A stretch of DNA of 64,000 nucleotides from Pseudodesulfovibrio pelocollis (GTDB lineage Bacteria; Desulfobacterota; Desulfovibrionia; Desulfovibrionales; Desulfovibrionaceae): the NCBI RefSeq assembly GCF_030282845.1, contig NZ_JASTWE010000008.1:1-64000 (forward strand). The letters run 5' to 3'. Positions 1-64,000 of this stretch are shown piece after piece. The position numbers and the translations under genes are program-made. How positions within the stretch are numbered: position 1 is the first letter of the stretch; every line of letters begins with the position of its first letter. The notes under the pieces are model-generated. The model did no database searches. It saw only the letters and a list, made by a program, of their open reading frames with translations, and was not told the DNA's origin.

Positions 1-1
1 C

Positions 2-277
2 GCGCTGGCTCGCGGCCTGTATGCCTGGGACGGCGACGCCGGAGCCTGGGTCGAGGACGTGGCAGCCATGGCCACGGCGATCCGCGCCGAGCGGGATGCG
101 CGGCTGACCGCCAGCGACTGGACCGTGTTGCCCGACTCGTCGCTTACTGGCGCGGCCCAGGACGAGTGCATCGCCTATCGTCAGGCGTTGCGCGACGTGC
201 CCTCCCAGCCGGGATTCCCGTGGCAGGGCGACGTGGCGGCAGCGCCGTGGCCGACAGTGCCGGGCGTGCTGGCATAA
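2..277 (+). CDS. phage tail-assembly chaperone-like protein (5' end off window)
   Basis: The reading frame is open from the window edge, so the start lies outside; 91 codons precede the stop. The C-terminal half has the signature of phage tail-fibre assembly chaperones: an R-E-R-D-A-R-L stretch, a TASDWTVLPDSSL segment, then A-Y-R-Q-A-L-R-D-V-P and a closing proline-rich G-F-P-W piece. Such proteins help tail fibres fold or assemble and usually sit at the end of the tail module, just before lysis genes. That is what follows here. The family call is from recognisable motif order; the missing N-terminus prevents a full domain check. Confidence 0.75.
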   Translation, partial: ALARGLYAWDGDAGAWVEDVAAMATAIRAERDARLTASDWTVLPDSSLTGAAQDECIAYRQALRDVPSQPGFPWQGDVAAAPWPTVPGVLA

Positions 278-297
278 CAACTAACCTCGGAGCGGCC

Positions 298-525
298 ATG
301 GAATTCTCCCCCCTTGAGACGAGCCTGATCACGGTGGTGTTTTCCGTGGCCTGCGGGCTGGTGGTCAAGCATCGCAGCGTGAGCCGGGCCGAGTGCCAGA
401 AACAGCATGTGCGCCAGGACGAGAAGTTCAGCATCCTGTTTCGCATGGTGCGGGCGCTGGTGGTCCACTCGTCCATACCCGAGGAGGAAAAGGTGCGCAT
501 ACTCAACCAGAGAGGAGACGACTGA
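298..525 (+). CDS. small phage membrane protein, holin candidate
   Basis: Codes for 75 residues starting at the ATG in AGCGGCCATG. Residues about 8 to 24 form one hydrophobic segment, followed by a charged tail rich in Arg, Lys and Glu. Its position between the tail chaperone and another small membrane gene, directly upstream of the endolysin, suggests a role in lysis, such as holin or antiholin. I do not recognise a named family. Its stop overlaps the next start as ATGA-type coupling. Function is inferred from position and topology only. Confidence 0.65.
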   Translation: MEFSPLETSLITVVFSVACGLVVKHRSVSRAECQKQHVRQDEKFSILFRMVRALVVHSSIPEEEKVRILNQRGDD

Positions 526-740
526 TGACCCTGTTCGAGTCCGCGACCATCAATCTGGTGATCGAATTTGTCTACAAGCTGCTGGCCCTGCTCATCCTGT
601 GGGTGAGCCTGCGGGCCCTGGAGCGGTACAACGGACGCCCCTGGTCCAACACCATCGCGAGGATCGAGAATGACCCGCTGGCTCTGGCTGTGTATCAGTC
701 TGCTCTGTGGTTGGGCTGCGCTCTGGTGCTCGCCGCCTGA
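525..740 (+). CDS. small phage membrane protein, second holin candidate
   Basis: Codes for 71 residues. Its ATG uses the last base of the preceding stop codon, so the two genes are translationally coupled. There are two hydrophobic segments, at about residues 10-28 and 54-70, joined by a basic loop with E-R-Y-N-G-R-P-W. Two-segment proteins of this size next to an endolysin are often class II holins or antiholins. The 3' end overlaps the endolysin gene by 71 bases in another frame, which is unusually deep. No family is recognised by sequence alone. Confidence 0.65.
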   Translation: MTLFESATINLVIEFVYKLLALLILWVSLRALERYNGRPWSNTIARIENDPLALAVYQSALWLGCALVLAA

Positions 741-1272
741 GGCGTGGGCCGGGCCGGTCGGGCGGTATCACGACCGCTATGACCGGGAGATGGAGCGGGC
801 CGTGGACCGCTGGTGGCCGCCCATACCCGAGGGGCACTGGCTGTGGCTCAAGGCGCAGCTCTATCAGGAGTCGCTGCTCGACCCGGCGGCGGTCTCGCCC
901 GTGGGCGCGCGCGGGCTCGGGCAGTTCATGCCCCGGACCTGGGGCGAGGTGGCCGGGCAGCTGGGCTTTGGCCGGGCATCGCCCCACAGCGTGCGCCACT
1001 CGATCATGGCCTCGGCCTATTACATGCGCAAGCTGCGCGAGGGGTGGTCATCTCCGCGCCCGGAGATGGACCGCTGGGACCTGGCCCGGGCCAGCTACAA
1101 TGCGGGGATGGGCAATCTGCTCAAAGCCCAGCGGCTGGCTGACGGGGCCGTGGAATACGCCCGGATCATCGCGGCGCTGCCCCGGGTGACCGGCCGTCAC
1201 AGCCGGGAGACCATCACCTATGTGCAGCGCATTCATCGCTGGCACACGGAAATGGTTGGCACACGAAAATGA
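670..1272 (+). CDS. phage endolysin, lytic transglycosylase (SLT) domain
   Basis: 200 residues. An N-terminal hydrophobic segment (residues 4-24) ending at A-W-A-G looks like a signal peptide or signal-arrest anchor, so the enzyme likely acts in the periplasm on peptidoglycan. The SLT core runs from about residue 55 to 180. The catalytic glutamate is Glu67 in the Y-Q-E-S motif, followed by A-V-S-P-V-G-A-R-G-L-G-Q-F-M-P and a later A-S-Y-N-A-G motif. All are standard for the family. It overlaps the upstream membrane gene and is followed by the spanin genes. A secreted endolysin would make the holin less essential; that last point is inference. Confidence 0.88.
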   Translation: MTRWLWLCISLLCGWAALWCSPPEAWAGPVGRYHDRYDREMERAVDRWWPPIPEGHWLWLKAQLYQESLLDPAAVSPVGARGLGQFMPRTWGEVAGQLGFGRASPHSVRHSIMASAYYMRKLREGWSSPRPEMDRWDLARASYNAGMGNLLKAQRLADGAVEYARIIAALPRVTGRHSRETITYVQRIHRWHTEMVGTRK

Positions 1273-1290
1273 CAGGGACAGGGAAATGAC

Positions 1291-1704
1291 ATGCTGCACG
1301 CACTGATTGGCTGGGCGGCCCGGCTGGGGCTGGGCACGATGATCAAGTATGCCGGATACGCCGTGATAGCCGTGGCCCTGGCCTGGCTGTGGCGCGACTA
1401 TCAGGCCCTGCGCGGCGAGGTGGCGGTCAAGACCGCCCGGCTCATCGAGCAGGCCGTGGCGCACCGGGCCGAGGCAGCGACCTGGGCGCGGCGCGAGGAG
1501 CAGCTGCAAGCCGACCTGTCCACGGCGGCCGAGGCGGCTGCCGAGCGGCTGGCCAGAAGCGAAACCATCGCCGCCCAGGTGGCGAAACTCAAAACCATCC
1601 CCCGGAGGCCCGAACATGCGCAATGCCCTGATGTTGGCCCTGCTGTTGCTGCCGCTCTTGACTGGCTGCGCCCGGCCGCAGACCACGGTGCTGACGCGCA
1701 CTGA
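1291..1704 (+). CDS. inner-membrane spanin (Rz-like)
   Basis: 137 residues with one membrane segment near the N-terminus (about residues 17-36) followed by a long Ala/Glu/Arg-rich coiled coil (about 40-105) and a proline-containing tail. This is the architecture of phage i-spanins, which bridge the inner membrane to the outer-membrane partner and fuse the two membranes at the end of lysis. The start ATG follows an ACAGGGA ribosome site. The last 89 bases overlap the start of a lipoprotein gene in the +1 frame, the classic Rz/Rz1 layout. Sequence families of spanins diverge strongly, so the call rests on architecture and context. Confidence 0.78.
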   Translation: MLHALIGWAARLGLGTMIKYAGYAVIAVALAWLWRDYQALRGEVAVKTARLIEQAVAHRAEAATWARREEQLQADLSTAAEAAAERLARSETIAAQVAKLKTIPRRPEHAQCPDVGPAVAAALDWLRPAADHGADAH

Positions 1705-1912
1705 GACCGTGATCCTGGCCCCGCCGCCCGGGCTGGCCACATGCGCCGACGCCCCGCCTCTGCCGCCCGATCCGCTGACCGATCAGGCGGTGGCCGAGTA
1801 TATCCTGCGCCTGCACGGCGCGCACGAAGACTGCGCGGCCACGCTCAGGCGCATGGCCCGGTGGGGCGAGGAGGCCAGGGCGCGGGCGGGGGAAGGGAAG
1901 AATACACAATGA
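1616..1912 (+). CDS. outer-membrane spanin lipoprotein (Rz1-like)
   Basis: 98 residues beginning with a lipoprotein signal peptide; the lipobox is L-T-G-C at about residues 15-18. A proline-rich segment (A-P-P-P-G, then P-P-L-P-P-D-P) follows, as in many o-spanins, and then a short helical tail. It begins inside the Rz-like gene in a different frame and runs beyond it. It probably pairs with the inner-membrane spanin to span the periplasm. The tail after the proline-rich part is longer than in the smallest Rz1 proteins. Confidence 0.78.
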   Translation: MRNALMLALLLLPLLTGCARPQTTVLTRTETVILAPPPGLATCADAPPLPPDPLTDQAVAEYILRLHGAHEDCAATLRRMARWGEEARARAGEGKNTQ

Positions 1913-1954
1913 AGCCGGACCGGCGCAAAGGTCGGTCCGGCACCGAGAAGATGG

Positions 1955-1988
1955 AGCAGGCGAGGTGTTGGCGCACCTCGCCTGCTTT
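1955..1988 (+). terminator. hairpin after the lysis genes, terminator candidate
   Basis: A perfect 13-bp stem (AGCAGGCGAGGTG with its complement) closes a 6-base loop and is followed by only TTT before G. A second 8-bp inverted repeat (GCCGGACC...GGTCCGGC) lies just upstream at about 1915-1942. Position right after the o-spanin suggests the end of the late operon. The weak T tract lowers confidence that it is an intrinsic terminator. Confidence 0.5.
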
Positions 1989-2138
1989 GCGCATGGGCTG
2001 CTGGGGATGTGCTGACGCCGGTTGTACTGGTCGGTCGTGGAATCGAAATAGCGTACACCACATTATAGACAACCCTCGATAGATGGGGTAGGCGTAACCC
2101 TTCGTGAGGTATGTAATGTTCTTTTCAGAGAGGTTGTT

Positions 2139-2585
2139 ATGAGATTGCTGATGGTACTTTTGCTGGGGGCGGCCATGCTGGTCAACGCTGGCTGCATGGG
2201 GGCCGGGAAGCACAGGGACGCGGTGCGGGACGACGGGACTGACAGGATTTCCGCAGGCGTCGTGCAGAAGGAGATCAAGGTGGGCATGTCCAGCGCCGAG
2301 GTGGTCGAGGTGCTTGGCTCGCCCAACATGGTCACCACCGATGCCCAGCGCCGGGAAGTGTGGGTCTATGACAAGGTCTCCACCGAAAAGGTCTACTCGA
2401 CCTCGTCGGGCGGGGTGGGCGTGCTCGGGCTGGTCTTTGGCGGCTCCGGCGGCGGGGCCGGTGGGGGCAGCTACAGCGGCAGCAGCGGCGCGGCCAGCAG
2501 CACACAGCGCACGCTGACCATAATCATCAAATATGACGAGCAGGGCCTTGTGCGCGACTTTGCCTATCGTCAATCCAGCTTTTAG
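2139..2585 (+). CDS. BamE/SmpA-like lipoprotein
   Basis: 148 residues with a lipoprotein signal peptide; the lipobox cysteine is at about residue 19 (V-N-A-G-C). The central part has the SmpA/OmlA (BamE) pattern: V-Q-K-E-I-K-V-G-M-S-S-A-E-V, then L-G-S-P-N-M-V, then a beta strand E-V-W-V-Y-D. A glycine/serine-rich insert (about 88-116) interrupts the fold before the last strand. A ribosome site AGAGAGG precedes the ATG. It leads a three-gene lipoprotein cassette. True BamE assists outer-membrane protein assembly; here the function of a prophage-borne copy is unknown. Confidence 0.7.
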   Translation: MRLLMVLLLGAAMLVNAGCMGAGKHRDAVRDDGTDRISAGVVQKEIKVGMSSAEVVEVLGSPNMVTTDAQRREVWVYDKVSTEKVYSTSSGGVGVLGLVFGGSGGGAGGGSYSGSSGAASSTQRTLTIIIKYDEQGLVRDFAYRQSSF

Positions 2586-2593
2586 GACGTGAC

Positions 2594-3325
2594 ATGCTGA
2601 GAAGATTTTTTATTGTGGCGTGTTGCCTGCTGATGACGGGCTGTGCGGCCAAGGTGCCCAAGGATGCCTTGCTGCTGCCGCCCGAGTCCCTGGCCAACAG
2701 GCAGCTGCAGACCCGCTTTTATGACACGGGCAACGAGGGGGGCGTGCTGGTGGCGGCCAACGCCGTATTGCAGGACCTGGGCTTCAACCTCGACGAGTCC
2801 TCCAAGGAGCTTGGCGTGATCGTGGCCTCCAAGACGCGCGATGCCACGGACCAGGGCCAGGTCTTTTTGCTGGCTCTGGTGGGGGCGCTGGGCAACAACC
2901 CCAACGCGGTCAACGCTGCGGACGCCACCCAGATCGTCAAGGTGTCGCTGGTGGTGCGGCCTCTGGACCAGGAGGGCGATGCGCCGGACACGGACCTGTC
3001 CCCGGAGAAGATCAAGGAAGTGCAGGACAGGGTGTATCAGGCCATTCATGACGGCCTGCTGGAGACCTTTCCCAAGGCCATGTGCGAAAAGATCGCGCGG
3101 GTCATGGCCGAGGATACCGCCCAGACCCTGACTAACGAGCTGGATACCCTGTTCTCGATCACGGACGTGCCCGGCAAGACAGCGGTGCGTGTCACCTTTC
3201 AACGCGTGATCTTCAACAAGCTCGGGCAGATCAACTCCCAGGCGCAGATCAACGAAGAAGCCGTGTATCAGGAATTCTTTGAAAAACTCTCCAAGTCGCT
3301 CTTCCTTGAGGCCAACCAGATATGA
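2594..3325 (+). CDS. lipoprotein of unknown function, paired with the next gene
   Basis: 243 residues. The lipobox is M-T-G-C at about residues 14-17. Residues about 36-75 carry L-Q-T-R-F-Y-D-T, then L-Q-D-L-G-F-N-L-D-E-S, then E-L-G-V-I-V-A-S-K, and the same blocks recur in the next gene, so the two are paralogues. This copy is longer because of a middle insert and a region with repeated helices before the end. It starts 8 bases after the BamE-like gene and its stop overlaps the next start by 4 bases (ATGA). I do not know a function; likely periplasm-facing and anchored in the outer membrane. Confidence 0.7.
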   Translation: MLRRFFIVACCLLMTGCAAKVPKDALLLPPESLANRQLQTRFYDTGNEGGVLVAANAVLQDLGFNLDESSKELGVIVASKTRDATDQGQVFLLALVGALGNNPNAVNAADATQIVKVSLVVRPLDQEGDAPDTDLSPEKIKEVQDRVYQAIHDGLLETFPKAMCEKIARVMAEDTAQTLTNELDTLFSITDVPGKTAVRVTFQRVIFNKLGQINSQAQINEEAVYQEFFEKLSKSLFLEANQI

Positions 3326-3741
3326 AAAAGCTCACCTTTGTTTCCCTTGTGCTCCTGATGCTTGTGGCTGGATGCCAGACCGCGCAGAAGAATATCCTGG
3401 ACAGCGACGGCGAGTCCCAGGTCAAGGCGCGCGCCATGCAGACGCGGTACTTTGATACCGACGACAAGAAGCAGACGCTGCAGACGACCATTGCCACGCT
3501 GCAGGATCTCGGATTCGTCATCGACAAGGCCTCGTTTGAGCTTGGCTCCATCTCGGCCACCAAGCTGCACGGCTACAACATCCGAATGACCGTGGTGGTG
3601 ATCCCGCGCGGCGAGGACCAGATGACCGTGCGGGCCAATGCCCAGTACAACATCGAGCCGATCCGCGACCCGCTGGTCTACCAGCAGTTCTTTGACGCCC
3701 TGGCCAAGGGCATGTTCCTCACCGCGCACACGGACGAATGA
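3322..3741 (+). CDS. lipoprotein, short paralogue of the preceding gene
   Basis: 139 residues with lipobox V-A-G-C at about residues 15-18. It repeats the blocks of the preceding lipoprotein: M-Q-T-R-Y-F-D-T, then L-Q-D-L-G-F-V-I-D, then E-L-G-S-I-S-A-T-K, and near the end V-Y-Q-Q-F-F-D-A-L-A-K-G-M-F-L, matching V-Y-Q-E-F-F-E-K-L-S-K-S-L-F-L in the longer protein. Transcription ends at a strong hairpin 43 bases downstream. The three lipoproteins probably form one transcript and perhaps one complex. Function is unknown. Confidence 0.7.
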   Translation: MKKLTFVSLVLLMLVAGCQTAQKNILDSDGESQVKARAMQTRYFDTDDKKQTLQTTIATLQDLGFVIDKASFELGSISATKLHGYNIRMTVVVIPRGEDQMTVRANAQYNIEPIRDPLVYQQFFDALAKGMFLTAHTDE

Positions 3742-3783
3742 CCCGGCCCGCCGGGCGGGAATGCGCCTGGACGCATGAAGACG

Positions 3784-3822
3784 CCGTCCCCGGAGAGAGT
3801 TCTCCGGGGACGGTTTTTTTTT
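3784..3822 (+). terminator. intrinsic terminator of the lipoprotein cassette
   Basis: A perfect 13-bp stem (CCGTCCCCGGAGA and its complement) with a 4-base loop is followed by nine T residues. It ends the rightward lipoprotein cassette and faces the convergent minus-strand island. Confidence 0.9.
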
Positions 3823-3858
3823 GTGGTGTGGGTGGGGTGGGGGGGCTGCTCTGTTTGA

Positions 3859-4422
3859 TTAGTCCTTAAATGCGTAGCTGTGTGCATAGGCCTTCAATAT
3901 TTCAGTAATTTCTTGCGGGGTGAAAGTGGCATCATGCCATTCCTTCGATTGCTTGATTGTGTCGTAGACTCGAAGCATCCGCAGGTGCGAATCAATGCTC
4001 GGGCAGTGACAATTCAAATCGCGATCTTTGAATCTCGGAAAGCGGTCGAGGTCTTCAAGGAGGAAGCGAGCTATGCCATAATGTGACTCGTTGTTGCCGT
4101 CAAAGCCTCTGAATGACGGACTGTCCCCGAAAGGTGCCGCCTGCTCTTTTATGTAAGCTTTTTCTTCATCGGTGAACTTTTCGTAAATTGCTTCAATCAC
4201 ATCCCACATGAACATGATGTCAACGGTTTCATCAAGCTCGGCAGGGCTGTCGAAGTCATCCTTATCGAACAGCCACTCATACTCCCACTTCAGCGCCCAT
4301 TGGTATTTTGATGAAAGCGCCGATTTGACGAAATCGGGGTCGATCTGTTGTTCTGCACCAAGTTTCTTTGAAATGTCGCAAAGCAATGCGGTGATGAGCT
4401 TTTCGCCAGCGGTCAAGGGCAT
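3859..4422 (-). CDS. YfbU-family protein
   Basis: 187 residues when started at the ATG preceded by AAAGGAGA; longer in-frame upstream sequence has no ribosome site. The match to YfbU is in M-P-L-T-A-G-E-K-L-I, then D-I-M-F-M-W-D-V-I-E-A-I-Y, then F-R-G-F-D-G-N-N-E-S-H-Y-G-I-A-R-F, and L-R-M-L-R-V-Y near the end. E. coli YfbU is a small cytosolic protein without a settled function. The gene is clearly more AT-rich than its neighbours, a sign of separate acquisition. It is the distal gene of the minus-strand accessory island and may be a lysogenic conversion gene. Confidence 0.78.
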   Translation of the reverse strand: MPLTAGEKLITALLCDISKKLGAEQQIDPDFVKSALSSKYQWALKWEYEWLFDKDDFDSPAELDETVDIMFMWDVIEAIYEKFTDEEKAYIKEQAAPFGDSPSFRGFDGNNESHYGIARFLLEDLDRFPRFKDRDLNCHCPSIDSHLRMLRVYDTIKQSKEWHDATFTPQEITEILKAYAHSYAFKD

Positions 4423-4492
4423 TGGGTCTCCTTTTGTTTGATGTTTGTAAACCGGAGCGTTGGCCCCGGCAGTGTTTGTCTTTCGGTTGTGG

Positions 4493-4909
4493 CTACGGCG
4501 TGATGGCGATGTAGGCCATAAGGAACCCGGCGGCACCAGTTACGAGGGAGGCCCGGCCGAACGTCCTTGTTGCACGGATCGTGAAGAGTTCTGTGTCGAA
4601 CCGCGAGAGGTGTTTCTTGAGCGGGTGCGGCGGGTCTGAAGGCATGTTGGCAACCACGATGGCTTTTTCGTTCCACGCCATGAGCATGGCGAAGATCGCC
4701 ATGAGGGATGCGAGGAAGAAAAATAAAAGGGGCCATGTGAACGACAGGATGTCGCGGCCATCGGTATTGGAGATGAAGCCGAACAGGCCGATGCCGCATG
4801 CGCCGTTGAGCAGGAGGATGCTCTTGAGGGCGGTGAGGGATGCCTGGGCGGCCATCTGCTCGCGGGCGATGAGCAGGGCAGTGTGGGTGTCTTCGTTGAT
4901 GGTGGGCAT
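4493..4909 (-). CDS. small membrane protein, three segments, unknown
   Basis: 138 residues with hydrophobic segments at about 30-48, 56-80 and 118-136. The first and second are glycine/phenylalanine rich, and a basic, proline-containing loop (D-P-P-H-P-L-K-K-H) separates the second from the third. There are no catalytic motifs. It lies between the YfbU-like gene and a zinc-ribbon membrane protein on the same strand, so a shared role is possible. I do not recognise the family. Confidence 0.6.
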   Translation of the reverse strand: MPTINEDTHTALLIAREQMAAQASLTALKSILLLNGACGIGLFGFISNTDGRDILSFTWPLLFFFLASLMAIFAMLMAWNEKAIVVANMPSDPPHPLKKHLSRFDTELFTIRATRTFGRASLVTGAAGFLMAYIAITP

Positions 4910-4953
4910 TGGCGTTGTCCTTTGCGTTTTGCAGCCGCTGTTTTGGTTTGTCT

Positions 4954-5655
4954 CTATTCCTCCATGTACTTTGTCCGCTCCGTGTAGATGAGCCGGACGT
5001 CGTTTGGCGGGATGGCCAGGGTCTGGGCGATGAAGTCTCTGAGGGCTGGCTCGTCGGTCATGGTGGAGCCGGAGCCGTCCGGGGTCTGGAAGCGGTCGCG
5101 GTTGGCTTCCCAGAGGCGTTCGATGGTGATGGCCTGGGGGGTGGGGCGGGACTCGGCGGCCTCGACCTGCCAGGACCAGCCCTGGTCGCCGCTGAAGCCG
5201 CCGGAGTCCGGGGCGTGGCGGGCGATGGCCAGGGCAGCACCGAGCCCGGCGATGGCCGGGTCTGGCTCAAGGAAGGCCACGGCCACCTGGGTGCCGGACT
5301 GCTCGGCCAGGGCCAGGGCGGCCTTGATGGCGGTATGGGCGAACTGGTCGCGGGTGGTGGCCGAGGCGGCGATGATGGTCACCTGACGGCGGTCGCGGCC
5401 GGGCACGCTGAAATCCTCGCGGGCGATGACCTGATAGTCAACGGCGTGGTGCGTGTCCGGGTGGGTGTCTGAACCAAGGACCGAGAAGAGGATGACGGCG
5501 GCCAGGATGGTCATCAGCCCGATGTTGACCTTGCGGGCGAATCTGGCCGCTGCCGCGCGCTCCTGGGCGGTGACCATGTGGCCGCACCTGGGGCAGGACC
5601 CGGCGTCCATGGGCATGCGCTTCTTGCAGGCGGGGCAGGGCATGTGTTTGGCCAT
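4954..5655 (-). CDS. zinc-ribbon membrane-anchored protein (DUF4875-like)
   Basis: 233 residues. An N-terminal zinc ribbon has cysteines in C-P-A-C-K-K and C-P-R-C-G-H (about residues 7-26). A membrane segment follows at about 45-61. The rest looks like a soluble domain with V-I-A-R-E-D-F-S-V-P-G-R-D-R-R-Q-V and a T-R-D-Q-F-A-H-T-A-I-K-A-A segment, resembling the DUF4875 group. Topology suggests a cytosolic ribbon and an outside domain. It lies beside a palindromic repeat and in the accessory island. Function is unknown; the DUF assignment is from memory of the pattern. Confidence 0.6.
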   Translation of the reverse strand: MAKHMPCPACKKRMPMDAGSCPRCGHMVTAQERAAAARFARKVNIGLMTILAAVILFSVLGSDTHPDTHHAVDYQVIAREDFSVPGRDRRQVTIIAASATTRDQFAHTAIKAALALAEQSGTQVAVAFLEPDPAIAGLGAALAIARHAPDSGGFSGDQGWSWQVEAAESRPTPQAITIERLWEANRDRFQTPDGSGSTMTDEPALRDFIAQTLAIPPNDVRLIYTERTKYMEE

Positions 5656-5670
5656 GGGGAACCTCCTGGC

Positions 5671-5832
5671 AGGTTGTTGAAAAACGGCGATCTGCGGGCG
5701 TTAAGCGACTGTAGGCGAGTCTTCAAGCCGTACAGAAAGCTTATTCAAAAAGTTCAAACCCTCGCGTACAAGGAGTACGCTTCGGCCTTGAACTTTTTTT
5801 GCGCCTAGCATCTCACCATTTTTGAACAACCT
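5671..5832 (-). repeat. palindromic dispersed repeat, copy A (inverted)
   Basis: This is the reverse-complement partner of the repeat at 9253-9374. Its ends are imperfect inverted repeats (AGGTTGTTGAAAAACGGCG against AGGTTGTTCAAAAATGGTG), and an inner hairpin contains GCGTAC...GTACGC flanked by AAAAAGTTCAA-type arms. About 85 bases match copy B closely; copy A then carries about 40 extra bases before the shared terminal arm. The form is that of a MITE or REP-like element. No transposase is encoded. Confidence 0.85.
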
Positions 5833-5858
5833 GCATGTTTTGACTCTTCAGCGATCAG

Positions 5859-6266
5859 TTAATTGAACTTGTTGCTCACCGGGCCCTCCATGAGGATGAA
5901 GGCCGCAAGCTCCAGGGTGTAGGTGGTCTGTCCGGCCTTAACCTGCTGGCGCGGTATGCGCACATCGGAAAAGGCGACGGTGTATTCCCTGTCCGTGCCA
6001 GGGTGGGTCCATCCCCGGATGGGCATGCCCTGGTGGCTGGCGACGAACTGCGTAAGCTCGTCCTTGGTCCGGGGCGTGGCCTGCTCCCAGGTGTAGAGGA
6101 AGAGCCTTTGGCCGCGCGTTGTCAGGGGACGGGTGGTCGTGCTCCCGTCCTCAAAGGTGTCGGTAATGGTTTCCGGCGGCATCTCTATGGGGCCGTCCAC
6201 TGTGGGGCCGGGGATGGTGGCGGGGAAGAAGGCGAGGGTCTTGAGTTCATAGGGGCGTGGCGGCAT
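5859..6266 (-). CDS. hypothetical prophage protein
   Basis: 135 residues from the ATG with GGAG upstream; a longer frame to 6338 lacks a ribosome site. The protein is proline/threonine-rich at its start (P-G-P-T-V-D-G-P-I, M-P-P-E-T-I), then has R-L-F-L-Y-T-W-E-Q and an aliphatic beta-like end (T-Y-T-L-E-L-A-A-F-I). No signal peptide or membrane segment. Its start overlaps the end of the SWIM-finger gene by 20 bases, so the two are probably coupled. I do not recognise a family; the shape would fit a virion or DNA-associated protein, but that is a guess. Confidence 0.55.
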   Translation of the reverse strand: MPPRPYELKTLAFFPATIPGPTVDGPIEMPPETITDTFEDGSTTTRPLTTRGQRLFLYTWEQATPRTKDELTQFVASHQGMPIRGWTHPGTDREYTVAFSDVRIPRQQVKAGQTTYTLELAAFILMEGPVSNKFN

Positions 6267-7308
6267 GGGGTATTTCTCCGGTGATGAGGATGCGTATGAA
6301 TTCGTCCTGGGTGCACCATGTGGTTTCGACGTGTTCAAGCCGGGTCTTGTCAGCGCTGGTGGTGAGGAGAAGAAAGCGCACCTGACCGGGGTCGCGGGGG
6401 ATGAACGCCTTGAGTTGGAAGAGCGGGGTCTTTCGATGGAGGTGATCTATGGTGGCTGTCTTGATTCCCTTGGCCGACCATTCCGCTTGGCGGTCGGCAA
6501 GATCCGAAGGGCGCTCGTTCCATGACTCGGTTACCACATGGGCGGAGGTTGCGGGCAGGGACTGTTTGACCTGAAGGCATTGCACGAACTCCTGAAGATT
6601 GGCGCTCCACGGGGTGTCGGACAGCGGGCTGTCGTAGATCACGACCCCTTCGTCAAAACAGAAATCGCCACCCTGTGTCCAGCGCATGACAGGAGGGTCG
6701 TTGGTAAGGGCGATTCTCCCTGTGAGCGCTGTGTCGAGGCAGCGCTTGAACTGCGCTCCAACGTGGAAATGCCATCCCGTGGCCATGCCTTCAAGCGGTC
6801 CTTCCTTCCATCCGGTGAAGCCGGGGAAAAGGAAGCGGGAGCGGGGAGGAGTGGACTCCACTGTGGCGGGGGTGATCCGGGCCAGATAATCCAGGGCGGC
6901 TTGGCGCGGGTTGGCCGGAGGGACGTGGCCGCCCCGGGGATGGGGGACGCCCTCCCTGAACAACCGCGCCAGTCTGGCCTTGTCGGCAAACGCCTGCGGT
7001 CCGGCCTCAAAGTTTCGGACCAGTTGAGACAGGCTGTATTCCCGGATGAGTTCCTTGACTCGGGCGAGTTGGCGCTTGGGGAATCCGCTTTTGTGGCGTT
7101 CGGGGTCATGGATGGATTCGTCGCCCTTGATGAGTTCCAGCTTGTGCTTGCAAAGCTGCCCACGGAGCCCGGCCGGGCATCTGCACTCCACGGTCAGGAC
7201 GTTGCTTGGCGGATTGGTCTCGAAGGTGACCGGATAGCCGCCACTCCCGGAACTGCTAGCGACATAAAGCCGCGCGATTTCGTCTCGTTCCGTCATGCCC
7301 AAGCCCAT
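6247..7308 (-). CDS. SWIM zinc-finger protein, unknown
   Basis: 353 residues. Near the N-terminus Cys42, Cys44, Cys53 and His55 form C-x-C-x8-C-x-H, the SWIM finger pattern, in a context E-C-R-C-P-A-G. SWIM fingers bind DNA or proteins in transposases, helicases and regulators. The remaining 290 residues have no catalytic motif I can name; they include a W-H-F-H-V-G-A-Q-F-K-R-C segment. An alternative start is the ATG at 7296. It is transcribed leftward from next to the repressor gene, so it may be expressed in the lysogen. Content is less GC-rich than the early phage genes. Confidence 0.6.
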   Translation of the reverse strand: MGLGMTERDEIARLYVASSSGSGGYPVTFETNPPSNVLTVECRCPAGLRGQLCKHKLELIKGDESIHDPERHKSGFPKRQLARVKELIREYSLSQLVRNFEAGPQAFADKARLARLFREGVPHPRGGHVPPANPRQAALDYLARITPATVESTPPRSRFLFPGFTGWKEGPLEGMATGWHFHVGAQFKRCLDTALTGRIALTNDPPVMRWTQGGDFCFDEGVVIYDSPLSDTPWSANLQEFVQCLQVKQSLPATSAHVVTESWNERPSDLADRQAEWSAKGIKTATIDHLHRKTPLFQLKAFIPRDPGQVRFLLLTTSADKTRLEHVETTWCTQDEFIRILITGEIPHAATPL

Positions 7309-7319
7309 TCGTTCAAGTG

Positions 7320-7338
7320 GTATCGTGGTCCGCGATAC
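7320..7338. promoter_or_regulatory. inverted repeat upstream of the SWIM gene
   Basis: GTATCG and CGATAC flank a 7-base spacer, 12 bases upstream of the SWIM gene start and in the gap after the repressor gene. Possible operator or attenuator. Only six base pairs per arm, so chance is not excluded. Confidence 0.3.
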
Positions 7339-7421
7339 GCCAGGGTGAACCGCACACCAACAACGTGTTTTCTATCATTGCAGCCAAAAAAAATGCCTCT
7401 CATCGCCGTCCTCCTGCCCTT

Positions 7422-7943
7422 CTATTTTTGCGTGGCGGTGTCCTCGGGTCGGTGATTGATGCCACAAGCGTTGCCGGTCGGGTAGTCACTCCGGGGCTCG
7501 TGCAGGTGGGGTTCGCGGGCATTGATGCTGTTGCCGTAGCCGCCGCGCTGCACATGGAGCGCTTGGTGCTGGCCCTTGAGACTCGCCAGGATAGCCTCGA
7601 TCTTGGCGAGGTCATCGGCTCCGACCATGGCCCGCTCAATAGTGGCGACCTGGGCGGCGATGGGGGTGTCGGGCAAGGGCGACGGACGCACCTCGGTCGA
7701 GTGTCCACTGATCGGCCCGGGCAAGCCGAGCATCTCTCCCCGTCCGGTGAGCAGCCAGAGGGGATTGATGTCGGGAAAGTTATCGAGAATTCGCTCAAGG
7801 TGTGTGGCCTTGAACTTGTCCTGCCTCTCTTCGCTGAAATACCCGTTGAACGTGTTTTGCTTCTCGCCCAGCAGCTTGGCTAGCTTCGCCCGGCTGCCGC
7901 ATTTTTTTTGGGCAAGCATATCAATGCGTTCGAAGAGTTTCAT
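7422..7943 (-). CDS. prophage repressor-like HTH protein
   Basis: 173 residues from the ATG at 7943. An N-terminal helix-turn-helix spans about residues 8-55 (I-D-M-L-A-Q, then S-R-A-K-L-A-K-L-L-G-E-K-Q-N-T-F-N-G-Y-F), followed by F-P-D-I-N-P-L-W-L-L-T-G-R-G-E-M-L, a phrase typical of CI-type repressors. I see no LexA-like Ser/Lys protease motifs in the C-terminal part, which is low complexity and histidine rich at the end. It is transcribed away from the cro-type gene, with an operator palindrome between them. Upstream in-frame ATGs exist, but the operator would then lie in the coding region. Confidence 0.78.
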   Translation of the reverse strand: MKLFERIDMLAQKKCGSRAKLAKLLGEKQNTFNGYFSEERQDKFKATHLERILDNFPDINPLWLLTGRGEMLGLPGPISGHSTEVRPSPLPDTPIAAQVATIERAMVGADDLAKIEAILASLKGQHQALHVQRGGYGNSINAREPHLHEPRSDYPTGNACGINHRPEDTATQK

Positions 7944-7975
7944 AACGAAAAAATCACTTGTGTCCGAAAATTTGA

Positions 7976-8003
7976 TTGACTCTTGATCGAAATTTCGATT
8001 AAT
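7976..8003 (+). promoter_or_regulatory. candidate rightward promoter of the genetic switch
   Basis: TTGACT and ATTAAT are spaced by 16 bases; the spacer and -10 box overlap the palindrome at 7983-8002. Binding there would block the promoter, as expected for a repressor-controlled early promoter serving the gene at 8065. Confidence 0.4.
7983..8002. promoter_or_regulatory. operator palindrome of the prophage switch
   Basis: A perfect 14-bp palindrome, ATCGAAATTTCGAT (7986-7999), extends to 18 of 20 matched positions as TTG...TAA. It lies between the divergent repressor and cro-type genes. A looser copy, CCGAAAATTTGAT, is about 20 bases to the left. The likely ligand is the repressor encoded at 7422-7943. 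Confidence 0.65.
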
Positions 8004-8064
8004 CCTTGCCATAACAGTTGACGCAATCCCGCAGGCGAACATTTAGCACAATGGTTTTCGTAGT

Positions 8065-8379
8065 ATGCCCAATGAATCCCGTCAAGGCCGCATTGCCGGA
8101 TGGCTGAAGATGAACGGCGCAACCGTGACCATGCTGGCCGGGCATCTGGGGCTTTCTGCCGCCCAGACCAGCCGCCATTGCAACGCGGCCGAGGTGCCCA
8201 CCGCCGTGCTGGCGGGCATGACCAGCTATGCGACCCCAACCGGCAAGCACATTCCGCGCGAGTTCCTGCCGCTGGGGCGGGACAAGTCGCCCGGACCGGC
8301 CAAGGGATGGATCGAGCGGCGGCTGGAAGCGGCCCGGCAGGGCGCGGCGGCTGCGAATGCGGCCACTAACGGGGTGTAG
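8065..8379 (+). CDS. Cro-type phage regulator
   Basis: 104 residues. Residues about 10-45 contain I-A-G-W-L-K-M-N-G-A-T-V-T-M-L-A-G-H-L-G-L-S, then A-A-Q-T-S-R-H-C, a helix-turn-helix pattern. The rest is basic and alanine-rich. It is divergent from the repressor across the operator, so it is the first gene of the early operon and the natural cro counterpart. It lacks a strong ribosome site just before the ATG (AGTATG context). Confidence 0.65.
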   Translation: MPNESRQGRIAGWLKMNGATVTMLAGHLGLSAAQTSRHCNAAEVPTAVLAGMTSYATPTGKHIPREFLPLGRDKSPGPAKGWIERRLEAARQGAAAANAATNGV

Positions 8380-8458
8380 CTGGACTGACCTGACCATGCT
8401 CCGCCCCATAGCACGGGGCGGCGCGCCTGACACGCGGTAAGATGCAAGGAGGAATACC

Positions 8459-8977
8459 GTGCCCAAGAACCTGAAAGACCCGAATTTTTACGACGAGCTG
8501 GGCGAGGCCCTGCACGATCTGGTCAAGTTCGCGCCGAGCGGGGCCACGGCCCGGCGCATCGCGGCCCTGACCAGCCTGCCTTACTCCACGCTGCTGAACG
8601 GATTGTCGCGCACCGAGTCCAACGCGGGGTGTCGGCTGCATCTGGATTCGCTGGAGGCGATTGTGGCTGCTGCCGGGGGCGAGGCGTTTGTGGCCGGGTA
8701 TTTTGCGGTCAAGGCCGGGGGTGTGTTTGTGCGGCTGCCCGAGGCCGGGGCGTGCCCGGATGGGGCACGGGCCAGGGTCATGCAGACCATGGCCGAGCTG
8801 GGCGCGCTGTGCCGCAGCTTTGAGCACGCCACCGCGCCCGACGGGCCAGGGGGCGAGGCCGTGACCGATGGGGAGCTGCGCAAGTTCCAGGCCCGGGCCA
8901 ACCGGATGATGAGCGCGGCCAAGGCCATGATCGTGGCCTGCGAGGGGGCGCTCAAGGCCAGCCAGGAGGAGGGATGA
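8459..8977 (+). CDS. phage regulatory protein, CII/CP76-like
   Basis: 172 residues with a GTG start after AAGGAGGA. The order of features, F-Y-D-E-L-G-E-A-L-H-D-L-V near the start, A-R-R-I-A-A-L-T-S-L-P-Y-S-T-L-L-N-G-L and a long C-terminal helix, resembles the CII-like regulators of P2-type phages (Phage_CP76). Those control lytic or lysogenic choice. It is second in the early operon and its stop overlaps the next ATG. Confidence 0.65.
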   Translation: MPKNLKDPNFYDELGEALHDLVKFAPSGATARRIAALTSLPYSTLLNGLSRTESNAGCRLHLDSLEAIVAAAGGEAFVAGYFAVKAGGVFVRLPEAGACPDGARARVMQTMAELGALCRSFEHATAPDGPGGEAVTDGELRKFQARANRMMSAAKAMIVACEGALKASQEEG

Positions 8978-9225
8978 CCGTGCATGACATGACCACGTCG
9001 ACCACGCCGATCACGCCGACCCTTGAGGACAGGCTTGAGCGCATCGAGGCCGAGCTTGAGGCCATGGTGCAGGAGTGCAAGTACGGCCGCATCGTGGTGC
9101 CCGAGATCGGGCGCATCTGCATGGCGCAGTTTTTTGCCAAGTCCGCCCTGGGCGACATGCGGCGGCGGCGGGAGATCCCGCTGGGCGGCCGCGACAGGAG
9201 CGTGCCGAGCGGGGACCGGGCGTAA
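8974..9225 (+). CDS. hypothetical early phage protein
   Basis: 83 residues, starting by ATGA overlap with the CII-like gene. The first 15 residues are threonine-rich, followed by an acidic helix (L-E-D-R-L-E-R-I-E-A-E-L-E-A-M) and then R-R-R-R-E-I-P-L-G-G-R-D-R-S near the end. It may act as a small DNA-associated adaptor. No family recognised. Confidence 0.55.
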   Translation: MTVHDMTTSTTPITPTLEDRLERIEAELEAMVQECKYGRIVVPEIGRICMAQFFAKSALGDMRRRREIPLGGRDRSVPSGDRA

Positions 9226-9252
9226 TTGACCGTTGAAAAAGTCAAAACATGG

Positions 9253-9374
9253 AGGCTGTTCAAAAATGGTGAGATGCTAGGCGCGAAAAAAGTTCAAGAC
9301 CGAAGCGTACTCCTGGTACGCGAGGGTTTGAGCTTTTTGAAGCAACGACGCAGATCGCCGATTTTCAACAGCCT
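9253..9374 (+). repeat. palindromic dispersed repeat, copy B
   Basis: Bounded by AGGCTGTTCAAAAATGG and a near-complementary TTTTCAACAGCCT end, with an inner stem GCGTAC-TCCTG-GTACGC flanked by AAAAAGTTCAA and TTTGAGCTTTTT. The transcript would fold into one long hairpin. It is the inverted partner of the repeat at 5671-5832 and sits exactly between two early genes, where it may act as an attenuator. Confidence 0.85.
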
Positions 9375-9397
9375 CCTAACAGGACAGGAGGAAGACG

Positions 9398-9817
9398 ATG
9401 CAGCGCGACAGGGAGACGGATGAGGCTGTGGTGGGCCGTTTTGAGGGGGCCATGGGGCGGATCAGGCAGGTGTTTGGGGTGCGCACGCAGGTGGAACTGG
9501 CCGAGCGGCTCGGGGTGCGCCAATCGTCCGTGTCTGACGCCAAGCGGCGGTGCTCGATACCGGCCGAGTGGCTGCTGACCATCTGGCGGGCCACCGGGGC
9601 CTCGCCGGACTGGATCATGGAGGGGGACGCGTGCGGGCATCGCTACGCCGTGGCCTCCACCGAGCCGGGCCAGCCGATCAACGCCGTGGCCCTGCGCCGG
9701 GAGATCGAGGCCGAAGTGCGGGCCGAGCTGGACACCCTGACCATGGACCAGCTCATTGAGCGGCTGCAGGACAAGCGGCCTGACATCGAGATCCGCATCC
9801 CGGCCAGGACGGCCTAG
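9398..9817 (+). CDS. HTH protein, CI-repressor N-terminal type
   Basis: 139 residues. Residues about 12-70 match CI-type N-terminal domains: R-I-R-Q-V-F-G-V-R-T-Q-V-E-L-A-E-R-L-G-V, R-Q-S-S-V-S-D-A-K-R-R, then P-A-E-W-L-L and P-D-W-I. The end is a helix (D-T-L-T-M-D-Q-L-I-E-R-L-Q). Ribosome site AGGAGGA. It is a second repressor-like HTH gene in this prophage, on the early strand, so it probably tunes early expression rather than maintaining lysogeny. Confidence 0.7.
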   Translation: MQRDRETDEAVVGRFEGAMGRIRQVFGVRTQVELAERLGVRQSSVSDAKRRCSIPAEWLLTIWRATGASPDWIMEGDACGHRYAVASTEPGQPINAVALRREIEAEVRAELDTLTMDQLIERLQDKRPDIEIRIPARTA

Positions 9818-9826
9818 GGGGCTGGT

Positions 9827-9916
9827 ATGGCGTGGGAAATGGGCATGGTCATCGGGCTGGCCGTGGTGGTGTGCCTGCTGATCCGGGCGTGCGAGAAGGG
9901 ATGGAGGAAGCCGTGA
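9827..9916 (+). CDS. 29-residue membrane peptide
   Basis: Short frame ATG...TGA coding for a peptide that starts M-A-W-E-M-G-M-V and continues with ten hydrophobic residues and a basic end (A-C-E-K-G-W-R-K-P). GGGGGCTGGT lies upstream. Its stop overlaps the next start as TGATG, which supports translation. A single membrane helix with a cytosolic basic tail is likely. Function unknown. Confidence 0.45.
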   Translation: MAWEMGMVIGLAVVVCLLIRACEKGWRKP

Positions 9917-10407
9917 TGCAGGATATTCGAGCCATGCGGCGGGAGCGGGTGGCCGAGGTGATCCGGCGGTTGTTGCCGGAAAATCCCGAGAGCGTCCTGG
10001 GCCGGGACATCATGGCCGTGGTCGACCACGGGCTGCCGGTGAACGCGCAGTTCGTGTCTGCGGCGATGCTCAACCGGTATCTGGCGTGGCTTGGGCTGAC
10101 GCGGGTGGAGTGCGGGCGGATGGTGGCCTGGGCCGTGGACGGCGCGATGCTGGAACTGCTCAAGGCCGGGCTCGCGCCCGGGGGCGGGCCAGCTGGGAGC
10201 GGGCCAGCTGGGAGCGGGCCAGCCGTGACCGAGGTTGCGGCGACCGGGGCTGCGGCGGTGGAAAATCCGGAGCCGGACGGGCCGGAGAGGGCCGACGTGC
10301 CTTGCGCGCCGTGCAGGCCTGCCGCGCAGGGCCATGAACGGGGATTTCTCGACGACGAGTTCGAGCCGGTGGGAGACTCCATCTTCAACCAGGGAGCGTA
10401 CCTATGA
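9916..10407 (+). CDS. hypothetical early phage protein with short tandem repeat
   Basis: 163 residues from the ATG at 9916, whose first base is the last base of the preceding stop; GGAGGAAG is in the right place upstream. The N-terminal half has helices (M-R-R-E-R-V-A-E-V-I-R-R-L-L and L-N-R-Y-L-A-W-L-G-L). The middle is a low-complexity linker containing G-P-A-G-S repeated, and the end is acidic (F-L-D-D-E-F-E-P-V-G-D). Could be a two-domain adaptor. No family recognised. Confidence 0.55.
   Translation: MQDIRAMRRERVAEVIRRLLPENPESVLGRDIMAVVDHGLPVNAQFVSAAMLNRYLAWLGLTRVECGRMVAWAVDGAMLELLKAGLAPGGGPAGSGPAGSGPAVTEVAATGAAAVENPEPDGPERADVPCAPCRPAAQGHERGFLDDEFEPVGDSIFNQGAYL
10186..10224 (+). repeat. 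15-bp tandem repeat, 2.6 copies
   Basis: GGGCCAGCTGGGAGC is present twice without change and then partly a third time. It encodes G-P-A-G-S units in a linker of the surrounding gene. Slippage there would change linker length in frame, since the unit is five codons. Confidence 0.9.
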
Positions 10408-10610
10408 TCGGCATCACACCACCCACGGTGCGGGAGCGGCGGCCAGGGCCGGGCAACCACAAGCTGCCCCTGCGCTGCACGGACGAGGGGTGCCCCTCGC
10501 GCCGGGAGTGCAAGCGGCCGGGGTTTGCGGGCGAGCCGCACGATTTCAAGCACAACCGGGGCGAGGGCGCGATCTGCGCCTACTTTGTGAGCCGGGAGGG
10601 GGAGGCGTGA
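10404..10610 (+). CDS. small cysteine-containing phage protein
   Basis: 68 residues, overlapping the previous gene by 4 bases. Four cysteines occur as C-T-D-E-G-C, R-R-E-C-K-R and I-C-A-Y-F; with a histidine in P-H-D-F-K-H they could hold zinc or an iron-sulfur cluster. Its end overlaps the next gene in the same style. Function unknown. Confidence 0.5.
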   Translation: MIGITPPTVRERRPGPGNHKLPLRCTDEGCPSRRECKRPGFAGEPHDFKHNRGEGAICAYFVSREGEA

Positions 10611-10816
10611 GCGGGCGTGACAGAAAGAGCCGCGACCTGGGGCCGGACCGGGCGCGCTGCGCGGACTACGACTGCCCGGCCTGGGAGGCCGGGTGCGCGC
10701 GGGCCGAGACCCAGCTGGGGCTGGGCCGCTACTGCTGGCTGCCCCTGACCCGGCCCAGGGGGGCCAAGGAGTGCAGGCGGCGGATTGATCCGGTGACGCT
10801 CAAGGAAGGGAGGTAG
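10607..10816 (+). CDS. small cysteine-rich phage protein
   Basis: 69 residues with a GTG start that overlaps the stop of the previous gene. Five cysteines: C-A-D-Y-D-C, E-A-G-C-A-R, R-Y-C-W-L and K-E-C-R-R. A metal-binding fold is likely. The tight overlap and similar cysteine pattern suggest it works with the preceding protein. No family recognised. Confidence 0.5.
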   Translation: MSGRDRKSRDLGPDRARCADYDCPAWEAGCARAETQLGLGRYCWLPLTRPRGAKECRRRIDPVTLKEGR

Positions 10817-10818
10817 GC

Positions 10819-11007
10819 ATGGCGAGGACGGTGCATGAGGCGGCAAAGGCGTTCATGGAGGAGGTTCTCTGGCGGGCCGAGATCGCGCCGGTGCTGCGCA
10901 GGTTGGGCGTGCGCACGGATCGCGCTGTGGAGGGGCCGAGGCGGGGCAAGGGCGGCGGTTTGACGGGTGCGGAGCGGCGTGCGCTGGACGGGAGGGACGG
11001 GCGATGA
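10819..11007 (+). CDS. hypothetical early phage protein
   Basis: 62 residues behind a strong AAGGGAGG ribosome site. The first half is a helix (H-E-A-A-K-A-F-M-E-E-V-L-W-R-A-E-I-A), the second half is basic and glycine-rich (G-P-R-R-G-K-G-G-G). May bind nucleic acid. No family recognised. Confidence 0.5.
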   Translation: MARTVHEAAKAFMEEVLWRAEIAPVLRRLGVRTDRAVEGPRRGKGGGLTGAERRALDGRDGR

Positions 11008-11255
11008 GCTTGGTACCGAGTGGCTGCGCTTTGTTTGACGCCAGGAAGTGCCCGATAGACCACACTGGGCAGGGCTTCACTGCCATCTGCGCGGCGGTGG
11101 CCTGTGCTGGCAAGGTGCTGGAGTCCGAGATTGCGACCCTCAAGGCCAAGCTGGCCGAGGCCAACGCCATCAAGGACGAGCTGGGCCGCGCGGTCAGGGT
11201 CATGCAGGAGACGATCAACGGGCGGTTTGTGAAGGGGGTGGGTGATGCCGAGTAA
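11004..11255 (+). CDS. hypothetical phage protein with coiled coil
   Basis: 83 residues; ATG overlaps the preceding TGA. Three or four cysteines in the first 35 residues, then a helix from about residue 38 with heptad-like leucines (V-L-E-S-E-I-A-T-L-K-A-K-L-A-E-A). It overlaps the next gene by about 11 bases. No family recognised. Confidence 0.5.
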   Translation: MSLVPSGCALFDARKCPIDHTGQGFTAICAAVACAGKVLESEIATLKAKLAEANAIKDELGRAVRVMQETINGRFVKGVGDAE

Positions 11256-12189
11256 AATACAATGGACTGGCCGCACCTGGAACCCGATGGTCGGGTGTTC
11301 CAAAATTTCCCCGGCGTGTGACCATTGCTACGCCGAACGCATGGCCTTCCGGCTGGCGCACAATCCCAAGGCTCCCATTGCGTATCGGGTCGTCACCGAC
11401 GCCGGAACGTGGAACGGCCAGACAGCCCTGGTCGAGTCGGTACTGGCGACTCCGCTGCGCTGGCGCAAGCCGTGCCGGGTGTTTGTGGGGTCCATGACGG
11501 ACCTGTTCCATCCGACCGTGCCGGACGAGTGGCTGGACCGGGTGTTTGCGGTCATGGCCCTGACGCCGCACATCACCTATCAGGTGCTGACCAAGAGGCC
11601 GGAGCGGATGCGCCGCTATATGGAGGGCTGCCAGAGAGGGGCTTCCGACATTGGCGGCGAGTTCCCATGGCCCAACCTGTGGCTGGGCGTCACAGCCGAG
11701 AATCAGGCCAGGGCCGAGGAGCGTATCCCTGTGCTGCTCGATACCCCGGCGGCGGTCCGGTTCGTGAGCGTGGAGCCGATGCTTGGGGCGGTGGACCTGC
11801 GGGAATATATCAAGGGCGAGCGTTGGTTCACATCCGATTCCCCAATGTATCGGTGGCTCGATTGGGTCATCTGCGGCGGCGAATCCGGCCCAGGGGCGCG
11901 GCCCATGCACCCGGAGTGGGCGCGGGGGCTGCGCGACCAGTGCCAGGAGGCCGGGGTGCCGTTCTTTTTCAAGCAGTGGGGCGAGTGGGGCGGCCTGCCC
12001 TACCGACTCATGGCTGAAAAATGCGTGGCCGTCACACTCGATGGACAGACATATAGCCCGGATGCGGCGGCATTCAACGGCGAATCGCTGCCCGATGGGG
12101 CTGTCATTCGCTGCCGTGTCGGCAAGAAGGCGGCTGGCCGCCTGCTGGACGGGCGGGAGTGGAACGAGTTTCCGGGGGTGCGCGTCTGA
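11245..12189 (+). CDS. phage Gp37/Gp68-family (DUF5131) protein, three-Cys motif
   Basis: 314 residues from the ATG at 11245 (a GTG one codon earlier at 11242 is also possible). The family signature is present: I-Q-W-T-G-R-T-W-N-P near the start, then C-S-K-I-S-P-A-C-D-H-C-Y-A-E, a three-cysteine cluster (C-x6-C-x2-C). Later come G-S-M-T-D-L-F-H, V-L-T-K-R-P-E-R, W-L-G-V-T-A-E and C-G-G-E-S-G-P-G-A-R-P. The fold is thought to be TIM-barrel-like and related to radical SAM proteins, but the spacing differs from the usual C-x3-C-x2-C. It overlaps the methyltransferase by one base, so the two are co-translated. Substrate unknown. Confidence 0.85.
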   Translation: MPSKIQWTGRTWNPMVGCSKISPACDHCYAERMAFRLAHNPKAPIAYRVVTDAGTWNGQTALVESVLATPLRWRKPCRVFVGSMTDLFHPTVPDEWLDRVFAVMALTPHITYQVLTKRPERMRRYMEGCQRGASDIGGEFPWPNLWLGVTAENQARAEERIPVLLDTPAAVRFVSVEPMLGAVDLREYIKGERWFTSDSPMYRWLDWVICGGESGPGARPMHPEWARGLRDQCQEAGVPFFFKQWGEWGGLPYRLMAEKCVAVTLDGQTYSPDAAAFNGESLPDGAVIRCRVGKKAAGRLLDGREWNEFPGVRV

Positions 12190-14096
12190 TGCGTAGCCTC
12201 TTCGACATCACCGGCTCCGCGTCCGGCGACGAGATCGTGGTGGACCTGTTCGCGGGCGGCGGCGGGGCCAGCGAGGGCATCCGCATGGCGCTGGGGCGCG
12301 ACCCCGAAGCGGCGGTGAATCACAACCCGCTGGCCGTGGCCATGCATGCGGCCAATCACCCGGGCACCGTCCATTTCACGGACGACGTGTGGGCCGTGTC
12401 GCCCTCATGGGTGACGCAGGGCCGCAAGGTTGGTCTGCTGTGGGCCTCGCCCGACTGCACCCACTTCAGTAAGGCCAAGGGCGGCGCACCGGTGCGCAAC
12501 GACCGCATCCGCTCCCTGGCCATGGTCCTGGTGGACAAGTGGATACCAGAGGTGCGCCCGAGGATCATCATCATGGAGAACGTGGAGGAGATGACCACCT
12601 GGGGGCCGCTGGACTGCCGGGGGCGGATCATCGACGCGGCCAAGGGCGACACGTTCCGGGCGTTCATCCGGCGGATTCGCCGGGCCGGGTATGCGGTGGA
12701 GTGGCGCGAGCTGCGCGCCTGCGACTATGGCGCGCCCACCATCCGCAAGCGGCTGTTCCTCATTGCCCGGTGCGACGGCCAGCCCATTGTCTGGCCCGCG
12801 CCGACCCATGGCGACCCCAAGAGCGAGGCCGTGCAGGCTGGCGAGCTGCTGCCATGGCGCACGGCTGCCGAGTGCATTGACTGGTCCATCCCCTGCCCGT
12901 CGATTTTCGACACGTCCGAGGAGATCAAGGCCAAGCATGGCATCAACGCCAAGCGGCCTCTGGCCGAGAAAACGCTCAAGAGGATCGCCGAGGGCATCCG
13001 GCGATATGTGCTGGAGGCCGAGCGGCCGTTCGTGGTCAACCTGACCCACGGTGTGCGCCTGGAGGACGTGGCCGAGCCCATGCGGACCGTGACCGGGGCG
13101 CACCGTGGCGAAAAGGCCGTGGTCACGCCCTGCATTTCAAGCCCAGCACATTCCACCTCAACTGGTCGATCAAAATACGTTTGGGGCCCTCTTGAGCCGT
13201 TGAGGACCGTGACCGGAGGGGGTGGGTTCACCTTGGTGTCGCCGATGCTGGAGGCCCACTACGGCGGCGATGGGGCCCGGGCCATGCGCTTGCCGGACAT
13301 CCAGGAGCCGCTGCGGACCATGAGCACCGAGAACCGGTTTGGACTGGTTTCCCCAACCCTGATCCAGACCGGCTATGGAGAGCGCGAGGGGCAGGCCCCG
13401 CGCGTGCCCGGCCTGGACAAACCGCTCGGCACTGCCGTGGCTGGAGGGGTCAAGCATGCGGTTGTTTCGGCCTTCCTTGCCAAACACTTCACGGGCGTGG
13501 TGGGCGCGCCCGTGACGGCCCCGGCTCCCACGGTCACCACAGTGGACCACAATGCGCTGGTGGCGGCCAGTTTGAGCGCCTTCTATGGCAAGAGCGTCGG
13601 ACAGGAGGCCGGAGAGCCGTCCCTGACCGTGACAAGCAAGGAGCGCCACGCCCTGGTGGCCTCCAACTTGGTCAAGCTGCGCGGCGACAACGTGGGCCAA
13701 CCGAGCGACCAACCCCTGGCGACCGTTTCCGCCGGCGGGACGCACCATGCCGAGGTGCGGGCGTTCCTGATGAAGTATTACAGCGAGGGCGGGCAGGATC
13801 AGGCCGCGAGCGATCCTATGCACACGCTGACCACCAAGGCGCGCATGGGCCTCGTGACCGTGGCGGGCCAGGAGTACTACATCGCCGACATCGGGATGCG
13901 CATGCTCCAGCCGCGCGAGTTGTTCCGCGCCCAGGGCTTCCCGGACTCGTACATCATTGACCGGGGCGCGGACGGCAGGCCCATGACCAAGACCGATCAG
14001 GTGCGCATGTGCGGCAATTCGGTCTGCCCGCCCATGGCCGCCGCCCTGGTGGCCGCCAACGTGGCGCTCAGAGTGGCCGGGGAGGTGGCGGCGTGA
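12189..14096 (+). CDS. DNA cytosine-5 methyltransferase with repeat-built recognition region
   Basis: 635 residues from the ATG that overlaps the preceding stop. Motif I is F-A-G-G-G-G at 21-26, the catalytic motif IV is S-P-D-C-T-H-F-S with Cys90 (in place of the usual P-C-Q), motif VI is E-N-V at 130-132, and motif VIII-like Q-x-R is replaced by I-R-K-R-L-F. The C-terminal part has P-R-E-L-F-R-A-Q-G-F-P and the closing C-G-N-S-V-C-P-P. Between residues about 297 and 560 sits an array of eight degenerate repeats that replaces a standard target-recognition domain. It transfers methyl groups from SAM to cytosine in DNA, likely to protect phage DNA from host restriction. The start is chosen by overlap. 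Confidence 0.88.
   Translation: MRSLFDITGSASGDEIVVDLFAGGGGASEGIRMALGRDPEAAVNHNPLAVAMHAANHPGTVHFTDDVWAVSPSWVTQGRKVGLLWASPDCTHFSKAKGGAPVRNDRIRSLAMVLVDKWIPEVRPRIIIMENVEEMTTWGPLDCRGRIIDAAKGDTFRAFIRRIRRAGYAVEWRELRACDYGAPTIRKRLFLIARCDGQPIVWPAPTHGDPKSEAVQAGELLPWRTAAECIDWSIPCPSIFDTSEEIKAKHGINAKRPLAEKTLKRIAEGIRRYVLEAERPFVVNLTHGVRLEDVAEPMRTVTGAHRGEKAVVTPCISSPAHSTSTGRSKYVWGPLEPLRTVTGGGGFTLVSPMLEAHYGGDGARAMRLPDIQEPLRTMSTENRFGLVSPTLIQTGYGEREGQAPRVPGLDKPLGTAVAGGVKHAVVSAFLAKHFTGVVGAPVTAPAPTVTTVDHNALVAASLSAFYGKSVGQEAGEPSLTVTSKERHALVASNLVKLRGDNVGQPSDQPLATVSAGGTHHAEVRAFLMKYYSEGGQDQAASDPMHTLTTKARMGLVTVAGQEYYIADIGMRMLQPRELFRAQGFPDSYIIDRGADGRPMTKTDQVRMCGNSVCPPMAAALVAANVALRVAGEVAA
13077..13862 (+). repeat. coding repeat array in the methyltransferase
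   Basis: Eight units of roughly 31-39 residues start at about residues 297, 336, 373, 411, 446, 477, 508 and 543. Each opens with P-x-x-T-V-T or a variant, and most continue with x-L-V-S-P-x-L or a V-x-A-F-L strand and an aromatic-glycine pair (Y-G). The units have diverged at DNA level, so this is old duplication with drift rather than recent copying. Confidence 0.8.
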
Positions 14097-14581
14097 GCGA
14101 CATTTACACCGATCTCCACGCCAACCCCTGGGGGCTGTACCGGATCGACGGCACTGGCCCATACAACGGCCATTTCTGGCCCATGCGGGACGACGAGTAC
14201 CGGGCATACGAGGACTTGGACGACCGGCGGATCGAGCACCTTCAGGACCGCTTGAAGCGGGTGTGGATCGTCGGGCTGCAGGATGGCCGGTGGATGTCTC
14301 AGGGGCACATCTACAAGGAGCAATTTTTCGCCACACGCGAGGCGGCGCTGCGGTCCGCCGTAGCCCGCTATCTCCGGCTTCTGCGGTACGCGAACCGCAA
14401 GTGGGAGGAATCAGGCGACGCGTACACGCGCAGGATTCCGGACGACCTGTTCGAGAAGCTGGTGGAGTGGGCCTTTTCGATCATTGGGCGGGTCGCGCCA
14501 GCTGCGCGGGCGTCTGGGCGGGTGGAGCAGCTAGTGGTGCCGACCGAGTGGAGAAACCTTCCGCTGATGAGGGGGATGTGA
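14093..14581 (+). CDS. hypothetical early phage protein
   Basis: 162 residues with a GTG start that overlaps the methyltransferase stop; GGGGAGG is upstream. Aromatic and charged residues dominate (G-H-F-W-P-M-R-D-D-E-Y-R-A-Y). There are no cysteine clusters or membrane segments. A helical middle part contains T-R-E-A-A-L-R-S-A-V-A-R-Y-L-R. I do not recognise a family; co-translation with the methyltransferase suggests a related role. Confidence 0.55.
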   Translation: MSDIYTDLHANPWGLYRIDGTGPYNGHFWPMRDDEYRAYEDLDDRRIEHLQDRLKRVWIVGLQDGRWMSQGHIYKEQFFATREAALRSAVARYLRLLRYANRKWEESGDAYTRRIPDDLFEKLVEWAFSIIGRVAPAARASGRVEQLVVPTEWRNLPLMRGM

Positions 14582-14814
14582 TGAGAGACAAGGAAAGAGG
14601 CTTATACAACAAGTTCAACGTGACCCGGAAGGACGGGAGCAGCGGGGTGGGCGGCAAGCACGAGCTCTGCAAGTATTTCGTGCTCGACCTGACGCACGAT
14701 TCGCACGCCATACCGGCCATCCGCGCCTATGCGGACTCGTGCCGGGCCGAGTATCCGGCCCTGGCTGGCGATTTGGACAGGATTTCCGAGTACATGGCGG
14801 AGCGGCTGGCATGA
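14581..14814 (+). CDS. hypothetical phage protein
   Basis: 77 residues; ATG shares its first base with the preceding stop. The protein opens with a basic segment (R-D-K-E-R-G-L-Y-N-K-F-N-V-T-R-K-D) and includes G-G-K-H-E-L-C-K-Y-F-V-L-D-L, followed by helices. Proteins of this kind are frequent in phage early regions without a known function. Confidence 0.6.
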   Translation: MRDKERGLYNKFNVTRKDGSSGVGGKHELCKYFVLDLTHDSHAIPAIRAYADSCRAEYPALAGDLDRISEYMAERLA

Positions 14815-15047
14815 CCCCAAGCGAGATCGAGCGGCAGGAGTTCCTGATGCGCGCCCGGCCCGGCATTCATTATGGGCGGCTGGTGTGCGGGCGGTGCCAG
14901 GGGCATGGTGTGGAGCCCGAGGAGGACAGGATGTGGGGCATGCCCGAGGACGAGCCGTGCAAGGCGTGCCTCGGGCACCGCGTGGTTGAGAGGCGGGTGA
15001 CGGTCATTGTGGAGGACACGCCGGTGGGCGTGAGGAGGTCGGGGTGA
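14811..15047 (+). CDS. small protein with DnaJ-type cysteine repeats
   Basis: 78 residues, overlapping the previous gene by 4 bases. Two C-x-x-C-x-G-H units occur, C-G-R-C-Q-G-H-G and C-K-A-C-L-G-H-R, about 30 residues apart. This is half of a DnaJ-type zinc-binding region and is enough for one zinc ion. There is no J domain. It could be a small zinc adaptor or DNA-binding protein in the early operon. Confidence 0.6.
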   Translation: MTPSEIERQEFLMRARPGIHYGRLVCGRCQGHGVEPEEDRMWGMPEDEPCKACLGHRVVERRVTVIVEDTPVGVRRSG

Positions 15048-15493
15048 TGGAGCTGGCGCAGGTGATCGAGGCGAGGCTCGGGCGGGCGTATTCGGCCAGG
15101 GACGTGGCTGCGGCGTTGCGCAAGTCGCCGGACTGGGTCTATAGAAATGCAGCCGACCTCGGCGGGGTTCTGATCGGGGGGCGGTGGCAGTTCTATGAAA
15201 ACAGCATATTGGAAGCATTAAGACCCACCAGGACCGGAGGAGCGAGTGCCCATCAAACGGAAGAATCGCAAGACGGGAAGAATGCAGTGGTTCGGCAGGA
15301 TCACCCTGCCGGACGGGCGGCGCAAGGAACGGCTGATGCCCACCAAACGGGCGGCCATGGAATGGGAGGCGTTGATCAGGCAGAAGTTGAGCGAGTGCTC
15401 ATCGACGCGGACCCCTGCGGTCTCCTTGCACACGCTCATGACAAAGCATCTGCTCGCGCTCGACGCCAAGGGCGTGGCCAAAGGCACCTATGA
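15047..15493 (+). CDS. excisionase-like HTH protein overlapping the integrase
   Basis: 148 residues if read to its stop. The first 65 residues contain Y-S-A-R-D-V-A-A-A-L-R-K-S-P-D-W-V-Y-R-N and G-G-R-W-Q-F-Y, the winged-helix pattern of excisionases and related helix-turn-helix_17 proteins. The remaining 80 residues overlap the integrase frame by 248 bases and are low-complexity (His, Gly, Arg, Ala), so they may be translated but not structured. ATG at 15047 overlaps the preceding stop. It would bias integrase toward excision. Confidence 0.6.
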   Translation: MELAQVIEARLGRAYSARDVAAALRKSPDWVYRNAADLGGVLIGGRWQFYENSILEALRPTRTGGASAHQTEESQDGKNAVVRQDHPAGRAAQGTADAHQTGGHGMGGVDQAEVERVLIDADPCGLLAHAHDKASARARRQGRGQRHL

Positions 15494-16349
15494 CGACAAG
15501 ACGCTCGCCTTTACCGAGCTGCTCGACTGGCCGGGCGTATCGCCGGTCATGCCGGTGGACGAGCTGGCCCACGACGCGGTGCGCCAGTGGCTCGACCACA
15601 TTGCCGAGACGCGCAGCGGGCATCGGGCAAACACGTTTCGCAAGCACATCATGCGCTTGTGGAGTTGGGGACGGCGGGCGCGGCTCGTGGACGGGGACTG
15701 CCCCTGGGACGTGGAGCCGTACAAGCAGGACCGCTCGGAGAAGTATGTGCCGCCGGAAGAAGACTTCTGGGCCGTGTATGCCATCGCCGAGCAGGTGCCT
15801 AAGCCGTTCCATCACAGCAACAGTGAAACGATCTCGCAGCCGCATCGCAGGCGCATGATGCTGGCCTACCTGCACACCGCCGCGCGGCGAAGCGAGATAT
15901 TCAACCTCAAATGGGAGGATGTCGATTTCAGGAACGGGCGCATACGCCTGTATACCCGAAAGCGCGCCTCCGGCCGGGAGGGGGACTGGATTCCCCTGAC
16001 CGACCAGCTCGCCCAGGCGCTCCGGGAACAACGCCTGGAGACCGGCTGGCGCGAGCATGTGTTCATCAATCCGGCCACGGACAAGCCATACGCCTATGCC
16101 AACGACATGGTGCGCAAGATGTGCCTGCGGGCAGGGGTCCGGCTCTTCGGATTCCACTCGATCCGGCATCTGTCGGCATCGCTGCTGGACCAGGCCGGGG
16201 TGCCCCTGGCCACGATCCAGATGATCCTGCGGCACACCTCGGCCACGACCACGGCAAGGTATGTGCACAGCATCAAGGACGCCACGGAGGCCGTCAACAA
16301 AGCCTTCGGCGGCAAGGTATTGGAGATGAAAAAAGCCTCCAGCGGGTAA
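15246..16349 (+). CDS. int: prophage tyrosine integrase
   Basis: 367 residues with GTG start after ACCGGAGGAGC. The N-terminal arm-binding part (residues 1-45) has W-F-G-R-I-T-L-P-D-G-R-R-K. The catalytic residues fit the family: Arg214, His304-x-x-Arg307, His330 and the nucleophile Tyr339. It performs site-specific recombination between phage and host attachment sites. It lies at the end of the prophage next to a tRNA-Val gene whose 3' end faces it. The stop codon lies within the loop of a hairpin. Confidence 0.92.
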   Translation: MPIKRKNRKTGRMQWFGRITLPDGRRKERLMPTKRAAMEWEALIRQKLSECSSTRTPAVSLHTLMTKHLLALDAKGVAKGTYDDKTLAFTELLDWPGVSPVMPVDELAHDAVRQWLDHIAETRSGHRANTFRKHIMRLWSWGRRARLVDGDCPWDVEPYKQDRSEKYVPPEEDFWAVYAIAEQVPKPFHHSNSETISQPHRRRMMLAYLHTAARRSEIFNLKWEDVDFRNGRIRLYTRKRASGREGDWIPLTDQLAQALREQRLETGWREHVFINPATDKPYAYANDMVRKMCLRAGVRLFGFHSIRHLSASLLDQAGVPLATIQMILRHTSATTTARYVHSIKDATEAVNKAFGGKVLEMKKASSG

Positions 16350-16360
16350 CTGGAGGCTTT
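16332..16360 (+). terminator. hairpin over the integrase stop codon
   Basis: An 11-bp perfect stem (AAAGCCTCCAG with CTGGAGGCTTT) has a 7-base loop that contains the integrase TAA. Only three T residues follow the stem, then GAAAAG. It may end transcription or limit read-through toward the tRNA, which is on the opposite strand. Confidence 0.6.
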
Positions 16361-16432
16361 GAAAAGGTGAGTCAAAAGGTGAGCAGGCATTCGGGCTATC
16401 TCATCAATCGACTCGTAACACTTTGAAAGAAC

Positions 16433-16475
16433 TGGTGGGCGATACGGGATTTGAACCTGTGACTTCCACCGTGTG
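16433..16475. other. predicted prophage attachment site (3' part of tRNA-Val)
   Basis: Tyrosine integrases often recombine within the 3' half of a tRNA gene, leaving the integrase next to it. The CCA end of the tRNA faces the integrase at a distance of 84 bases. The other attachment copy would be off the left side of the window, so its core length cannot be measured. Confidence 0.5.
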
Positions 16476-16509
16476 AAGATGGCACTCTGACCAGCTGAGT
16501 TAATCGCCC
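16433..16509 (-). tRNA. tRNA-Val (anticodon CAC)
   Basis: The minus strand reads GGGCGAT, then a D arm with A-G-C-T-G-G-T, an anticodon stem CCATC/GGTGG with loop TTCACAC, and a T arm with TTCAAAT. The acceptor stem closes with ATCGCCC. The anticodon in the loop is CAC, which reads GTG for valine. The CCA end is encoded in DNA (16433-16435). One A:C mismatch is present in the T stem, which is acceptable. Confidence 0.92.
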
Positions 16510-16630
16510 ACTGTGGTCGCCTGCGGGCTTGCCGCCCGAAGGGAGAATTCATATAGCCGCATGGTTTGTCCTTGGCAAGCATTTTTTCCGGGATAATGTA
16601 AAATACCCGGATTCATTGCGCAAGCCGGGG

Positions 16631-18733
16631 TCATGACCGGCTGACGCAGCCGTCCTCGTTGCACTCCCGCGCGGGCAGGTCGCGGTTGTAGCAGGTCAGG
16701 CCGCAGCGCAGGCAGCGGCAGGCCTCGTGCTTGGCCTCCTCGCTGCTCAGGGCGCCCTCGATCTCCTTGAAGGTGCAGACGCGCTGGTCGCAGCCGATGA
16801 GGTGCGGCACGGTGGAGCGCTTGCGATACCCCACGTCGGGCACATGGGTGAACATGGTGTAGGGGATCAGATCGCGCTGCACCTTGGCGGAGTAGTGGGG
16901 GGCGCCGTCGGTCAGGTACTGGTGGATGGAGCGGGCGGCCTTGCGCCCCTCGCCCAGGGCGGTGATGACGATGCCCGGGCCGGTGTGCATGTCGCCGCCG
17001 GTGAAGACGTGGGGCAGGGCGGTCTGGAGCGTCACCGGATGAGCGGCCAGGGTGCGCCACTTGGTCTGCTCCAGCGGGCAGTTGCCCCCCTCGTCGTAGA
17101 GGCAGGAAAGCTCGGGCTTCTGGCCGATGGCCGTGTACACGGTGTCCGTATCGATGATGGTCTCGGAGCCCTCCACGGGAATGGGGCTGCGCCGGCCGGT
17201 CTCGTCCGGCTCGCCAAGCTCCATGCGGATGTACTCCACATGGGTGACGTGGCCGGACTCGTCGCTGATGATGCGGGTGGGCGCGGCCAGGAACAGGTAT
17301 TTGACGCCTTCCTCCTCGGCTCCGATGATCTCCTCTATGTTGGCGGGCATCTCGCCCTTGGTCCGGCGGTACATGAGGGTCACGTCCGCGCCCAAGCGCA
17401 CGCTGGTGCGGGCCGTGTCGATGGCCGTGTTGCCGCCGCCCACGACCACCACCTTGCGCCCCACGCCGGTTTCCATGTTCAGGCCCACCTTGGTCAGGAA
17501 CTCGGTGCCGGTCTCCACGCCCTTGGTATCCTCGCCCTCGATGCGCAGGGTCATGTTCATCCACGCGCCGATGCCGAGGAACACGGCCTCGAACCCGTCC
17601 TCCTTGAGGCTGTCGAGGTCGAAGTCGGTGCCAAAGGCCTTGCCGTGGACCACGTCGATGCCCAGGTCGAGGATGCCCTGGATCTCCCAGTCGAGCACGG
17701 CCTTGGGCAGCCGGTATTCGGGGATGCCGTAGCGCAGTTGGCCGCCGAGGCTGGGCATGGACTCGAAAATTGTCGGGCTGTGGCCCAGGCGGCGCAGATA
17801 GAAGGCGCAGGAGAGCCCGGCCGGGCCGCCGCCCACCACGGCCACCCTGCGGCCGGTTTCAGGCGCGCAGGTGACGGGCTGGCGCTGGCCAGAGTTCATC
17901 TCCCAATCGGCCACGTATCGCTTGACCATGTTGATGCCCACCGGGGCGTCCACATGGGTGCGGCGGCAGGCGCTTTCGCAGGGATAGGGGCAGACCCGGC
18001 CGATGGTCAGCGGCATGGGAATGCGCTCGCGGATGGTCTCCAGCGCCCCGGCGAAATCGCCGCGCGAGGTCTGCTCGATGTAGCGGGGGATGTTGATCTG
18101 CCCCGGGCAGCGCTGGCGGCAGGGGGCCAGGCAGTCGGTGATTTCATTGAGGTGGGTCAGCCGGGCGGTCATGCCCCAGATGGTGATGACCCCGCGCGGG
18201 CAGACCTGGGCGCAGGCTCCGCAGGCCGTGCACAGGGCCGGGTCCACCACGGGGTAGCCCTGGGGGCCCATGTCGATGGCTCCGAACTGGCAGGCCGTGA
18301 CACAGGTGCCATGGCCGAGGCATCCCTCGGGGCACATCTTGTTGCCGCCGTAGAGCAGGTTCTGGGCGCGGCAGTCGCTGACGCCCGCGTAATCGTAGAT
18401 TTCCTCGGCCCGGATGCCGCCGGTGCAGTCCACAAAGGCGATCTGCTTCTCCATGGACGAGAAGCCGAGGCCCATGATGGCCGCCACATTGGTCGCCACC
18501 TCGTCGCCGCCGATGACGCAGACCGTGGCCCCGGCCTTGCCGTCCACCACGCCCTGGGCCGCGGCCGCGCAGCCGGGGAAGCCGCAGCCGCCGCAGTTGG
18601 CCCCGGCCAGCACGCTCTCCACTTCGGCGATGCGCGGGTCTTCATAGACGTAAAGGAGCTTCGAGGCCACGGCCAGGATGGCCGCCGCCGTGAAGCCGAT
18701 GCCGAGCAGGACGAGTACCGATGTCATGATCAT
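16631..18733 (-). CDS. rnfB: RnfB fused to a GltD-like flavin oxidoreductase
   Basis: 700 residues, far longer than a classical RnfB. Residues 5-28 are a membrane anchor. A C-G-G-C-G-F-P-G-C cluster (about 47-55) and two further 4Fe-4S clusters (C-P-E-G-C-L-G-H-G-T-C..., C-T-A-C-G-A-C-A-Q-V-C) complete the RnfB part by about residue 190. From about residue 205 begins a GltD-like module: cysteines, a G-G-G-P-A-G-L-S-C FAD site, a G-G-G-N-T-A-I-D-T-A nucleotide site and G-I-V-I-T-A-L-G-E-G. A cysteine-rich tail closes it. It should accept or deliver electrons between ferredoxin, NAD(P)H and the membrane complex. It is the last gene of the operon. Confidence 0.88.
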   Translation of the reverse strand: MIMTSVLVLLGIGFTAAAILAVASKLLYVYEDPRIAEVESVLAGANCGGCGFPGCAAAAQGVVDGKAGATVCVIGGDEVATNVAAIMGLGFSSMEKQIAFVDCTGGIRAEEIYDYAGVSDCRAQNLLYGGNKMCPEGCLGHGTCVTACQFGAIDMGPQGYPVVDPALCTACGACAQVCPRGVITIWGMTARLTHLNEITDCLAPCRQRCPGQINIPRYIEQTSRGDFAGALETIRERIPMPLTIGRVCPYPCESACRRTHVDAPVGINMVKRYVADWEMNSGQRQPVTCAPETGRRVAVVGGGPAGLSCAFYLRRLGHSPTIFESMPSLGGQLRYGIPEYRLPKAVLDWEIQGILDLGIDVVHGKAFGTDFDLDSLKEDGFEAVFLGIGAWMNMTLRIEGEDTKGVETGTEFLTKVGLNMETGVGRKVVVVGGGNTAIDTARTSVRLGADVTLMYRRTKGEMPANIEEIIGAEEEGVKYLFLAAPTRIISDESGHVTHVEYIRMELGEPDETGRRSPIPVEGSETIIDTDTVYTAIGQKPELSCLYDEGGNCPLEQTKWRTLAAHPVTLQTALPHVFTGGDMHTGPGIVITALGEGRKAARSIHQYLTDGAPHYSAKVQRDLIPYTMFTHVPDVGYRKRSTVPHLIGCDQRVCTFKEIEGALSSEEAKHEACRCLRCGLTCYNRDLPARECNEDGCVSRS

Positions 18734-18746
18734 GTCAACACAACTC

Positions 18747-19322
18747 CTAGGAGGCCATGCCCTTGAAGGCGAAGAAGGCCAGCGACATGAGCCCGGCCAT
18801 GATCAGGGCCAGGGGCGTGCCGCGCAGGCTGGTGGGCACCCGAGCCAGATCGAGCCGCTCGCGGATGCTCGCCAGCACCACCAGGGCGAGCATGAAGCCC
18901 GCGCCCGAGGCGATGGAAAAGATGATCGTCTGAAGCAGGGTGTATTCCTCGCGCTGGCAGATGATGGCGATGCCGAGCACGGCGCAGTTGGTGGTGATCA
19001 GCGGCAAGAAGATGCCCAGCGACTTGTAGAGGGGGGGCACGGCCTTCTTCAGGAACATCTCCACGAACTGGACCAGGGAGGCGATGACCAGGATGAAGGT
19101 GATGGTCTGGAGGTAGGCGAGATCAAAGGGCACCAGCAGGAAGCGCTGCACGCACCAGGTGATGGCTGCGGCCATGGTGGCCACGAAGACCACGGCCAGC
19201 CCCATGCCGATGGCCACGCCCGATTCCTTGGACGTGCCGATGAAGGGGCAGTTGCCCAGGTATTGCGCCAGGACGATGTTGTTGACGAAGATGGCCGCGA
19301 TGACAAGGGTGAAATAATCCAT
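18747..19322 (-). CDS. rnfA: RnfA, membrane subunit of the Rnf complex
   Basis: 191 residues, six hydrophobic segments. Starts M-D-Y-F-T-L-V-I-A-A-I-F-V-N-N-I-V-L and contains G-N-C-P-F-I-G-T-S and T-N-C-A-V-L-G, each with the cysteine that holds an intramembrane iron centre in this family. RnfA and RnfE are sister subunits that face each other in the membrane. It is 13 bases from rnfB and 9 bases from rnfE. Length and motifs are standard. Confidence 0.95.
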   Translation of the reverse strand: MDYFTLVIAAIFVNNIVLAQYLGNCPFIGTSKESGVAIGMGLAVVFVATMAAAITWCVQRFLLVPFDLAYLQTITFILVIASLVQFVEMFLKKAVPPLYKSLGIFLPLITTNCAVLGIAIICQREEYTLLQTIIFSIASGAGFMLALVVLASIRERLDLARVPTSLRGTPLALIMAGLMSLAFFAFKGMAS

Positions 19323-19331
19323 GCGGCCTCC

Positions 19332-20009
19332 CTATATCCTCGGTTTGGTGGCGCACAGGCCGCAGGTCTTGCAGTCGTGGATCGGGCCTTCGATGGCCTC
19401 AAGGCCCCTTGTCCTGCGCTGCCAGTTGGTCAGAGCGTTCATGCCCGCCAGTACCAGCCCGAGGCAGACGAAGGCACCGGGTGCCTCGATCATGAAGGCG
19501 AAGGGTTCATACCAGTCCCCGGCCAGTTCCATGCCGAACCACGTGCCATAGCCGAACATCTCGCGGACGCTGCCCAGAAAGGTCAGGGAGAGGGCGAAGC
19601 CGATGCCCATGCCCAGGCCGTCAGCCACGGCCAGATGGGTCGGGTTCTTGGAGGCGAAAGCCTCGGCCCGGCCCAGGATGATGCAGTTGACCACGATGAG
19701 CGGCACGAAGATGCCGAGCTGGAGATAGAGCGGATAGGCGTAGGCCTGCATCAAAAGCTCGACGCAGACCACCAGCGAGGCGGCCACCACGATGAAGCAG
19801 GCGATGCGCACCTTGGCCGGAATGGCCTTGCGCAGCAGCGAGACGAGCAGGTTGGAGAGGGTGAGCACGAAGATGACGGCCAGCCCCATCCCGAGGCCGT
19901 TGTAGGCCGTCTTGGTCACGGCCAGCACCGGGCACAGGCCGAGCACTATCTTGAAGGGGGGGAGGTCCTTCCACAGCCCCTTGGAGAATTCCTTCCACAG
20001 TCTGTTCAT
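19332..20009 (-). CDS. rnfE: RnfE, membrane subunit of the Rnf complex
   Basis: 225 residues from the ATG that begins M-N-R-L-W-K-E-F (longer upstream in-frame start at 20030 is less likely). It has six hydrophobic segments and the two cysteine motifs of the family, G-L-C-P-V-L-A-V and V-N-C-I-I-L-G. The end carries an extra C-K-T-C-G-L-C segment that I do not expect in RnfE. It overlaps rnfG by 4 bases. Together with RnfA it forms the intramembrane electron path. Confidence 0.93.
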   Translation of the reverse strand: MNRLWKEFSKGLWKDLPPFKIVLGLCPVLAVTKTAYNGLGMGLAVIFVLTLSNLLVSLLRKAIPAKVRIACFIVVAASLVVCVELLMQAYAYPLYLQLGIFVPLIVVNCIILGRAEAFASKNPTHLAVADGLGMGIGFALSLTFLGSVREMFGYGTWFGMELAGDWYEPFAFMIEAPGAFVCLGLVLAGMNALTNWQRRTRGLEAIEGPIHDCKTCGLCATKPRI

Positions 20010-20596
20010 GGCGTATCCTGGTCGCTCCACCTTTTGGGGAACCTGTCCTTGATTCTCGAATACATGCGGATGGCCTCGTTGACGGCGGCCACGGTGGCGG
20101 CGGACGAGAGGGTGGCCCCGGCGATGGCCGCGATGTCGCCGCCCTGGCTTTGCAGGGCCATATCCTGGCCCGGGCGGCTGCCGAACTGCTCGCGGAATTC
20201 CGGCTCCACCACCCGCGAGCCCAGGCCGGGTGTTTCCTTGAGAGTGGTGATGCCGATGCCCGTGATGGAGCCGTCGGCCGTGGCGAACCCGACCATGACG
20301 CCGATGTCGCCGCCGTAGCCACGGCCAAAGGCTTCGATGGCCACCCCGGCGAGTTGGCCGTCAACCATGGCCGGGAAGACAGTGACCGCTTCGCCGTCGA
20401 GGTCGATGGCCACGCGGTCCAGGACCGGATTGTTGTCCGCATTGGCAAATATCTGGTTCAGTGCCGGGCCCTGCACGTAGGTCAGCACCTGCTCCTCGAT
20501 GCGCGGCCCGGTGGCCTGTCGCACGGCGGCCAGGGTCAGGCCCGAGAGGCCGCAGATGAGGGAAAGGACGAGGATCATCCGCAGTGCTTCACGCAT
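20006..20596 (-). CDS. rnfG: RnfG, flavoprotein subunit of the Rnf complex
   Basis: 196 residues. An N-terminal membrane segment (residues 8-26) is followed by a periplasmic FMN-binding domain. The covalent flavin attachment motif appears as A-G-A-T-L-S-S near residue 163, with the threonine as link. An earlier T-L-K-E-T-P-G-L-G-S motif is typical of the family. The FMN transferase ApbE that would load it is not visible in this window. It overlaps both neighbours. Confidence 0.94.
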   Translation of the reverse strand: MREALRMILVLSLICGLSGLTLAAVRQATGPRIEEQVLTYVQGPALNQIFANADNNPVLDRVAIDLDGEAVTVFPAMVDGQLAGVAIEAFGRGYGGDIGVMVGFATADGSITGIGITTLKETPGLGSRVVEPEFREQFGSRPGQDMALQSQGGDIAAIAGATLSSAATVAAVNEAIRMYSRIKDRFPKRWSDQDTP

Positions 20597-21579
20597 GTGG
20601 CTTGGTCCTCCTTTTCCTGGGTGAGGGTGTAGGGGCCGCCAAAGGGCCTCGGGCGGATGCGGTCGAGGAGCGGGGTGAAGAGATTGGCCAGCAGGATGGC
20701 GAAGGGGACCCCGTCGGGATAGATGCTGTAGACCCGGATGATGATGACCATGACCCCGGCCATGAGGCCATAGATGAGGCTGGGGATGCGCCCGATGGGC
20801 GATGAGGCCGGGTCAGTGGCCAGGAAGAACGCGCCGAAGACCGCGCTGCCCGTCAGCAGGTGCAGCAGCGGCGCGGCGTGTGCCGCCGGATCGAGGAGCT
20901 GGTATATCCAGGCCGTGCACAGCAGTCCGGCGATAAAGGCGACCGGGACTTCCCAGGCGATGTGGCGGCGGATGAGCAGGAACACGCCACCGGCCAGCAG
21001 GGCGGCGATATGGACCGCGCCCAGCCCGCCAAGCTGGTGGCCGGTGAACAGGGCCATGGGGTCCAGGGAGGCCACGGCGTCGGTGCCGAAGAATTTCAGC
21101 TGCTGGAGCGGGTCGGGCAGGGTCGTGCCGAGCATGGTGGTGTTGGTGTCCATGGCCTTGGGCCAGGAGATGCGGCAGACGGCCCAGCCCACCAGAGGCG
21201 GGCACAGGGGGGTGGCCCCAAGGCCGCCGAAGATGGCCTTGCCCAGTCCGATGGACGAGGCCGAGCCCACCGTGACCAGCCACCAGGGGGCCGAGGCCGG
21301 GAGCAGGCAGGCAAAGAGCAGGCCGGTGAGCAGGGCGTGCAGGTCGTCTACGGCCGGATCGCGCCCGGCGAGCCTGTTGCACAGCGCCTCGGTGGTCACG
21401 GCCACGGCGCAGGACAGGGCCATGACGCGCACCGCGTCCATGCCAAAGACCATGGCGGCCATGACCATGGCGGGCATCAGGGCGATGATGGTCTCGCCCA
21501 TGTGCCCCTTGATGGTCCTGCCGCAGTGGACATGCGGGGCCATGGACACGGTCAGGATGGGGCGTTGCGGCCTAAGCAT
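20575..21579 (-). CDS. rnfD: RnfD, membrane subunit of the Rnf complex
   Basis: 334 residues when started at M-L-R-P-Q-R-P-I-L-T-V, which overlaps the end of rnfC by 8 bases. Nine or so hydrophobic segments. Family motifs include S-M-A-P-H-V-H at the start, D-L-H-A-L-L-T-G-L-L and the C-terminal Y-P-D-G-V-P-F-A-I-L-L-A-N. FMN-bearing threonine is expected in the middle loop (G-T-T-L-P), but I cannot assign it surely. It overlaps rnfG by 22 bases. Confidence 0.93.
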   Translation of the reverse strand: MLRPQRPILTVSMAPHVHCGRTIKGHMGETIIALMPAMVMAAMVFGMDAVRVMALSCAVAVTTEALCNRLAGRDPAVDDLHALLTGLLFACLLPASAPWWLVTVGSASSIGLGKAIFGGLGATPLCPPLVGWAVCRISWPKAMDTNTTMLGTTLPDPLQQLKFFGTDAVASLDPMALFTGHQLGGLGAVHIAALLAGGVFLLIRRHIAWEVPVAFIAGLLCTAWIYQLLDPAAHAAPLLHLLTGSAVFGAFFLATDPASSPIGRIPSLIYGLMAGVMVIIIRVYSIYPDGVPFAILLANLFTPLLDRIRPRPFGGPYTLTQEKEDQATCVKHCG

Positions 21580-22792
21580 CGTTTTTCTCCGGGCGGGTGT
21601 CTGCGGGGCGGCTGCGTCCCTGGTCATTGGCCGGGGTGTCGGCCGGGACAATGGCCGAGCGCAACAGGGCCAGTTCGTACTTGGCCAGTCTGATGTACTG
21701 GAGCAGCGGCCGCCGGGCCTTGCACCAGTAGCCGCAGATGCCGCATTCGATGCAGGAGTGGATGTGAAATGTTTCGGTCCGGGCGAACTGCTTGAACTCG
21801 GCGCAGCGGCTGATCATGCCGGGCATGATCCGGGCCGGGCAGCGGCGCTCGCATTCACCGCAGCCGAGACAGGGGCCGTCCACGGGCACAAAGGCCCGGG
21901 TCTTGCTCAGGATGTGCAGACCGGTGGTGTCCTTGTCCACGCCCTGGTCGATGTTCAGGGCCGGGATGCCGCGCATCAGGCCGCCCAGGATCACATGGTC
22001 GCCGTCCTCCACGCCGCCTCCGGCCTCGGCCACGAGGAACCCGGCAGGCGTGCCGACATGGACCAGACGGTTCTGTCCGGCGATGGTCATGACGGTCTGG
22101 GTGACGGGACGGCCGGTCTCCATGACGCGGCCGATGAAGTACAGGTCGCGCACGGACAGGATCACCGCGTTGTCCGGGTGTCTGCCCGGCAGGGTTTCCC
22201 CGCCGGTCACGGCCCTGACCACCAGCGGGTCCAGCCCGTTCGGGTAGACGGGCGGCACATGCACGACCGTGCAGTCGGCAAAGGCGTTGGCCCGGTTGCC
22301 CCGGGCGGCCACCAGGAACAGTCTGGAGTGATCGATCACGCGACGGGCGGTGTCGAGGCCGAGGTCCACGGTCTTGCGGTAGTCCCGCAGCAGGGGATCG
22401 TGAATGGATATTCCGGGCTCGGGCGGCACCGCGTTGACGATGAGCACGGGGGCGCGGCGTAGAGGGCGGACATCGATGCCCATGGAGCGCAGCCAGCGGC
22501 GCAGGATGTCGCCACCCTCCGAGGGGGCGGCCTGCGGCTCGGCCCTGCCGTCGTCCGTGGTCTCGATGAGCATGGCGAAACGGTCCACCGCGCGGATGGT
22601 CCCGGCCAGGGGGGCGTGCATGTCCCCCCGGTCGTCCCCGGCCTCGGCGATCAGGGTGCCTGCGAGGACCTGGTCGCCCTCGGCAAGCACGGGCCTGTGC
22701 CCCTGAAGCGGGACGCGCAGGCGATCAGGCCGCGCGCCCTTGACCAGGGGGCCGGTTTCTCCGGTGAGCAGGCTGAAGCTGAAATCGGTCAT
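21572..22792 (-). CDS. rnfC: RnfC, iron-sulfur subunit of the Rnf complex
   Basis: 406 residues. Two 4Fe-4S clusters are near the end: C-L-G-C-G-E-C-E-R-R-C-P and C-I-E-C-G-I-C-G-Y-W-C. The N-terminal part has the biotin-carrier-like fold (V-L-A-E-G-D-Q-V-L-A-G-T-L and H-A-P-L-A-G-T-I-R). I cannot find the G-x-G-G-A-G-F-P NADH-binding loop expected after that region. It normally takes NADH electrons or gives them to it. Gene follows the cytochrome by 13 bases. Confidence 0.92.
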   Translation of the reverse strand: MTDFSFSLLTGETGPLVKGARPDRLRVPLQGHRPVLAEGDQVLAGTLIAEAGDDRGDMHAPLAGTIRAVDRFAMLIETTDDGRAEPQAAPSEGGDILRRWLRSMGIDVRPLRRAPVLIVNAVPPEPGISIHDPLLRDYRKTVDLGLDTARRVIDHSRLFLVAARGNRANAFADCTVVHVPPVYPNGLDPLVVRAVTGGETLPGRHPDNAVILSVRDLYFIGRVMETGRPVTQTVMTIAGQNRLVHVGTPAGFLVAEAGGGVEDGDHVILGGLMRGIPALNIDQGVDKDTTGLHILSKTRAFVPVDGPCLGCGECERRCPARIMPGMISRCAEFKQFARTETFHIHSCIECGICGYWCKARRPLLQYIRLAKYELALLRSAIVPADTPANDQGRSRPADTRPEKNDA

Positions 22793-22805
22793 GTTTGCGA
22801 AACCC

Positions 22806-23567
22806 TTATCTCATGTGGCATCTGAAGCAGGCATCGTCGCCGTAAGGGCCGCTCGTTTTCGCTTCGTGGCAGCCCATGCATTGCGTGTGAAAGGCCGTTG
22901 CCGTGGTAGGCACCAGCTGGTCCGTTGGATCGGCGTGGCAGTCAGAGCAGGGGCGCAGGGCTGGCTTGGCTTCGTCCGTCTCCCCGGTCTGCGGCGGTGC
23001 GGCGGGCTGGCGCACATGGCATGTGGCGCAGCCGGTGACGCCCGCGTCAAAGAGGTCGTCGTGGCAGGAGGCGCAGCGCGCATGGGCCGCGTCCTTGCGC
23101 GAGGGGATGTCGGTCCGTCCGCCGTGGCAGTTGGCGCAGGATTGCGGGGTCGGTTCGATGCTCGCGTCGTGGTGGCAGGCCCGACAGTTCCCGGCGGCGT
23201 AGTCCTCGGCGTGGCCGTTGTGGTCGAAGTTGTCGATGGTCGCCTCCGGGTGGTGACAGGACGCGCACTGCTTCGGGTCCATGGTCTCCTGGTGCCCGAG
23301 GATGAAGGGCTGGTCGAATTTGGGCACATGGCAGCTTGAGCAGGCGGGCGGGGCGGGGTCATCTCCCGAGGTATGGTGGCAGTCGGCGCAGGCGCGCTCC
23401 GGCATGTCGGCGTGGATCTTGTGGTCGAAGATGACCTTGCCGCCCTTGTTCTCAAGCAGGATGCGCACGGGCATCGCGTCAGTCCGGGTCGGGACGAGAT
23501 AACCGGCCAGGGCCAGGATGAAGATGACCCCCGTCAGCAGGGCGATGGGCAGGAAGCGACTGTTCAA
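22806..23567 (-). CDS. Rnf-associated decaheme cytochrome c
   Basis: 253 residues with an N-terminal membrane segment (about 6-25) that may be uncleaved. There are ten C-x-x-C-H heme motifs: C-A-D-C-H, C-S-S-C-H, C-A-S-C-H, C-R-A-C-H, C-A-N-C-H, C-A-S-C-H, C-A-T-C-H, C-S-D-C-H, C-M-G-C-H and C-F-R-C-H. It acts in the periplasm and in Desulfovibrio such genes head the rnf operon. It probably exchanges electrons between the Rnf complex and the periplasmic cytochrome c3 pool. First gene of the operon. Confidence 0.93.
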   Translation of the reverse strand: MNSRFLPIALLTGVIFILALAGYLVPTRTDAMPVRILLENKGGKVIFDHKIHADMPERACADCHHTSGDDPAPPACSSCHVPKFDQPFILGHQETMDPKQCASCHHPEATIDNFDHNGHAEDYAAGNCRACHHDASIEPTPQSCANCHGGRTDIPSRKDAAHARCASCHDDLFDAGVTGCATCHVRQPAAPPQTGETDEAKPALRPCSDCHADPTDQLVPTTATAFHTQCMGCHEAKTSGPYGDDACFRCHMR

Positions 23568-23599
23568 TGAATCAACCTCGGATTGGTGCGTAGTTTCTT

Positions 23600-23629
23600 C
23601 TTATAGATGAATTACTCGGTTCAAGTCCA
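23600..23629 (-). promoter_or_regulatory. candidate promoter of the cytochrome-rnf operon
   Basis: On the minus strand TGGACT and TATAAG are separated by 18 bases (4 of 6 and 5 of 6 consensus matches). The predicted start is about 26 bases upstream of the cytochrome ATG. Confidence 0.45.
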
Positions 23630-23722
23630 CACCCAATGTCGATTGACCGGTTGCTCAACGCCGCAGGAGTGGCTCGCGCCGGGAGGCGGCGGACTTCGAT
23701 GCAGCCGGGAACGGGACCGGGG

Positions 23723-24031
23723 TCACCTGCCGACAATGATCGCGCTGAGGAAGGCCAGCACGAAGAAGGCCGCCCCGGCCCACCACAGGGCCACGGAGAG
23801 CTGGGTCGTGATCAGGACATAGGCACCCTTGATGGCGAATTCGAGGGGGAGCGACCGGATCAGCGAGATGAGGTCGAACCCCAGGCGGCCGCCGATATCC
23901 ATGAGGGTGAGCGACGGCCACGTGGCGGTGAAGGTCCAGGTGACGGTCTGATAGCCCAGGACCATGATGCAGGCCGTCCAGGCGATGAGCCCCAGGGCCT
24001 TGAAGAGGGTGTATGGCATTGATTGTTTCAC
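23723..24031 (-). CDS. small membrane protein, unknown
   Basis: 102 residues with three hydrophobic segments (about 8-26, 58-76, 78-100). GTG at 24031 or ATG at 24019 could be the start; neither has a strong ribosome site. A short G-G-R-L-G-F-D-L-I region lies between segments. It sits alone between the rnf operon and a PilZ gene, divergent from the latter. I do not recognise a family. Confidence 0.55.
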   Translation of the reverse strand: MKQSMPYTLFKALGLIAWTACIMVLGYQTVTWTFTATWPSLTLMDIGGRLGFDLISLIRSLPLEFAIKGAYVLITTQLSVALWWAGAAFFVLAFLSAIIVGR

Positions 24032-24090
24032 TGAATGACAGAGTATATATCATTGCCGGGCGATTGACCATAGTGTAGGGGCAGGAGAAA

Positions 24091-24732
24091 ATGGGGGGGC
24101 ATGGCATGCCTCTGGCTGCTGGCGACAAGGTGCTCATGGAGTTTTCCACCTTTGGCGATCGTTTCCTGTGCGTGGTCACGGAGGTGGGGGAGCATGGCCG
24201 TCTTTTCGTCTACGCCCCGGTGCCGCAGCCGGTGGTGAAACGGATGGCCCGTGACCGGACCGCTCGGGTCCGCTTTGCCCACGAAGGTGTCCTGCGCGGT
24301 TTCGACACCCGGGTCCTCAACCGCGACTATCCGCCGGGTGTCATCCTTGAACTGGCCGGGCCGGGCCGGGTGTACGATGCCGAGGACCGCGTCGAGCCCC
24401 GGTGCCGCTGCCGGTTTCCGGCCCTGGTGGCCGATGGCGCGGGTCGCGCGGTGGTGCGCGGGGTGGTCGAGGACATGAGCGCCAGTTGCACCCGGGTCCG
24501 CCTGTCCGACGAGGGTTTCCTGTCCGGGTTCAACGGCACCGAGGTCCGGCTGACCTTTCATCCCTTCGATCCAGACGAGGGATTCACGGTGGTCTGCACG
24601 GTCAGGAAATCCTTTCTCAAGAACTCGATTCGCTATCTGGTCCTCGAATTCAGCCCCGGCGAGGCGGACGCTCGCCAGCGCATTGCCCGGTTCGTGGAGG
24701 CGCAGCTGCGCTGCGGTGAACCGCGATTGTGA
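24091..24732 (+). CDS. PilZ-domain protein (YcgR-like)
   Basis: 213 residues. The N-terminal half has the YcgR-N beta pattern (L-M-E-F-S-T-F-G-D-R-F). The C-terminal PilZ domain starts with R-C-R-C-R-F-P, where R-x-x-x-R binds cyclic di-GMP, and continues with E-D-M-S-A-S-C-T-R-V-R-L, where the second motif D-x-S-x-x-G has Cys in place of Gly. Such proteins change flagellar or surface behaviour in response to cyclic di-GMP. It is a single gene with short gaps on either side. Confidence 0.8.
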   Translation: MGGHGMPLAAGDKVLMEFSTFGDRFLCVVTEVGEHGRLFVYAPVPQPVVKRMARDRTARVRFAHEGVLRGFDTRVLNRDYPPGVILELAGPGRVYDAEDRVEPRCRCRFPALVADGAGRAVVRGVVEDMSASCTRVRLSDEGFLSGFNGTEVRLTFHPFDPDEGFTVVCTVRKSFLKNSIRYLVLEFSPGEADARQRIARFVEAQLRCGEPRL

Positions 24733-24757
24733 CCGGGCCGGGGCAAGGTGCGGCCAG

Positions 24758-25669
24758 TTAGGCCTCGATCTTGAGCTTGCGGGCGTAGGTGGCGGCCTCG
24801 ATGCCCGCCACGCATCCTTCGCCCACGGCCTTGGCCATCTGCAGGGGCGGGCCGCAGATGTCGCCCGCCGCGAAGATGCCGGGGATGTTGGTGCGCTGCT
24901 TCTTGTTCGTGTCGATGTACTTCATGGATTCGTCGAGGGTCACCCCGAGGGTGGCGGTCAGCTCCAGCACACCCTTGGCGCCCTGTTCGATGAACACCCC
25001 GGTGACCTTCCTCGTGGTGCCGTCATCAAGGACCACTTCCTCCACCCCTGTTTCGCCCCGGATTTCCGTGATCTGCACACCCTGGTGGATGGTCACGCCG
25101 GTTTCGTCGAGCTGCCTGCGCAGGCCGTCGGCCACGTCCAGGGTGTCGCAGTACAGGTGGACCTCGCTGGCGAAGCGGGTCAGGGCCACGGCTCCGCTTG
25201 CAGCAGCGCTGCGGTTCCCGGCCACGGCCACGACCTGATTGCGGAAGAAGCCGGCGTCGCAGTCCACGCAATAGCTCACGCCCTTGCCGAGCAGAGCCTT
25301 TTCGCCGGGCACTCCCAGCTTGTTGCGGCTTGAGCCCGTGGCCAGGATCACGGCCTTGGCCAGAATGGAGTCGCCCGATTCAAGGGTGATGGAAAAGAGC
25401 GGCCCCTCGGGCTCGATGACCAGAACATCCTCGTCGCGGAACACGCCGCCAAAGGATTCCACCTGCTCGCGGCCGGTGGCCAGGACATCCTCGCCCGAGA
25501 CCGCAAGCTGGCAGCAGAAGTTTTCGATATGTGCCCAGTACAGGCTGCTGTTGTCCATGCGGCCAAGCATCAGGGTGCTCACGTTCTTGCGCGAGGCGTG
25601 TATTCCGGCCTGCAATCCGGCCGGGCCGGAGCCGAGGATGACCACGTCGTAAGTTTGTCTGTCTGCCAT
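24758..25669 (-). CDS. atypical thioredoxin reductase
   Basis: 303 residues when started at the ATG with CGGAGG before it. G-S-G-P-A-G at 13-18 binds FAD, and the redox pair is C134-V-D-C137. A second nucleotide site is degraded: V-A-V-A-G-N-R-S-A-A with no H-R-R-x-x-F-R motif for NADPH phosphate. The C-terminal G-D-I-C-G motif is present. It probably reduces thioredoxin-like proteins, but its electron donor is unlikely to be NADPH. Thioredoxin reductases lacking this motif have been described in Desulfovibrio, as I recall. Confidence 0.82.
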   Translation of the reverse strand: MADRQTYDVVILGSGPAGLQAGIHASRKNVSTLMLGRMDNSSLYWAHIENFCCQLAVSGEDVLATGREQVESFGGVFRDEDVLVIEPEGPLFSITLESGDSILAKAVILATGSSRNKLGVPGEKALLGKGVSYCVDCDAGFFRNQVVAVAGNRSAAASGAVALTRFASEVHLYCDTLDVADGLRRQLDETGVTIHQGVQITEIRGETGVEEVVLDDGTTRKVTGVFIEQGAKGVLELTATLGVTLDESMKYIDTNKKQRTNIPGIFAAGDICGPPLQMAKAVGEGCVAGIEAATYARKLKIEA

Positions 25670-25808
25670 GAGTGCCTCCGTGGCTGTCGTAAAAGGGACT
25701 GCCAGTGATGATAACAATTCTCTGCGGGATGTACAGCCCCGGCATAAACAATCGGTCGGCGAAGGCATGAAGGGCTAGGCGGTGGGGAAAATTTCGGCCC
25801 GGTCGGGT

Positions 25809-26570
25809 TCAGGCGCGGACGCGGGAGAGGACAACCTCGCGCAACCGCCGGATGCGCGTATCATCCGGGAGCTGGGCCAGGAGCCGGGCCGGGTAGTCCC
25901 GCTCCAGGGCCAGGGCCAGGGAGGAGTGATAGCGCAGGTCGTGCAGCCAGCCGGTCAGGAGCAGCTTGAAGTCGTTGGCGTAGCGCATGTGGCGGTAGTC
26001 GCCAATGCGGCCTTGGAGGATGGCCTGGTACATTTCGTCCGAGTATCGGTCGGGCGCGTCCTCAAGGCGGTGGATGACCGCCTCGCTGCGTTCGCCGTTG
26101 CCCTCGAAGTGGTCGAGGAGGATGCGGAAGATGTCGAGCTTGTCCGCGTCGCGCACCACCGTGACCGGCAGGGTCAGCCCGGGTGGCAGGGTGGGGCGGA
26201 TGGCCTTGGCGTTGTGCTGGGCCACGGCAAAGCGGACCACGCGCCAGTCCCGCTCGGGCAGGCCCGGGGGCAGCTCGGTCTCCCGCAGGGCCAGCACACC
26301 GAGGCGGGCGTGGTTGGCCGAGTCGCGGTCGTTGAAGGTGTGGTATATGGCGAACTGGGGAAAACGGCCCATGTCGTGGTACAGGGCGGCCAGCCGGGTC
26401 AGGTCGGCCATATGGCCGCTCACGCCCTCGGCGGAAAGGATGCGCCCCGCATTGTCGAGCACGCGCAGGGAGTGGTCGAGCTTAAGTCGGATGAGGGCGT
26501 CGTCAGGCCCGCCCGTCAGGTGGGACTCGGCGAAGCGGCTCAGCACCGCGACATGAGGTCCGAACTGCAC
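25809..26570 (-). CDS. HD-domain phosphohydrolase
   Basis: 253 residues with a GTG start 2 bases after the SHOCT gene's stop. H-S-L-R-V is an early metal-ligand histidine, and L-A-A-L-Y-H-D-M-G-R-F holds the HD pair. Later A-V-A-Q-H-N-A-K and V-V-R-D-A-D-K-L-D are the further ligands. The family hydrolyses phosphate bonds of nucleotides or related signals; the substrate cannot be told here. It shares its operon with a membrane protein. Confidence 0.8.
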   Translation of the reverse strand: MQFGPHVAVLSRFAESHLTGGPDDALIRLKLDHSLRVLDNAGRILSAEGVSGHMADLTRLAALYHDMGRFPQFAIYHTFNDRDSANHARLGVLALRETELPPGLPERDWRVVRFAVAQHNAKAIRPTLPPGLTLPVTVVRDADKLDIFRILLDHFEGNGERSEAVIHRLEDAPDRYSDEMYQAILQGRIGDYRHMRYANDFKLLLTGWLHDLRYHSSLALALERDYPARLLAQLPDDTRIRRLREVVLSRVRA

Positions 26571-26572
26571 AC

Positions 26573-26902
26573 TCAGTCCTTGAGCCCCTTCATGAGGATC
26601 TTGTATTCGAATTCGGTGATTTCGCCCCGGGTCAGGCGCTCTTCCAGATCGGCGCGCTCGGCAGCGGTCTGCTCTCTGGCCTCTTGGTCCAGCTCGTGGT
26701 CCCTGAAGCGGCCCTTGGGGCCGAAGAGTACGCGCAGGAAGACGATGATCACGGCGAAGATGATGATGATGAATCCCATGCGCGCTATGGCCGGAAGGAT
26801 GTGTTCGCCGTAGCCCGCGTTGAAGGGCCAGGCCAGCCACATGGGATGGTCGAGGAAGTCGAAGAAACCCGACTTGGTGATCAGGAAATCTGGCATGCGC
26901 AT
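26573..26902 (-). CDS. SHOCT-domain membrane protein
   Basis: 109 residues. A hydrophobic segment (about 44-62) follows an aromatic N-terminal part. The last 25 residues match the SHOCT domain: L-E-E-R-L-T-R-G-E-I-T-E-F-E-Y-K-I-L. SHOCT helices often mediate assembly of membrane proteins. It is upstream of the HD protein, so they may work together. About 240 bases upstream contain no gene I can support. Confidence 0.75.
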   Translation of the reverse strand: MRMPDFLITKSGFFDFLDHPMWLAWPFNAGYGEHILPAIARMGFIIIIFAVIIVFLRVLFGPKGRFRDHELDQEAREQTAAERADLEERLTRGEITEFEYKILMKGLKD

Positions 26903-27064
26903 GAAGTGGTCTCCGGGTTGGCGTCGATCCTCGGGTGGGCACGTTTGCCGGGCAGTGGTCGATGCCCGGGGAGGCGGCGTCGGCCGCCGCAGGGCTCTTA
27001 GTACCCGGCAAATGGCGTGGTTGCAAGGGATTTGGGCCGTGGTCCGCTGTTTTTCACTCGTTGC

Positions 27065-27093
27065 TTGTGCTTGCCGGGGTTAATGTCTATAAG
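27065..27093 (+). promoter_or_regulatory. candidate promoter of the receiver gene
   Basis: TTGTGC and TATAAG are spaced by 17 bases, 51 bases before the ATG of the receiver. Good -10 box, weak -35 box. Confidence 0.4.
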
Positions 27094-27143
27094 GACACTC
27101 TGCATTCTTGAATCAATGCCTGTGGTCGGGCGCAGCCGGAGGA

Positions 27144-27545
27144 ATGATGCGTGTTCTGATAGTCGAGGACGAGTTCACCAGCCGCAAACTCCTGTGGGCC
27201 CTGCTGGCCGATTTCGGGGAATGCGACATGGCCCGTGACGGCCTTGAATGTGTGGACATGTTCCGCAGCGCCCTTGATCGCGGCGAGCGGTACGACCTCG
27301 TCTGCATGGACATCATGATGCCCAACATGGACGGGCACCAGGCCCTCAAGGAGATCCGCGCCATCGAGCACGAGGCGGGAATCCTGCCCCCCGGCGAGAC
27401 CAAGGTGATCATGGTCACGGCCCTCAACGACCCCAAGACCGTGGTCAGGGCCTACTACAAGGGCGGCGCGGCGGCGTATCTGCCAAAGCCCATCGAGGTG
27501 GAATCTCTCCACGCAATCCTGCGCGACCTGGGACTCATCGAGTAG
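27144..27545 (+). CDS. stand-alone response-regulator receiver
   Basis: 133 residues from the first ATG (27144); the ATG at 27147 has better ribosome-site spacing. It contains only the receiver domain: acidic pair E8-D9, phosphorylation site Asp56 in C-M-D-I-M-M-P, Thr92 and Lys115 in L-P-K-P. It likely receives phosphate from a distant histidine kinase and acts by binding another protein. It is monocistronic or leads the Tim44-like gene. Confidence 0.88.
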   Translation: MMRVLIVEDEFTSRKLLWALLADFGECDMARDGLECVDMFRSALDRGERYDLVCMDIMMPNMDGHQALKEIRAIEHEAGILPPGETKVIMVTALNDPKTVVRAYYKGGAAAYLPKPIEVESLHAILRDLGLIE

Positions 27546-27576
27546 ACGGGCGCGCGGCCAGAATAGACCCATACCA

Positions 27577-28341
27577 ATGACAGCAAGAAATAACGACACA
27601 TCATTGACGATTTTCCGCCCGATCAGGGTTGGCGCAGCGGTCATGTCCGCCCTGGCTATCTTGCTTTGGGCCGTCCCTGCGCTGGCAGCCGAGCCTCCTC
27701 AGGGCGGCGGCGGCAGCATCCTCAACATTCTCTTTCTCGGTTTGATCGCCTATTTCCTCGTGCGCGCCTTCCGGCGGCGCGGGGGTGGCGGGTCAGGGCC
27801 GGGCCGAGGCTCCGGGGACGACGACCAGTCCACGCGCGACGATTCGCCCAGGCCTCCGGGCAAACCCATGGATCGGCATGAGGCGGCCCGGCAGATGTGG
27901 AGCATGCTTGGCTCGGGCGACGCAGCCCAGAACACCCCCGTGGCTGGCAGGCCCGGTCCGGAGCCCGGCGGCTTCGACGCCGCAGAATTCCTGGAGGGGG
28001 CCAAGCTTTTCTTCTCCCGTTTCCAGCAGGTGTCGGGCGGCCGCGATCTGGAAGAGTTGCGCGGCTTCCTCTCCGAAGATGTCTACGAGCAGACCCTGGC
28101 CGCGCTCCCGGCGGACGCGGCGTTGGCCCGCACCGAGGTCATGCTGGTGGACGCCCGGCTGGTGGAGCGCAAGAGCGAAGGCGGCCGGACCTGGGTCACG
28201 GTGTTCTACGACGCCCAGCTGCGCCGGGGCGTTTCTGGCGAGCAGCCCTACACGCTGCGCACCGCCTGGGAATTCTCCAGGGCCGAGGGAGCGGAAAACG
28301 GCCTGTGGACCCTTGAAAAGATCAACAAGATGGATCAATAG
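27577..28341 (+). CDS. Tim44-like domain protein
   Basis: 254 residues. An N-terminal signal (about 18-37) is followed by a glycine-rich stretch, a short membrane segment with I-L-N-I-L-F-L-G-L-I-A-Y-F-L-V and then a linker of Gly, Arg and Asp. The Tim44-like domain covers the last 130 residues: A-K-L-F-F-S-R-F-Q-Q, then Y-E-Q-T-L, ending with W-T-L-E-K-I-N. Bacterial Tim44-like proteins are membrane-anchored with unsettled function. Confidence 0.82.
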   Translation: MTARNNDTSLTIFRPIRVGAAVMSALAILLWAVPALAAEPPQGGGGSILNILFLGLIAYFLVRAFRRRGGGGSGPGRGSGDDDQSTRDDSPRPPGKPMDRHEAARQMWSMLGSGDAAQNTPVAGRPGPEPGGFDAAEFLEGAKLFFSRFQQVSGGRDLEELRGFLSEDVYEQTLAALPADAALARTEVMLVDARLVERKSEGGRTWVTVFYDAQLRRGVSGEQPYTLRTAWEFSRAEGAENGLWTLEKINKMDQ

Positions 28342-28380
28342 CCCGTTTCGGGTCTCGTGGTCAGCAAGGATGGTATTGCC

Positions 28381-29100
28381 GTGACGGAGTACGATCTCGA
28401 TCAGCCCATGGACCGGCTCATCGAACTGGCGGTGCGCAAATTCGGGCCGGTGGAGTTTCGCAAGGTGGCCCTTGGGGACATCTCGCTGGATGTGCTGCAA
28501 GTCAAGAACATGCCGCAGTACCTTGAGACCCTGGCCAACAGGACCCGGTCGGGACAGTCCGTGAGCCTGCCCTTGTGGGCCAAGGTCTGGCCGTCGTGTC
28601 TGGTTCTTGGCTACATGCTTTCCCGTTATCCGCTTTCCGGGGGGGGGCGTTTTCTGGAGCTTGGGGCGGGCTGCGCCGTCAACAGCATGGCCCTGGCCAG
28701 TCGCGGCCTGCCCGTGACCATCAGCGACATTGATCCCGATGCGCTGCTTTTCAGCCGTATCAATGTGCTCAAGAACAAGCTTGAAGCGTACGCCACCGTC
28801 ACCCGGCTGGACTTCACCGTTCCGAACAACGGCGAGAGGTACGACTGTATCGTGTGCTGCGAGGTGCTTTACGACGAAGCTGTCTTCGAGCCACTGCTCG
28901 CCTTTCTCGACAGCCATCTGGCCGAAGGCGCGCAGGCAGAGATATTTCTTGCCATGGACGAGAAGCGGCAGGCCCGCAGTTTCTTCACCAGGGCCGCCGA
29001 GCGCTACGCCATGGCCCGGACCGACTCCGCCTACACCGAAAAGGACACCGGCGAGAATCGGACCATCAACCTTTACAGACTCAAGAGGAAAACGGCGTGA
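28381..29100 (+). CDS. SAM-dependent methyltransferase (Methyltransf_16-like)
   Basis: 239 residues from a GTG after AGCAAGGA; another GTG at 28357 would add eight residues. SAM-binding motif I is F-L-E-L-G-A-G-C-A-V-N-S-M-A-L-A, followed by a D-I-D-P-D acidic loop and later C-C-E-V-L-Y-D. This resembles lysine and protein methyltransferases of the METTL21 type. It overlaps the YcaO gene by one base. Its protein substrate is unknown, but the neighbours suggest an enzyme of the DsrC branch may be considered. Confidence 0.8.
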   Translation: MTEYDLDQPMDRLIELAVRKFGPVEFRKVALGDISLDVLQVKNMPQYLETLANRTRSGQSVSLPLWAKVWPSCLVLGYMLSRYPLSGGGRFLELGAGCAVNSMALASRGLPVTISDIDPDALLFSRINVLKNKLEAYATVTRLDFTVPNNGERYDCIVCCEVLYDEAVFEPLLAFLDSHLAEGAQAEIFLAMDEKRQARSFFTRAAERYAMARTDSAYTEKDTGENRTINLYRLKRKTA

Positions 29101-30824
29101 TGCGGCTTGCGGATTGCCCAAAGGCATACACCTCGGACCAGGACAAGGCCTGCACCCCAGTCGAGACCGTCAGGCGCGTGACCGCGCGGCTGGCCGAAAC
29201 CTGCCAGGGCGTGCTCGACAGGACCGAGCGGGTGGACACCGGCAGGCTCGGCATACCGGTCTTTGTCGGCGTTTGCGGTCCCGAGGCGCGGCGGGTCATG
29301 CCCACCCGCAAGCAGATGGGCAAGGGAGCCTCGCCCGAGCAGGCCGAGGCGTCCGCCCTCATGGAGCTGGTGGAGCGGTATTCCTATTTTCATTTCTGGG
29401 CCGACGAGGCGAATTTCACCCGCCTGACCTGGACCGAGGCCGAAGAAAAGTGGCCGGGGCAGGTCATGGACATCTCCCTGGTGGCCGCCTCGGTGAACGA
29501 GACCATTTCCGATGCCGAAGCGAGACGGCTCATGGACCTCAACCGCTGGCGGTTTCATCCGGCCCTTGACGTGGCCAGCGGCGAGTATCGGTACGTACCC
29601 CTGGACTGGTTCAAGAAGCTCAACGAATTCAATGGATCGTCAGCCGGGAACACCTATGAGGAGTCCATCTTCCAGGGCGGCTGCGAGCTGGTGGAGCGGC
29701 ATGTCTGCGCCCTGATCGACCGGGCCCGGCCGACCCTGCCGACCATTGACCCGAAATCCTCGGACGACCCGGTGCTCAAGCGGCTGGTGGAGTGCTTCGA
29801 GAACAACGGCGTCACCCTGATCCTCAAGGATTTCAGCATGGACTACCCGGTGCCCACGGTGGGAGCCGTGGCCTGGGATGCCAGAACGTTCCCCGCCTTG
29901 AGCGAGATCGTGTTCACCGCGGGCACGGCGGCCTCACCGGCCAAGGCCGCCATCCGGGCCATCACCGAGGTGGCGCAGCTGGCCGGGGATTTCGAGACCA
30001 GCCGCGTCTACGAGGCGTCCGGTCTGCCCAAATTCACCCGGATAGAGCAGGCGCAGTGGCTCGCCCAGGGAGCGATGGTCGGCCTCGACACCTTGCCCGG
30101 CGTCGAGGATGAGAACATATTTGCTGAACTGATGGCCCTGGCCAGGGGGCTGGCCGAGCGGAAGACGCCGCTCTTCAGCGTCAGCACCATGCATCCGGCC
30201 ATCCAGGTGACCACCAACTACAATTTCGTCCCTGGCTTCGATTTTCGCGAGCGCACCCCCAATCGCAGCATCGGCCTCTTCGTGGGCCGCATCCTGGCCG
30301 AGGAGGCGGATTTCGACGACGCATTCGAGGGGCTGGAGGTGGTGGAGGATATCTATCCCGACGCCTATTTCATCCCGTTTTTCAAGGCGCTGCTGGCCCT
30401 GCGCATGGACGATCCCGGTTTTGCCGCCGAGCAGTTCGCCCTGGCCGGGCCGCTCCAGCCCGCCGACGAGGAGCGCGCCCTGTGCGCCTTTTATGAGGCG
30501 TACGCCCTGTCTCGCCAGGAGCGCTGGGAAGAGACCCTGGCTCCGCTGGACCGGGCGTTGGCTCTGGATGTCGAATGCCGGGAATACTTCAACCTGCGCG
30601 GCGTGGCCCATTTCAAGGGCGGCCGCTACGAGGTGGCGGCCAGGGATTTCGAGGCGGCCCTGACCATTGATAGCGGGTCGCCCCATGACCTGGCCAACCT
30701 CGGCCTGTGCCACAAATTCATGGGTAACACCGAGGAAGCGCTTGACTATCTCGGTGCTGCGCTTAAAATGGAACCTGGGCTGGAATATGCCCGGTCTCAC
30801 TACGACGAGCTCTGTCAGTCCTGA
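29100..30824 (+). CDS. YcaO-domain protein with C-terminal TPR repeats
   Basis: 574 residues with its ATG overlapping the methyltransferase stop. The YcaO domain spans about residues 15-390: G-K-G-A-S-P-E-Q-A-E-A-S-A-L-M-E-L-V-E-R is the first ATP/Mg-binding segment, with G-G-C-E-L-V-E-R-H and T-A-A-S-P-A-K-A-A-I-R further on. YcaO enzymes use ATP to activate backbone amides for cyclisation or thioamide formation. The last 170 residues form three TPR-like helical repeats (E-Y-F-N-L-R-G-V-A-H-F-K-G-G-R-Y and so on) that may hold the substrate protein. dsrC follows 209 bases later. Confidence 0.9.
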   Translation: MRLADCPKAYTSDQDKACTPVETVRRVTARLAETCQGVLDRTERVDTGRLGIPVFVGVCGPEARRVMPTRKQMGKGASPEQAEASALMELVERYSYFHFWADEANFTRLTWTEAEEKWPGQVMDISLVAASVNETISDAEARRLMDLNRWRFHPALDVASGEYRYVPLDWFKKLNEFNGSSAGNTYEESIFQGGCELVERHVCALIDRARPTLPTIDPKSSDDPVLKRLVECFENNGVTLILKDFSMDYPVPTVGAVAWDARTFPALSEIVFTAGTAASPAKAAIRAITEVAQLAGDFETSRVYEASGLPKFTRIEQAQWLAQGAMVGLDTLPGVEDENIFAELMALARGLAERKTPLFSVSTMHPAIQVTTNYNFVPGFDFRERTPNRSIGLFVGRILAEEADFDDAFEGLEVVEDIYPDAYFIPFFKALLALRMDDPGFAAEQFALAGPLQPADEERALCAFYEAYALSRQERWEETLAPLDRALALDVECREYFNLRGVAHFKGGRYEVAARDFEAALTIDSGSPHDLANLGLCHKFMGNTEEALDYLGAALKMEPGLEYARSHYDELCQS

Positions 30825-30880
30825 CCGGGCGAGAGTTTCGGCGGAGCCTGAAGAGGCAGTGAGGGAAATTCGTCGAGTGC

Positions 30881-30910
30881 TTGACAAGCTGTGCCCTGTG
30901 GACGTAATGT
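30881..30910 (+). promoter_or_regulatory. candidate dsrC promoter
   Basis: A perfect TTGACA is followed, 16-18 bases downstream, by CGTAAT or TAATGT. This precedes dsrC by about 120 bases and would give it a transcript independent of the YcaO gene, as expected for an abundant protein. Confidence 0.5.
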
Positions 30911-31032
30911 CCCGTCACGGTTTTAGTGCGGATTACCACGGTATCAAGCAGCGGATCGCTGTTTAATCGGATAAGGTTGTTCCGGGAAGTCCCGGGGCTA
31001 CAGCAAGACAAACATCCCACTAGGAGGATACA

Positions 31033-31350
31033 ATGGCTGTTGTTGAATTTCAGGGCGCTACTTTCGAGGTTGATGAGGACGGTTTCCTTCAGAAGTTCGA
31101 GGACTGGACCCCCGCCTGGGTCGATTTCGTGAAAGAGTCCGAGGGCATCAAGGAGATCACCGAGGATCACCAGAAGGTCATTGACTTCCTTCAGGACTAC
31201 TACAAGAAGAACGGCATTGCCCCGATGGTCCGCATCCTCTCCAAGGTGACCGGCTTCAAGCTGAAGCAGATCTACGAGCTGTTCCCGTCCGGCCCCGGCA
31301 AGGGTGCCTGTAAGATGGCTGGTCTGCCCAAGCCCACCGGCTGCGTCTAA
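31033..31350 (+). CDS. dsrC: DsrC, sulfur carrier of dissimilatory sulfite reduction
   Basis: 105 residues with AGGAGGA upstream. The C-terminal arm has Cys93 in G-A-C-K-M-A-G and the penultimate Cys104 in P-T-G-C-V, the two residues that form the trisulfide with sulfite-derived sulfur. Conserved G-P-G-K-G precedes them. It works with DsrAB sulfite reductase and the membrane complex DsrMKJOP in the cytoplasm. A strong terminator closes the gene. Both cysteines separate it from TusE-like relatives. Confidence 0.97.
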   Translation: MAVVEFQGATFEVDEDGFLQKFEDWTPAWVDFVKESEGIKEITEDHQKVIDFLQDYYKKNGIAPMVRILSKVTGFKLKQIYELFPSGPGKGACKMAGLPKPTGCV

Positions 31351-31373
31351 CCACAAGCCGAGCTTGAATGACT

Positions 31374-31402
31374 GGGCGGGAGCGCAAGCTCCCGCCCTTT
31401 TT
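31374..31402 (+). terminator. intrinsic terminator of dsrC
   Basis: A 10-bp perfect stem (GGGCGGGAGC/GCTCCCGCCC) with GCAA loop, followed by TTTTT. Confidence 0.93.
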
Positions 31403-31528
31403 GTGTCGCCGCCACTTGGTGTGTCGTCTGGTATCGAGTCGCTTGGGTGTGCGTTTTTTTGCTTGCCAACCAGGATGGGCCCGAGTATAAGCCCGAGTTC
31501 CACGCACCAAATATGACAGGAGATCGTC

Positions 31529-31747
31529 ATGAAGAAAGATATTCATCCCACAACGCACATGGCCAAGTTTCGTTGCCATTGCGGCTACGAGGCCGAGCTT
31601 ATGACCACCAAGGCCCAGGAGGTCGAGGTGGAAATCTGCTCCAACTGCCATCCTTTCTACACCGGCAAGCAGCGCTTCGTTGACACCGCCGGGCGCATCG
31701 ACCGCTTCCGCAAGAAGTACGCGCAGTTCGCCCCGTCCGGCAACTAG
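31529..31747 (+). CDS. rpmE: 50S ribosomal protein L31
   Basis: 72 residues, the standard length. Cys16, Cys18, Cys37 and Cys40 form the zinc-binding set (C-H-C-G and C-S-N-C), so this is the zinc-containing form. H-P-F-Y-T-G-K-Q is the family hallmark. Ribosome site is AGGAGAT. It lies upstream of DUF1385, prfA and prmC, an order common in this and other bacteria. Confidence 0.97.
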
Positions 31748-31772
31748 CTGCTTTTCCGGCGAAAGCCGCACC

Positions 31773-31816
31773 ATATGCCTTCGTTGGGAATAGCTCCCGC
31801 GGAGGCATATTGTTTT
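31773..31816 (+). terminator. terminator-like hairpin after rpmE
   Basis: ATATGCCT and AGGCATAT close a hairpin with a further inner GGGA/TCCC stem, followed by TGTTTT. The internal loop makes it a weaker candidate. Confidence 0.5.
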
Positions 31817-31915
31817 GCCGAGTTCGCTTTACAAACGCCCGGGAATTCTTAATTCTATCACGGCTGGTCATCGAGGCGGGCCGTCGTCTCCACAGCGAAT
31901 ACGGAGGGTAGTTGA

Positions 31916-32863
31916 TTGAAAATTCTGGGACTTTTGGCCTTGGCCGCGCCTCAGGCCGTTGGCGGGCAGGCGGTGATCGAGGGTGTGATGATGCGCGCCA
32001 GGAACACCCTTGCCATCGCTATCCGCAAATCCGACGGCACCATCACCACCGAGGTGAGGCCCTGGTTCACGCTGGTTCGCCATCCTTGGCTCAAGAAGCC
32101 CTTTTTGCGCGGGTTTCCCGTGCTCATGGAGACGATGGTCAACGGCATCAAGGCCCTCAATTATTCGGCAGTGCAGGCTGCGGACGATGACGACGAGGAG
32201 GGCGAGCTGACCACCTGGCATCTGGTGCTGACCATGGTCCTGGCCTTGGGGGCTGCCCTTGGCCTCTTCGTGGTCCTGCCCCATTTCCTGTCCGTCGGCA
32301 TGGAGTACCTGGGTCTTGCGGGCGACGTGGATTCACTGAGCTTCCACCTCTGGGACGGCTTCATCAAGATGCTCATCTTTGTGGGCTACATTTTGGCCAT
32401 CTCATACATTCCCGATATCCGCCGCGTCTTCCAGTACCACGGGGCCGAGCACAAGGTCATCTGGACATGGGAGCAAGGCGGCGAGCTTTCTCCTGATTCC
32501 ACCCGCTTCCACAGCAGGCTGCATCCCCGGTGCGGCACGGCGTTCCTGCTCTTCGTGCTGGTGGTGTCCATCGTCCTGTATGCCGTTCTGGTGCCGTATC
32601 TTTTGCTCTTCTACTCGCCCGAGCATTTTGTCGCCAAGCATTTGTATATCGTCGTCATGAAGCTGTTTCTCATGATTCCGGTCAGTTGTGTCGCCTACGA
32701 GATGATCAAGTTTGCCGGGAAATACAGTGGCAACATCCTGTGCAAGATGATGTGCTGGCCCGGCATGATGCTGCAGTTGCTGACGACCAAGGAACCGGAC
32801 GACAGTCAGATAGAAGTGGCCATCGCCGCCCTGCGGTGCGCCGTCAACGCCGAGGAGTGCTGA
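31916..32863 (+). CDS. DUF1385 membrane protein
   Basis: 315 residues with a likely TTG start 8 bases after GGAGGG. Features of the family: [12 protein letters not shown] near the start, [11 protein letters not shown] in the middle, L-H-P-R-C-G-T and M-I-K-F-A-G-K. About five hydrophobic segments follow residue 100. The role is unknown, but the gene is widely found before prfA. It is 2 bases from prfA. Confidence 0.9.
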
Positions 32864-32865
32864 TC

Positions 32866-33933
32866 ATGTTCGGCAAACTTGAAGATATCGAAATCAAGTA
32901 CGAAAAACTGGAGTATGAGCTGGCCCAGCCAGGCATATTCAACGACCAGGAGCGATACAGGAAGGTCTCCAAGGCCCACGCCGATCTGGCAGATGTGGTC
33001 ATCCTGTACCGCGAGTACAAGCGGTGCAACAGTGATCTGGCCGACAACCGCGAGATGGCGCACGACAGCGACCCGGAAATCCGCGAGATGGCCAAATCCG
33101 AGATCGGCGAGCTTGAGGACCGCCTCGAGACCCTGGAGGAGAAGATCAAGATCCTCCTGCTGCCGAGCGATCCCATGGACGAGAAGAACATCATCCTTGA
33201 AATCCGCGCGGGCACGGGCGGCGACGAGGCGGCCCTGTTTGTGGCCGACCTGTACCGCATGTACACCCGTTTTGCCGAGGCGAACCGGTGGAAGGTGGAG
33301 GAGTTGAGTTCCCACTACACAGGTTCGGGCGGCCTCAAGGAGGTCATCGCCAGCATCTCGGGCGACAAGGTGTACAGCAAGCTCAAGTATGAATCCGGCA
33401 CCCACCGCGTGCAGCGGGTTCCGGCCACGGAATCCCAGGGCCGCATCCACACCTCGGTGGTCACCGTGGCCATCATGCCCGAGGCGGAGGAGGTGGATAT
33501 CGATCTGCGTCCCGAGGATGTCCGCGTGGACGTGTTCCGCTCGTCCGGTCCCGGCGGCCAGTCGGTCAACACCACGGACTCGGCCATCCGCGTCACCCAT
33601 GTGCCCACGGGCATGGTGGTCATTTGCCAGGACGAGAAATCGCAGCACAAGAACAAGGCCAAGGCCTTGAAGGTTCTGCGCTCTCGCCTGCTCCAGATGG
33701 AGCAGGACAAGGCCAAGGCCGAGGAGGACGCGGCCCGGCGCAGCCAGGTGGGGTCGGGCGACAGGTCCGAACGCATCCGCACCTACAACTTTCCGCAGGG
33801 GCGCGTGTCCGACCACCGCATCAACCTGACCCTGCACAAGCTGCCGCAGATCATGGAAGGCGAGATCGACGATCTGACCGACGCCCTCATCAACCATTTT
33901 CAGGCCGAAGCCCTGAAGCGTCAGGGCGACTAG
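32866..33933 (+). CDS. prfA: peptide chain release factor 1
   Basis: 355 residues. The catalytic G-G-Q is at about 230-232 in G-P-G-G-Q-S-V-N, and the stop-codon recognition tripeptide is P-A-T near residue 186, which marks RF1 (UAG/UAA). Length is standard. Starts 2 bases after the DUF1385 stop. The next gene encodes the methyltransferase that modifies the Gln of G-G-Q. Confidence 0.97.
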
Positions 33934-33944
33934 ACCCGAGCGCC

Positions 33945-34871
33945 ATGGGGCTTACCGTGCAGGCCATAGTCCGGGAGTGCGCTGCCCGGCTTGCGGGCGT
34001 GGACTCGCCGCTGCTCAGCGCCCAGCTCCTGGTGGCCGAGGCGCTCGGCCTCAGGCGCCTTGCTCTCAGTCTTGAGCGCGACAGACTCGTGGACCCGGCC
34101 CAGGCCAAACGCATCCGTGCCCTGACGGGCCGCCGCGCAGCGGGTGAGCCGGTGGCCTATCTGCTCGGCCGCCGCGAGTTCTACGGGCTCGACTTCACAG
34201 TCACGCCCGATGTCCTCATCCCCAGGCCGGAAACCGAGCATCTCATCGAGACCGCGCTTGCGACCTTTCCCGCTGACTCGCCCATCCGCTTCGCCGACCT
34301 GGGCACGGGTTCCGGCATTTTGGCCGTCACCCTGGCACACCTGTATCCGAACGCCCAGGGACTGGCCCTGGACCGGAGCGCTCCGGCCCTGGAAGTGGCC
34401 CGGGGCAACGCCCGCACCCACGGGGTGGAGGGACGCATCGCCTTTGTCGAGGGCGACTTCACCGCGACCATCCCGGGTGGAAATTACGACCTCATCATCG
34501 CCAACCCGCCCTATGTGACCGAGGGGGAATACGCCCGGGCGAGCCGCGAGGTGACCGCCTTCGAGCCGAAAGGGGCGCTGGTCAGTGGCCCGGACGGGCT
34601 TGACCACATCCGTGGTCTGCTGCCGACAGCGCTCACGGCCCTTGCGCCGGACGGGGTGCTGCTGCTTGAGATCGGCTGCGGCCAGGCCGAGGGCGTGAAG
34701 ATTATAACATCGTCCGACTGTCCGGGATTCAAGGACTTCGCCGTGATCAGGGACCTGGCCGGGCATGATCGAGTGGTTTTTTTGCGCCGCGCAGAATCGC
34801 AAAAAAACAACATGGCCTCGGACCCCTGTGGTAAAAAAACAAATAGTTGCGAGAAAGACACACTTTTCTAG
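33945..34871 (+). CDS. prmC: release-factor glutamine methyltransferase
   Basis: 308 residues. Motif I is D-L-G-T-G-S-G-I-L-A-V at about 118-128, the catalytic N-P-P-Y is at 187-190, and R-E-F-Y-G and L-I-P-R-P-E-T-E are typical of the family. It methylates the G-G-Q glutamine of release factors. The last 28 residues or so (A-E-S-Q-K-N-N onward) go past the usual end and lie in AT-rich DNA, so they may result from loss of an earlier stop. It overlaps nothing. Confidence 0.95.
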   Translation: MGLTVQAIVRECAARLAGVDSPLLSAQLLVAEALGLRRLALSLERDRLVDPAQAKRIRALTGRRAAGEPVAYLLGRREFYGLDFTVTPDVLIPRPETEHLIETALATFPADSPIRFADLGTGSGILAVTLAHLYPNAQGLALDRSAPALEVARGNARTHGVEGRIAFVEGDFTATIPGGNYDLIIANPPYVTEGEYARASREVTAFEPKGALVSGPDGLDHIRGLLPTALTALAPDGVLLLEIGCGQAEGVKIITSSDCPGFKDFAVIRDLAGHDRVVFLRRAESQKNNMASDPCGKKTNSCEKDTLF

Positions 34872-34928
34872 AAAGTGTCTCAAAGAATAATTTCATGATT
34901 TTCAATACGTTAAACATGTCTGCGGCCG

Positions 34929-34944
34929 TGGCATTGTTCTTGCT
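34929..34944 (+). promoter_or_regulatory. sigma-54-type promoter of lpxC
   Basis: TGGCAT-TGTTC-TTGCT fits the -24/-12 consensus with correct spacing of 5 between the boxes. The expected start site is about 34955, leaving 19 bases to the lpxC ATG with a GGAGGG ribosome site between. Confidence 0.65.
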
Positions 34945-34973
34945 TCATGGGCTTTGATTTTACCGGAGGGACA

Positions 34974-35894
34974 ATGCTTCAGACAACGATACACAAGTCG
35001 GTACGCTGCACGGGAATCGGCCTTCACAGCGGCAAGCAGGTGGAGATGGTGCTCCGCCCGGCCACGGAAGACACCGGCATCCTCTTCTCCCTGCGCAACG
35101 AATCCGGTTCCACATTTCTGACTCCCGCTCCGTCCCTGGTCGTGGAAACCGGCCTCGCCACCGTGCTTGGCGACGGCCACCAGTCCGTGGCCACTGTCGA
35201 GCATCTGCTCGCCGCCATCAGCGGCATGGGCATCGACAACATCCTTGTCGAGGTCACGGGAAAGGAACTGCCCATCATGGACGGCAGCGCCGCCTCCTTT
35301 GTCTACCTGCTCAAGCAGGCCGGGCTACGCAAGCTCGGCAAGCCCCGGACCGTCCTGGCCGTCAAGAAGGCCGTGGAGTTCGAGAAGGACGGCAAGTACA
35401 TCAAGGCGCGGCCCCACAAGGGTTTCCGTGTCGATTACACCATAGAATTCGTTCATCCCCTCATTGGCTCCCAGCAGTTGGAGCTTGAAATCACCCCCAA
35501 GAATTTCGTCACCGAGGTCGCCAAGGCGCGGACCTTTGGCTTCCTCAAGGAAGTGGACTACCTCCACGCCAACGGGCTGGCCCTGGGCGGTTCGCTGGAC
35601 AATGCCGTGGTGCTGGACGAGTACGGTGTGCTCAACGCCGAAGGGCTGCGCTTCAAGGACGAGTTCGTGCGTCACAAACTGCTTGATTTCATTGGCGACA
35701 TGGCCGTGCTCGGCGCCCCCCTGCACGGACACTTCGAGGTGTTCGCCTCGGGCCACTCCATGAACAACGCCTTTCTGCGCCACCTGGACGAGAACCGCGA
35801 CATCTATCTTGAGCCCGTGACCCTGCCCGTGCCCGAAGGTGCGCGCGAGCCCGTTCGCGGCGGCCGCCTGGAGCCTGTGGCCGCCACGGCCTAA
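34974..35894 (+). CDS. lpxC: UDP-3-O-acyl-N-acetylglucosamine deacetylase
   Basis: 306 residues. C-T-G-I-G-L-H-S-G at the start, E-H-L-L-A-A with zinc ligand His77, M-D-G-S-A-A-S-F and R-H-K-L-L-D-F-I-G-D with the second zinc ligand His and Asp, and the C-terminal G-H-S-M-N-N complete the family signature. It commits sugar nucleotide to lipid A synthesis in the cytoplasm. Ribosome site is CCGGAGGG. It is followed by a bidirectional terminator. Confidence 0.97.
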   Translation: MLQTTIHKSVRCTGIGLHSGKQVEMVLRPATEDTGILFSLRNESGSTFLTPAPSLVVETGLATVLGDGHQSVATVEHLLAAISGMGIDNILVEVTGKELPIMDGSAASFVYLLKQAGLRKLGKPRTVLAVKKAVEFEKDGKYIKARPHKGFRVDYTIEFVHPLIGSQQLELEITPKNFVTEVAKARTFGFLKEVDYLHANGLALGGSLDNAVVLDEYGVLNAEGLRFKDEFVRHKLLDFIGDMAVLGAPLHGHFEVFASGHSMNNAFLRHLDENRDIYLEPVTLPVPEGAREPVRGGRLEPVAATA

Positions 35895-35941
35895 GCCGTT
35901 GCCTCATCCTGGCCTTCGTGCCGGAGCCTGATCTTCGATCA

Positions 35942-35972
35942 CGAAAAACCCGCCTTCTGGGCGGGTTTTTCG
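35942..35972. terminator. bidirectional terminator between lpxC and the flagellar operon
   Basis: AAAAACCCGCC and GGCGGGTTTTT form an 11-bp stem with a TTCTG loop, extended by CG at both ends. The A and T runs serve lpxC on the plus strand and the 35978 gene on the minus strand. Confidence 0.92.
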
Positions 35973-35977
35973 TGTGT

Positions 35978-36820
35978 TCAGCCGGAGAAGAGCAGGGCCG
36001 CGAGCAGACCACCGTGCTCATTGGCCGGGAGCTTGGTCACGCCCAGGCATTGCGCCTCTGTTCCGGCGGATGCGGGTACCGTGTCCAGGAGCAGGCGCTT
36101 GAGGGATTCGCTGCCAGCCGGGCGCTGGACCTTGACCCGGTATCCCACGCTTGCCCCCTTGTGGAGGAATTCGACCCTGACCAGTCCGAGTTCACGGGTC
36201 TCGCATTCCACGATGATCTCGGTCAGCTCGTTTGCCGATGCGGCCACTGTGCGCGCGCAGGTCAGCTGCCGCCTGGAGCGGGGGGCCAGCCATGGTTGGT
36301 AAGCAACCATGCCGCTGGTGGGACCGGCCAGCAGATTGATGCGACCGGCACAGACCAGGGCGTCGGTGTAGGCTGCGAACAGGGAGGAATCCTTGGCCAG
36401 CAGGGTGATGAACCGGGCCGGGCGGTGCAGGGGGCCTTTGGCCGCGAGGTCCGGGATGTGCGGGCGGAGTCTGTTTTCAAACAGGGTGCGCGCGGCCTCG
36501 AAGGACTTGGCCGCGGCCAGACCGTCCCCCACCGGATTGCCGGTGCCAGGAACGCCGGACAGCTCCTTGAGCACGATATCCGGCTCAAGACGGGTGATGA
36601 GGAAGAGGAGTTGTGCGCCCTCGGACGGGCGGGTCTGGAGCTGGGCCAGGAGGTGGTGGCCGTCGATGAGCACCCAGGCCATGCCCTCGGAGACCCACTT
36701 GACCAGAGTGCCGCGCACCTTCTGGCCGGGGCGTCTTCCCTGGCGGAACTGGGCTGAGCGGCGCTCGTTGTTGCCGCCGAAATCAAAGGGTCCGGAACCG
36801 TTGCCGCGTACGCGCATCAT
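35978..36820 (-). CDS. unknown protein at the end of the flagellar operon, possibly FliK-like
   Basis: 280 residues. No signal or membrane segment. Residues about 35-80 have V-R-G-T-L-V-K-W-V-S-E-G-M-A-W-V, L-L-A-Q-L-Q and S-E-G-A-Q-L-L-F-L-I, a beta pattern that recalls flagellar hook-length control proteins. The rest is helical. It is transcribed with the flagellar genes and is the last one. The FliK relation is weak and from pattern only; treat as unknown. Confidence 0.5.
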   Translation of the reverse strand: MMRVRGNGSGPFDFGGNNERRSAQFRQGRRPGQKVRGTLVKWVSEGMAWVLIDGHHLLAQLQTRPSEGAQLLFLITRLEPDIVLKELSGVPGTGNPVGDGLAAAKSFEAARTLFENRLRPHIPDLAAKGPLHRPARFITLLAKDSSLFAAYTDALVCAGRINLLAGPTSGMVAYQPWLAPRSRRQLTCARTVAASANELTEIIVECETRELGLVRVEFLHKGASVGYRVKVQRPAGSESLKRLLLDTVPASAGTEAQCLGVTKLPANEHGGLLAALLFSG

Positions 36821-36888
36821 GTCTCCCGGTGGCTGGCGTCGGCCCGTGACCGTTGGTGCGGCCAGCCACGGGGCTGGTCGCCGTGGCG

Positions 36889-37296
36889 TCAGGCCTGATC
36901 GATGATCAGTTCCACGTCTTCAAGGCTCAGGCCGGTGGATTTGGCCAGTTGGGTGGAGGTTCTGCCTGCCCGGTGTCCTTTGAGAATGATCTCGCGCATG
37001 AACTGGGGGGATTTGCAGTAGGTGTCCGCCTGGGTGACCAGCTTTTTCAGCTCGGCCACGCGGCCCTCGAGTTCGTTGTTCAGGCTGATCAACTCGTGCT
37101 GCCGCCGCTCGAAGGTGGCCACCAGCTCGTTCTCAAGCTGGGTGTTGAACTGGAGCCGCTTGATGAACTCCTCCTGCTTGAGCTGGATGCCCGCGAGCAG
37201 GGCCTCGGATTTTCTCAGGCGCAGGAAGAACATGATGACCACGCCAAGCAGCACGACTTCGCTGATGGTGAGCAGGATGATGAGCAGGTCGGACAT
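36889..37296 (-). CDS. DUF2802-like membrane coiled-coil protein
   Basis: 135 residues. One membrane segment (about 4-26) is followed by a coiled coil to about residue 90 (L-E-N-E-L-V-A-T-F-E-R-R). The C-terminal 30 residues G-R-T-S-T-Q-L-A-K-S-T-G-L-S-L-E-D-V match a small DNA-binding-like tail found in DUF2802 proteins in flagellar and chemotaxis loci. It is between the 37354 gene and the 35978 gene on the same strand. Function unknown. Confidence 0.7.
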   Translation of the reverse strand: MSDLLIILLTISEVVLLGVVIMFFLRLRKSEALLAGIQLKQEEFIKRLQFNTQLENELVATFERRQHELISLNNELEGRVAELKKLVTQADTYCKSPQFMREIILKGHRAGRTSTQLAKSTGLSLEDVELIIDQA

Positions 37297-37353
37297 CGGG
37301 CTTCTCGTTGGTTCGCGTGTTTTGGTGCTTCGGGGCGGGGCAGACCGCAGCGG

Positions 37354-37686
37354 TCAAATCTTGACGTTGACGATGTTGCCTGTCCATGGCGAAGTGTTGG
37401 ACGGCTTGGTCTCGTCCTTGTCCTCGCTCTCCTTCTCCCCGGCCTCGCGCTCGGCAAGCTGCTGCTGTCCCTGTTGCTGCTGGTGTCCGTCGCGGTCAAG
37501 GGGAGCCGTGGCCTCCTTCTTCTCCACCTGCTGGACCTTGCTCTCGTTTTTGCGGATGTATTCCTGGATGAGTGGGCCGAAGAGCTGTTTTCTGATGTCG
37601 GGTCCGGCCTTTTCCGCATGGGCGATCTTCGCGACATAAGGCAGCTGCGATATGAGGACCGGAAGGTCCAGCGGACTCGAACTCAT
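37354..37686 (-). CDS. hypothetical protein of the flagellar operon
   Basis: 110 residues. Helical N-terminal half (I-S-Q-L-P-Y-V-A-K-I-A), then a Lys/Glu/Gln-rich low-complexity middle (H-Q-Q-Q-Q-G-Q-Q-Q-L) and a short hydrophobic end I-V-N-V-K-I. No membrane segment. It is 3 bases from fliL, so co-transcribed. No family recognised. Confidence 0.6.
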   Translation of the reverse strand: MSSSPLDLPVLISQLPYVAKIAHAEKAGPDIRKQLFGPLIQEYIRKNESKVQQVEKKEATAPLDRDGHQQQQGQQQLAEREAGEKESEDKDETKPSNTSPWTGNIVNVKI

Positions 37687-37689
37687 GGC

Positions 37690-38382
37690 TCACCTCACAA
37701 GATATTGTTCGAAGAGAATCGTATCGAACTGTCCAAACCCCATGTATTGGTTAATGATTGCAAGAAGTTCCTGTTTCAGTTTGTCGCTATTCTTCTTATC
37801 GGACAGAAATTGCAGATCCTTATTCTTGAGGTAGTAGAAAATCGCGTTTCGGACGGTGTATGTGTCCTGTTTGAACTGCCGTGCCAGGCCGTCGTCCTGT
37901 GTGCTGACGATGACGCGGACTTCGAGGAACCGGATGACGTTGTCCTTGTCGCGTTGTTCGACGAGGAAAGGATCAAGCCGGATGAGTATCTCCGGTGTCT
38001 CGGCCGCCTCGGTGGGGGCGGTGGTGGCGGCTGGCCTCGGCGGCGGGGGAGGCAGCGCCGGAACGGCGGGTTCGCGTAGCAGCAGGTAGAGAATGACCGC
38101 CAGCAGGAGCAGGATGACACCCAGGGCGAGCAGGAAAAGACGGTTCTTGAAGAGCGCTCCGAAATCGAACTGCCGCCGGGGTTCCGACTGCTCGAAGAGT
38201 GGTCTCTCCTCGTGGGCGACGGGAGCCTCTTCCTCTTCCTCCTCGTCTTCGAGAAAGGGCGCGTCGTCAAGGTCGAGATCGACCTTCTGCGTCGCCTTGT
38301 TGGCCTCGCTGTTGTCGAGCTGCGCTTTGGGCTGCACCCCTTGGGTTATGTCTTCCGCGTCATCCGGGACAAGCAAGACCAT
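37690..38382 (-). CDS. fliL: flagellar protein FliL
   Basis: 230 residues. A long acidic cytosolic stretch (about 35-60, with D-E-E-E-E-E-E) precedes one membrane segment (about 80-102), a proline-rich linker (A-L-P-P-P-P-P-R-P) and the periplasmic FliL domain with L-D-P-F-L-V, F-L-E-V-R-V-I-V and V-R-N-A-I-F-Y-Y-L. FliL supports the stator-rotor contact of the flagellar motor. The acidic region before the membrane is longer than in most copies. Confidence 0.85.
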   Translation of the reverse strand: MVLLVPDDAEDITQGVQPKAQLDNSEANKATQKVDLDLDDAPFLEDEEEEEEAPVAHEERPLFEQSEPRRQFDFGALFKNRLFLLALGVILLLLAVILYLLLREPAVPALPPPPPRPAATTAPTEAAETPEILIRLDPFLVEQRDKDNVIRFLEVRVIVSTQDDGLARQFKQDTYTVRNAIFYYLKNKDLQFLSDKKNSDKLKQELLAIINQYMGFGQFDTILFEQYLVR

Positions 38383-38413
38383 GATGTTCGCCTATCAGGC
38401 CGAGAGCCGGAGG

Positions 38414-38794
38414 CTAACTGAAGATTTTGTCGATCTTCTGGCCCAGGGTTTCGGGGGTGAACGGCTTGACGATGTAATTTGACACCTTGGCCTGCACCGC
38501 CTCTATGATGTTCTCCTGCTGCGCCTCGGCCGTGACCATCAGGAAGGGCAGGTCGGAGTATTCCTCGCTGCCGCGCACCTTGCGCAGCAACTCGATGCCC
38601 GACATGATGGGCATGTTCCAGTCCGAGACGATGAAGTCGATGTTGTCCTTGTTCAGCACTTCCCAGGCGGTGGAGCCGTCGTCGGCCTCGACGATGTTGG
38701 TGAAGCCGAGCTGGCGCAGAATGTTTTTTATGATCTTGCGCATGGTGGAGAAGTCATCGACAACGAGGATGCGCATGTTGGTGTCGTAGGCCAT
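38414..38794 (-). CDS. cheY: CheY chemotaxis response regulator
   Basis: 126 residues, receiver only. Acidic pair Asp13-Asp14, phosphorylation site Asp58 (V-S-D-W-N-M-P), Thr88 and Lys110 (V-K-P-F) fit CheY. W-N-M-P after the Asp is CheY-specific. The phosphorylated form binds the flagellar switch. It lies between fliL and fliA. Confidence 0.95.
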   Translation of the reverse strand: MAYDTNMRILVVDDFSTMRKIIKNILRQLGFTNIVEADDGSTAWEVLNKDNIDFIVSDWNMPIMSGIELLRKVRGSEEYSDLPFLMVTAEAQQENIIEAVQAKVSNYIVKPFTPETLGQKIDKIFS

Positions 38795-38816
38795 GGGGAT
38801 GCTCCTTTCGTCTGCG

Positions 38817-39602
38817 CTACTCGTTTTCGTAGCGGGCTCTGAATGTTTTTCTCAGTTTTGTCAGGGCCTGGGAGTGAAGCTGGGAGACCCTGCCTTCGGT
38901 TATGTCCATAACTTCGGCAGTTTCCTTCATGTTCAACTCCTCGCCGTAGTACAAAGATATGACCAATTTTTCCCTTGGCGTCAATTCCTCAATGAGATTG
39001 GCTACTTTGTCAACAATTTCCTGAAATGCCGTGGATTGGAAGGGTTCGTCCTCGGTCATGGCCTTGCGGCCGATGACGTTTTCATGAAAGCTGTCCAGGC
39101 TGAGACACATCTGGTTGTGCAGCGCCTCAAGGCCCTGGCGTACCTCTTTTTCCGACATGCCGGTGATGCGTTGCAGCTGCTCGGTGCTGGCCGTGCCTCC
39201 GGTCTCGTGCTCCACCTGACGCTGGGCGTCCTCAAGCGCCTTGACCTTCTGGCGCAATCCTCTGGAAAACCAGTCCATCCGGCGAAGCTCGTCAAGCATG
39301 GCACCCTTGATCCGGTTCTCGGAATAGGTGTCGAACTTGATGCCCCGCCCGGCGTTGTACTTGCCCAAAGCGTCCAGGAGACCCAGGCTGCCCGCGCTGA
39401 TCAATTCGCAAAGCTCCACGCTCTGCGGCAGCTTCGCCTTGAGGCGCAGGGCGAGTATCCGGATTTTCGGCGCGTAGTGGCGGACGATGTCCTCGCGGTC
39501 TCTTGGCGAGAAGTCGTCCCAGCCCCTGGCCCCGTTTTCCAGCTCACGCCACGGATCGTTCCTGGAAGAGCAGTTTTTTCCAGAAGAATTTGATATTGCC
39601 AT
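38817..39602 (-). CDS. fliA: flagellar sigma factor FliA (sigma-28)
   Basis: 261 residues from the ATG at 39602 (39620 is also in frame). Sigma-70-type regions: region 2 with L-A-L-R-L-K-A-K-L-P and C-E-L-I-S-A-G-S-L-G-L-L-D-A-L, then G-I-K-F-D-T-Y-S-E-N-R-I-K-G-A-M-L-D-E-L-R. Region 4 has L-T-P-R-E-K-L-V-I-S-L-Y-Y and T-E-G-R-V-S-Q-L-H-S-Q-A. It directs transcription of late flagellar genes. The 5' part overlaps flhG by 59 bases. Confidence 0.95.
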   Translation of the reverse strand: MAISNSSGKNCSSRNDPWRELENGARGWDDFSPRDREDIVRHYAPKIRILALRLKAKLPQSVELCELISAGSLGLLDALGKYNAGRGIKFDTYSENRIKGAMLDELRRMDWFSRGLRQKVKALEDAQRQVEHETGGTASTEQLQRITGMSEKEVRQGLEALHNQMCLSLDSFHENVIGRKAMTEDEPFQSTAFQEIVDKVANLIEELTPREKLVISLYYGEELNMKETAEVMDITEGRVSQLHSQALTKLRKTFRARYENE

Positions 39603-40371
39603 CTGTGTTCGGTTCCACATGCCAACCGTTGATTACCTGTGCGGCCTGCCGTATCGCCACGCTTGCCGGACTCTTTGGAAATTTGTGACAAAAGGGAACC
39701 TGCGCAATGACTGCGTTGCGGACATTGGGGTCATAGGGCACGACTCCGACAAGGTCGAGGGAGATGCCGTCGAGGAAATGGTCGCAGGCCTTGAGCAGCT
39801 TGATGTAGACCTCCTTGGCGGCCTTCTTGTCCTCTGCCATGTTCACGAGCACGCGGAAGCGCTCCACCCCGTGCTGGAGCTTGAGCACCTTGATCAGCGC
39901 GTAGGCGTCGGTGAGGGAGGTGGGCTCCGGGGTGATGACCAGCAGCCGTTCCTGCACCGCCAGATTGAAATAGAGCACGTTGTCGTTGATGCCCGCGCCA
40001 GTGTCCACGATGAGGAAATCCACGGCGTCCTCAAGGGCGTCCATGGCGTCGAGCAGGTCGAGTTTCTGGCCGCGGTCGAGGTTGACCATGTCGCTCACCC
40101 CTGATGAGGCGGGGAGTATCTTGAACCCGTAGGGGGTGTCGAACAGGATATTGTCGAGGGTCATGTTCTCGTGGAAGAGGTGGAACAGGTTGCGCTCCGG
40201 CGTCAGGCCCAGAATGACATCGACATTGGCCAGGCCCAGGTCGGCGTCGAGCAGCACGACGTTCTTGCCCGCCATGCTCAGGGTATGGGCCAGATTGACC
40301 GACATGTTGGTCTTGCCAACGCCGCCCTTGCCGGACGTTACCGAAAGGACCAGGGGTAAACGGGTGGTCAT
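39544..40371 (-). CDS. flhG: flagellar number regulator FlhG (MinD/ParA ATPase)
   Basis: 275 residues. Deviant Walker A G-K-G-G-V-G-K-T at 14-21, Walker B-like L-L-D-A-D-L-G-L-A-N-V-D and L-I-V-D-T-G-A-G, as in FlhG/FleN. It partners the GTPase FlhF to limit the number and place of flagella. The C-terminus overlaps fliA. It is 17 bases after flhF. Confidence 0.94.
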   Translation of the reverse strand: MTTRLPLVLSVTSGKGGVGKTNMSVNLAHTLSMAGKNVVLLDADLGLANVDVILGLTPERNLFHLFHENMTLDNILFDTPYGFKILPASSGVSDMVNLDRGQKLDLLDAMDALEDAVDFLIVDTGAGINDNVLYFNLAVQERLLVITPEPTSLTDAYALIKVLKLQHGVERFRVLVNMAEDKKAAKEVYIKLLKACDHFLDGISLDLVGVVPYDPNVRNAVIAQVPFCHKFPKSPASVAIRQAAQVINGWHVEPNTDGNIKFFWKKLLFQERSVA

Positions 40372-40388
40372 GGCGTCAATCTCTCTCC

Positions 40389-41498
40389 TTAGGGTTGAAT
40401 GTCGCCGCCGGGCAGTTTGCGCATAAACACCATCCGCCAGATCATGTCGAGGGTGGCGGGAGTGATGCTGTTCTTGAGACCGGCGCCGTAGGAGAGCGCC
40501 GAAATGGGCAGCCCGCTGGCGAACGCCATGTTCACTAATGCTCCGAATGTACAGGTTTCGTCGAGTTTCGTCCAGATAACGCTTGCAAGTTGTTCACTTT
40601 TGTATTTTTCCATGAACCGCTCGAACTGGGCTGCGCTGTAATAGGGGTTGAGAACCAGGTGGATGGAGAGTTCCGCGCAGGTCGAGAGGCCATACAGGCC
40701 TGTGAAGACCTCAAGGGTGGTATTGCCCGTCAGCCCCGGCAGGTCAATGAGAATCATGTCGAACTGGTGGGTTTCCTTGCGCAGGAGCAGGAAGTCGTCG
40801 CGGGTCACGATTTCCCGGAAGGCGAGGCCGGAAAGCTCGGCGTAGTGTTTGAGCACGAGGCGTCCCTTGCCGCGTCCGCCATCGGCCGTGGCCAGGCAGA
40901 TGCGCGCCTTGGGGTTGGAGCGCTTCTCGCGCAGGGCCAGCCGGATCAGGCTTGAGGTCTTGCCCGCGCCGCCAGGCCCGGCAAAGGCGTGGATGGTTCC
41001 TGGCCAGTCCCGGGCGCGAAACGGCCTGACATCCACCAGGGATTCAAGGGCGGCGATGATGGAGCGGTCGCAATCGCCGCGCAGATCGCAGAAGATGCTG
41101 GCCAGCACCTTGGCGTCCACTTCCTCGCGTTCGAGATACTCCATTGCCAGCCGCTGTTTCGGAGCCAGGGAGGCGAGGTCCATCTGCGGCTTCATCAGCG
41201 CCATGATCTGGCCCTTGATCTGGCTCCATTCGCGCTGCCAGCCGATGGAGCCGCGCAGGGCGTCCTCCACCGTGTCCTCCCTGGTCATTGTCTGTCTCGC
41301 GCCCTTTGCCGTGCTTGCGGCCACTCCCGATGCGGGCCCGGCGGGCATCGCGTCCACGGCCGCCACGACCTCGCAGCACTTGCTGCCGTTGTCGGACACG
41401 GTCTTGTTGGAGAGGATGACGGCGTCGGCCCCGAGTTCGGCCTTGACCATGGCGAAGGCCGCAGTGGCAGTGGCGGCGCGGAAGGTCTTCATTCTCAT
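40389..41498 (-). CDS. flhF: flagellar placement GTPase FlhF
   Basis: 369 residues. N-terminal M-R-M-K-T-F-R-A-A-T and A-M-V-K-A-E-L-G-A-D-A-V-I-L-S are the usual FlhF opening; the SRP-type GTPase domain has the P-loop G-P-G-G-A-G-K-T-S-S (the common form is G-P-T-G-V-G-K-T). Further motifs are D-L-P-G-L (G3) and T-K-L-D-E (G4). It sets the pole where the flagellum forms. It follows flhA by 9 bases. Confidence 0.94.
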   Translation of the reverse strand: MRMKTFRAATATAAFAMVKAELGADAVILSNKTVSDNGSKCCEVVAAVDAMPAGPASGVAASTAKGARQTMTREDTVEDALRGSIGWQREWSQIKGQIMALMKPQMDLASLAPKQRLAMEYLEREEVDAKVLASIFCDLRGDCDRSIIAALESLVDVRPFRARDWPGTIHAFAGPGGAGKTSSLIRLALREKRSNPKARICLATADGGRGKGRLVLKHYAELSGLAFREIVTRDDFLLLRKETHQFDMILIDLPGLTGNTTLEVFTGLYGLSTCAELSIHLVLNPYYSAAQFERFMEKYKSEQLASVIWTKLDETCTFGALVNMAFASGLPISALSYGAGLKNSITPATLDMIWRMVFMRKLPGGDIQP

Positions 41499-41507
41499 GT
41501 GCTGTTC

Positions 41508-43610
41508 CTACAGGTCTACGGTTGCTGCGGACTGAATCTTGATGTCAGCGGGAATCTCAGCCTGGGAAAGGATGGGCAGGGTCGGAATGAACCTGTTCAA
41601 CAACTGGGCGAGATGACTGCGAATCTGCGGAGCCACCAGCAGCACGGGCTGGCCGTCTGCCACCATGGCTTCCTCGGTGGACCGGTTGATGGCCTGGATG
41701 ATCTGCTGGGCCATGCCCGGCTCCAGGGCGAGATAGCCGCCCTGCTCGACGGGACGCATTGCGTTGCCGAGGATCTCGTCCACCCTGGGGCTCAAGGTGA
41801 TGATGGGCAGCACGCTCGATTCGCCGAGGTACGGATTGACAATGGTGCGCCCCATCTTGGCCCGGACGAATTCGGTCAGCTGGCTCGGCTCCTGGGTGGC
41901 GATGCCGTAGTCGGCCAGGGTTTCCACGATGGTCAGCAGGTCGCGTATGGAGACGTTCTCCTGCACCAGTCTCTGGAGTACCTTCTGCACACCACCCACG
42001 CTGAGCACAGAGGGGACCAGGCTTTCCACGGCCTTGGGCGCGCGCTTGGCCAGGTTGTCGAGCAGTTCCTGAGTCTCCTGGCGGCCCAGGAATTCGTGCA
42101 GATTGCGGCGGAAGACCTCGGTCAGGTGGGTGGCGATGACCGTGGACGGATCGACCACGGTGTAGCCTGCCAGCATGGCCTCCTCCTTCTGCGCCTCGGG
42201 TATCCAGACCGCAGGCAGGTTGAAGGCGGGTTCCACGGTCTCCACGCCCTCGATGCGCTGCTTGGCGTCGCCCGGGTCCATGGCCAGGTAGTGGTCGATG
42301 AGCAGCTCGGCCTGAGCCACAGGATTGCCCTTGATGACCACCCGGTATTCGCCGGGCTTGAGCTGGAGGTTGTCCCGCAGGTGGAGCGAGGGGATGACCA
42401 CGCCCATGTCCAGGGCGAACTGGCGGCGGATGGAGCGGATGCGCGAGAGCAGGTTGCCGTTTTGCTCCTCGTCCACCAGCGGGATGAGGCCGTAGCCCAC
42501 CTCCAGTTCGAGCTGGTCAAGCGGCAGGAGCATCTGCACCTCTTCCGGGGTGTCCAGGGTCGAGCTTTCGCGTGTGCTCTTGGAGTCGTCCGTTACGGGA
42601 TTCAGGGCCAGCTGCTGTTTGGCGGAAAGGCGGGCCACGAAGTAGATGATGCTGGCCAGGGTGAGGAAGGGGAAGGTGGGCATGCCCGGGACAATGGCGA
42701 AGATGACCAGGATGGCCGACACCAGCTTGAGGGCGCGATGGTGGTACGAGAGCTGGCCGATGAATTCCTCGCCCATCTTGGCCTCGGCGGCCGCGCGGGA
42801 GACGATGATGCCTGCGGAGGTGGAGATGATCAGGGAGGGGATGGTGGCCACCAGGCCATCGCCGATGGTCAGCAGGGTATAGGTCTGGGCGGCGTCCATC
42901 CAGGCCATGTCCTTTTGGATCACCCCGATGAGGAAGCCGCCGATGATGTTGATGGCCGTGATCATCATGCCGGCCTTGACGTCTCCGGACACGAACTTGC
43001 CCGCACCGTCCATGGCGCCGTAGAAGTCGGCCTCACGGCGCATGTAGTCGCGCCGCCTCGTGGCCTCTTCTTCGTCGATGAGCCCCGCATTGAGGTCGGC
43101 CTCCACGGCCATCTGCTTGCCGGGCATGGCGTCAAGGGTGAAACGGGCCGCCACCTCGGCGATGCGGGTGGTACCTGTGACGATGACGACCTTGTTGAGG
43201 ATGAACAGGATCATGAAGACCACGATGCCGATGACATAGTTGCCGCCGACCACGAATTCGCCAAAACTTTGAATGACCGATCCGGCGGCGTCCGTGCCCT
43301 CGTCGCCGTGGAGCAGGATGGCGCGGGTGGTGGCCACGTTGAGGGCAAGGCGGAGCAGGGTGGTGACCAGCAGCAGGGAGGGAAAGATGGAAAATTCAAG
43401 GGGCGAGGTCATGAACATGGTGGTGATGAGCACCACCAGGGCCAGGGAGATGCTCACCGTCAGCATGAAGTCCAGAAACGGCGTCGGCAGCGGGATGAGC
43501 ATCACGAAGAGGATGACCACAACGCCGCCAGCGAGGAGAATGTCGCCCTGTTTGGCGAATCTTTCGTAATCTATGTTGGGAACGAGGGATTTGCTGGAAG
43601 GCTGAGCCAT
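41508..43610 (-). CDS. flhA: flagellar export gate protein FlhA
   Basis: 700 residues. The first about 330 residues carry eight hydrophobic segments with N-V-A-T-T-R-A-I-L-L-H-G, F-V-V-G-G-N-Y-V-I-G and A-A-R-F-T-L-D-A-M-P-G-K-Q, standard FlhA. The C-terminal cytosolic domain has D-P-S-T-V-I-A-T-H-L-T-E-V and starts the gate complex. It forms the proton-driven export gate with FlhB and FliR. It is 63 bases after flhB. Confidence 0.97.
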   Translation of the reverse strand: MAQPSSKSLVPNIDYERFAKQGDILLAGGVVVILFVMLIPLPTPFLDFMLTVSISLALVVLITTMFMTSPLEFSIFPSLLLVTTLLRLALNVATTRAILLHGDEGTDAAGSVIQSFGEFVVGGNYVIGIVVFMILFILNKVVIVTGTTRIAEVAARFTLDAMPGKQMAVEADLNAGLIDEEEATRRRDYMRREADFYGAMDGAGKFVSGDVKAGMMITAINIIGGFLIGVIQKDMAWMDAAQTYTLLTIGDGLVATIPSLIISTSAGIIVSRAAAEAKMGEEFIGQLSYHHRALKLVSAILVIFAIVPGMPTFPFLTLASIIYFVARLSAKQQLALNPVTDDSKSTRESSTLDTPEEVQMLLPLDQLELEVGYGLIPLVDEEQNGNLLSRIRSIRRQFALDMGVVIPSLHLRDNLQLKPGEYRVVIKGNPVAQAELLIDHYLAMDPGDAKQRIEGVETVEPAFNLPAVWIPEAQKEEAMLAGYTVVDPSTVIATHLTEVFRRNLHEFLGRQETQELLDNLAKRAPKAVESLVPSVLSVGGVQKVLQRLVQENVSIRDLLTIVETLADYGIATQEPSQLTEFVRAKMGRTIVNPYLGESSVLPIITLSPRVDEILGNAMRPVEQGGYLALEPGMAQQIIQAINRSTEEAMVADGQPVLLVAPQIRSHLAQLLNRFIPTLPILSQAEIPADIKIQSAATVDL

Positions 43611-43673
43611 GATTTTGACACCTCGTGGACGGTCTTGGGACGGTTGTCGGAGGTGCCCTTGTGCTCACATCTC

Positions 43674-44735
43674 CTAGCGCCGCTTGAACTTCTCAAGTTT
43701 GGCGAGGATCGCGGCGACGGCCTGGAACAGCTCCTCCGGGATGGTTTCCCCGATTTCCACCTGCTTATACAAAGCCCGTGCCAAGGGTGGGTTGGCCTCC
43801 AGAGGGATGTTGTTTTCCCTGGCAACCTCCTTGATTCGTTCGGCAACCCGGTTGACTCCCTTGGCCAGCACCAGGGGGGCGGGCGCCACCAGGGCGTCAT
43901 ACTGCAGGGCCACGGCGTAGTGGGTGGGGTTGGTGATGACCACGTCCGCCTTGGGGATGTCCTGAAACATCCGGCTGGCCATCATCTGGAGCATTTTCTG
44001 CTTCTGTTTTCGCTTGATCTGGGGGTCGCCCTCGGCCTGCTTGCGCTCATCCTTGACCTCGTCCTTGGTCATCTTGATCCTTTCCTCGTACTTCCAGCGC
44101 GAGTACCAGAGATCGGCCAGGGCGATGATCATCATCGGGACCAGGGCGTAGCAGACCATCTTGTAGCCGATGGTGAGGAGGAAGGCGATGATGCCGTGGG
44201 CGTCGGAATAAAAGAGGGGCAAAAGATTCGGAAACTCCTGCCTGATGACGATGTACGGGGCAATGCCCACGGCAAAGGCCTGAAGCAGGCTCCGGCCGAG
44301 TCGGACAAATGCCTCCGGGCTGATGAACAGCCGCTTGAGACCGGCCATGATGTTGAAAAGTTTGCCGAATTTCGGCTTCATGGGCTTGGTGGTCCACAGC
44401 GAACCCACCTGGAGACGCAGAATGAGCCAGGCCGTGAAGGCGAGGACGAAAAGGACGGGCAGGACGATGATCGCCAGCTTTTTCACGCCCCAGACGAACA
44501 GGGCGTAGGTGGTGGACGGGTCCAGCTTGGTCTTGATACCTTCGCGAAAGGTCCAGTCGAAGATTTCCATCATCTGGCCTTGGTAGTAGCCGATGAGGAC
44601 CCGCAAGGTGATGACACCCATGAGCAGGACGATGACCTTGGTCAGTTCCGTGCTCTTGGGAACGTTTCCCTCGTTTCTGGTTTTCTTTCGCCGCTTTTGT
44701 GTGGCTTTTTCTGTTTTGCTGGGATCCTGGGCCAT
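43674..44735 (-). CDS. flhB: flagellar export switch protein FlhB
   Basis: 353 residues. Four hydrophobic segments in the first 210 residues; M-A-Q-D-P-S-K-T-E-K-A-T is a typical start. The self-cleavage motif N-P-T-H is near residue 268, followed by Y-A-V-A-L-Q-Y and A-P-L-V-L-A-K-G. Cleavage switches export from rod-hook to filament proteins. Standard length. It is 12 bases after fliR. Confidence 0.96.
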   Translation of the reverse strand: MAQDPSKTEKATQKRRKKTRNEGNVPKSTELTKVIVLLMGVITLRVLIGYYQGQMMEIFDWTFREGIKTKLDPSTTYALFVWGVKKLAIIVLPVLFVLAFTAWLILRLQVGSLWTTKPMKPKFGKLFNIMAGLKRLFISPEAFVRLGRSLLQAFAVGIAPYIVIRQEFPNLLPLFYSDAHGIIAFLLTIGYKMVCYALVPMMIIALADLWYSRWKYEERIKMTKDEVKDERKQAEGDPQIKRKQKQKMLQMMASRMFQDIPKADVVITNPTHYAVALQYDALVAPAPLVLAKGVNRVAERIKEVARENNIPLEANPPLARALYKQVEIGETIPEELFQAVAAILAKLEKFKRR

Positions 44736-44747
44736 GGCTCAAGCCTT

Positions 44748-45533
44748 CTAAAGGGGCGACCCGGCTTTGAAAATCCCCCGAAACATGGGGCCGAGGTCTT
44801 CCAGGAACCCTTGCACATAGATGGACATGATCGTGAACAGGAAGCCCAGAAAGAAGAAGCCCACGGTGATCTTGATGGGAAAGCCCAGGACGAGCACATG
44901 CATCTGGGGCGCGGCCCGCGAGATGAGGGCCAGGGAGAGGTCCACCAGGAACAGCGCGGCCATGACCGGGGCCGCGATGCGGATGGCCAGGGTGAACATG
45001 ATGGCCGAAAAATCGAAGAACTGGGTGACCAGCCCCGGCGTGAGCAGCAGGCCGCCCGGAGGAATGTATTGAAAACTCATGCCCAGGGCGTTGATCAGTT
45101 GCAGATGGCCGTTGAGGACCAGAAAGGTGAGCATGGTGCACATGTAGAGGAAATGGGCGGTCACGGCGTTGCTGGTGCCGGAGATGGGATCGACCACGTT
45201 GACCATGGCGAATCCCATCTGAAAGCCGACGATCTGCCCGCCGAAGCGGACTGCGGCGAAGAGGAAATCGACGATCAGCCCGAGAATGAGGCCCATGAGC
45301 ACCTCGCCCAGGAACATGATGACGATGTCGATGCCGCTGCCGGGCATCATGCTGCCGGGAAAGGAGAGCTGCGGCCACACCGCCAGGGTCAGCACCAGAA
45401 GCAGAGCGGCCTTGATTGGGCCGGGGATGGAGCTGCCGCCGAAAAAGGGCAGCAGGAAGAGCACGACGCTGATGCGAAACAGTGTCAGGAAAAAACTCAG
45501 CATGTCGCTGGGGTTGAATCCGAAAATATCCAT
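44748..45533 (-). CDS. fliR: flagellar export protein FliR
   Basis: 261 residues from the ATG of M-D-I-F-G-F-N-P; an in-frame start at 45569 is possible. Six hydrophobic segments with R-I-S-V-V-L-F-L-L-P-F-F-G, G-F-Q-M-G-F-A-M-V-N-V-V-D-P and A-L-I-S-R-A-A-P-Q-M-H-V. It forms part of the export gate together with FliP and FliQ, whose genes are not in this window. It is the first gene of this operon stretch. Confidence 0.94.
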   Translation of the reverse strand: MDIFGFNPSDMLSFFLTLFRISVVLFLLPFFGGSSIPGPIKAALLLVLTLAVWPQLSFPGSMMPGSGIDIVIMFLGEVLMGLILGLIVDFLFAAVRFGGQIVGFQMGFAMVNVVDPISGTSNAVTAHFLYMCTMLTFLVLNGHLQLINALGMSFQYIPPGGLLLTPGLVTQFFDFSAIMFTLAIRIAAPVMAALFLVDLSLALISRAAPQMHVLVLGFPIKITVGFFFLGFLFTIMSIYVQGFLEDLGPMFRGIFKAGSPL

Positions 45534-45618
45534 CAGGCTCTCTTTGCAAGACCCGAACCATCCGGACATGGTCTGTCCGGCCGCCTGGGTGCCAGGGGTC
45601 GGGGTCTCGTGTCGTATG

Positions 45619-45659
45619 AAGAAAAGGCCCTCCTGGAAAGTCTTGTTCCGAGAGGGCCT
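45619..45659 (-). terminator. intrinsic terminator of the M23 peptidase gene
   Basis: On the minus strand AGGCCCTC pairs with GAGGGCCT across a 19-base loop and is followed by TTTTCTTC. Stem is short for the loop but GC-rich. Confidence 0.65.
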
Positions 45660-45681
45660 GTCTTGGTCATCGCGTGGATGG

Positions 45682-46587
45682 CTAGTTCAGGATGTAGCGC
45701 TTGGGGTCCACCGGCACGCCGTTGAGGCGCACTTCGTAGTGCAGATGCGGTCCGGTGCTGCGGCCCGTGGTGCCCACATAGCCGATCAACTCGCCCCGGG
45801 TCACCTCTTGGCCGTTCTTGACGGCGATGCGGTGCAGGTGGGCGTAGCGGGTGGAGAGGCTGGCGTTGTGCTTGAGCCGGATGGTCAGGCCGTAGGAGCC
45901 GTCGCGGCCGGTGAAGGTGACGTTGCCCCTGGCCGGTGCGTAGATCGGGGTGCCGCGCGGGGCGGAGATGTCGATGCCCTTGTGGAATTCGCGCTTGCCG
46001 GTGAAGGGAGAGGTGCGCCAGGCAAAGCCCGAGGTGACCCAGCCCGAGGTGGGCCAGATGGACGGGGTGGCCTCAAGGATGTTCTGGTTGTTGCGCAGGG
46101 TGTGCAGGATCTCCTGCTGCCTGACTTCCTCAAGCCGGGCCTCGACATTGAGTTGGCGCAGGAACTCGTGCATTTTCCGGGCGAGCAGTTCCTGGCGGTA
46201 GAGGGGCAGATAGCCCTTGGCGAAATTCTCGTTGGAGGGACCACCCTTGGGGGCCGTGGCCTGGCTGCCGTCCTGGTCGAGGTTGATCATGACCCGCAGC
46301 TTGGAGTCGAAGTCGCTGATGCGGTCGAGATTCTTCTGGAGAGCGGAAATTTTCTGGGAAAGACTGAGAAGCTGGGTCTTTTGTTCCTGGACGGTCTTTT
46401 CGGCGATGCTCAAGCCCTGTTCGACGCGGGAATGGTGGGTGTATTTGTTCCAGAGGACGAAGTTTCCGGCGGCCATGCCGACCACGAGGATGAACATGGT
46501 GGCTATGAACCAGCCCCGCAGCTGGAATTTCTTGCAGGAACCCTGTTTGTCCTTGAAGACGACGATGTGATATTTTCTGAAAAGCAT
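45682..46587 (-). CDS. M23 family metallopeptidase
   Basis: 301 residues. One N-terminal membrane segment (about 26-48), then a coiled coil (about 55-100), and a LytM domain in the C-terminal third with H-K-G-I-D, H-L-H and G-P-H-L-H-Y-E-V as zinc ligands. It acts in the periplasm on peptidoglycan, as an enzyme or as an activator of amidases. All zinc-binding residues are present, so it is likely active. It is a separate transcription unit from the flagellar operon. Confidence 0.9.
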   Translation of the reverse strand: MLFRKYHIVVFKDKQGSCKKFQLRGWFIATMFILVVGMAAGNFVLWNKYTHHSRVEQGLSIAEKTVQEQKTQLLSLSQKISALQKNLDRISDFDSKLRVMINLDQDGSQATAPKGGPSNENFAKGYLPLYRQELLARKMHEFLRQLNVEARLEEVRQQEILHTLRNNQNILEATPSIWPTSGWVTSGFAWRTSPFTGKREFHKGIDISAPRGTPIYAPARGNVTFTGRDGSYGLTIRLKHNASLSTRYAHLHRIAVKNGQEVTRGELIGYVGTTGRSTGPHLHYEVRLNGVPVDPKRYILN

Positions 46588-46650
46588 TGCCTTTCCAGTC
46601 GGATGTTATGAGTTCAAGGACGCGGGTCTTTCGATTGCCATTCTATTAGT

Positions 46651-47400
46651 CTAGAGTTTTTGGCATGTCAAGTGGACTTGCTGACGAAGGATGGCATTGA
46701 AGATGTTGTTTTTTATGCGTTTGTCATTTTGCCATGCGAGTCGCAGCCAGTCATGCACTTCGTCGCGCTTGGTGCGGCCGTTGGATGGGCAGGTGTTTTT
46801 CCATACCGGCAGCTCCCACTGCCTGGCCGCCTTGATCACGGTGTTCTTGTCGAGCATCATGGTGGGGCGGATGACCTGGAGCCTGCCGTCGAAGAAGGGC
46901 TCGTTGGCCGAGAGCCCGTCAGCGCGCCCGTTGTGCAGGATGTTCATGAAGAAGGTGACCACGTTGTCGTCGGCGTTGTGGCCGAAGGCGAGGTGGGTCA
47001 GCCCGTAGTCGCGGCACAGCTCGAAGAGCCGCTTGCGCCGTAGCATGCTGCAATAGAAACATGGGGAATTCTTGCGGTTTTCCTCTGAATGGGCGCGGGG
47101 GCCGTAGTCGGTGATCTCGGTGTGCAGCGAGAGACCGTGGCGGGCGCACCAGTCGGTGAGGGGCGCGTGGGAGGTGGTGTCGAAGCCCGCGTTGATGTGC
47201 AGGACCATCAGCTCGACGGGAAAGGGCATGATCGCCTGCCGGATGGTCAGCACCTTGAGCATCAGAAAACTGTCCACGCCGCCGGACGCGGCGATGCCGA
47301 TACGTGCGCCGTGCTGGACCATGCCGGTTCCCTGCATGAGTTTGCCCGTGGCGCTGACGCATTTTTTTTGGGCGAATGTGAGTTTGCCCCATGAAGCCAT
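46651..47400 (-). CDS. TtcA-like PP-loop ATPase
   Basis: 249 residues. The PP-loop S-G-G-V-D-S is at 39-44. C-F-Y-C and a further Cys in N-T-C-P-S provide an iron-sulfur-cluster set, as in the 2-thiocytidine TtcA enzymes. Later G-H-N-A-D-D-N-V matches the family. It should thiolate tRNA with ATP. A stand-alone gene, divergent from the DUF4340 gene. A different tRNA-thiolation substrate is possible. Confidence 0.82.
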   Translation of the reverse strand: MASWGKLTFAQKKCVSATGKLMQGTGMVQHGARIGIAASGGVDSFLMLKVLTIRQAIMPFPVELMVLHINAGFDTTSHAPLTDWCARHGLSLHTEITDYGPRAHSEENRKNSPCFYCSMLRRKRLFELCRDYGLTHLAFGHNADDNVVTFFMNILHNGRADGLSANEPFFDGRLQVIRPTMMLDKNTVIKAARQWELPVWKNTCPSNGRTKRDEVHDWLRLAWQNDKRIKNNIFNAILRQQVHLTCQKL

Positions 47401-47578
47401 ATGTTCTTCCCTCGATGTTTCTGATATTGATGCCGGACCCGGTAGGGCAGATAGACGATTCCAGCTTGACTTGCAAGTGTGGCTGGGGCATTTTAACCCG
47501 CTTGTGCGCCGGTCAAGCTATCCGGCGCGGCCATGCGCTGCAATCCATTCCGGCATCCCGTCCAGGAGGACTGGCCCA

Positions 47579-48919
47579 TTGAAGCGATTTTTCCTTGTCC
47601 TGATCCTGGCACTGCTGGCCGCTGCGGCCCTGGGCGTCTACCACTGGCGCACGGCCGACCCACGGCAGGATGTGGACAGGACGCGCTGGCTCTCCCGGCC
47701 CTCTGACGCAGCGCGCTCCCTGCATATCCAGAGCGTCAGGGGCACCTACATGCTCACGGCTGCGGATTCCGGCTGGGAGGCCCATGTTCCCGGCGCTTCG
47801 TGGAATTTCGTGGCCCGGGTCATGCCCGACAAGGTGGCAGACTATCTGGCCCGGCTGGGCGGGCTGGCTCCGCACTGCTCGGTGGGCGGGTTCGATCAGG
47901 GCGGGCTTGAGCAGTATGGGCTGGACGAGCCGGAATTCAAGATCATCGTCTCCTCGGGCGACAAGGACGGCAATCCGCTGACTGTCAGGTTGACCTCGGG
48001 CGAATCCGGGGCGGTTTACGGCTGGAACTCCGACAGCCCCGGGCTGGTCTACGAGTTCGACGCCTCGGTGGTGGAGCAACTGAGTCTGCCTGCCACGGCC
48101 TTTTTCGACACCCGGGTCTTCAATTTCGACCAGGAGACCGTGGCCAAGGTCCAGTTGACGCAGCCCTTCGGGTCCAACTGGCTGGTGGAAAAGCGCAAGG
48201 AAGGGTACTTTTTCAGCCTGCCGGGCTATCTCAAGGACAAGCCCGCCTCGGACTCGGCGCTCAAGCTCTACCTCCACTCCCTGTCGCTGCTGCGAACCGG
48301 GACGCTGGTCCTTGAGCCTCTGGATGTGGACAAGCGCTTGCCCGCGCTGACCATCCGCGTCTGGAATGCCAGGAGCGAGACGCCTGCCACCGTGGATTTC
48401 TACGCTGTCAACGACCGGCCGGAAATTTTCATGGGCCGTTCCTCCTGGCTGACCATTCCCTTCACCCTCGATGCCCAGAGCGTGAACCAGCTGGTCAGGA
48501 GCGCCTTTGACGTGCAGGGCCGCACAGTGGTCAAGCTCGACATCGGCATAGTGGCCCGTCTTGTGGTCAACCATGGTGGCACCGAATATGTGGTGGAGCG
48601 AGGCGAGAGCGGCTGGCACCGTCTCGGCGATCAAACCGAGATCAGCGGCATTGACATGTCGCTTTGGCGATTTACTGATTTGCAGTTCGAAGCGTTGCCG
48701 CTGAACCTGCTGCCGGACAGCGCGGCGGAAGTGATGCACTGCCGACTCTTCGACGGCAAAGGCGACAAACTGACCGCCCTGACGTTCTATGCCGATCCAA
48801 GGCTGCCCCAGGGGCAGTGCTGGCTCAAGAACGGCGGCGGCATGTATTACCCGGTTTCAAGCAGGCTGCTCAAGGATCTCCAGGGGCTCTTCCCTGTCGG
48901 CTCGACGGCGGGCAACTAG
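47579..48919 (+). CDS. DUF4340-family protein
   Basis: 446 residues with a probable TTG start 8 bases after AGGAGGA. An N-terminal membrane segment or signal (about 4-19) is followed by a periplasmic region with repeated beta units (V-R-L-T-S-G-E-S-G and [13 protein letters not shown]). DUF4340 proteins are often beside ABC-type gliding or exopolysaccharide genes, but here it precedes rpoZ. Function unknown. Confidence 0.78.
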
Positions 48920-48953
48920 GTCTCGGCCTGCAACACGATCCAAGGAGAACGAC

Positions 48954-49190
48954 ATGGCACGGATTACCGTAGAGGATTGTCTGGAGAAGGTCAGCAACCG
49001 CTTTCTGATCACCCAGATGGGCATCAAGCGCGTCAAGCAGTACCGCGAAGGGTATCCGCCCCTGGTGGAGTCCAAGAACAAGGAAATCGTCAATTCCCTG
49101 CGCGAGATCGCCGCAGGCAAGATTCTGCCCGACCAGGATATTCCCGACGTTGAAATCGACATCGACGTGTACGGGGAAACCTCCAGATAA
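48954..49190 (+). CDS. rpoZ: RNA polymerase omega subunit
   Basis: 78 residues. [10 protein letters not shown], then N-R-F-L-I-T, K-R-V-K-Q-Y and [13 protein letters not shown] are family features. It helps RNA polymerase assemble and respond to ppGpp. Ribosome site is AAGGAGA. Two bases before dnaJ. Confidence 0.95.
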
Positions 49191-49192
49191 CC

Positions 49193-50311
49193 ATGGCCAA
49201 GCGTGACTACTACGAGGTTCTGGGGGTCTCGCGCGAGGCCTCGCAGGACGAGGTCAAATCCGCCTATCGCAAGCTGGCCTTCAAGTTCCATCCCGACCGC
49301 AATCCCGACGATCCGGAGGCGGAAAACCGGTTCAAGGAAGCGGCCGAGGCCTACGAGGTGCTGGGCAACGCCGAGAAGCGACAGACCTACGACCGCTTCG
49401 GCCACGACGGGGTGAACGGCAACGGATTCTCCGGGTTTTCCAGCAGCGAGGACATCTTCGGCGCCTTCAGCGACATCTTTGGCGAGGTCTTCGGATTCAC
49501 CGCCGCCGGTCGCGGCGGGGGCAACAGGCCGAGGCCGGGCGCGGACCTGCGCTACAACCTCGACATCACCTTCCGTCAGGCGGCCAAGGGTGCCGAGGTG
49601 GATATCCGCATCCCGGTGGAGCAGACCTGCGGCCAGTGCGACGGCACCGGGGCCGCTCCGGGCACGCGCCCGCAGACCTGCTCCCAGTGCGGCGGCTCGG
49701 GCACCATGCAGCAGTCCCAGGGCTTTTTCAGGATTTCCGTGACTTGCCCACAGTGTCGGGGAGCCGGGTCCATCATCACCGACCCCTGCGACGAGTGCAT
49801 GGGGCGCGGTTCCGTGATCCGCGACAAGGACCTCAAGGTGCGCATCCCGGCGGGCGTGGACAACAACTCGCGCCTGCGCCTGCGCGGCGAAGGCGAGGCG
49901 GGCATGTTCGGCGGGCCGCCCGGCGATCTCTACGTGGTCCTGCGCGTGGAGCCCGATTCGGTCTTCGAGCGCCAGGGGCAGAACCTGCTCATCCGCCGTG
50001 AAATCTCGTTTGTGGAGGCGGCGCTGGGCCATCGGCTCGAAGTGCCGACCCTGGACGAGCCGGTCAACCTCGATATCCCCAAGGGTGCCCAGAGCGGCGA
50101 GGTCTTCCGGCTGCGCGGACTCGGGCTGCCTCATCCCGGCAGTTCCCATCAGGGCGACCTGATGGTGGAGGTCCGGGTCAAGACCCCGACCAACCTGAAC
50201 AAGCGCCAGGAAGAGCTGCTGCGCGAGTTCTCTGAGATCGAGTCCAAAAAGCTGAGCACCAAGGCCAGGGATTTCTTCAAGAAAGCCAAAGACAAGGTCA
50301 TGGGGGAGTAG
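49193..50311 (+). CDS. dnaJ: chaperone protein DnaJ
   Basis: 372 residues. J domain 1-70 with H-P-D in F-H-P-D-R-N, a Gly/Phe-rich linker, then four C-x-x-C-x-G-x-G zinc repeats ([32 protein letters not shown]) and the C-terminal substrate-binding domains. It delivers unfolded proteins to DnaK, whose gene is not in this window. Neighbours rpoZ and moaC are co-directional. Confidence 0.96.
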
Positions 50312-50312
50312 C

Positions 50313-50792
50313 ATGTCCCACGGGTTCTCGCACATGGACGGCGACGGCAACGCGCGCATGGTTGATGTCTCGGCCAAGGGCGACACCCTGCGCACGGCCA
50401 TTGTCCGCTGCGTGGTCAGGCTCGCGCCCTCGACCATGGCCCTGCTGGTGCAGGATGCCCTGCCCAAGGGCGATGTGCTGACCACGGCCAAGATCGCCGG
50501 AATTCAGGCGGCCAAGCGCACGGCGGAATTGATCCCCATGTGCCACCCCCTACCCATAAGCCACGTGGACATCCGCTTTGCCGTGGACGAACCGGGAGCG
50601 ACCATCGGCATCGAGGCCGAGGTGCGCACCGCCTACAAGACCGGCGTGGAGATGGAGGCCTTGGTGGCCGCCCAGATCGCCGCCGCCACCATCTACGACA
50701 TGTGCAAGGCCGTACAGAAGGACATCGTCATCGACAACTGCCGCCTTGTCTACAAGAGCGGCGGAAAGAGCGGCACCTTCACTGCCGAGTGA
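50313..50792 (+). CDS. moaC: cyclic pyranopterin monophosphate synthase
   Basis: 159 residues, standard length. [10 protein letters not shown] at the start, [24 protein letters not shown], and the catalytic region with D-M-C-K-A-V all match. It performs the second step of molybdopterin synthesis. One base separates it from dnaJ. Confidence 0.96.
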
Positions 50793-50816
50793 TCCCATTT
50801 GTTCATAGCGCAAATT

Positions 50817-50850
50817 AAGCCGCTGCCCCTTTACGGGACAGCGGCTTTTT
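50817..50850. terminator. terminator between moaC and hisF
   Basis: AAGCCGCTG and CAGCGGCTT pair around a loop with CCCC/GGGA, followed by TTTTT on the plus strand. On the minus side the run is interrupted, so the main use is for moaC. Confidence 0.8.
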
Positions 50851-50868
50851 GCGTGTGTGTCCTGATGC

Positions 50869-51648
50869 CTACCACACGGAGCGGGTCTGCACTCCGGCCT
50901 CGGCCATGTGTTTCTTGAGGTCCGCGATGGTGTATTCTCCATAGTGGACGATGGAGGCGATGAGGGCGGCCGTGGCCCGGCCCGTGGTCACGGCCTCCAC
51001 CATGTGCTGGGGCGAGCCCGCGCCGCCCGAGGCGATGACCGGGATGGTTACGGACTTGGCCACCAGCCGGGTCAGCTCAATGTCGTAGCCGTTCTTGGTG
51101 CCGTCGGCGTCGATGGAGTTGAGGCAGATTTCGCCCGCGCCCAGGGCCTCGCCGGTCTTGGCCCATTCGATGGCGTCCATGCCCATGTACTTGCGGCCGC
51201 CGTGGATGACCACCTCGAAGCCCGAGGGAATGGCTTCTGACTTCTCGACCCGCTTCACGTCCATGCCCAGCACGATGCACTGGGAGCCGAAACGGGCCGC
51301 GCCCTCGCTGATGATGTCAGGGTTCTTGACCGCGCCGGAGTTGACCGAGACCTTCTCGGCCCCGGCCACGAGCACGTCGCGCATGTCGCTGACCGTGTTG
51401 ATGCCGCCGCCCACGGAGAAGGGGATGAATATCTGGGAGGCGACCTTCTCGACCACGTCGAGGAAGATGCCGCGCGCCTCGTGGGAGGCGGTGATGTCGT
51501 AGAAGACGATCTCGTCCGCGCCGTCCTCGTAATACTTCCTGGCCGTTTCCACCGGATCGCCTATGTCCACGTTGCCCTCGAACTTGACGCCCTTGGTCAG
51601 GCGGCCGTTGCGCACATCCAGGCAGGGGATGACCCGTTTACTCAGCAT
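50869..51648 (-). CDS. hisF: imidazole glycerol phosphate synthase cyclase subunit
   Basis: 259 residues. [12 protein letters not shown] with catalytic Asp11, then G-G-G-I and A-D-G-T-K-N-G-Y-D. It is a TIM barrel that closes the imidazole ring, receiving ammonia from HisH. It overlaps hisH by 11 bases. No other histidine genes are in the window. Confidence 0.96.
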
Positions 51649-52279
51649 GGGCGGCCTCCTGGCAGTAGGTGTGGAAGTTTTTGAGCAGCTTGAGGCCCGG
51701 GCGGCCGCTCTTTTCGGGATGGAACTGCACGGCCCAGAGTCCCTTGCGGCCGTGCACCGAGCAGAAGTCGATGCCGTAGCGGGTGGTGCCGATGACGTAT
51801 TCCTCGCTGGGCGCGGGGTAGTAGCTGTGCACGAAGTAGAAGTCCGCATCCGGGTCGATGCCCGCGAAGAGTTCGCATTCTTGCTTCAGTTCCACCTGGT
51901 TCCAGCCCATGTGGGGCACCCGGATGGGCACGTTCTCGTAATCGGTCCAGGAGGGGTTGAAGAGGCGGCACTCGCCCGGGATGATCTTCAGGGCGCGGGT
52001 GTCGTTCTCCTCGCTGTAATCAAGGAGAATCTGGCAGCCGACACAGATGCCGAGCACGGGCTTGTTCTGCCAGATGAGGCTCTTGATCACTTCGTCGAGC
52101 CCGGCCGAATGCAGTTCGTCCATGGCCTGACCGGCCGCGCCCACGCCGGGGAAGATGATCCCCTGCGCGTTGTTCAGGATTTCTGGATCATTGGTGATCC
52201 GGTTGGGAATACCCAGGTGTTCGAGCGCCCGGTGGACGCTGGTCTGGTTTCCCGCCTTGTAGTCGAATATGGCGAGCAT
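51638..52279 (-). CDS. hisH: imidazole glycerol phosphate synthase glutaminase subunit
   Basis: 213 residues. Class I glutamine amidotransferase: nucleophile Cys79 in L-G-I-C-V-G, and His/Glu in Q-F-H-P-E-K-S. It supplies ammonia to HisF. The start has CGGAGGGA upstream. Confidence 0.96.
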
Positions 52280-52535
52280 TCGTCCCTCCGCTGGATTTCG
52301 TTCAATACAGCGACTAGTAAAAAACGATTCGGAAAACAAGGGGTTTTTTTGCATTGTCAATTTTGTCGAGTCGCCGGGAAGATGGACGAAAAAGGTTTGA
52401 TTTTCCAAGCCATTCCGTGGGCGCAAGGGGCAATTGGAAGGAGACGGGGCAGTGCCCGCCCGAAAAAGCCGAAGAAAAACGTGTCAGGGCGGTGCGTGAC
52501 TCGGTCCTGTCACCATTTCGGCGGGTGTCAGTGGC

Positions 52536-53318
52536 TTAGCGGGCGAAAACCCTGAGGAGCAAGTCGCCCTTGAGGGGGCCGAGCTTGCGGCCAAGCCCCT
52601 TGAGGCGGATGGGGCGGCCGACCACGAAATCGCGGGGCAGTGTGACCTCGATGGTCTTGGGGCCGTCGGAAAAGGTCTGTTCCACGGTGATGCGCACCTT
52701 GCGGCCGGGAATCAGGGCCGAGGCCGGGAAATACACGATCTGTTCATGGTCCATCTGCCCCTTGAACCAGGAGGTGACCGTGTCGCCGAGCCCCCGGGCA
52801 AAGTCGAGACTCAGGGTGCGGTTGCCAAAATGCAGTTGAAGCTTGCGCTTCTTCAGTTCCAGCGGTCCCTTGTAGTCGGGCCGCTCTTTCCTGATCTGGC
52901 TGTAGATGTCCTCGAACACCTTGCGGGCAAAGGGGTCGCCGAGGATGGTCCGCAGGACTTCCTCTTCCTTGTAATAGAACTTCTGGTGTTTGGCCCGGGC
53001 CGAGTTCGTCTCCGGCGGCGGCTTGGGTTTCTGGCGCTGCTGTCTGGAGTAGGCGCGCGCCCCCTGGGCCTGGCTGGCCGTGGGTTTTTCCGCTTGCTGG
53101 CCGGTGGTTCCCGCCGAAGCGGTGCCGTTCTGGTCCTCCAGCAGCTTGCGGGCCGTGACGTATGCCTCGTTGACCTCGCGGAACTTTTCGCTCGCCCCCG
53201 GCTCGGCGCTGATGTCCGGGTGGTACTTGAAGGCGAGGCGGCGGAAGGCCGACTTGACCGCGTCAAGACCAGCTCCCGCATCGACTCGGAGTATCCGGTA
53301 GCATTCCTGAAGGGTCAT
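52536..53318 (-). CDS. J-domain protein, DnaJ-like
   Basis: 260 residues. N-terminal J domain (residues 1-65) with Y-H-P-D in F-K-Y-H-P-D-I. The central part is rich in Gln, Ala and Lys, and the last 100 residues look like a DnaJ-type C-terminal beta domain (V-E-V-T-L-P-R-D-F-V-V-G-R). There is no zinc region, so it is a type II J protein, perhaps with a specific client. It precedes the YkgJ-like gene's neighbours on the same strand. Confidence 0.82.
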   Translation of the reverse strand: MTLQECYRILRVDAGAGLDAVKSAFRRLAFKYHPDISAEPGASEKFREVNEAYVTARKLLEDQNGTASAGTTGQQAEKPTASQAQGARAYSRQQRQKPKPPPETNSARAKHQKFYYKEEEVLRTILGDPFARKVFEDIYSQIRKERPDYKGPLELKKRKLQLHFGNRTLSLDFARGLGDTVTSWFKGQMDHEQIVYFPASALIPGRKVRITVEQTFSDGPKTIEVTLPRDFVVGRPIRLKGLGRKLGPLKGDLLLRVFAR

Positions 53319-53334
53319 AACGGCCTCGATTGAA

Positions 53335-53772
53335 TCAGTCGTCGCAGATCAGGGCGTTGGGAGACGTGTCGGGATCATAGCGCAAAAGCCCCTCGTCGCG
53401 CAAATAGCGCCTGCCCTGGCGTACGAACTCGGCGTGGCCAGCCTCGGGATTGATGCCCGGGCAGTATTCCTGGACCATCTCCCAGCTTGTCTCGTCCACG
53501 AGGTTGCCCCGGAAATAGGGCCAGGCGCGACAGATGTCCGGCCTGCCGGGATGCACGCCGCACCCCTGGTCGAAGAACACGCAGTTGCCGTCGTCGCCGC
53601 AGATGAGGTGGAGCTTGCCGCCGCGCTCCCGGGCGTAGCGGCGGACCAGTTCGTCTTCCCCGATGCTCAGGTGGTCTGCCAGTCGCCCCCGGTCCTTGTC
53701 CGTGAGCACGATGCCGCCCTCGCCCTGGCAGCAGTGGCCGCACATGCGGCACTCGAAGGCCTGCACGGTCAC
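53335..53772 (-). CDS. YkgJ-family cysteine cluster protein
   Basis: 145 residues with GTG start overlapping the preceding stop. C-R-M-C-G-H-C-C near residue 8-15 and later G-C-G-V-H-P-G-R-P-D-I-C-R-A-W-P-Y-F are the hallmarks; the cysteine cluster holds zinc or iron. The role is not well defined. It is 16 bases from the J-domain gene and coupled to the CoA-binding gene. Confidence 0.85.
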   Translation of the reverse strand: MTVQAFECRMCGHCCQGEGGIVLTDKDRGRLADHLSIGEDELVRRYARERGGKLHLICGDDGNCVFFDQGCGVHPGRPDICRAWPYFRGNLVDETSWEMVQEYCPGINPEAGHAEFVRQGRRYLRDEGLLRYDPDTSPNALICDD

Positions 53773-54188
53773 GGGCGCACGCCCAGGCGGGTCAGCTCCA
53801 CCTTGAGGCAGCGGTCCTCGACCACCTGGATGGGCGAGCCAGCCAGCAGTTGGCGCGCCTCGGGGCTGAACACGCCGGACTGCATCCAGAAGAACCGGGG
53901 CAGGGTCTCCATGGCGAGCACCTCCCGGGCGTGGCCCGGGCAGAACTGGGCGTTGCGGAAGAGGTCCACCACGTCCACCGGCACCGGAATGTCCGTGACG
54001 CACTTGTATGTTTCAAGGCCCCAGACGCTGTCGCGCGCCGGGTGCACGGGGATGACGGTGAAGCCCATCTCGATCATCTCGCGGCCCACGCGGTCCACGG
54101 GGCGGCCGGGCTTGTCCACTGCACCGACCACGGCGATGGTCTTGACCTCGCGCAGCCGGGCGGCTAGTTCTTTCTCATTGATCAGCAT
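53769..54188 (-). CDS. CoA-binding domain protein (YccU-like)
   Basis: 139 residues from the ATG with GAGGAA before it. I-A-V-V-G-A-V-D-K-P-G-R-P, then R-E-M-I-E-M-G-F-T-V-I-P-V-H-P, C-P-G-H-A-R-E-V and W-M-Q-S-G-V match the CoA_binding_2 family. Rossmann-like fold; function is unknown in most bacteria. It is first of a three-gene leftward cluster. Confidence 0.86.
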   Translation of the reverse strand: MLINEKELAARLREVKTIAVVGAVDKPGRPVDRVGREMIEMGFTVIPVHPARDSVWGLETYKCVTDIPVPVDVVDLFRNAQFCPGHAREVLAMETLPRFFWMQSGVFSPEARQLLAGSPIQVVEDRCLKVELTRLGVRP

Positions 54189-54266
54189 GTCGCGTTCCTC
54201 GCTTGGGAACGTCCTTTTACAGCAATCCACCCCCATTGCCTAGTCGTTATCTCTCAAGGAGTCCCC

Positions 54267-55490
54267 ATGTTCGAAGCCATTGCCCGCATCCCCGCCGAGG
54301 AACTCGCCCGCCGTCACGCCTCCTTAAGATGCCACCTTCAGGCCGTGGCCCCGGCCGCCGGAGGCATTCTCGTCTTCTCGCGTCTCAACATCTATTATCT
54401 GACGGGCACCTGCGGTCAGGGCGTGCTGTGGTTGCCCCTTGAGGGCGAGCCGGTGCTCATGCTGCGCAAGGGCGTGAGCCGTGCCCGGATCGAGGCGGGC
54501 GTTGCCCACATCGTGCCCTTCAAGTCCTACTCCGAGCTGCCCGGTCTGTGCGCCGAGGCGGGCAGCCCCATGACTCGCACCGTGGCCGCGGTCATGGCCG
54601 GGCTCACCTGGCAACTAGGCACCCTGCTGGCGGCCAAGCTCAGGGACCACACCCTGGTGCCGGGCGATCAGGCCGTGGCCCTGGCCAGGATGGTCAAGTC
54701 CGAGTTCGAGCTGGACATCATGCGCCGTTGCGGCGACAAGCACCACCGCTGCCTGCACGACATCCTGCCCGGCAGGATCAGGCCGGGCATGACCGAACGG
54801 GAGATCGCCCACAAGGCATGGGAGGTCTTCTTCGAGCATGGTCACATGGGCATCCTGCGCATGCAGGCCCACGGCGAGGAATGCTTCCTCGGCCATGTCT
54901 CGGCCGGGGATTCCGGCAATTATCCCAGCGCCTTCAATGGCCCGCTCGGCCTGCGCGGCGAACACCCGGCGTCCATGGTCATGGGCAATGCGGCCATGGT
55001 CTGGCAGCCGGGCCAGCCGCTGATGCTCGACATCGGCTTCCAGATCGAGGGCTATCATACGGACAAGACCCAGGCCTATTTCGCCGGGCCGGAGTCGGCC
55101 ATGACCGACGACATCCGCCGCGCCCACGACTTCTGCATCGAGGTGCAGGAGTGGGTGCGCGAAAATGCCGTGCCAGGCGCGACCCCGGCCGAACTGTACG
55201 CGGGTAGCCTGGAGATGGCCAAACGACGCGGATTCGCCGAGGGATTCATGGGGCTTGACGACAACCAGGTGCCTTTCGTCGGCCACGGCATCGGCCTGAC
55301 CATCGACGAGTTCCCGGCCATCGCTACGGGCTTTGATCTGCCCCTTGAGCCGGGCATGACCCTGGCCGTGGAGCCCAAGCAGGGGATTCGCGGCGTGGCC
55401 ATGGTCGGGGTGGAGAATACCTTTGAGATCACCGCAACCGGCGCGCGCTGCATCACCGGCGACAGCTACGGGATGGTCGTGGTGGAATAG
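54267..55490 (+). CDS. M24 family metallopeptidase (Xaa-Pro peptidase-like)
   Basis: 407 residues. Metal-ligand residues are present: D-I-G-F-Q-I-E-G-Y-H-T-D-K-T-Q, G-H-G-I-G-L, V-E-P-K and V-E-N-T-F-E-I. The N-terminal third is the creatinase-like domain (S-R-L-N-I-Y-Y-L-T-G). It removes N-terminal residues next to proline or works on related dipeptides. Single gene, divergent from the CoA-binding gene, with a strong terminator. Confidence 0.9.
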   Translation: MFEAIARIPAEELARRHASLRCHLQAVAPAAGGILVFSRLNIYYLTGTCGQGVLWLPLEGEPVLMLRKGVSRARIEAGVAHIVPFKSYSELPGLCAEAGSPMTRTVAAVMAGLTWQLGTLLAAKLRDHTLVPGDQAVALARMVKSEFELDIMRRCGDKHHRCLHDILPGRIRPGMTEREIAHKAWEVFFEHGHMGILRMQAHGEECFLGHVSAGDSGNYPSAFNGPLGLRGEHPASMVMGNAAMVWQPGQPLMLDIGFQIEGYHTDKTQAYFAGPESAMTDDIRRAHDFCIEVQEWVRENAVPGATPAELYAGSLEMAKRRGFAEGFMGLDDNQVPFVGHGIGLTIDEFPAIATGFDLPLEPGMTLAVEPKQGIRGVAMVGVENTFEITATGARCITGDSYGMVVVE

Positions 55491-55517
55491 GTCGGTTCGA
55501 GATCGTGGCGAGGAAGA

Positions 55518-55554
55518 GGCCGGGGCGCGACAACTCCGCGCCTCGGCCTTTTTT
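55518..55554 (+). terminator. intrinsic terminator of the M24 peptidase gene
   Basis: A 12-bp stem with one G:T pair (GGCCGGGGCGCG/CGCGCCTCGGCC) and a 7-base loop, followed by TTTTTT. Confidence 0.9.
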
Positions 55555-55588
55555 GACGAATTCCGGGTCCGTGTCTGGACCGCCTGGC

Positions 55589-56785
55589 TTACTCGTAAGC
55601 CGCCTCGAAGATGGCGATGACGTCGTCCATGGACATGGAGACCGGGGTGATGTCAAAGAGCGCGCCCATGGTGGTCAGGGCCGTTTCGGCCAGGGCCGGG
55701 ATTTCCGCGCGGGTCACGCCGTAGTCCGAGAGCTTCTCGTCGCCGAGCCCCACGGCCTGGATAAGGGCGTCAAGGGCGTCGAGAAAGGCCACGCCGGGCA
55801 CATCCTCGGTCAGTTCCTCGGCCAGGGTGTCGCCCATGGCCAGGGCCAGGTCGCCCAGTCGCTCCTCGCCCTTGGCGGCCAGGAAGCCGAAATACGCCTT
55901 GGAGATCATGGCCAGACCGGCCCCGTGGGGCATGTCCGGGTGATGGGCGGACAGGGCGTGCTCCAGGGAGTGCTGCGAGATGCAGCTGGAGTAGGATTCG
56001 CACAGCCCGGCCGCTGTGCTGGCCCAGGCCATGACCGTGCGCGCTTCGAGGTTGTCGCCGTTGGCCACGGCCTCGGGCAGGGTGTGGGCGATGAGGTGGA
56101 CGGCCTCGAGGGCCAGCATGTCGCTGGCTGGCTGGCGGCAGGTGGCCAGGTACGCCTCGCAGGCGTGGAAGAAGGCGTCCATGCCCGTGTAGGCGGTCTG
56201 TTTGGGCGGCAGGGAGAGCATCAGCTTCGGGTCCACAATGGACAGGTGCGGGAAGGTGGAGTCGTCGCCCCAGCCGATCTTTTCGCCGGTTTTTGAGCCG
56301 GACTTGCTGACCACCAGCCAGGGGTCGGCCTCGGTGCCGGTGCCTGCCGTGGTGGGGATGGCGACGATGGGCAGGGCGGGGTGTTCGGGAGTCTGCCCGC
56401 CGCCGGTGCCGGAGCGCATGTAGTCCCACAGCCTGCCGGGATTGCGGGCCATGAGCGCGATGGCTTTGGCTGCGTCGATGGTGGACCCGCCGCCCAGGCC
56501 GACTACGAAATCCACGCCCTGCTCACGGCAGATGGCCGCCGCCTCGTCCACGCTGTCCGATTCCGGGTTGGGCCTGATCTTGTCAAAGACGATGGTCTGC
56601 ACATCCTGGGCCGCGAGCATCCCCTGGACCCGGGAGAGATAGCCGAGCCGGATCATGACCCCGGACTCGCCGATGACCACCATGGCCTTGCTCCCGCGCG
56701 GTAGATGGGGCGTGTCGGCCAGGGCGTTCAAAGTGTCGGGGCCGAAGATCAGCCGGGTGGGCATGTAGTACTGGAAATTGAGCAT
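55589..56785 (-). CDS. iron-containing alcohol dehydrogenase
   Basis: 398 residues from the ATG with AGGAGA five bases before it; ATG at 56788 is also possible. G-G-G-S-T-I-D-A-A-K binds NAD, and the metal ligands are in G-M-D-A-F-F-H-A and H-S-L-E-H-A-L-S and H-P-D-M-P-H-G. It reduces an aldehyde or oxidises an alcohol in the cytoplasm. Substrate cannot be told. It follows the DsbD-like gene on the same strand after 26 bases. Confidence 0.93.
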   Translation of the reverse strand: MLNFQYYMPTRLIFGPDTLNALADTPHLPRGSKAMVVIGESGVMIRLGYLSRVQGMLAAQDVQTIVFDKIRPNPESDSVDEAAAICREQGVDFVVGLGGGSTIDAAKAIALMARNPGRLWDYMRSGTGGGQTPEHPALPIVAIPTTAGTGTEADPWLVVSKSGSKTGEKIGWGDDSTFPHLSIVDPKLMLSLPPKQTAYTGMDAFFHACEAYLATCRQPASDMLALEAVHLIAHTLPEAVANGDNLEARTVMAWASTAAGLCESYSSCISQHSLEHALSAHHPDMPHGAGLAMISKAYFGFLAAKGEERLGDLALAMGDTLAEELTEDVPGVAFLDALDALIQAVGLGDEKLSDYGVTRAEIPALAETALTTMGALFDITPVSMSMDDVIAIFEAAYE

Positions 56786-56811
56786 CATCTTCTCCTGTTG
56801 GTTGCGAAGGA

Positions 56812-58659
56812 CTACTTCTCCCACGATCTCAATATGTTTTCAAGCTGGGATCTGGTGTAGAGATCGCGCAGCACCAGGGGCGATGCCCCGGCCTCGCCCG
56901 GGCCGAACAGGGCAGACGCCGGGATGCTCATGCTGCCCATGGCCCGCAGCAGGGCCTCGCCTTCCACGTTGCGCTCGGTCAGGTCCACCATGATGAAGAC
57001 GATGTCGTGGTCGCGTTTCCATCTGGCAAGGTTGCCGGGGGTGAGCACCGTGGCTTCGAGCACCTTGCAGGTGGGGCACCAGTCGGCCGTGAAGGACACG
57101 AATATCCGCTCCTGGCCGATACGCTCGTTCAGGGCCACGGGGTCGAAGGGCTCCCAGGGCGATTCCCCGACCCGTTGCGGCGTGGTCCAGACGACCATGG
57201 CCACCAGCAGGGCAAGGCAGGAGGCGCGCACAATCCAGCGGGTTTGCTGCCGGGCGGACCGGGTGCGCACCCACAGCCAGCCGCCAAGGGCGATGGCCCA
57301 CAGCGGGGCGAGCAGGCGCAGGACCGCGCCGCCAAGGGCGATGCCCACCAGGTAGACGGCCGTGCCCAGCAGAAAGAAGGCGATGGCTTTCTCGACATAC
57401 CCGATCCACGGACCGGAACGGGGCAGGAAGCGGGACAGTCTGGGATTGGCGACCAACAGCAGGTAGGGCGAGGCCATGCCCAGGCCGATGGAGGCGAAGA
57501 CCGTGAAGATGATCAGCGGCCCCTGCACCAGCGACCAGCCGAGGACCCCGCCCAGGAACGGGCCGCTGCACGGCGTGGCCAGCAGGGTGGCCAGATTGCC
57601 GGTGAAGAATGCCTGGACGCGCGGGCTTTTGCTCTTGATGCCGAATTTCAGGTCGACGACTGGCAGGTGGTACAGGCCGAAGAGGCTCAAAGCCAGGGCC
57701 AGAATCAGCCCGGCCGCGGCCAGCACCAGCCATTGATTCTGGAAGAGAGCGCCCCAGGCCTGACCCGTGGCCCCGAGCACCGTGGCCAGGACCATGAAGA
57801 AGGTGAGCACGCCCAGGGCGAAGTAGGCGTTGTGCTCGCGAAAGGCGCGGATGCGTTCCTCCGCGCTGTCGATGCTTGAGGAGTTGAGCAGGGCCGAGAG
57901 CTTGAGGCTGACCACGGGCAGGACGCAGGGCATGATGTTGAGGATCAACCCGGCCAGAAGTCCCATGAGCACGGCCGAAAGCAGACTCGACACCTCCAGG
58001 CCCGGTTGCAGATAGACAGGAGTGAAGCGCCACTGCACCAGTGTTTCCGTGTCGCCGCTCCCTGGCGTGGGGAGCAGGGCAGCGGTCGTGGCCTGGGCTG
58101 ATTCGGCCAGTGCCATGAAAGTCGGCCACCACGGCTGTTCCTCGGCCCGGAGGGCTGGCTCGGTTCCGGGATCGCCATGGGCGAGGTTGCGCCGGTAGGG
58201 CACGCATCGGCTCGGATGGCACAGCAGCAGTTCGAGCTGCATGATCACGGGAAAGGGCTCGGCGCTGGCCGCAGGAAGGCCCGCGAAGAGCAGGGTGCCG
58301 CTTTCGTAGGCGTTGACCGTGACCGAAGGGTCGAAGGTGTCGGGCTTGGGTTTTCCGGCCGGATAGAGGGGGACCAGGGGCAGGGTGTCGGCCGTGGCCC
58401 CGGACAGGGTGGTGGGCTTGCCCATGCCGCCGGGCACGTGGGCGTAAGTGTACCACTCGGGCTCCATGTCCAGGCTGATTGTCACCACGTGCGACCAGTT
58501 GAGCCCCAACTGCTGGCGGGAATCGTCGGAGAGGGCAAAGACCCTGATCACCGGTTCCATGGGCGGCGGCGCGGGCGTGGCCATGGCCGGGCGGATGCCT
58601 GTGGCAAGAATCAGCGAGAGGAGCAAAAAAAGACTTGAAAATCCTTTGGTTGGCTGCAT
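56812..58659 (-). CDS. DsbD-like thiol:disulfide interchange protein
   Basis: 615 residues. Signal peptide (about 8-28), an N-terminal periplasmic domain with C-H-P-S-R-C, a membrane core of eight segments with M-P-C-V-L-P and T-P-C-S-G-P-F as the membrane redox cysteines, and a thioredoxin-like end with W-C-P-T-C near residue 528. It moves electrons from cytosolic thioredoxin to periplasmic proteins such as cytochrome maturation factors. All three cysteine pairs are present. ScsB is a close relative and cannot be excluded. Confidence 0.9.
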   Translation of the reverse strand: MQPTKGFSSLFLLLSLILATGIRPAMATPAPPPMEPVIRVFALSDDSRQQLGLNWSHVVTISLDMEPEWYTYAHVPGGMGKPTTLSGATADTLPLVPLYPAGKPKPDTFDPSVTVNAYESGTLLFAGLPAASAEPFPVIMQLELLLCHPSRCVPYRRNLAHGDPGTEPALRAEEQPWWPTFMALAESAQATTAALLPTPGSGDTETLVQWRFTPVYLQPGLEVSSLLSAVLMGLLAGLILNIMPCVLPVVSLKLSALLNSSSIDSAEERIRAFREHNAYFALGVLTFFMVLATVLGATGQAWGALFQNQWLVLAAAGLILALALSLFGLYHLPVVDLKFGIKSKSPRVQAFFTGNLATLLATPCSGPFLGGVLGWSLVQGPLIIFTVFASIGLGMASPYLLLVANPRLSRFLPRSGPWIGYVEKAIAFFLLGTAVYLVGIALGGAVLRLLAPLWAIALGGWLWVRTRSARQQTRWIVRASCLALLVAMVVWTTPQRVGESPWEPFDPVALNERIGQERIFVSFTADWCPTCKVLEATVLTPGNLARWKRDHDIVFIMVDLTERNVEGEALLRAMGSMSIPASALFGPGEAGASPLVLRDLYTRSQLENILRSWEK

Positions 58660-58757
58660 TTGCGTCCTGTCGAAAAAATTTGGGATTTAATGGTTGACAA
58701 ATCCTGGTCCGACTTATAGTTATTCACTCCGTTGCGCGGGAACGCGCAGCCCGAAGT

Positions 58758-58833
58758 GGGTCACTAGCTCAACTGGCAGAGCAGCGGACTCTTAATCCGG
58801 AGGTTCAAGGTTCGATTCCTTGGTGACCCACCA
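58758..58833 (+). tRNA. tRNA-Lys (anticodon CTT)
   Basis: Acceptor stem GGGTCAC/GTGACCC, D arm G-C-T-C...G-A-G-C, anticodon loop CTCTTAA with CTT (reads AAG), T arm with TTCGATT. A G:G mismatch is at the top of the anticodon stem. CCA is encoded (58831-58833). A hairpin follows. Confidence 0.95.
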
Positions 58834-58845
58834 CTTCGACGATAC

Positions 58846-58869
58846 AGCCCGGCTTTGGCCGGGCTTTTT
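58846..58869 (+). terminator. terminator of tRNA-Lys
   Basis: AGCCCGGC and GCCGGGCT pair around a 4-base loop and are followed by TTTT. Confidence 0.88.
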
Positions 58870-59002
58870 CGTGTCTGTCGTGATGTGATGCGCGGGCAAG
58901 CGAAATCCTCGTTGTTCCATTTTCTTCGTGTACCCGTGGCTGCGTGCCGTGGCAAGGGCGGGATACTGTTTTTGCCTCCCCGGGGTTTTGGGGCACTGCA
59001 AA

Positions 59003-59026
59003 GGGCCGGAACGAATGCTCCGGCCC
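59003..59026 (-). terminator. hairpin after the 59079 gene
   Basis: On the minus strand GGGCCGGA pairs with TCCGGCCC around an 8-base loop, followed only by TTTGC. Weak terminator candidate. Confidence 0.45.
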
Positions 59027-59078
59027 CTGTGACGGCGCTTCCCCTGGCCGGGTGCGCCTTGTGTGTGGCTGCGTATTG

Positions 59079-59441
59079 CTAGCCGCCGAACCAGCCGGGG
59101 CTGATGACCTCAAGGGCCTTGGTGTAGTGGACCCGCATGTTTTCGAGCTTGCTGCCGATCATTTTCTCTTGTTCGCCAAGGCTTGTCGGGCAGGTCTGCT
59201 GCATTTGTTCTGCCACGGCTTCAAGCTCGCGCACCGTGGATTTGAGCAAGTTGATGGTGTCGGCCAGATCGCCGGTAGGTTCGGAGGCCAGGATGTCGTA
59301 GAGCCTGATCTTCCAGCTGTTGATCTCCAATTCAAGGCCTTTGCAGTAGTTGGCGACTGCCGCCTGCTTGCCTGCCTCGTCCGTGCAGCCGTCTATTCCC
59401 ATGCAGCTCGGGCACGGGCCGGGGTAATCCATGTTTGGCAT
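59079..59441 (-). CDS. hypothetical protein with N-terminal cysteine motif
   Basis: 120 residues from the ATG with CAGGAGGAGACA before it. Residues 1-30 contain G-P-C-P-S-C-M-G-I-D-G-C and the rest is a helical bundle with L-R-D-I or R-L-Y-D-I-L-A and V-R-E-L-E-A-V-A-E-Q. The cysteines may hold a metal. It is common in this bacterial group by my memory. Monocistronic. Confidence 0.65.
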   Translation of the reverse strand: MPNMDYPGPCPSCMGIDGCTDEAGKQAAVANYCKGLELEINSWKIRLYDILASEPTGDLADTINLLKSTVRELEAVAEQMQQTCPTSLGEQEKMIGSKLENMRVHYTKALEVISPGWFGG

Positions 59442-59575
59442 TGTCTCCTCCTGGTTGGGGTTGTGACTGTCCAAAGCATACACCAGCTTGGGTGACCACA
59501 GCAGTATAATCCTGCTTATGGCTGGCAGGCCGGGTCGATTTATAACCAAGGACGCATATTTCGCCCGACCAGGAC

Positions 59576-59611
59576 AAAAGAAGCGCCCGGGAATCTCCTC
59601 CCGGGCGCTTC
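59576..59611 (-). terminator. intrinsic terminator of pyruvate:ferredoxin oxidoreductase
   Basis: A 12-bp perfect stem (GAAGCGCCCGGG and its complement) with 8-base loop, followed by TTTTGTCC on the minus strand. Confidence 0.9.
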
Positions 59612-59633
59612 ATGGTACCGGTCTCGTCGTGTC

Positions 59634-63332
<3,699 letters not shown>

Positions 63333-63419
63333 CTAAGGCAAGAGGCAAAACGGCTGCATGATGCCTTGCCAACACCCCGTGTTTGCGATCACACTGCGAC
63401 ATTCTCACGGGGACGACGC

Positions 63420-64000
63420 ATGAGCATGGCCTTTGATGAACATATCCGGCGAAGACGCCTCCTGATCCCGGTGCTGGCGAGCGGATTCCTCGTCACCCTC
63501 GGGGTGGGGCTGTTCTCCTTTGCCCTGCCCCTGGTCAGCCTGGATGCGCGCATCGGCGGCGCGTGGCTGGGCAGCGGGTTCGCCGGGTTCTATCTGGTGC
63601 GGCTGCTGGCCGCCCCCCTGGCCGGGGCCTGGGCCGACAGGCAGGGCGCGAGACGGCCGCTGCTGATCGCCTCGGCCATTGGGGTCTGCGCGCCGCTGAT
63701 TCATTTTCTCCACCCGTCCCTTACTGCGCTGTACGCGACCCAGTTTCTGCTCGGCGTGGCGTCGGGCATGTTCAGGCCCGTGGGCATGGCCGCCCTGGGC
63801 GGCATGGTCGAGCGCGAGCGGCTGTCGCACTGGTTCGCGGTCCACGCGCTGCTCTTCAATCTGGCCATGTTCATCGGGCCGCTGGTCGGGAGTGCGCTCT
63901 ATCTGGGCAGGCGTGTCGAGCCGGTTCTCTTCGGCCTGGGCCTGTGCATGGTCGCCGCCTTGCTGGTGGTGGGGCTGTTCATGCCCGGCGGCCGGGTGGA
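63420..64000 (+). CDS. MFS transporter (3' end off window)
   Basis: 193 codons are visible, starting M-S-M-A-F-D-E-H; ATG at 63426 is an alternative. Hydrophobic segments begin at about residue 14 and repeat through the visible part. The loop between segments 2 and 3 has G-A-W-A-D-R-Q-G-A-R-R, the MFS signature. It is likely an efflux or uptake carrier; substrate cannot be told. The frame is open to the window edge. Confidence 0.85.
   Translation, partial: MSMAFDEHIRRRRLLIPVLASGFLVTLGVGLFSFALPLVSLDARIGGAWLGSGFAGFYLVRLLAAPLAGAWADRQGARRPLLIASAIGVCAPLIHFLHPSLTALYATQFLLGVASGMFRPVGMAALGGMVERERLSHWFAVHALLFNLAMFIGPLVGSALYLGRRVEPVLFGLGLCMVAALLVVGLFMPGGRV

Follow-up and report, generated by a model that had tools for sequence, protein, structure and literature searches.

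The closest described counterpart of the locus considered here is the Tol2-type Rnf complex. According to the published passages on Desulfobacula toluolica Tol2, in this complex RnfB is large and carries NAD sites and RnfC has no NADH domain, and a mode of action unlike the usual one was suggested; the same claims were repeated for Desulfococcus multivorans, in effect awaiting experimental verification (PMC5109826). The design is already known in words, and the idea that the large RnfB provides the pyridine nucleotide site instead of RnfC is present in outline in the same passages. A 2024 paper spoke of a "loss of rnfB" (PMC11434368), apparently a misreading of the Tol2-type design. The path of NAD(P)H electrons into sulfate reduction has been described as a long-standing mystery of Desulfovibrio energetics (PMC4215793).

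The window analyzed here is a whole stretch of 64,000 nucleotides from Pseudodesulfovibrio pelocollis (contig NZ_JASTWE010000008.1, positions 1 to 64,000). Six core Rnf subunits, recognized with Pfam and NCBIfam, are encoded together in a single operon read from the minus strand in the order decahaem cytochrome c, rnfC, rnfD, rnfG, rnfE, rnfA, and rnfB (Table 1), and a genome search revealed only one Rnf in the host. The operon cytochrome was drawn as cytoplasmic in a 2024 survey; its N-terminal anchor, followed by ten CxxCH motifs, speaks for a periplasmic location. Directly downstream of rnfB, at 15246-16509, there are an integrase gene (tyrosine-recombinase-like, as judged by eye) and a tRNA-Val; together with phage-like short genes at ~7400-15500, they are taken as an integrated element adjoining the rnf operon. 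The sole ApbE flavin transferase found in the genome is encoded just outside the window (C8:64731-65555, L230), ~46 kb from rnfB, in contrast to published Desulfovibrio rnf operons, which end in rnfF/apbE.

Table 1. Features of the rnf operon and of the fused RnfB, with positions in the window
Feature	Positions	Strand	Evidence
Class III cytochrome c with ten haem motifs (10 CxxCH; decahaem) and an N-terminal anchor, opening the operon	22806..23567	-	
rnfC, 406 aa, FMN/NADH loop absent, both [4Fe-4S] motifs present	21572..22792	-	
RnfC junction, residues 107/108, site of the missing canonical GxGGAGFPTHVK loop	22469..22474	-	Alignment
rnfD, DxxSxATPL flavinylation motif lost (Thr to Asp180), Cys at the equivalent of A. 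woodii N123	20575..21651	-	
rnfG, FMN-attachment threonine T162 present	20006..20596	-	
rnfE, cluster cysteines C33 and C116 present	19332..20030	-	
rnfA, membrane [2Fe-2S] cluster cysteines C25 and C113 present	18747..19322	-	
rnfB-gltD fusion, 700 aa	16631..18733	-	ORF at exactly these coordinates; Pfam, NCBIfam, relatives
RnfB N-terminal membrane helix, residues 2-26	18656..18730	-	Model helix; alignment with PDB RnfB 9eri_B and 7zc6_B
RnfB FdI [4Fe-4S] site, Cys 47, 50, 55, 72	18518..18595	-	Cys in 44/44 fused RnfBs; PF04060
RnfB FdII dicluster region, Cys 134-178	18200..18334	-	Cys in 44/44; Fer4
RnfB Fer4_20 two-cluster domain, Lys271 at an unusual cluster-ligand position	17891..18133	-	Pfam, alignment; Lys precedent in StnC (PMC10482914)
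RnfB FAD and NAD(P)-binding oxidoreductase module, residues 296-608	16911..17848	-	Pfam, motifs, AlphaFold, Foldseek
RnfB C-terminal CxxCxxxC, Cys 674, 677, 681	16691..16714	-	Kept in 43/43; aligns with NfnB residues 17-46

The original prediction of a 700-residue RnfB fused to a GltD-like FAD/NAD(P)H module was confirmed by Pfam and NCBIfam; its strand, which had been left unstated, is minus. Along the protein, Pfam recognized FeS (PF04060, residues 42-73), Fer4 (161-184), Fer4_20 (201-281), and Pyr_redox_2 (296-596, E = 1.2e-28), and the top NCBIfam matches were GltD-like NAD(P)-binding models (E = 6e-142), with RnfB models matching over residues 1-185. The fusion retains the membrane helix, the FdI cluster, which we take to be the electron donor to RnfA/E, and the FdII dicluster of ordinary RnfB, and all 14 cysteines are invariant in 44 fused proteins. 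Divergence from ordinary RnfB begins at about residue 190, where the latter enters a linker cluster and the FdIII dicluster, and the alignment shows that the GltD-like module replaces exactly this C-terminal FdIII half. As we infer from the Acetobacterium woodii structure (PMC11889175), the lost C-terminal half is likely the ferredoxin-docking end. The reading of such loci as a "loss of rnfB" (PMC11434368) is ruled out, the first 190 residues being RnfB with all its cysteines.

GltD/NfnB-type features are all present in the tail, including the FAD and NAD(P) glycine motifs (G301-G306 and G432-A437), conserved arginines (R341 and R456/R457), and the cluster cysteines. The module has the FAD motif and a full set of cysteines, and the NAD(P) glycine motif is less well kept in a small number of relatives. 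Because the C-terminal CxxCxxxC aligns with the N-terminal RCLxC of NfnB, the probable counterpart of which, in GltD as well, it is in permuted form, the cluster ligands look complete, in a permuted order. Structure prediction agreed with the assignment: the AlphaFold model of the FAD/NAD(P) module is mostly confident (pLDDT mostly 75-95 over residues 266-610), with mostly low confidence for residues 1-205 (15 sequences used), and the module retrieved NfnABC, StnC, and NfnB at the top of the Foldseek ranking, its fold also matching GltD and DPD. The hallmark of bifurcating NfnB, a Glu ligand of the proximal cluster, is absent from the window RnfB, which has Lys271 instead; K is found at this position in 36 of the 44 fused proteins. 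The StnC domain, with Lys where bifurcating NfnB has Glu, binds FAD and NADPH and provides a one-by-one electron feed from NADPH with no bifurcation (PMC10482914). NfnB-like bifurcation at the FAD of RnfB is therefore disfavoured by the lysine and by the StnC precedent.

RnfC indeed lacks the usual NADH loop, as had been proposed: the GxGGAxFPTxxK segment is deleted, and no match to Complex1_51K (PF01512) was found in the window RnfC. An intact Complex1_51K (NuoF/RnfC FMN-NADH) domain was likewise absent from the host genome at E <= 0.001. Along with this segment, NGxECE, YPQGxEK, and NVxT are motifs that hardly vary among the 17 canonical operons, and all four are lost in loop-less operons generally; beside the deletion, the window RnfC has NAVPPEP, YPNGLDP, and SVRDL. 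Both [4Fe-4S] motifs are present, and all eight cluster cysteines are invariant in loop-less operons. The RnfC fold is retained (model pLDDT 93), with a solved RnfC ranked first by Foldseek and NqrA next.

The losses extend to RnfD. Its DxxSxATPL motif was found in 17/17 canonical operons versus 0/59 loop-less ones, about two of the latter having Thr in that column outside such a motif. In the alignment with A. woodii, Asp180 of the window RnfD corresponds to the FMN-binding T156 and a Cys to the riboflavin ligand N123, and D249 of the riboflavin site (A. woodii numbering) stays D or E. The FMN threonine of RnfG and the cluster cysteines of RnfA/E are conserved in loop-less operons; one RnfE cysteine column varies in canonical operons. 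Counted over residues invariant in canonical operons, the numbers kept and lost in loop-less ones were 21 and 0 for RnfA, 18 and 1 for RnfE, 7 and 0 for RnfG, and 18 and 11 for RnfD. Since the RnfC and RnfD motifs are lost and the RnfG threonine and RnfA/E cysteines are kept, the return limb (RnfD FMN, RnfC FMN/NAD+) has, judged by these motifs, been dismantled, and an intact outbound limb (RnfB, RnfA/E cluster, RnfG FMN) remains. With RnfD affected as well, the change exceeds the moved pyridine nucleotide site of the original prediction. No earlier report of RnfD flavin-motif loss in a six-subunit Rnf was found in the open-access literature.

The fusion, the domain replacement, the lost and kept motifs, and their co-occurrence can be read directly from the sequences of 76 operons, which were hand-picked from search matches and are mutually related, so that the counts are not independent (L222 was reassigned to the loop-bearing group after inspection). 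Fused RnfB accompanies loop-less RnfC in 45 of 59 operons (among them the window and Salidesulfovibrio, whose copy is broken in the draft assembly), and none of the 17 loop-bearing operons has it, all 17 carrying a short RnfB. A short RnfB also occurs with loop-less RnfC in 13 operons, besides one truncated contig. A multihaem cytochrome gene was recognized in 35 of 43 fused operons. Full-length relatives (45-94% identity over ~690 residues) were found in numerous genomes of the family, which often encode 2-4 paralogues each, and also in many other families of the phylum. A chance or assembly join is ruled out by these many conserved full-length relatives.

The proposal that the fused module supplies the pyridine nucleotide site instead of RnfC was supported in part. 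In its favour are the FAD and NAD(P) motifs, the cysteine set, the fold of NADPH binders, and the 0/17 co-occurrence with loop-bearing RnfC; against it, the 13 operons with loop-less RnfC and short RnfB show that the fusion is not an obligatory substitute. Moreover, since the module is located on the input arm, in place of the likely ferredoxin-docking end of RnfB, it would be no mechanistic stand-in for the RnfC site. Strict compensation, with the fusion found exactly where the RnfC loop is lost, was rejected on the same 13 operons.

Related proteins were also found outside rnf operons. In L111 (3385-8367), a second RnfB-GltD fusion lies beside NuoF-like (GGAGFP present) and NuoE-like genes, in a genome that additionally has canonical and fused Rnf; this fusion is perhaps a membrane-anchored Stn-like transhydrogenase. 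Soluble FdII-GltD proteins of ~600 aa without the anchor or FdI are encoded in L118 (3361-5160), L119, L120, and L128, the gene in L118 being located among those for 2-oxoacid:ferredoxin oxidoreductase and succinyl-CoA ligase. Solitary RnfB-GltD fusions, with no rnf genes in the stretch read, occur in L112, L113, L115, L117, and L127.

In a FastTree phylogeny of RnfD, E, A, and G, the loop-less operons all fall into a single clade (0.84); an interim IQ-TREE tree, which carries no support values, agrees with this grouping. The loop-less operons with short RnfB are nested twice among the fused ones in the FastTree phylogeny, and L223-L225 are basal in the IQ-TREE one. Loop loss may have preceded the fusion, given that these three short-RnfB operons branch at or near the clade base. 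The short RnfBs of Desulfovibrionaceae loop-less operons group with canonical RnfB (0.995), and the core subunits of the same operons fall inside the fused clade, which suggests that the fused rnfB was replaced there by a canonical gene. Operons of this kind, with the cytochrome, loop-less RnfC, and a short RnfB of canonical type that gene replacement apparently brought in, are L090-L096, L101, L104, and L107. One genome contains four fused-type rnf operons (L043-L046). Another surveyed genome has rnf clusters at 3.10 and 3.11 Mb, canonical (L221) and fused (L110), a layout as in D. multivorans; L110, probably D. multivorans Rnf2 by this layout, falls in the same clade as the window operon.

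The reading that we favour, and to which we would give an even chance, is a Tol2-type Rnf transferring electrons one way, from NAD(P)H through RnfB, RnfA/E, and RnfG to periplasmic cytochrome c, or in reverse. It is favoured because the outbound limb is intact, NAD(P)H appears to have taken the place of ferredoxin at the input port, and the return limb is dismantled; with the latter disabled, electrons would most likely leave at RnfG to a periplasmic multihaem cytochrome c. NAD(P)H would be oxidized at the FAD of the GltD-like tail, a preference for NADPH being a guess, and single electrons would pass the clusters of Fer4_20 and FdII before reaching that of FdI, which is mobile. From there, they could move on to the [2Fe-2S] cluster held in the membrane by RnfA/E, where the A. 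woodii model places ion pumping, then to the FMN bound covalently to RnfG at the periplasmic face, and finally to a periplasmic multihaem cytochrome c, for example, the operon decahaem cytochrome. In the reverse mode, periplasmic electrons from H2 or formate would reduce cytoplasmic NAD(P)+ with the ion gradient being spent. NAD(P)H as the substrate, the cytochrome as the exit, the direction, and the coupling ion are all predictions from sequence.

One-way transfer is supported by a complete FAD/NAD(P)/Fe-S module with the residues and fold of NADPH-binding relatives. There is also a precedent in two-subunit Nqr/Rnf-like complexes without the RnfD threonine, for which one-way flow from NAD(P)H to extracytosolic acceptors was proposed (PMC10979944). 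On the other side, no such cytochrome was recognized in the stretch read of eight fused operons, of which some are cut off by contig ends, and the branches at or near the clade base include three loop-less operons with a short RnfB. In D. alaskensis, the RnfB of which may be fused or short, the operon cytochrome gene dhcA had almost no fitness phenotype, whereas rnf had one (PMC4215793). RnfD might bind FMN non-covalently. The strongest point against one-way transfer is the invariance of the eight RnfC cluster cysteines, which suggests that electrons still reach RnfC, and a cytoplasmic partner of RnfC should be kept as the main rival.

Such a partner would imply that only the sites were exchanged and the U-shaped path was kept, with NAD(P)H reacting at RnfB and the RnfC [4Fe-4S] clusters docking a carrier of single electrons, either ferredoxin or some other acceptor of the cytoplasm, in a cytoplasm-to-cytoplasm oxidoreductase. 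We regard this as unlikely, even though the eight cysteines and the RnfC fold are kept, rnfC is present in every complete operon of this type examined, the riboflavin-site D249 stays D or E, and the passages on Tol2 and D. multivorans state that RnfC needs an acceptor or donor other than NAD, which their authors left unnamed (PMC5109826). In 59/59 operons the RnfD FMN motif is lost, which interrupts the established G-to-D step, and in the window Cys stands in place of the riboflavin ligand N123. By the A. woodii mechanism, moreover, energy-conserving flow would run uphill if NAD(P)H reacted at RnfB and ferredoxin docked at RnfC. Decidedly less credible is RnfB as a soluble-side hub, in which FdII-GltD would act mainly as ferredoxin:NAD(P)+ oxidoreductase and the membrane part would draw on the junction. 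Consistent with it are the soluble FdII-GltD protein of other families, whose gene in L118 is surrounded by those for 2-oxoacid:ferredoxin oxidoreductase and succinyl-CoA ligase, and the fusion beside NuoE/NuoF-like genes in L111, but fused RnfBs of rnf operons retain the FdI cysteines (44/44) and the anchor, and the part lost is the FdIII half, the likely ferredoxin-docking end.

The same two changes were proposed for the origin of Nqr, namely a new NADH:FAD input module and loss of the RnfC/NqrA flavin site (PMC4014512), and NqrA directly follows RnfC in the Foldseek ranking of the RnfC model. An Nqr-like NAD(P)H:menaquinone oxidoreductase, with the input module swapped as in Nqr and quinone reduced near RnfD, nevertheless has little probability in our view: NqrB has covalent FMN, the motif for which is gone from RnfD here, and RnfC retains the Fe-S clusters that NqrA lost. 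The Rnf of these sulfate reducers is usually modelled as an ordinary ferredoxin:NAD+ pump, and is so annotated routinely in Desulfovibrio (PMC4215793), in agreement with the operon, gene order, and core subunits, all of which are those of Rnf. In that case the GltD domain would be an accessory decorating RnfB, and RnfC would still reduce NAD+. Since RnfC has none of its FMN/NADH motifs left, RnfD has no flavin motif, and RnfB lacks the half that likely docks ferredoxin, the sequence argues strongly against this role, which we consider scarcely tenable.

One-way transfer may apply to the clade as a whole. Somewhat short of an even chance, we propose that a whole clade of six-subunit Rnf was rebuilt from a U-shaped ferredoxin:NAD+ pump: with the RnfB tail swapped and the RnfD and RnfC flavins discarded, it would pump one way, from NAD(P)H to periplasmic cytochrome c, and, running in reverse, would use hydrogen or formate of the periplasm to form NAD(P)H. 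Such a rebuilt pump could explain the use of NAD(P)H by these bacteria. If so, the energetics of many marine sulfate reducers would have to be recalculated, and a pump reduced to its outbound limb would amount to a natural experiment that shows whether Rnf/Nqr complexes pump ions at RnfA/E or at RnfD.

Among known systems, the window operon resembles, by description, the Tol2-type Rnf (Rnf2 of D. multivorans; HRM2) in its RnfB of ~700 aa with NAD-binding sites, an RnfC without the NADH-oxidoreductase domain, and a cytochrome gene in the cluster (PMC5109826, passages on these complexes). The RnfD flavin motif, the exact domain replacement, distribution, and phylogeny do not appear in these passages, and the RnfD motif loss, the exact domain swap, the co-occurrence of fusion and loop loss, and the clade history are new here. 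With canonical Rnf (A. woodii, Clostridium tetanomorphum, Azotobacter), it shares the six-subunit core, the RnfA/E cluster, the RnfG FMN, and the RnfB anchor with FdI and FdII; the canonical complex differs in having the FdIII half of RnfB, the RnfD FMN, and the RnfC FMN/NADH site, and no decahaem cytochrome in the operon. Na+-NQR is similar in the NADH entry at the RnfA/E-side subunit and in the RnfC homologue without the NADH/FMN site. It differs in the unrelated FNR-type module of NqrF, covalent FMN in NqrB, NqrA without Fe-S clusters, and quinone as the acceptor; an NqrF-type FNR/2Fe-2S input subunit is absent here, the input module being GltD-like. Two-subunit Nqr/Rnf-like complexes (PMC8238504, PMC10979944) also have an NAD(P)H domain, an RnfD-like subunit without the flavinylation threonine, an extracytosolic flavinylated subunit, and a proposed one-way flow, but they have no RnfA, B, C, or E, and their NAD domain is of the FNR type and fused to the RnfD-like protein. 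The module itself has the Fer4_20, FAD, and NADPH fold of GltD/NfnB-type proteins (StnC, NfnABC, NfnB, GltD, DPD), with Lys as in StnC, and, unlike them, forms the tail of a membrane-anchored RnfB. In Methanosarcina acetivorans, the rnf operon includes a multihaem cytochrome taking electrons on the outer side. The window operon is likened to it, by description, in having a multihaem cytochrome gene, the donor in M. acetivorans being ferredoxin.
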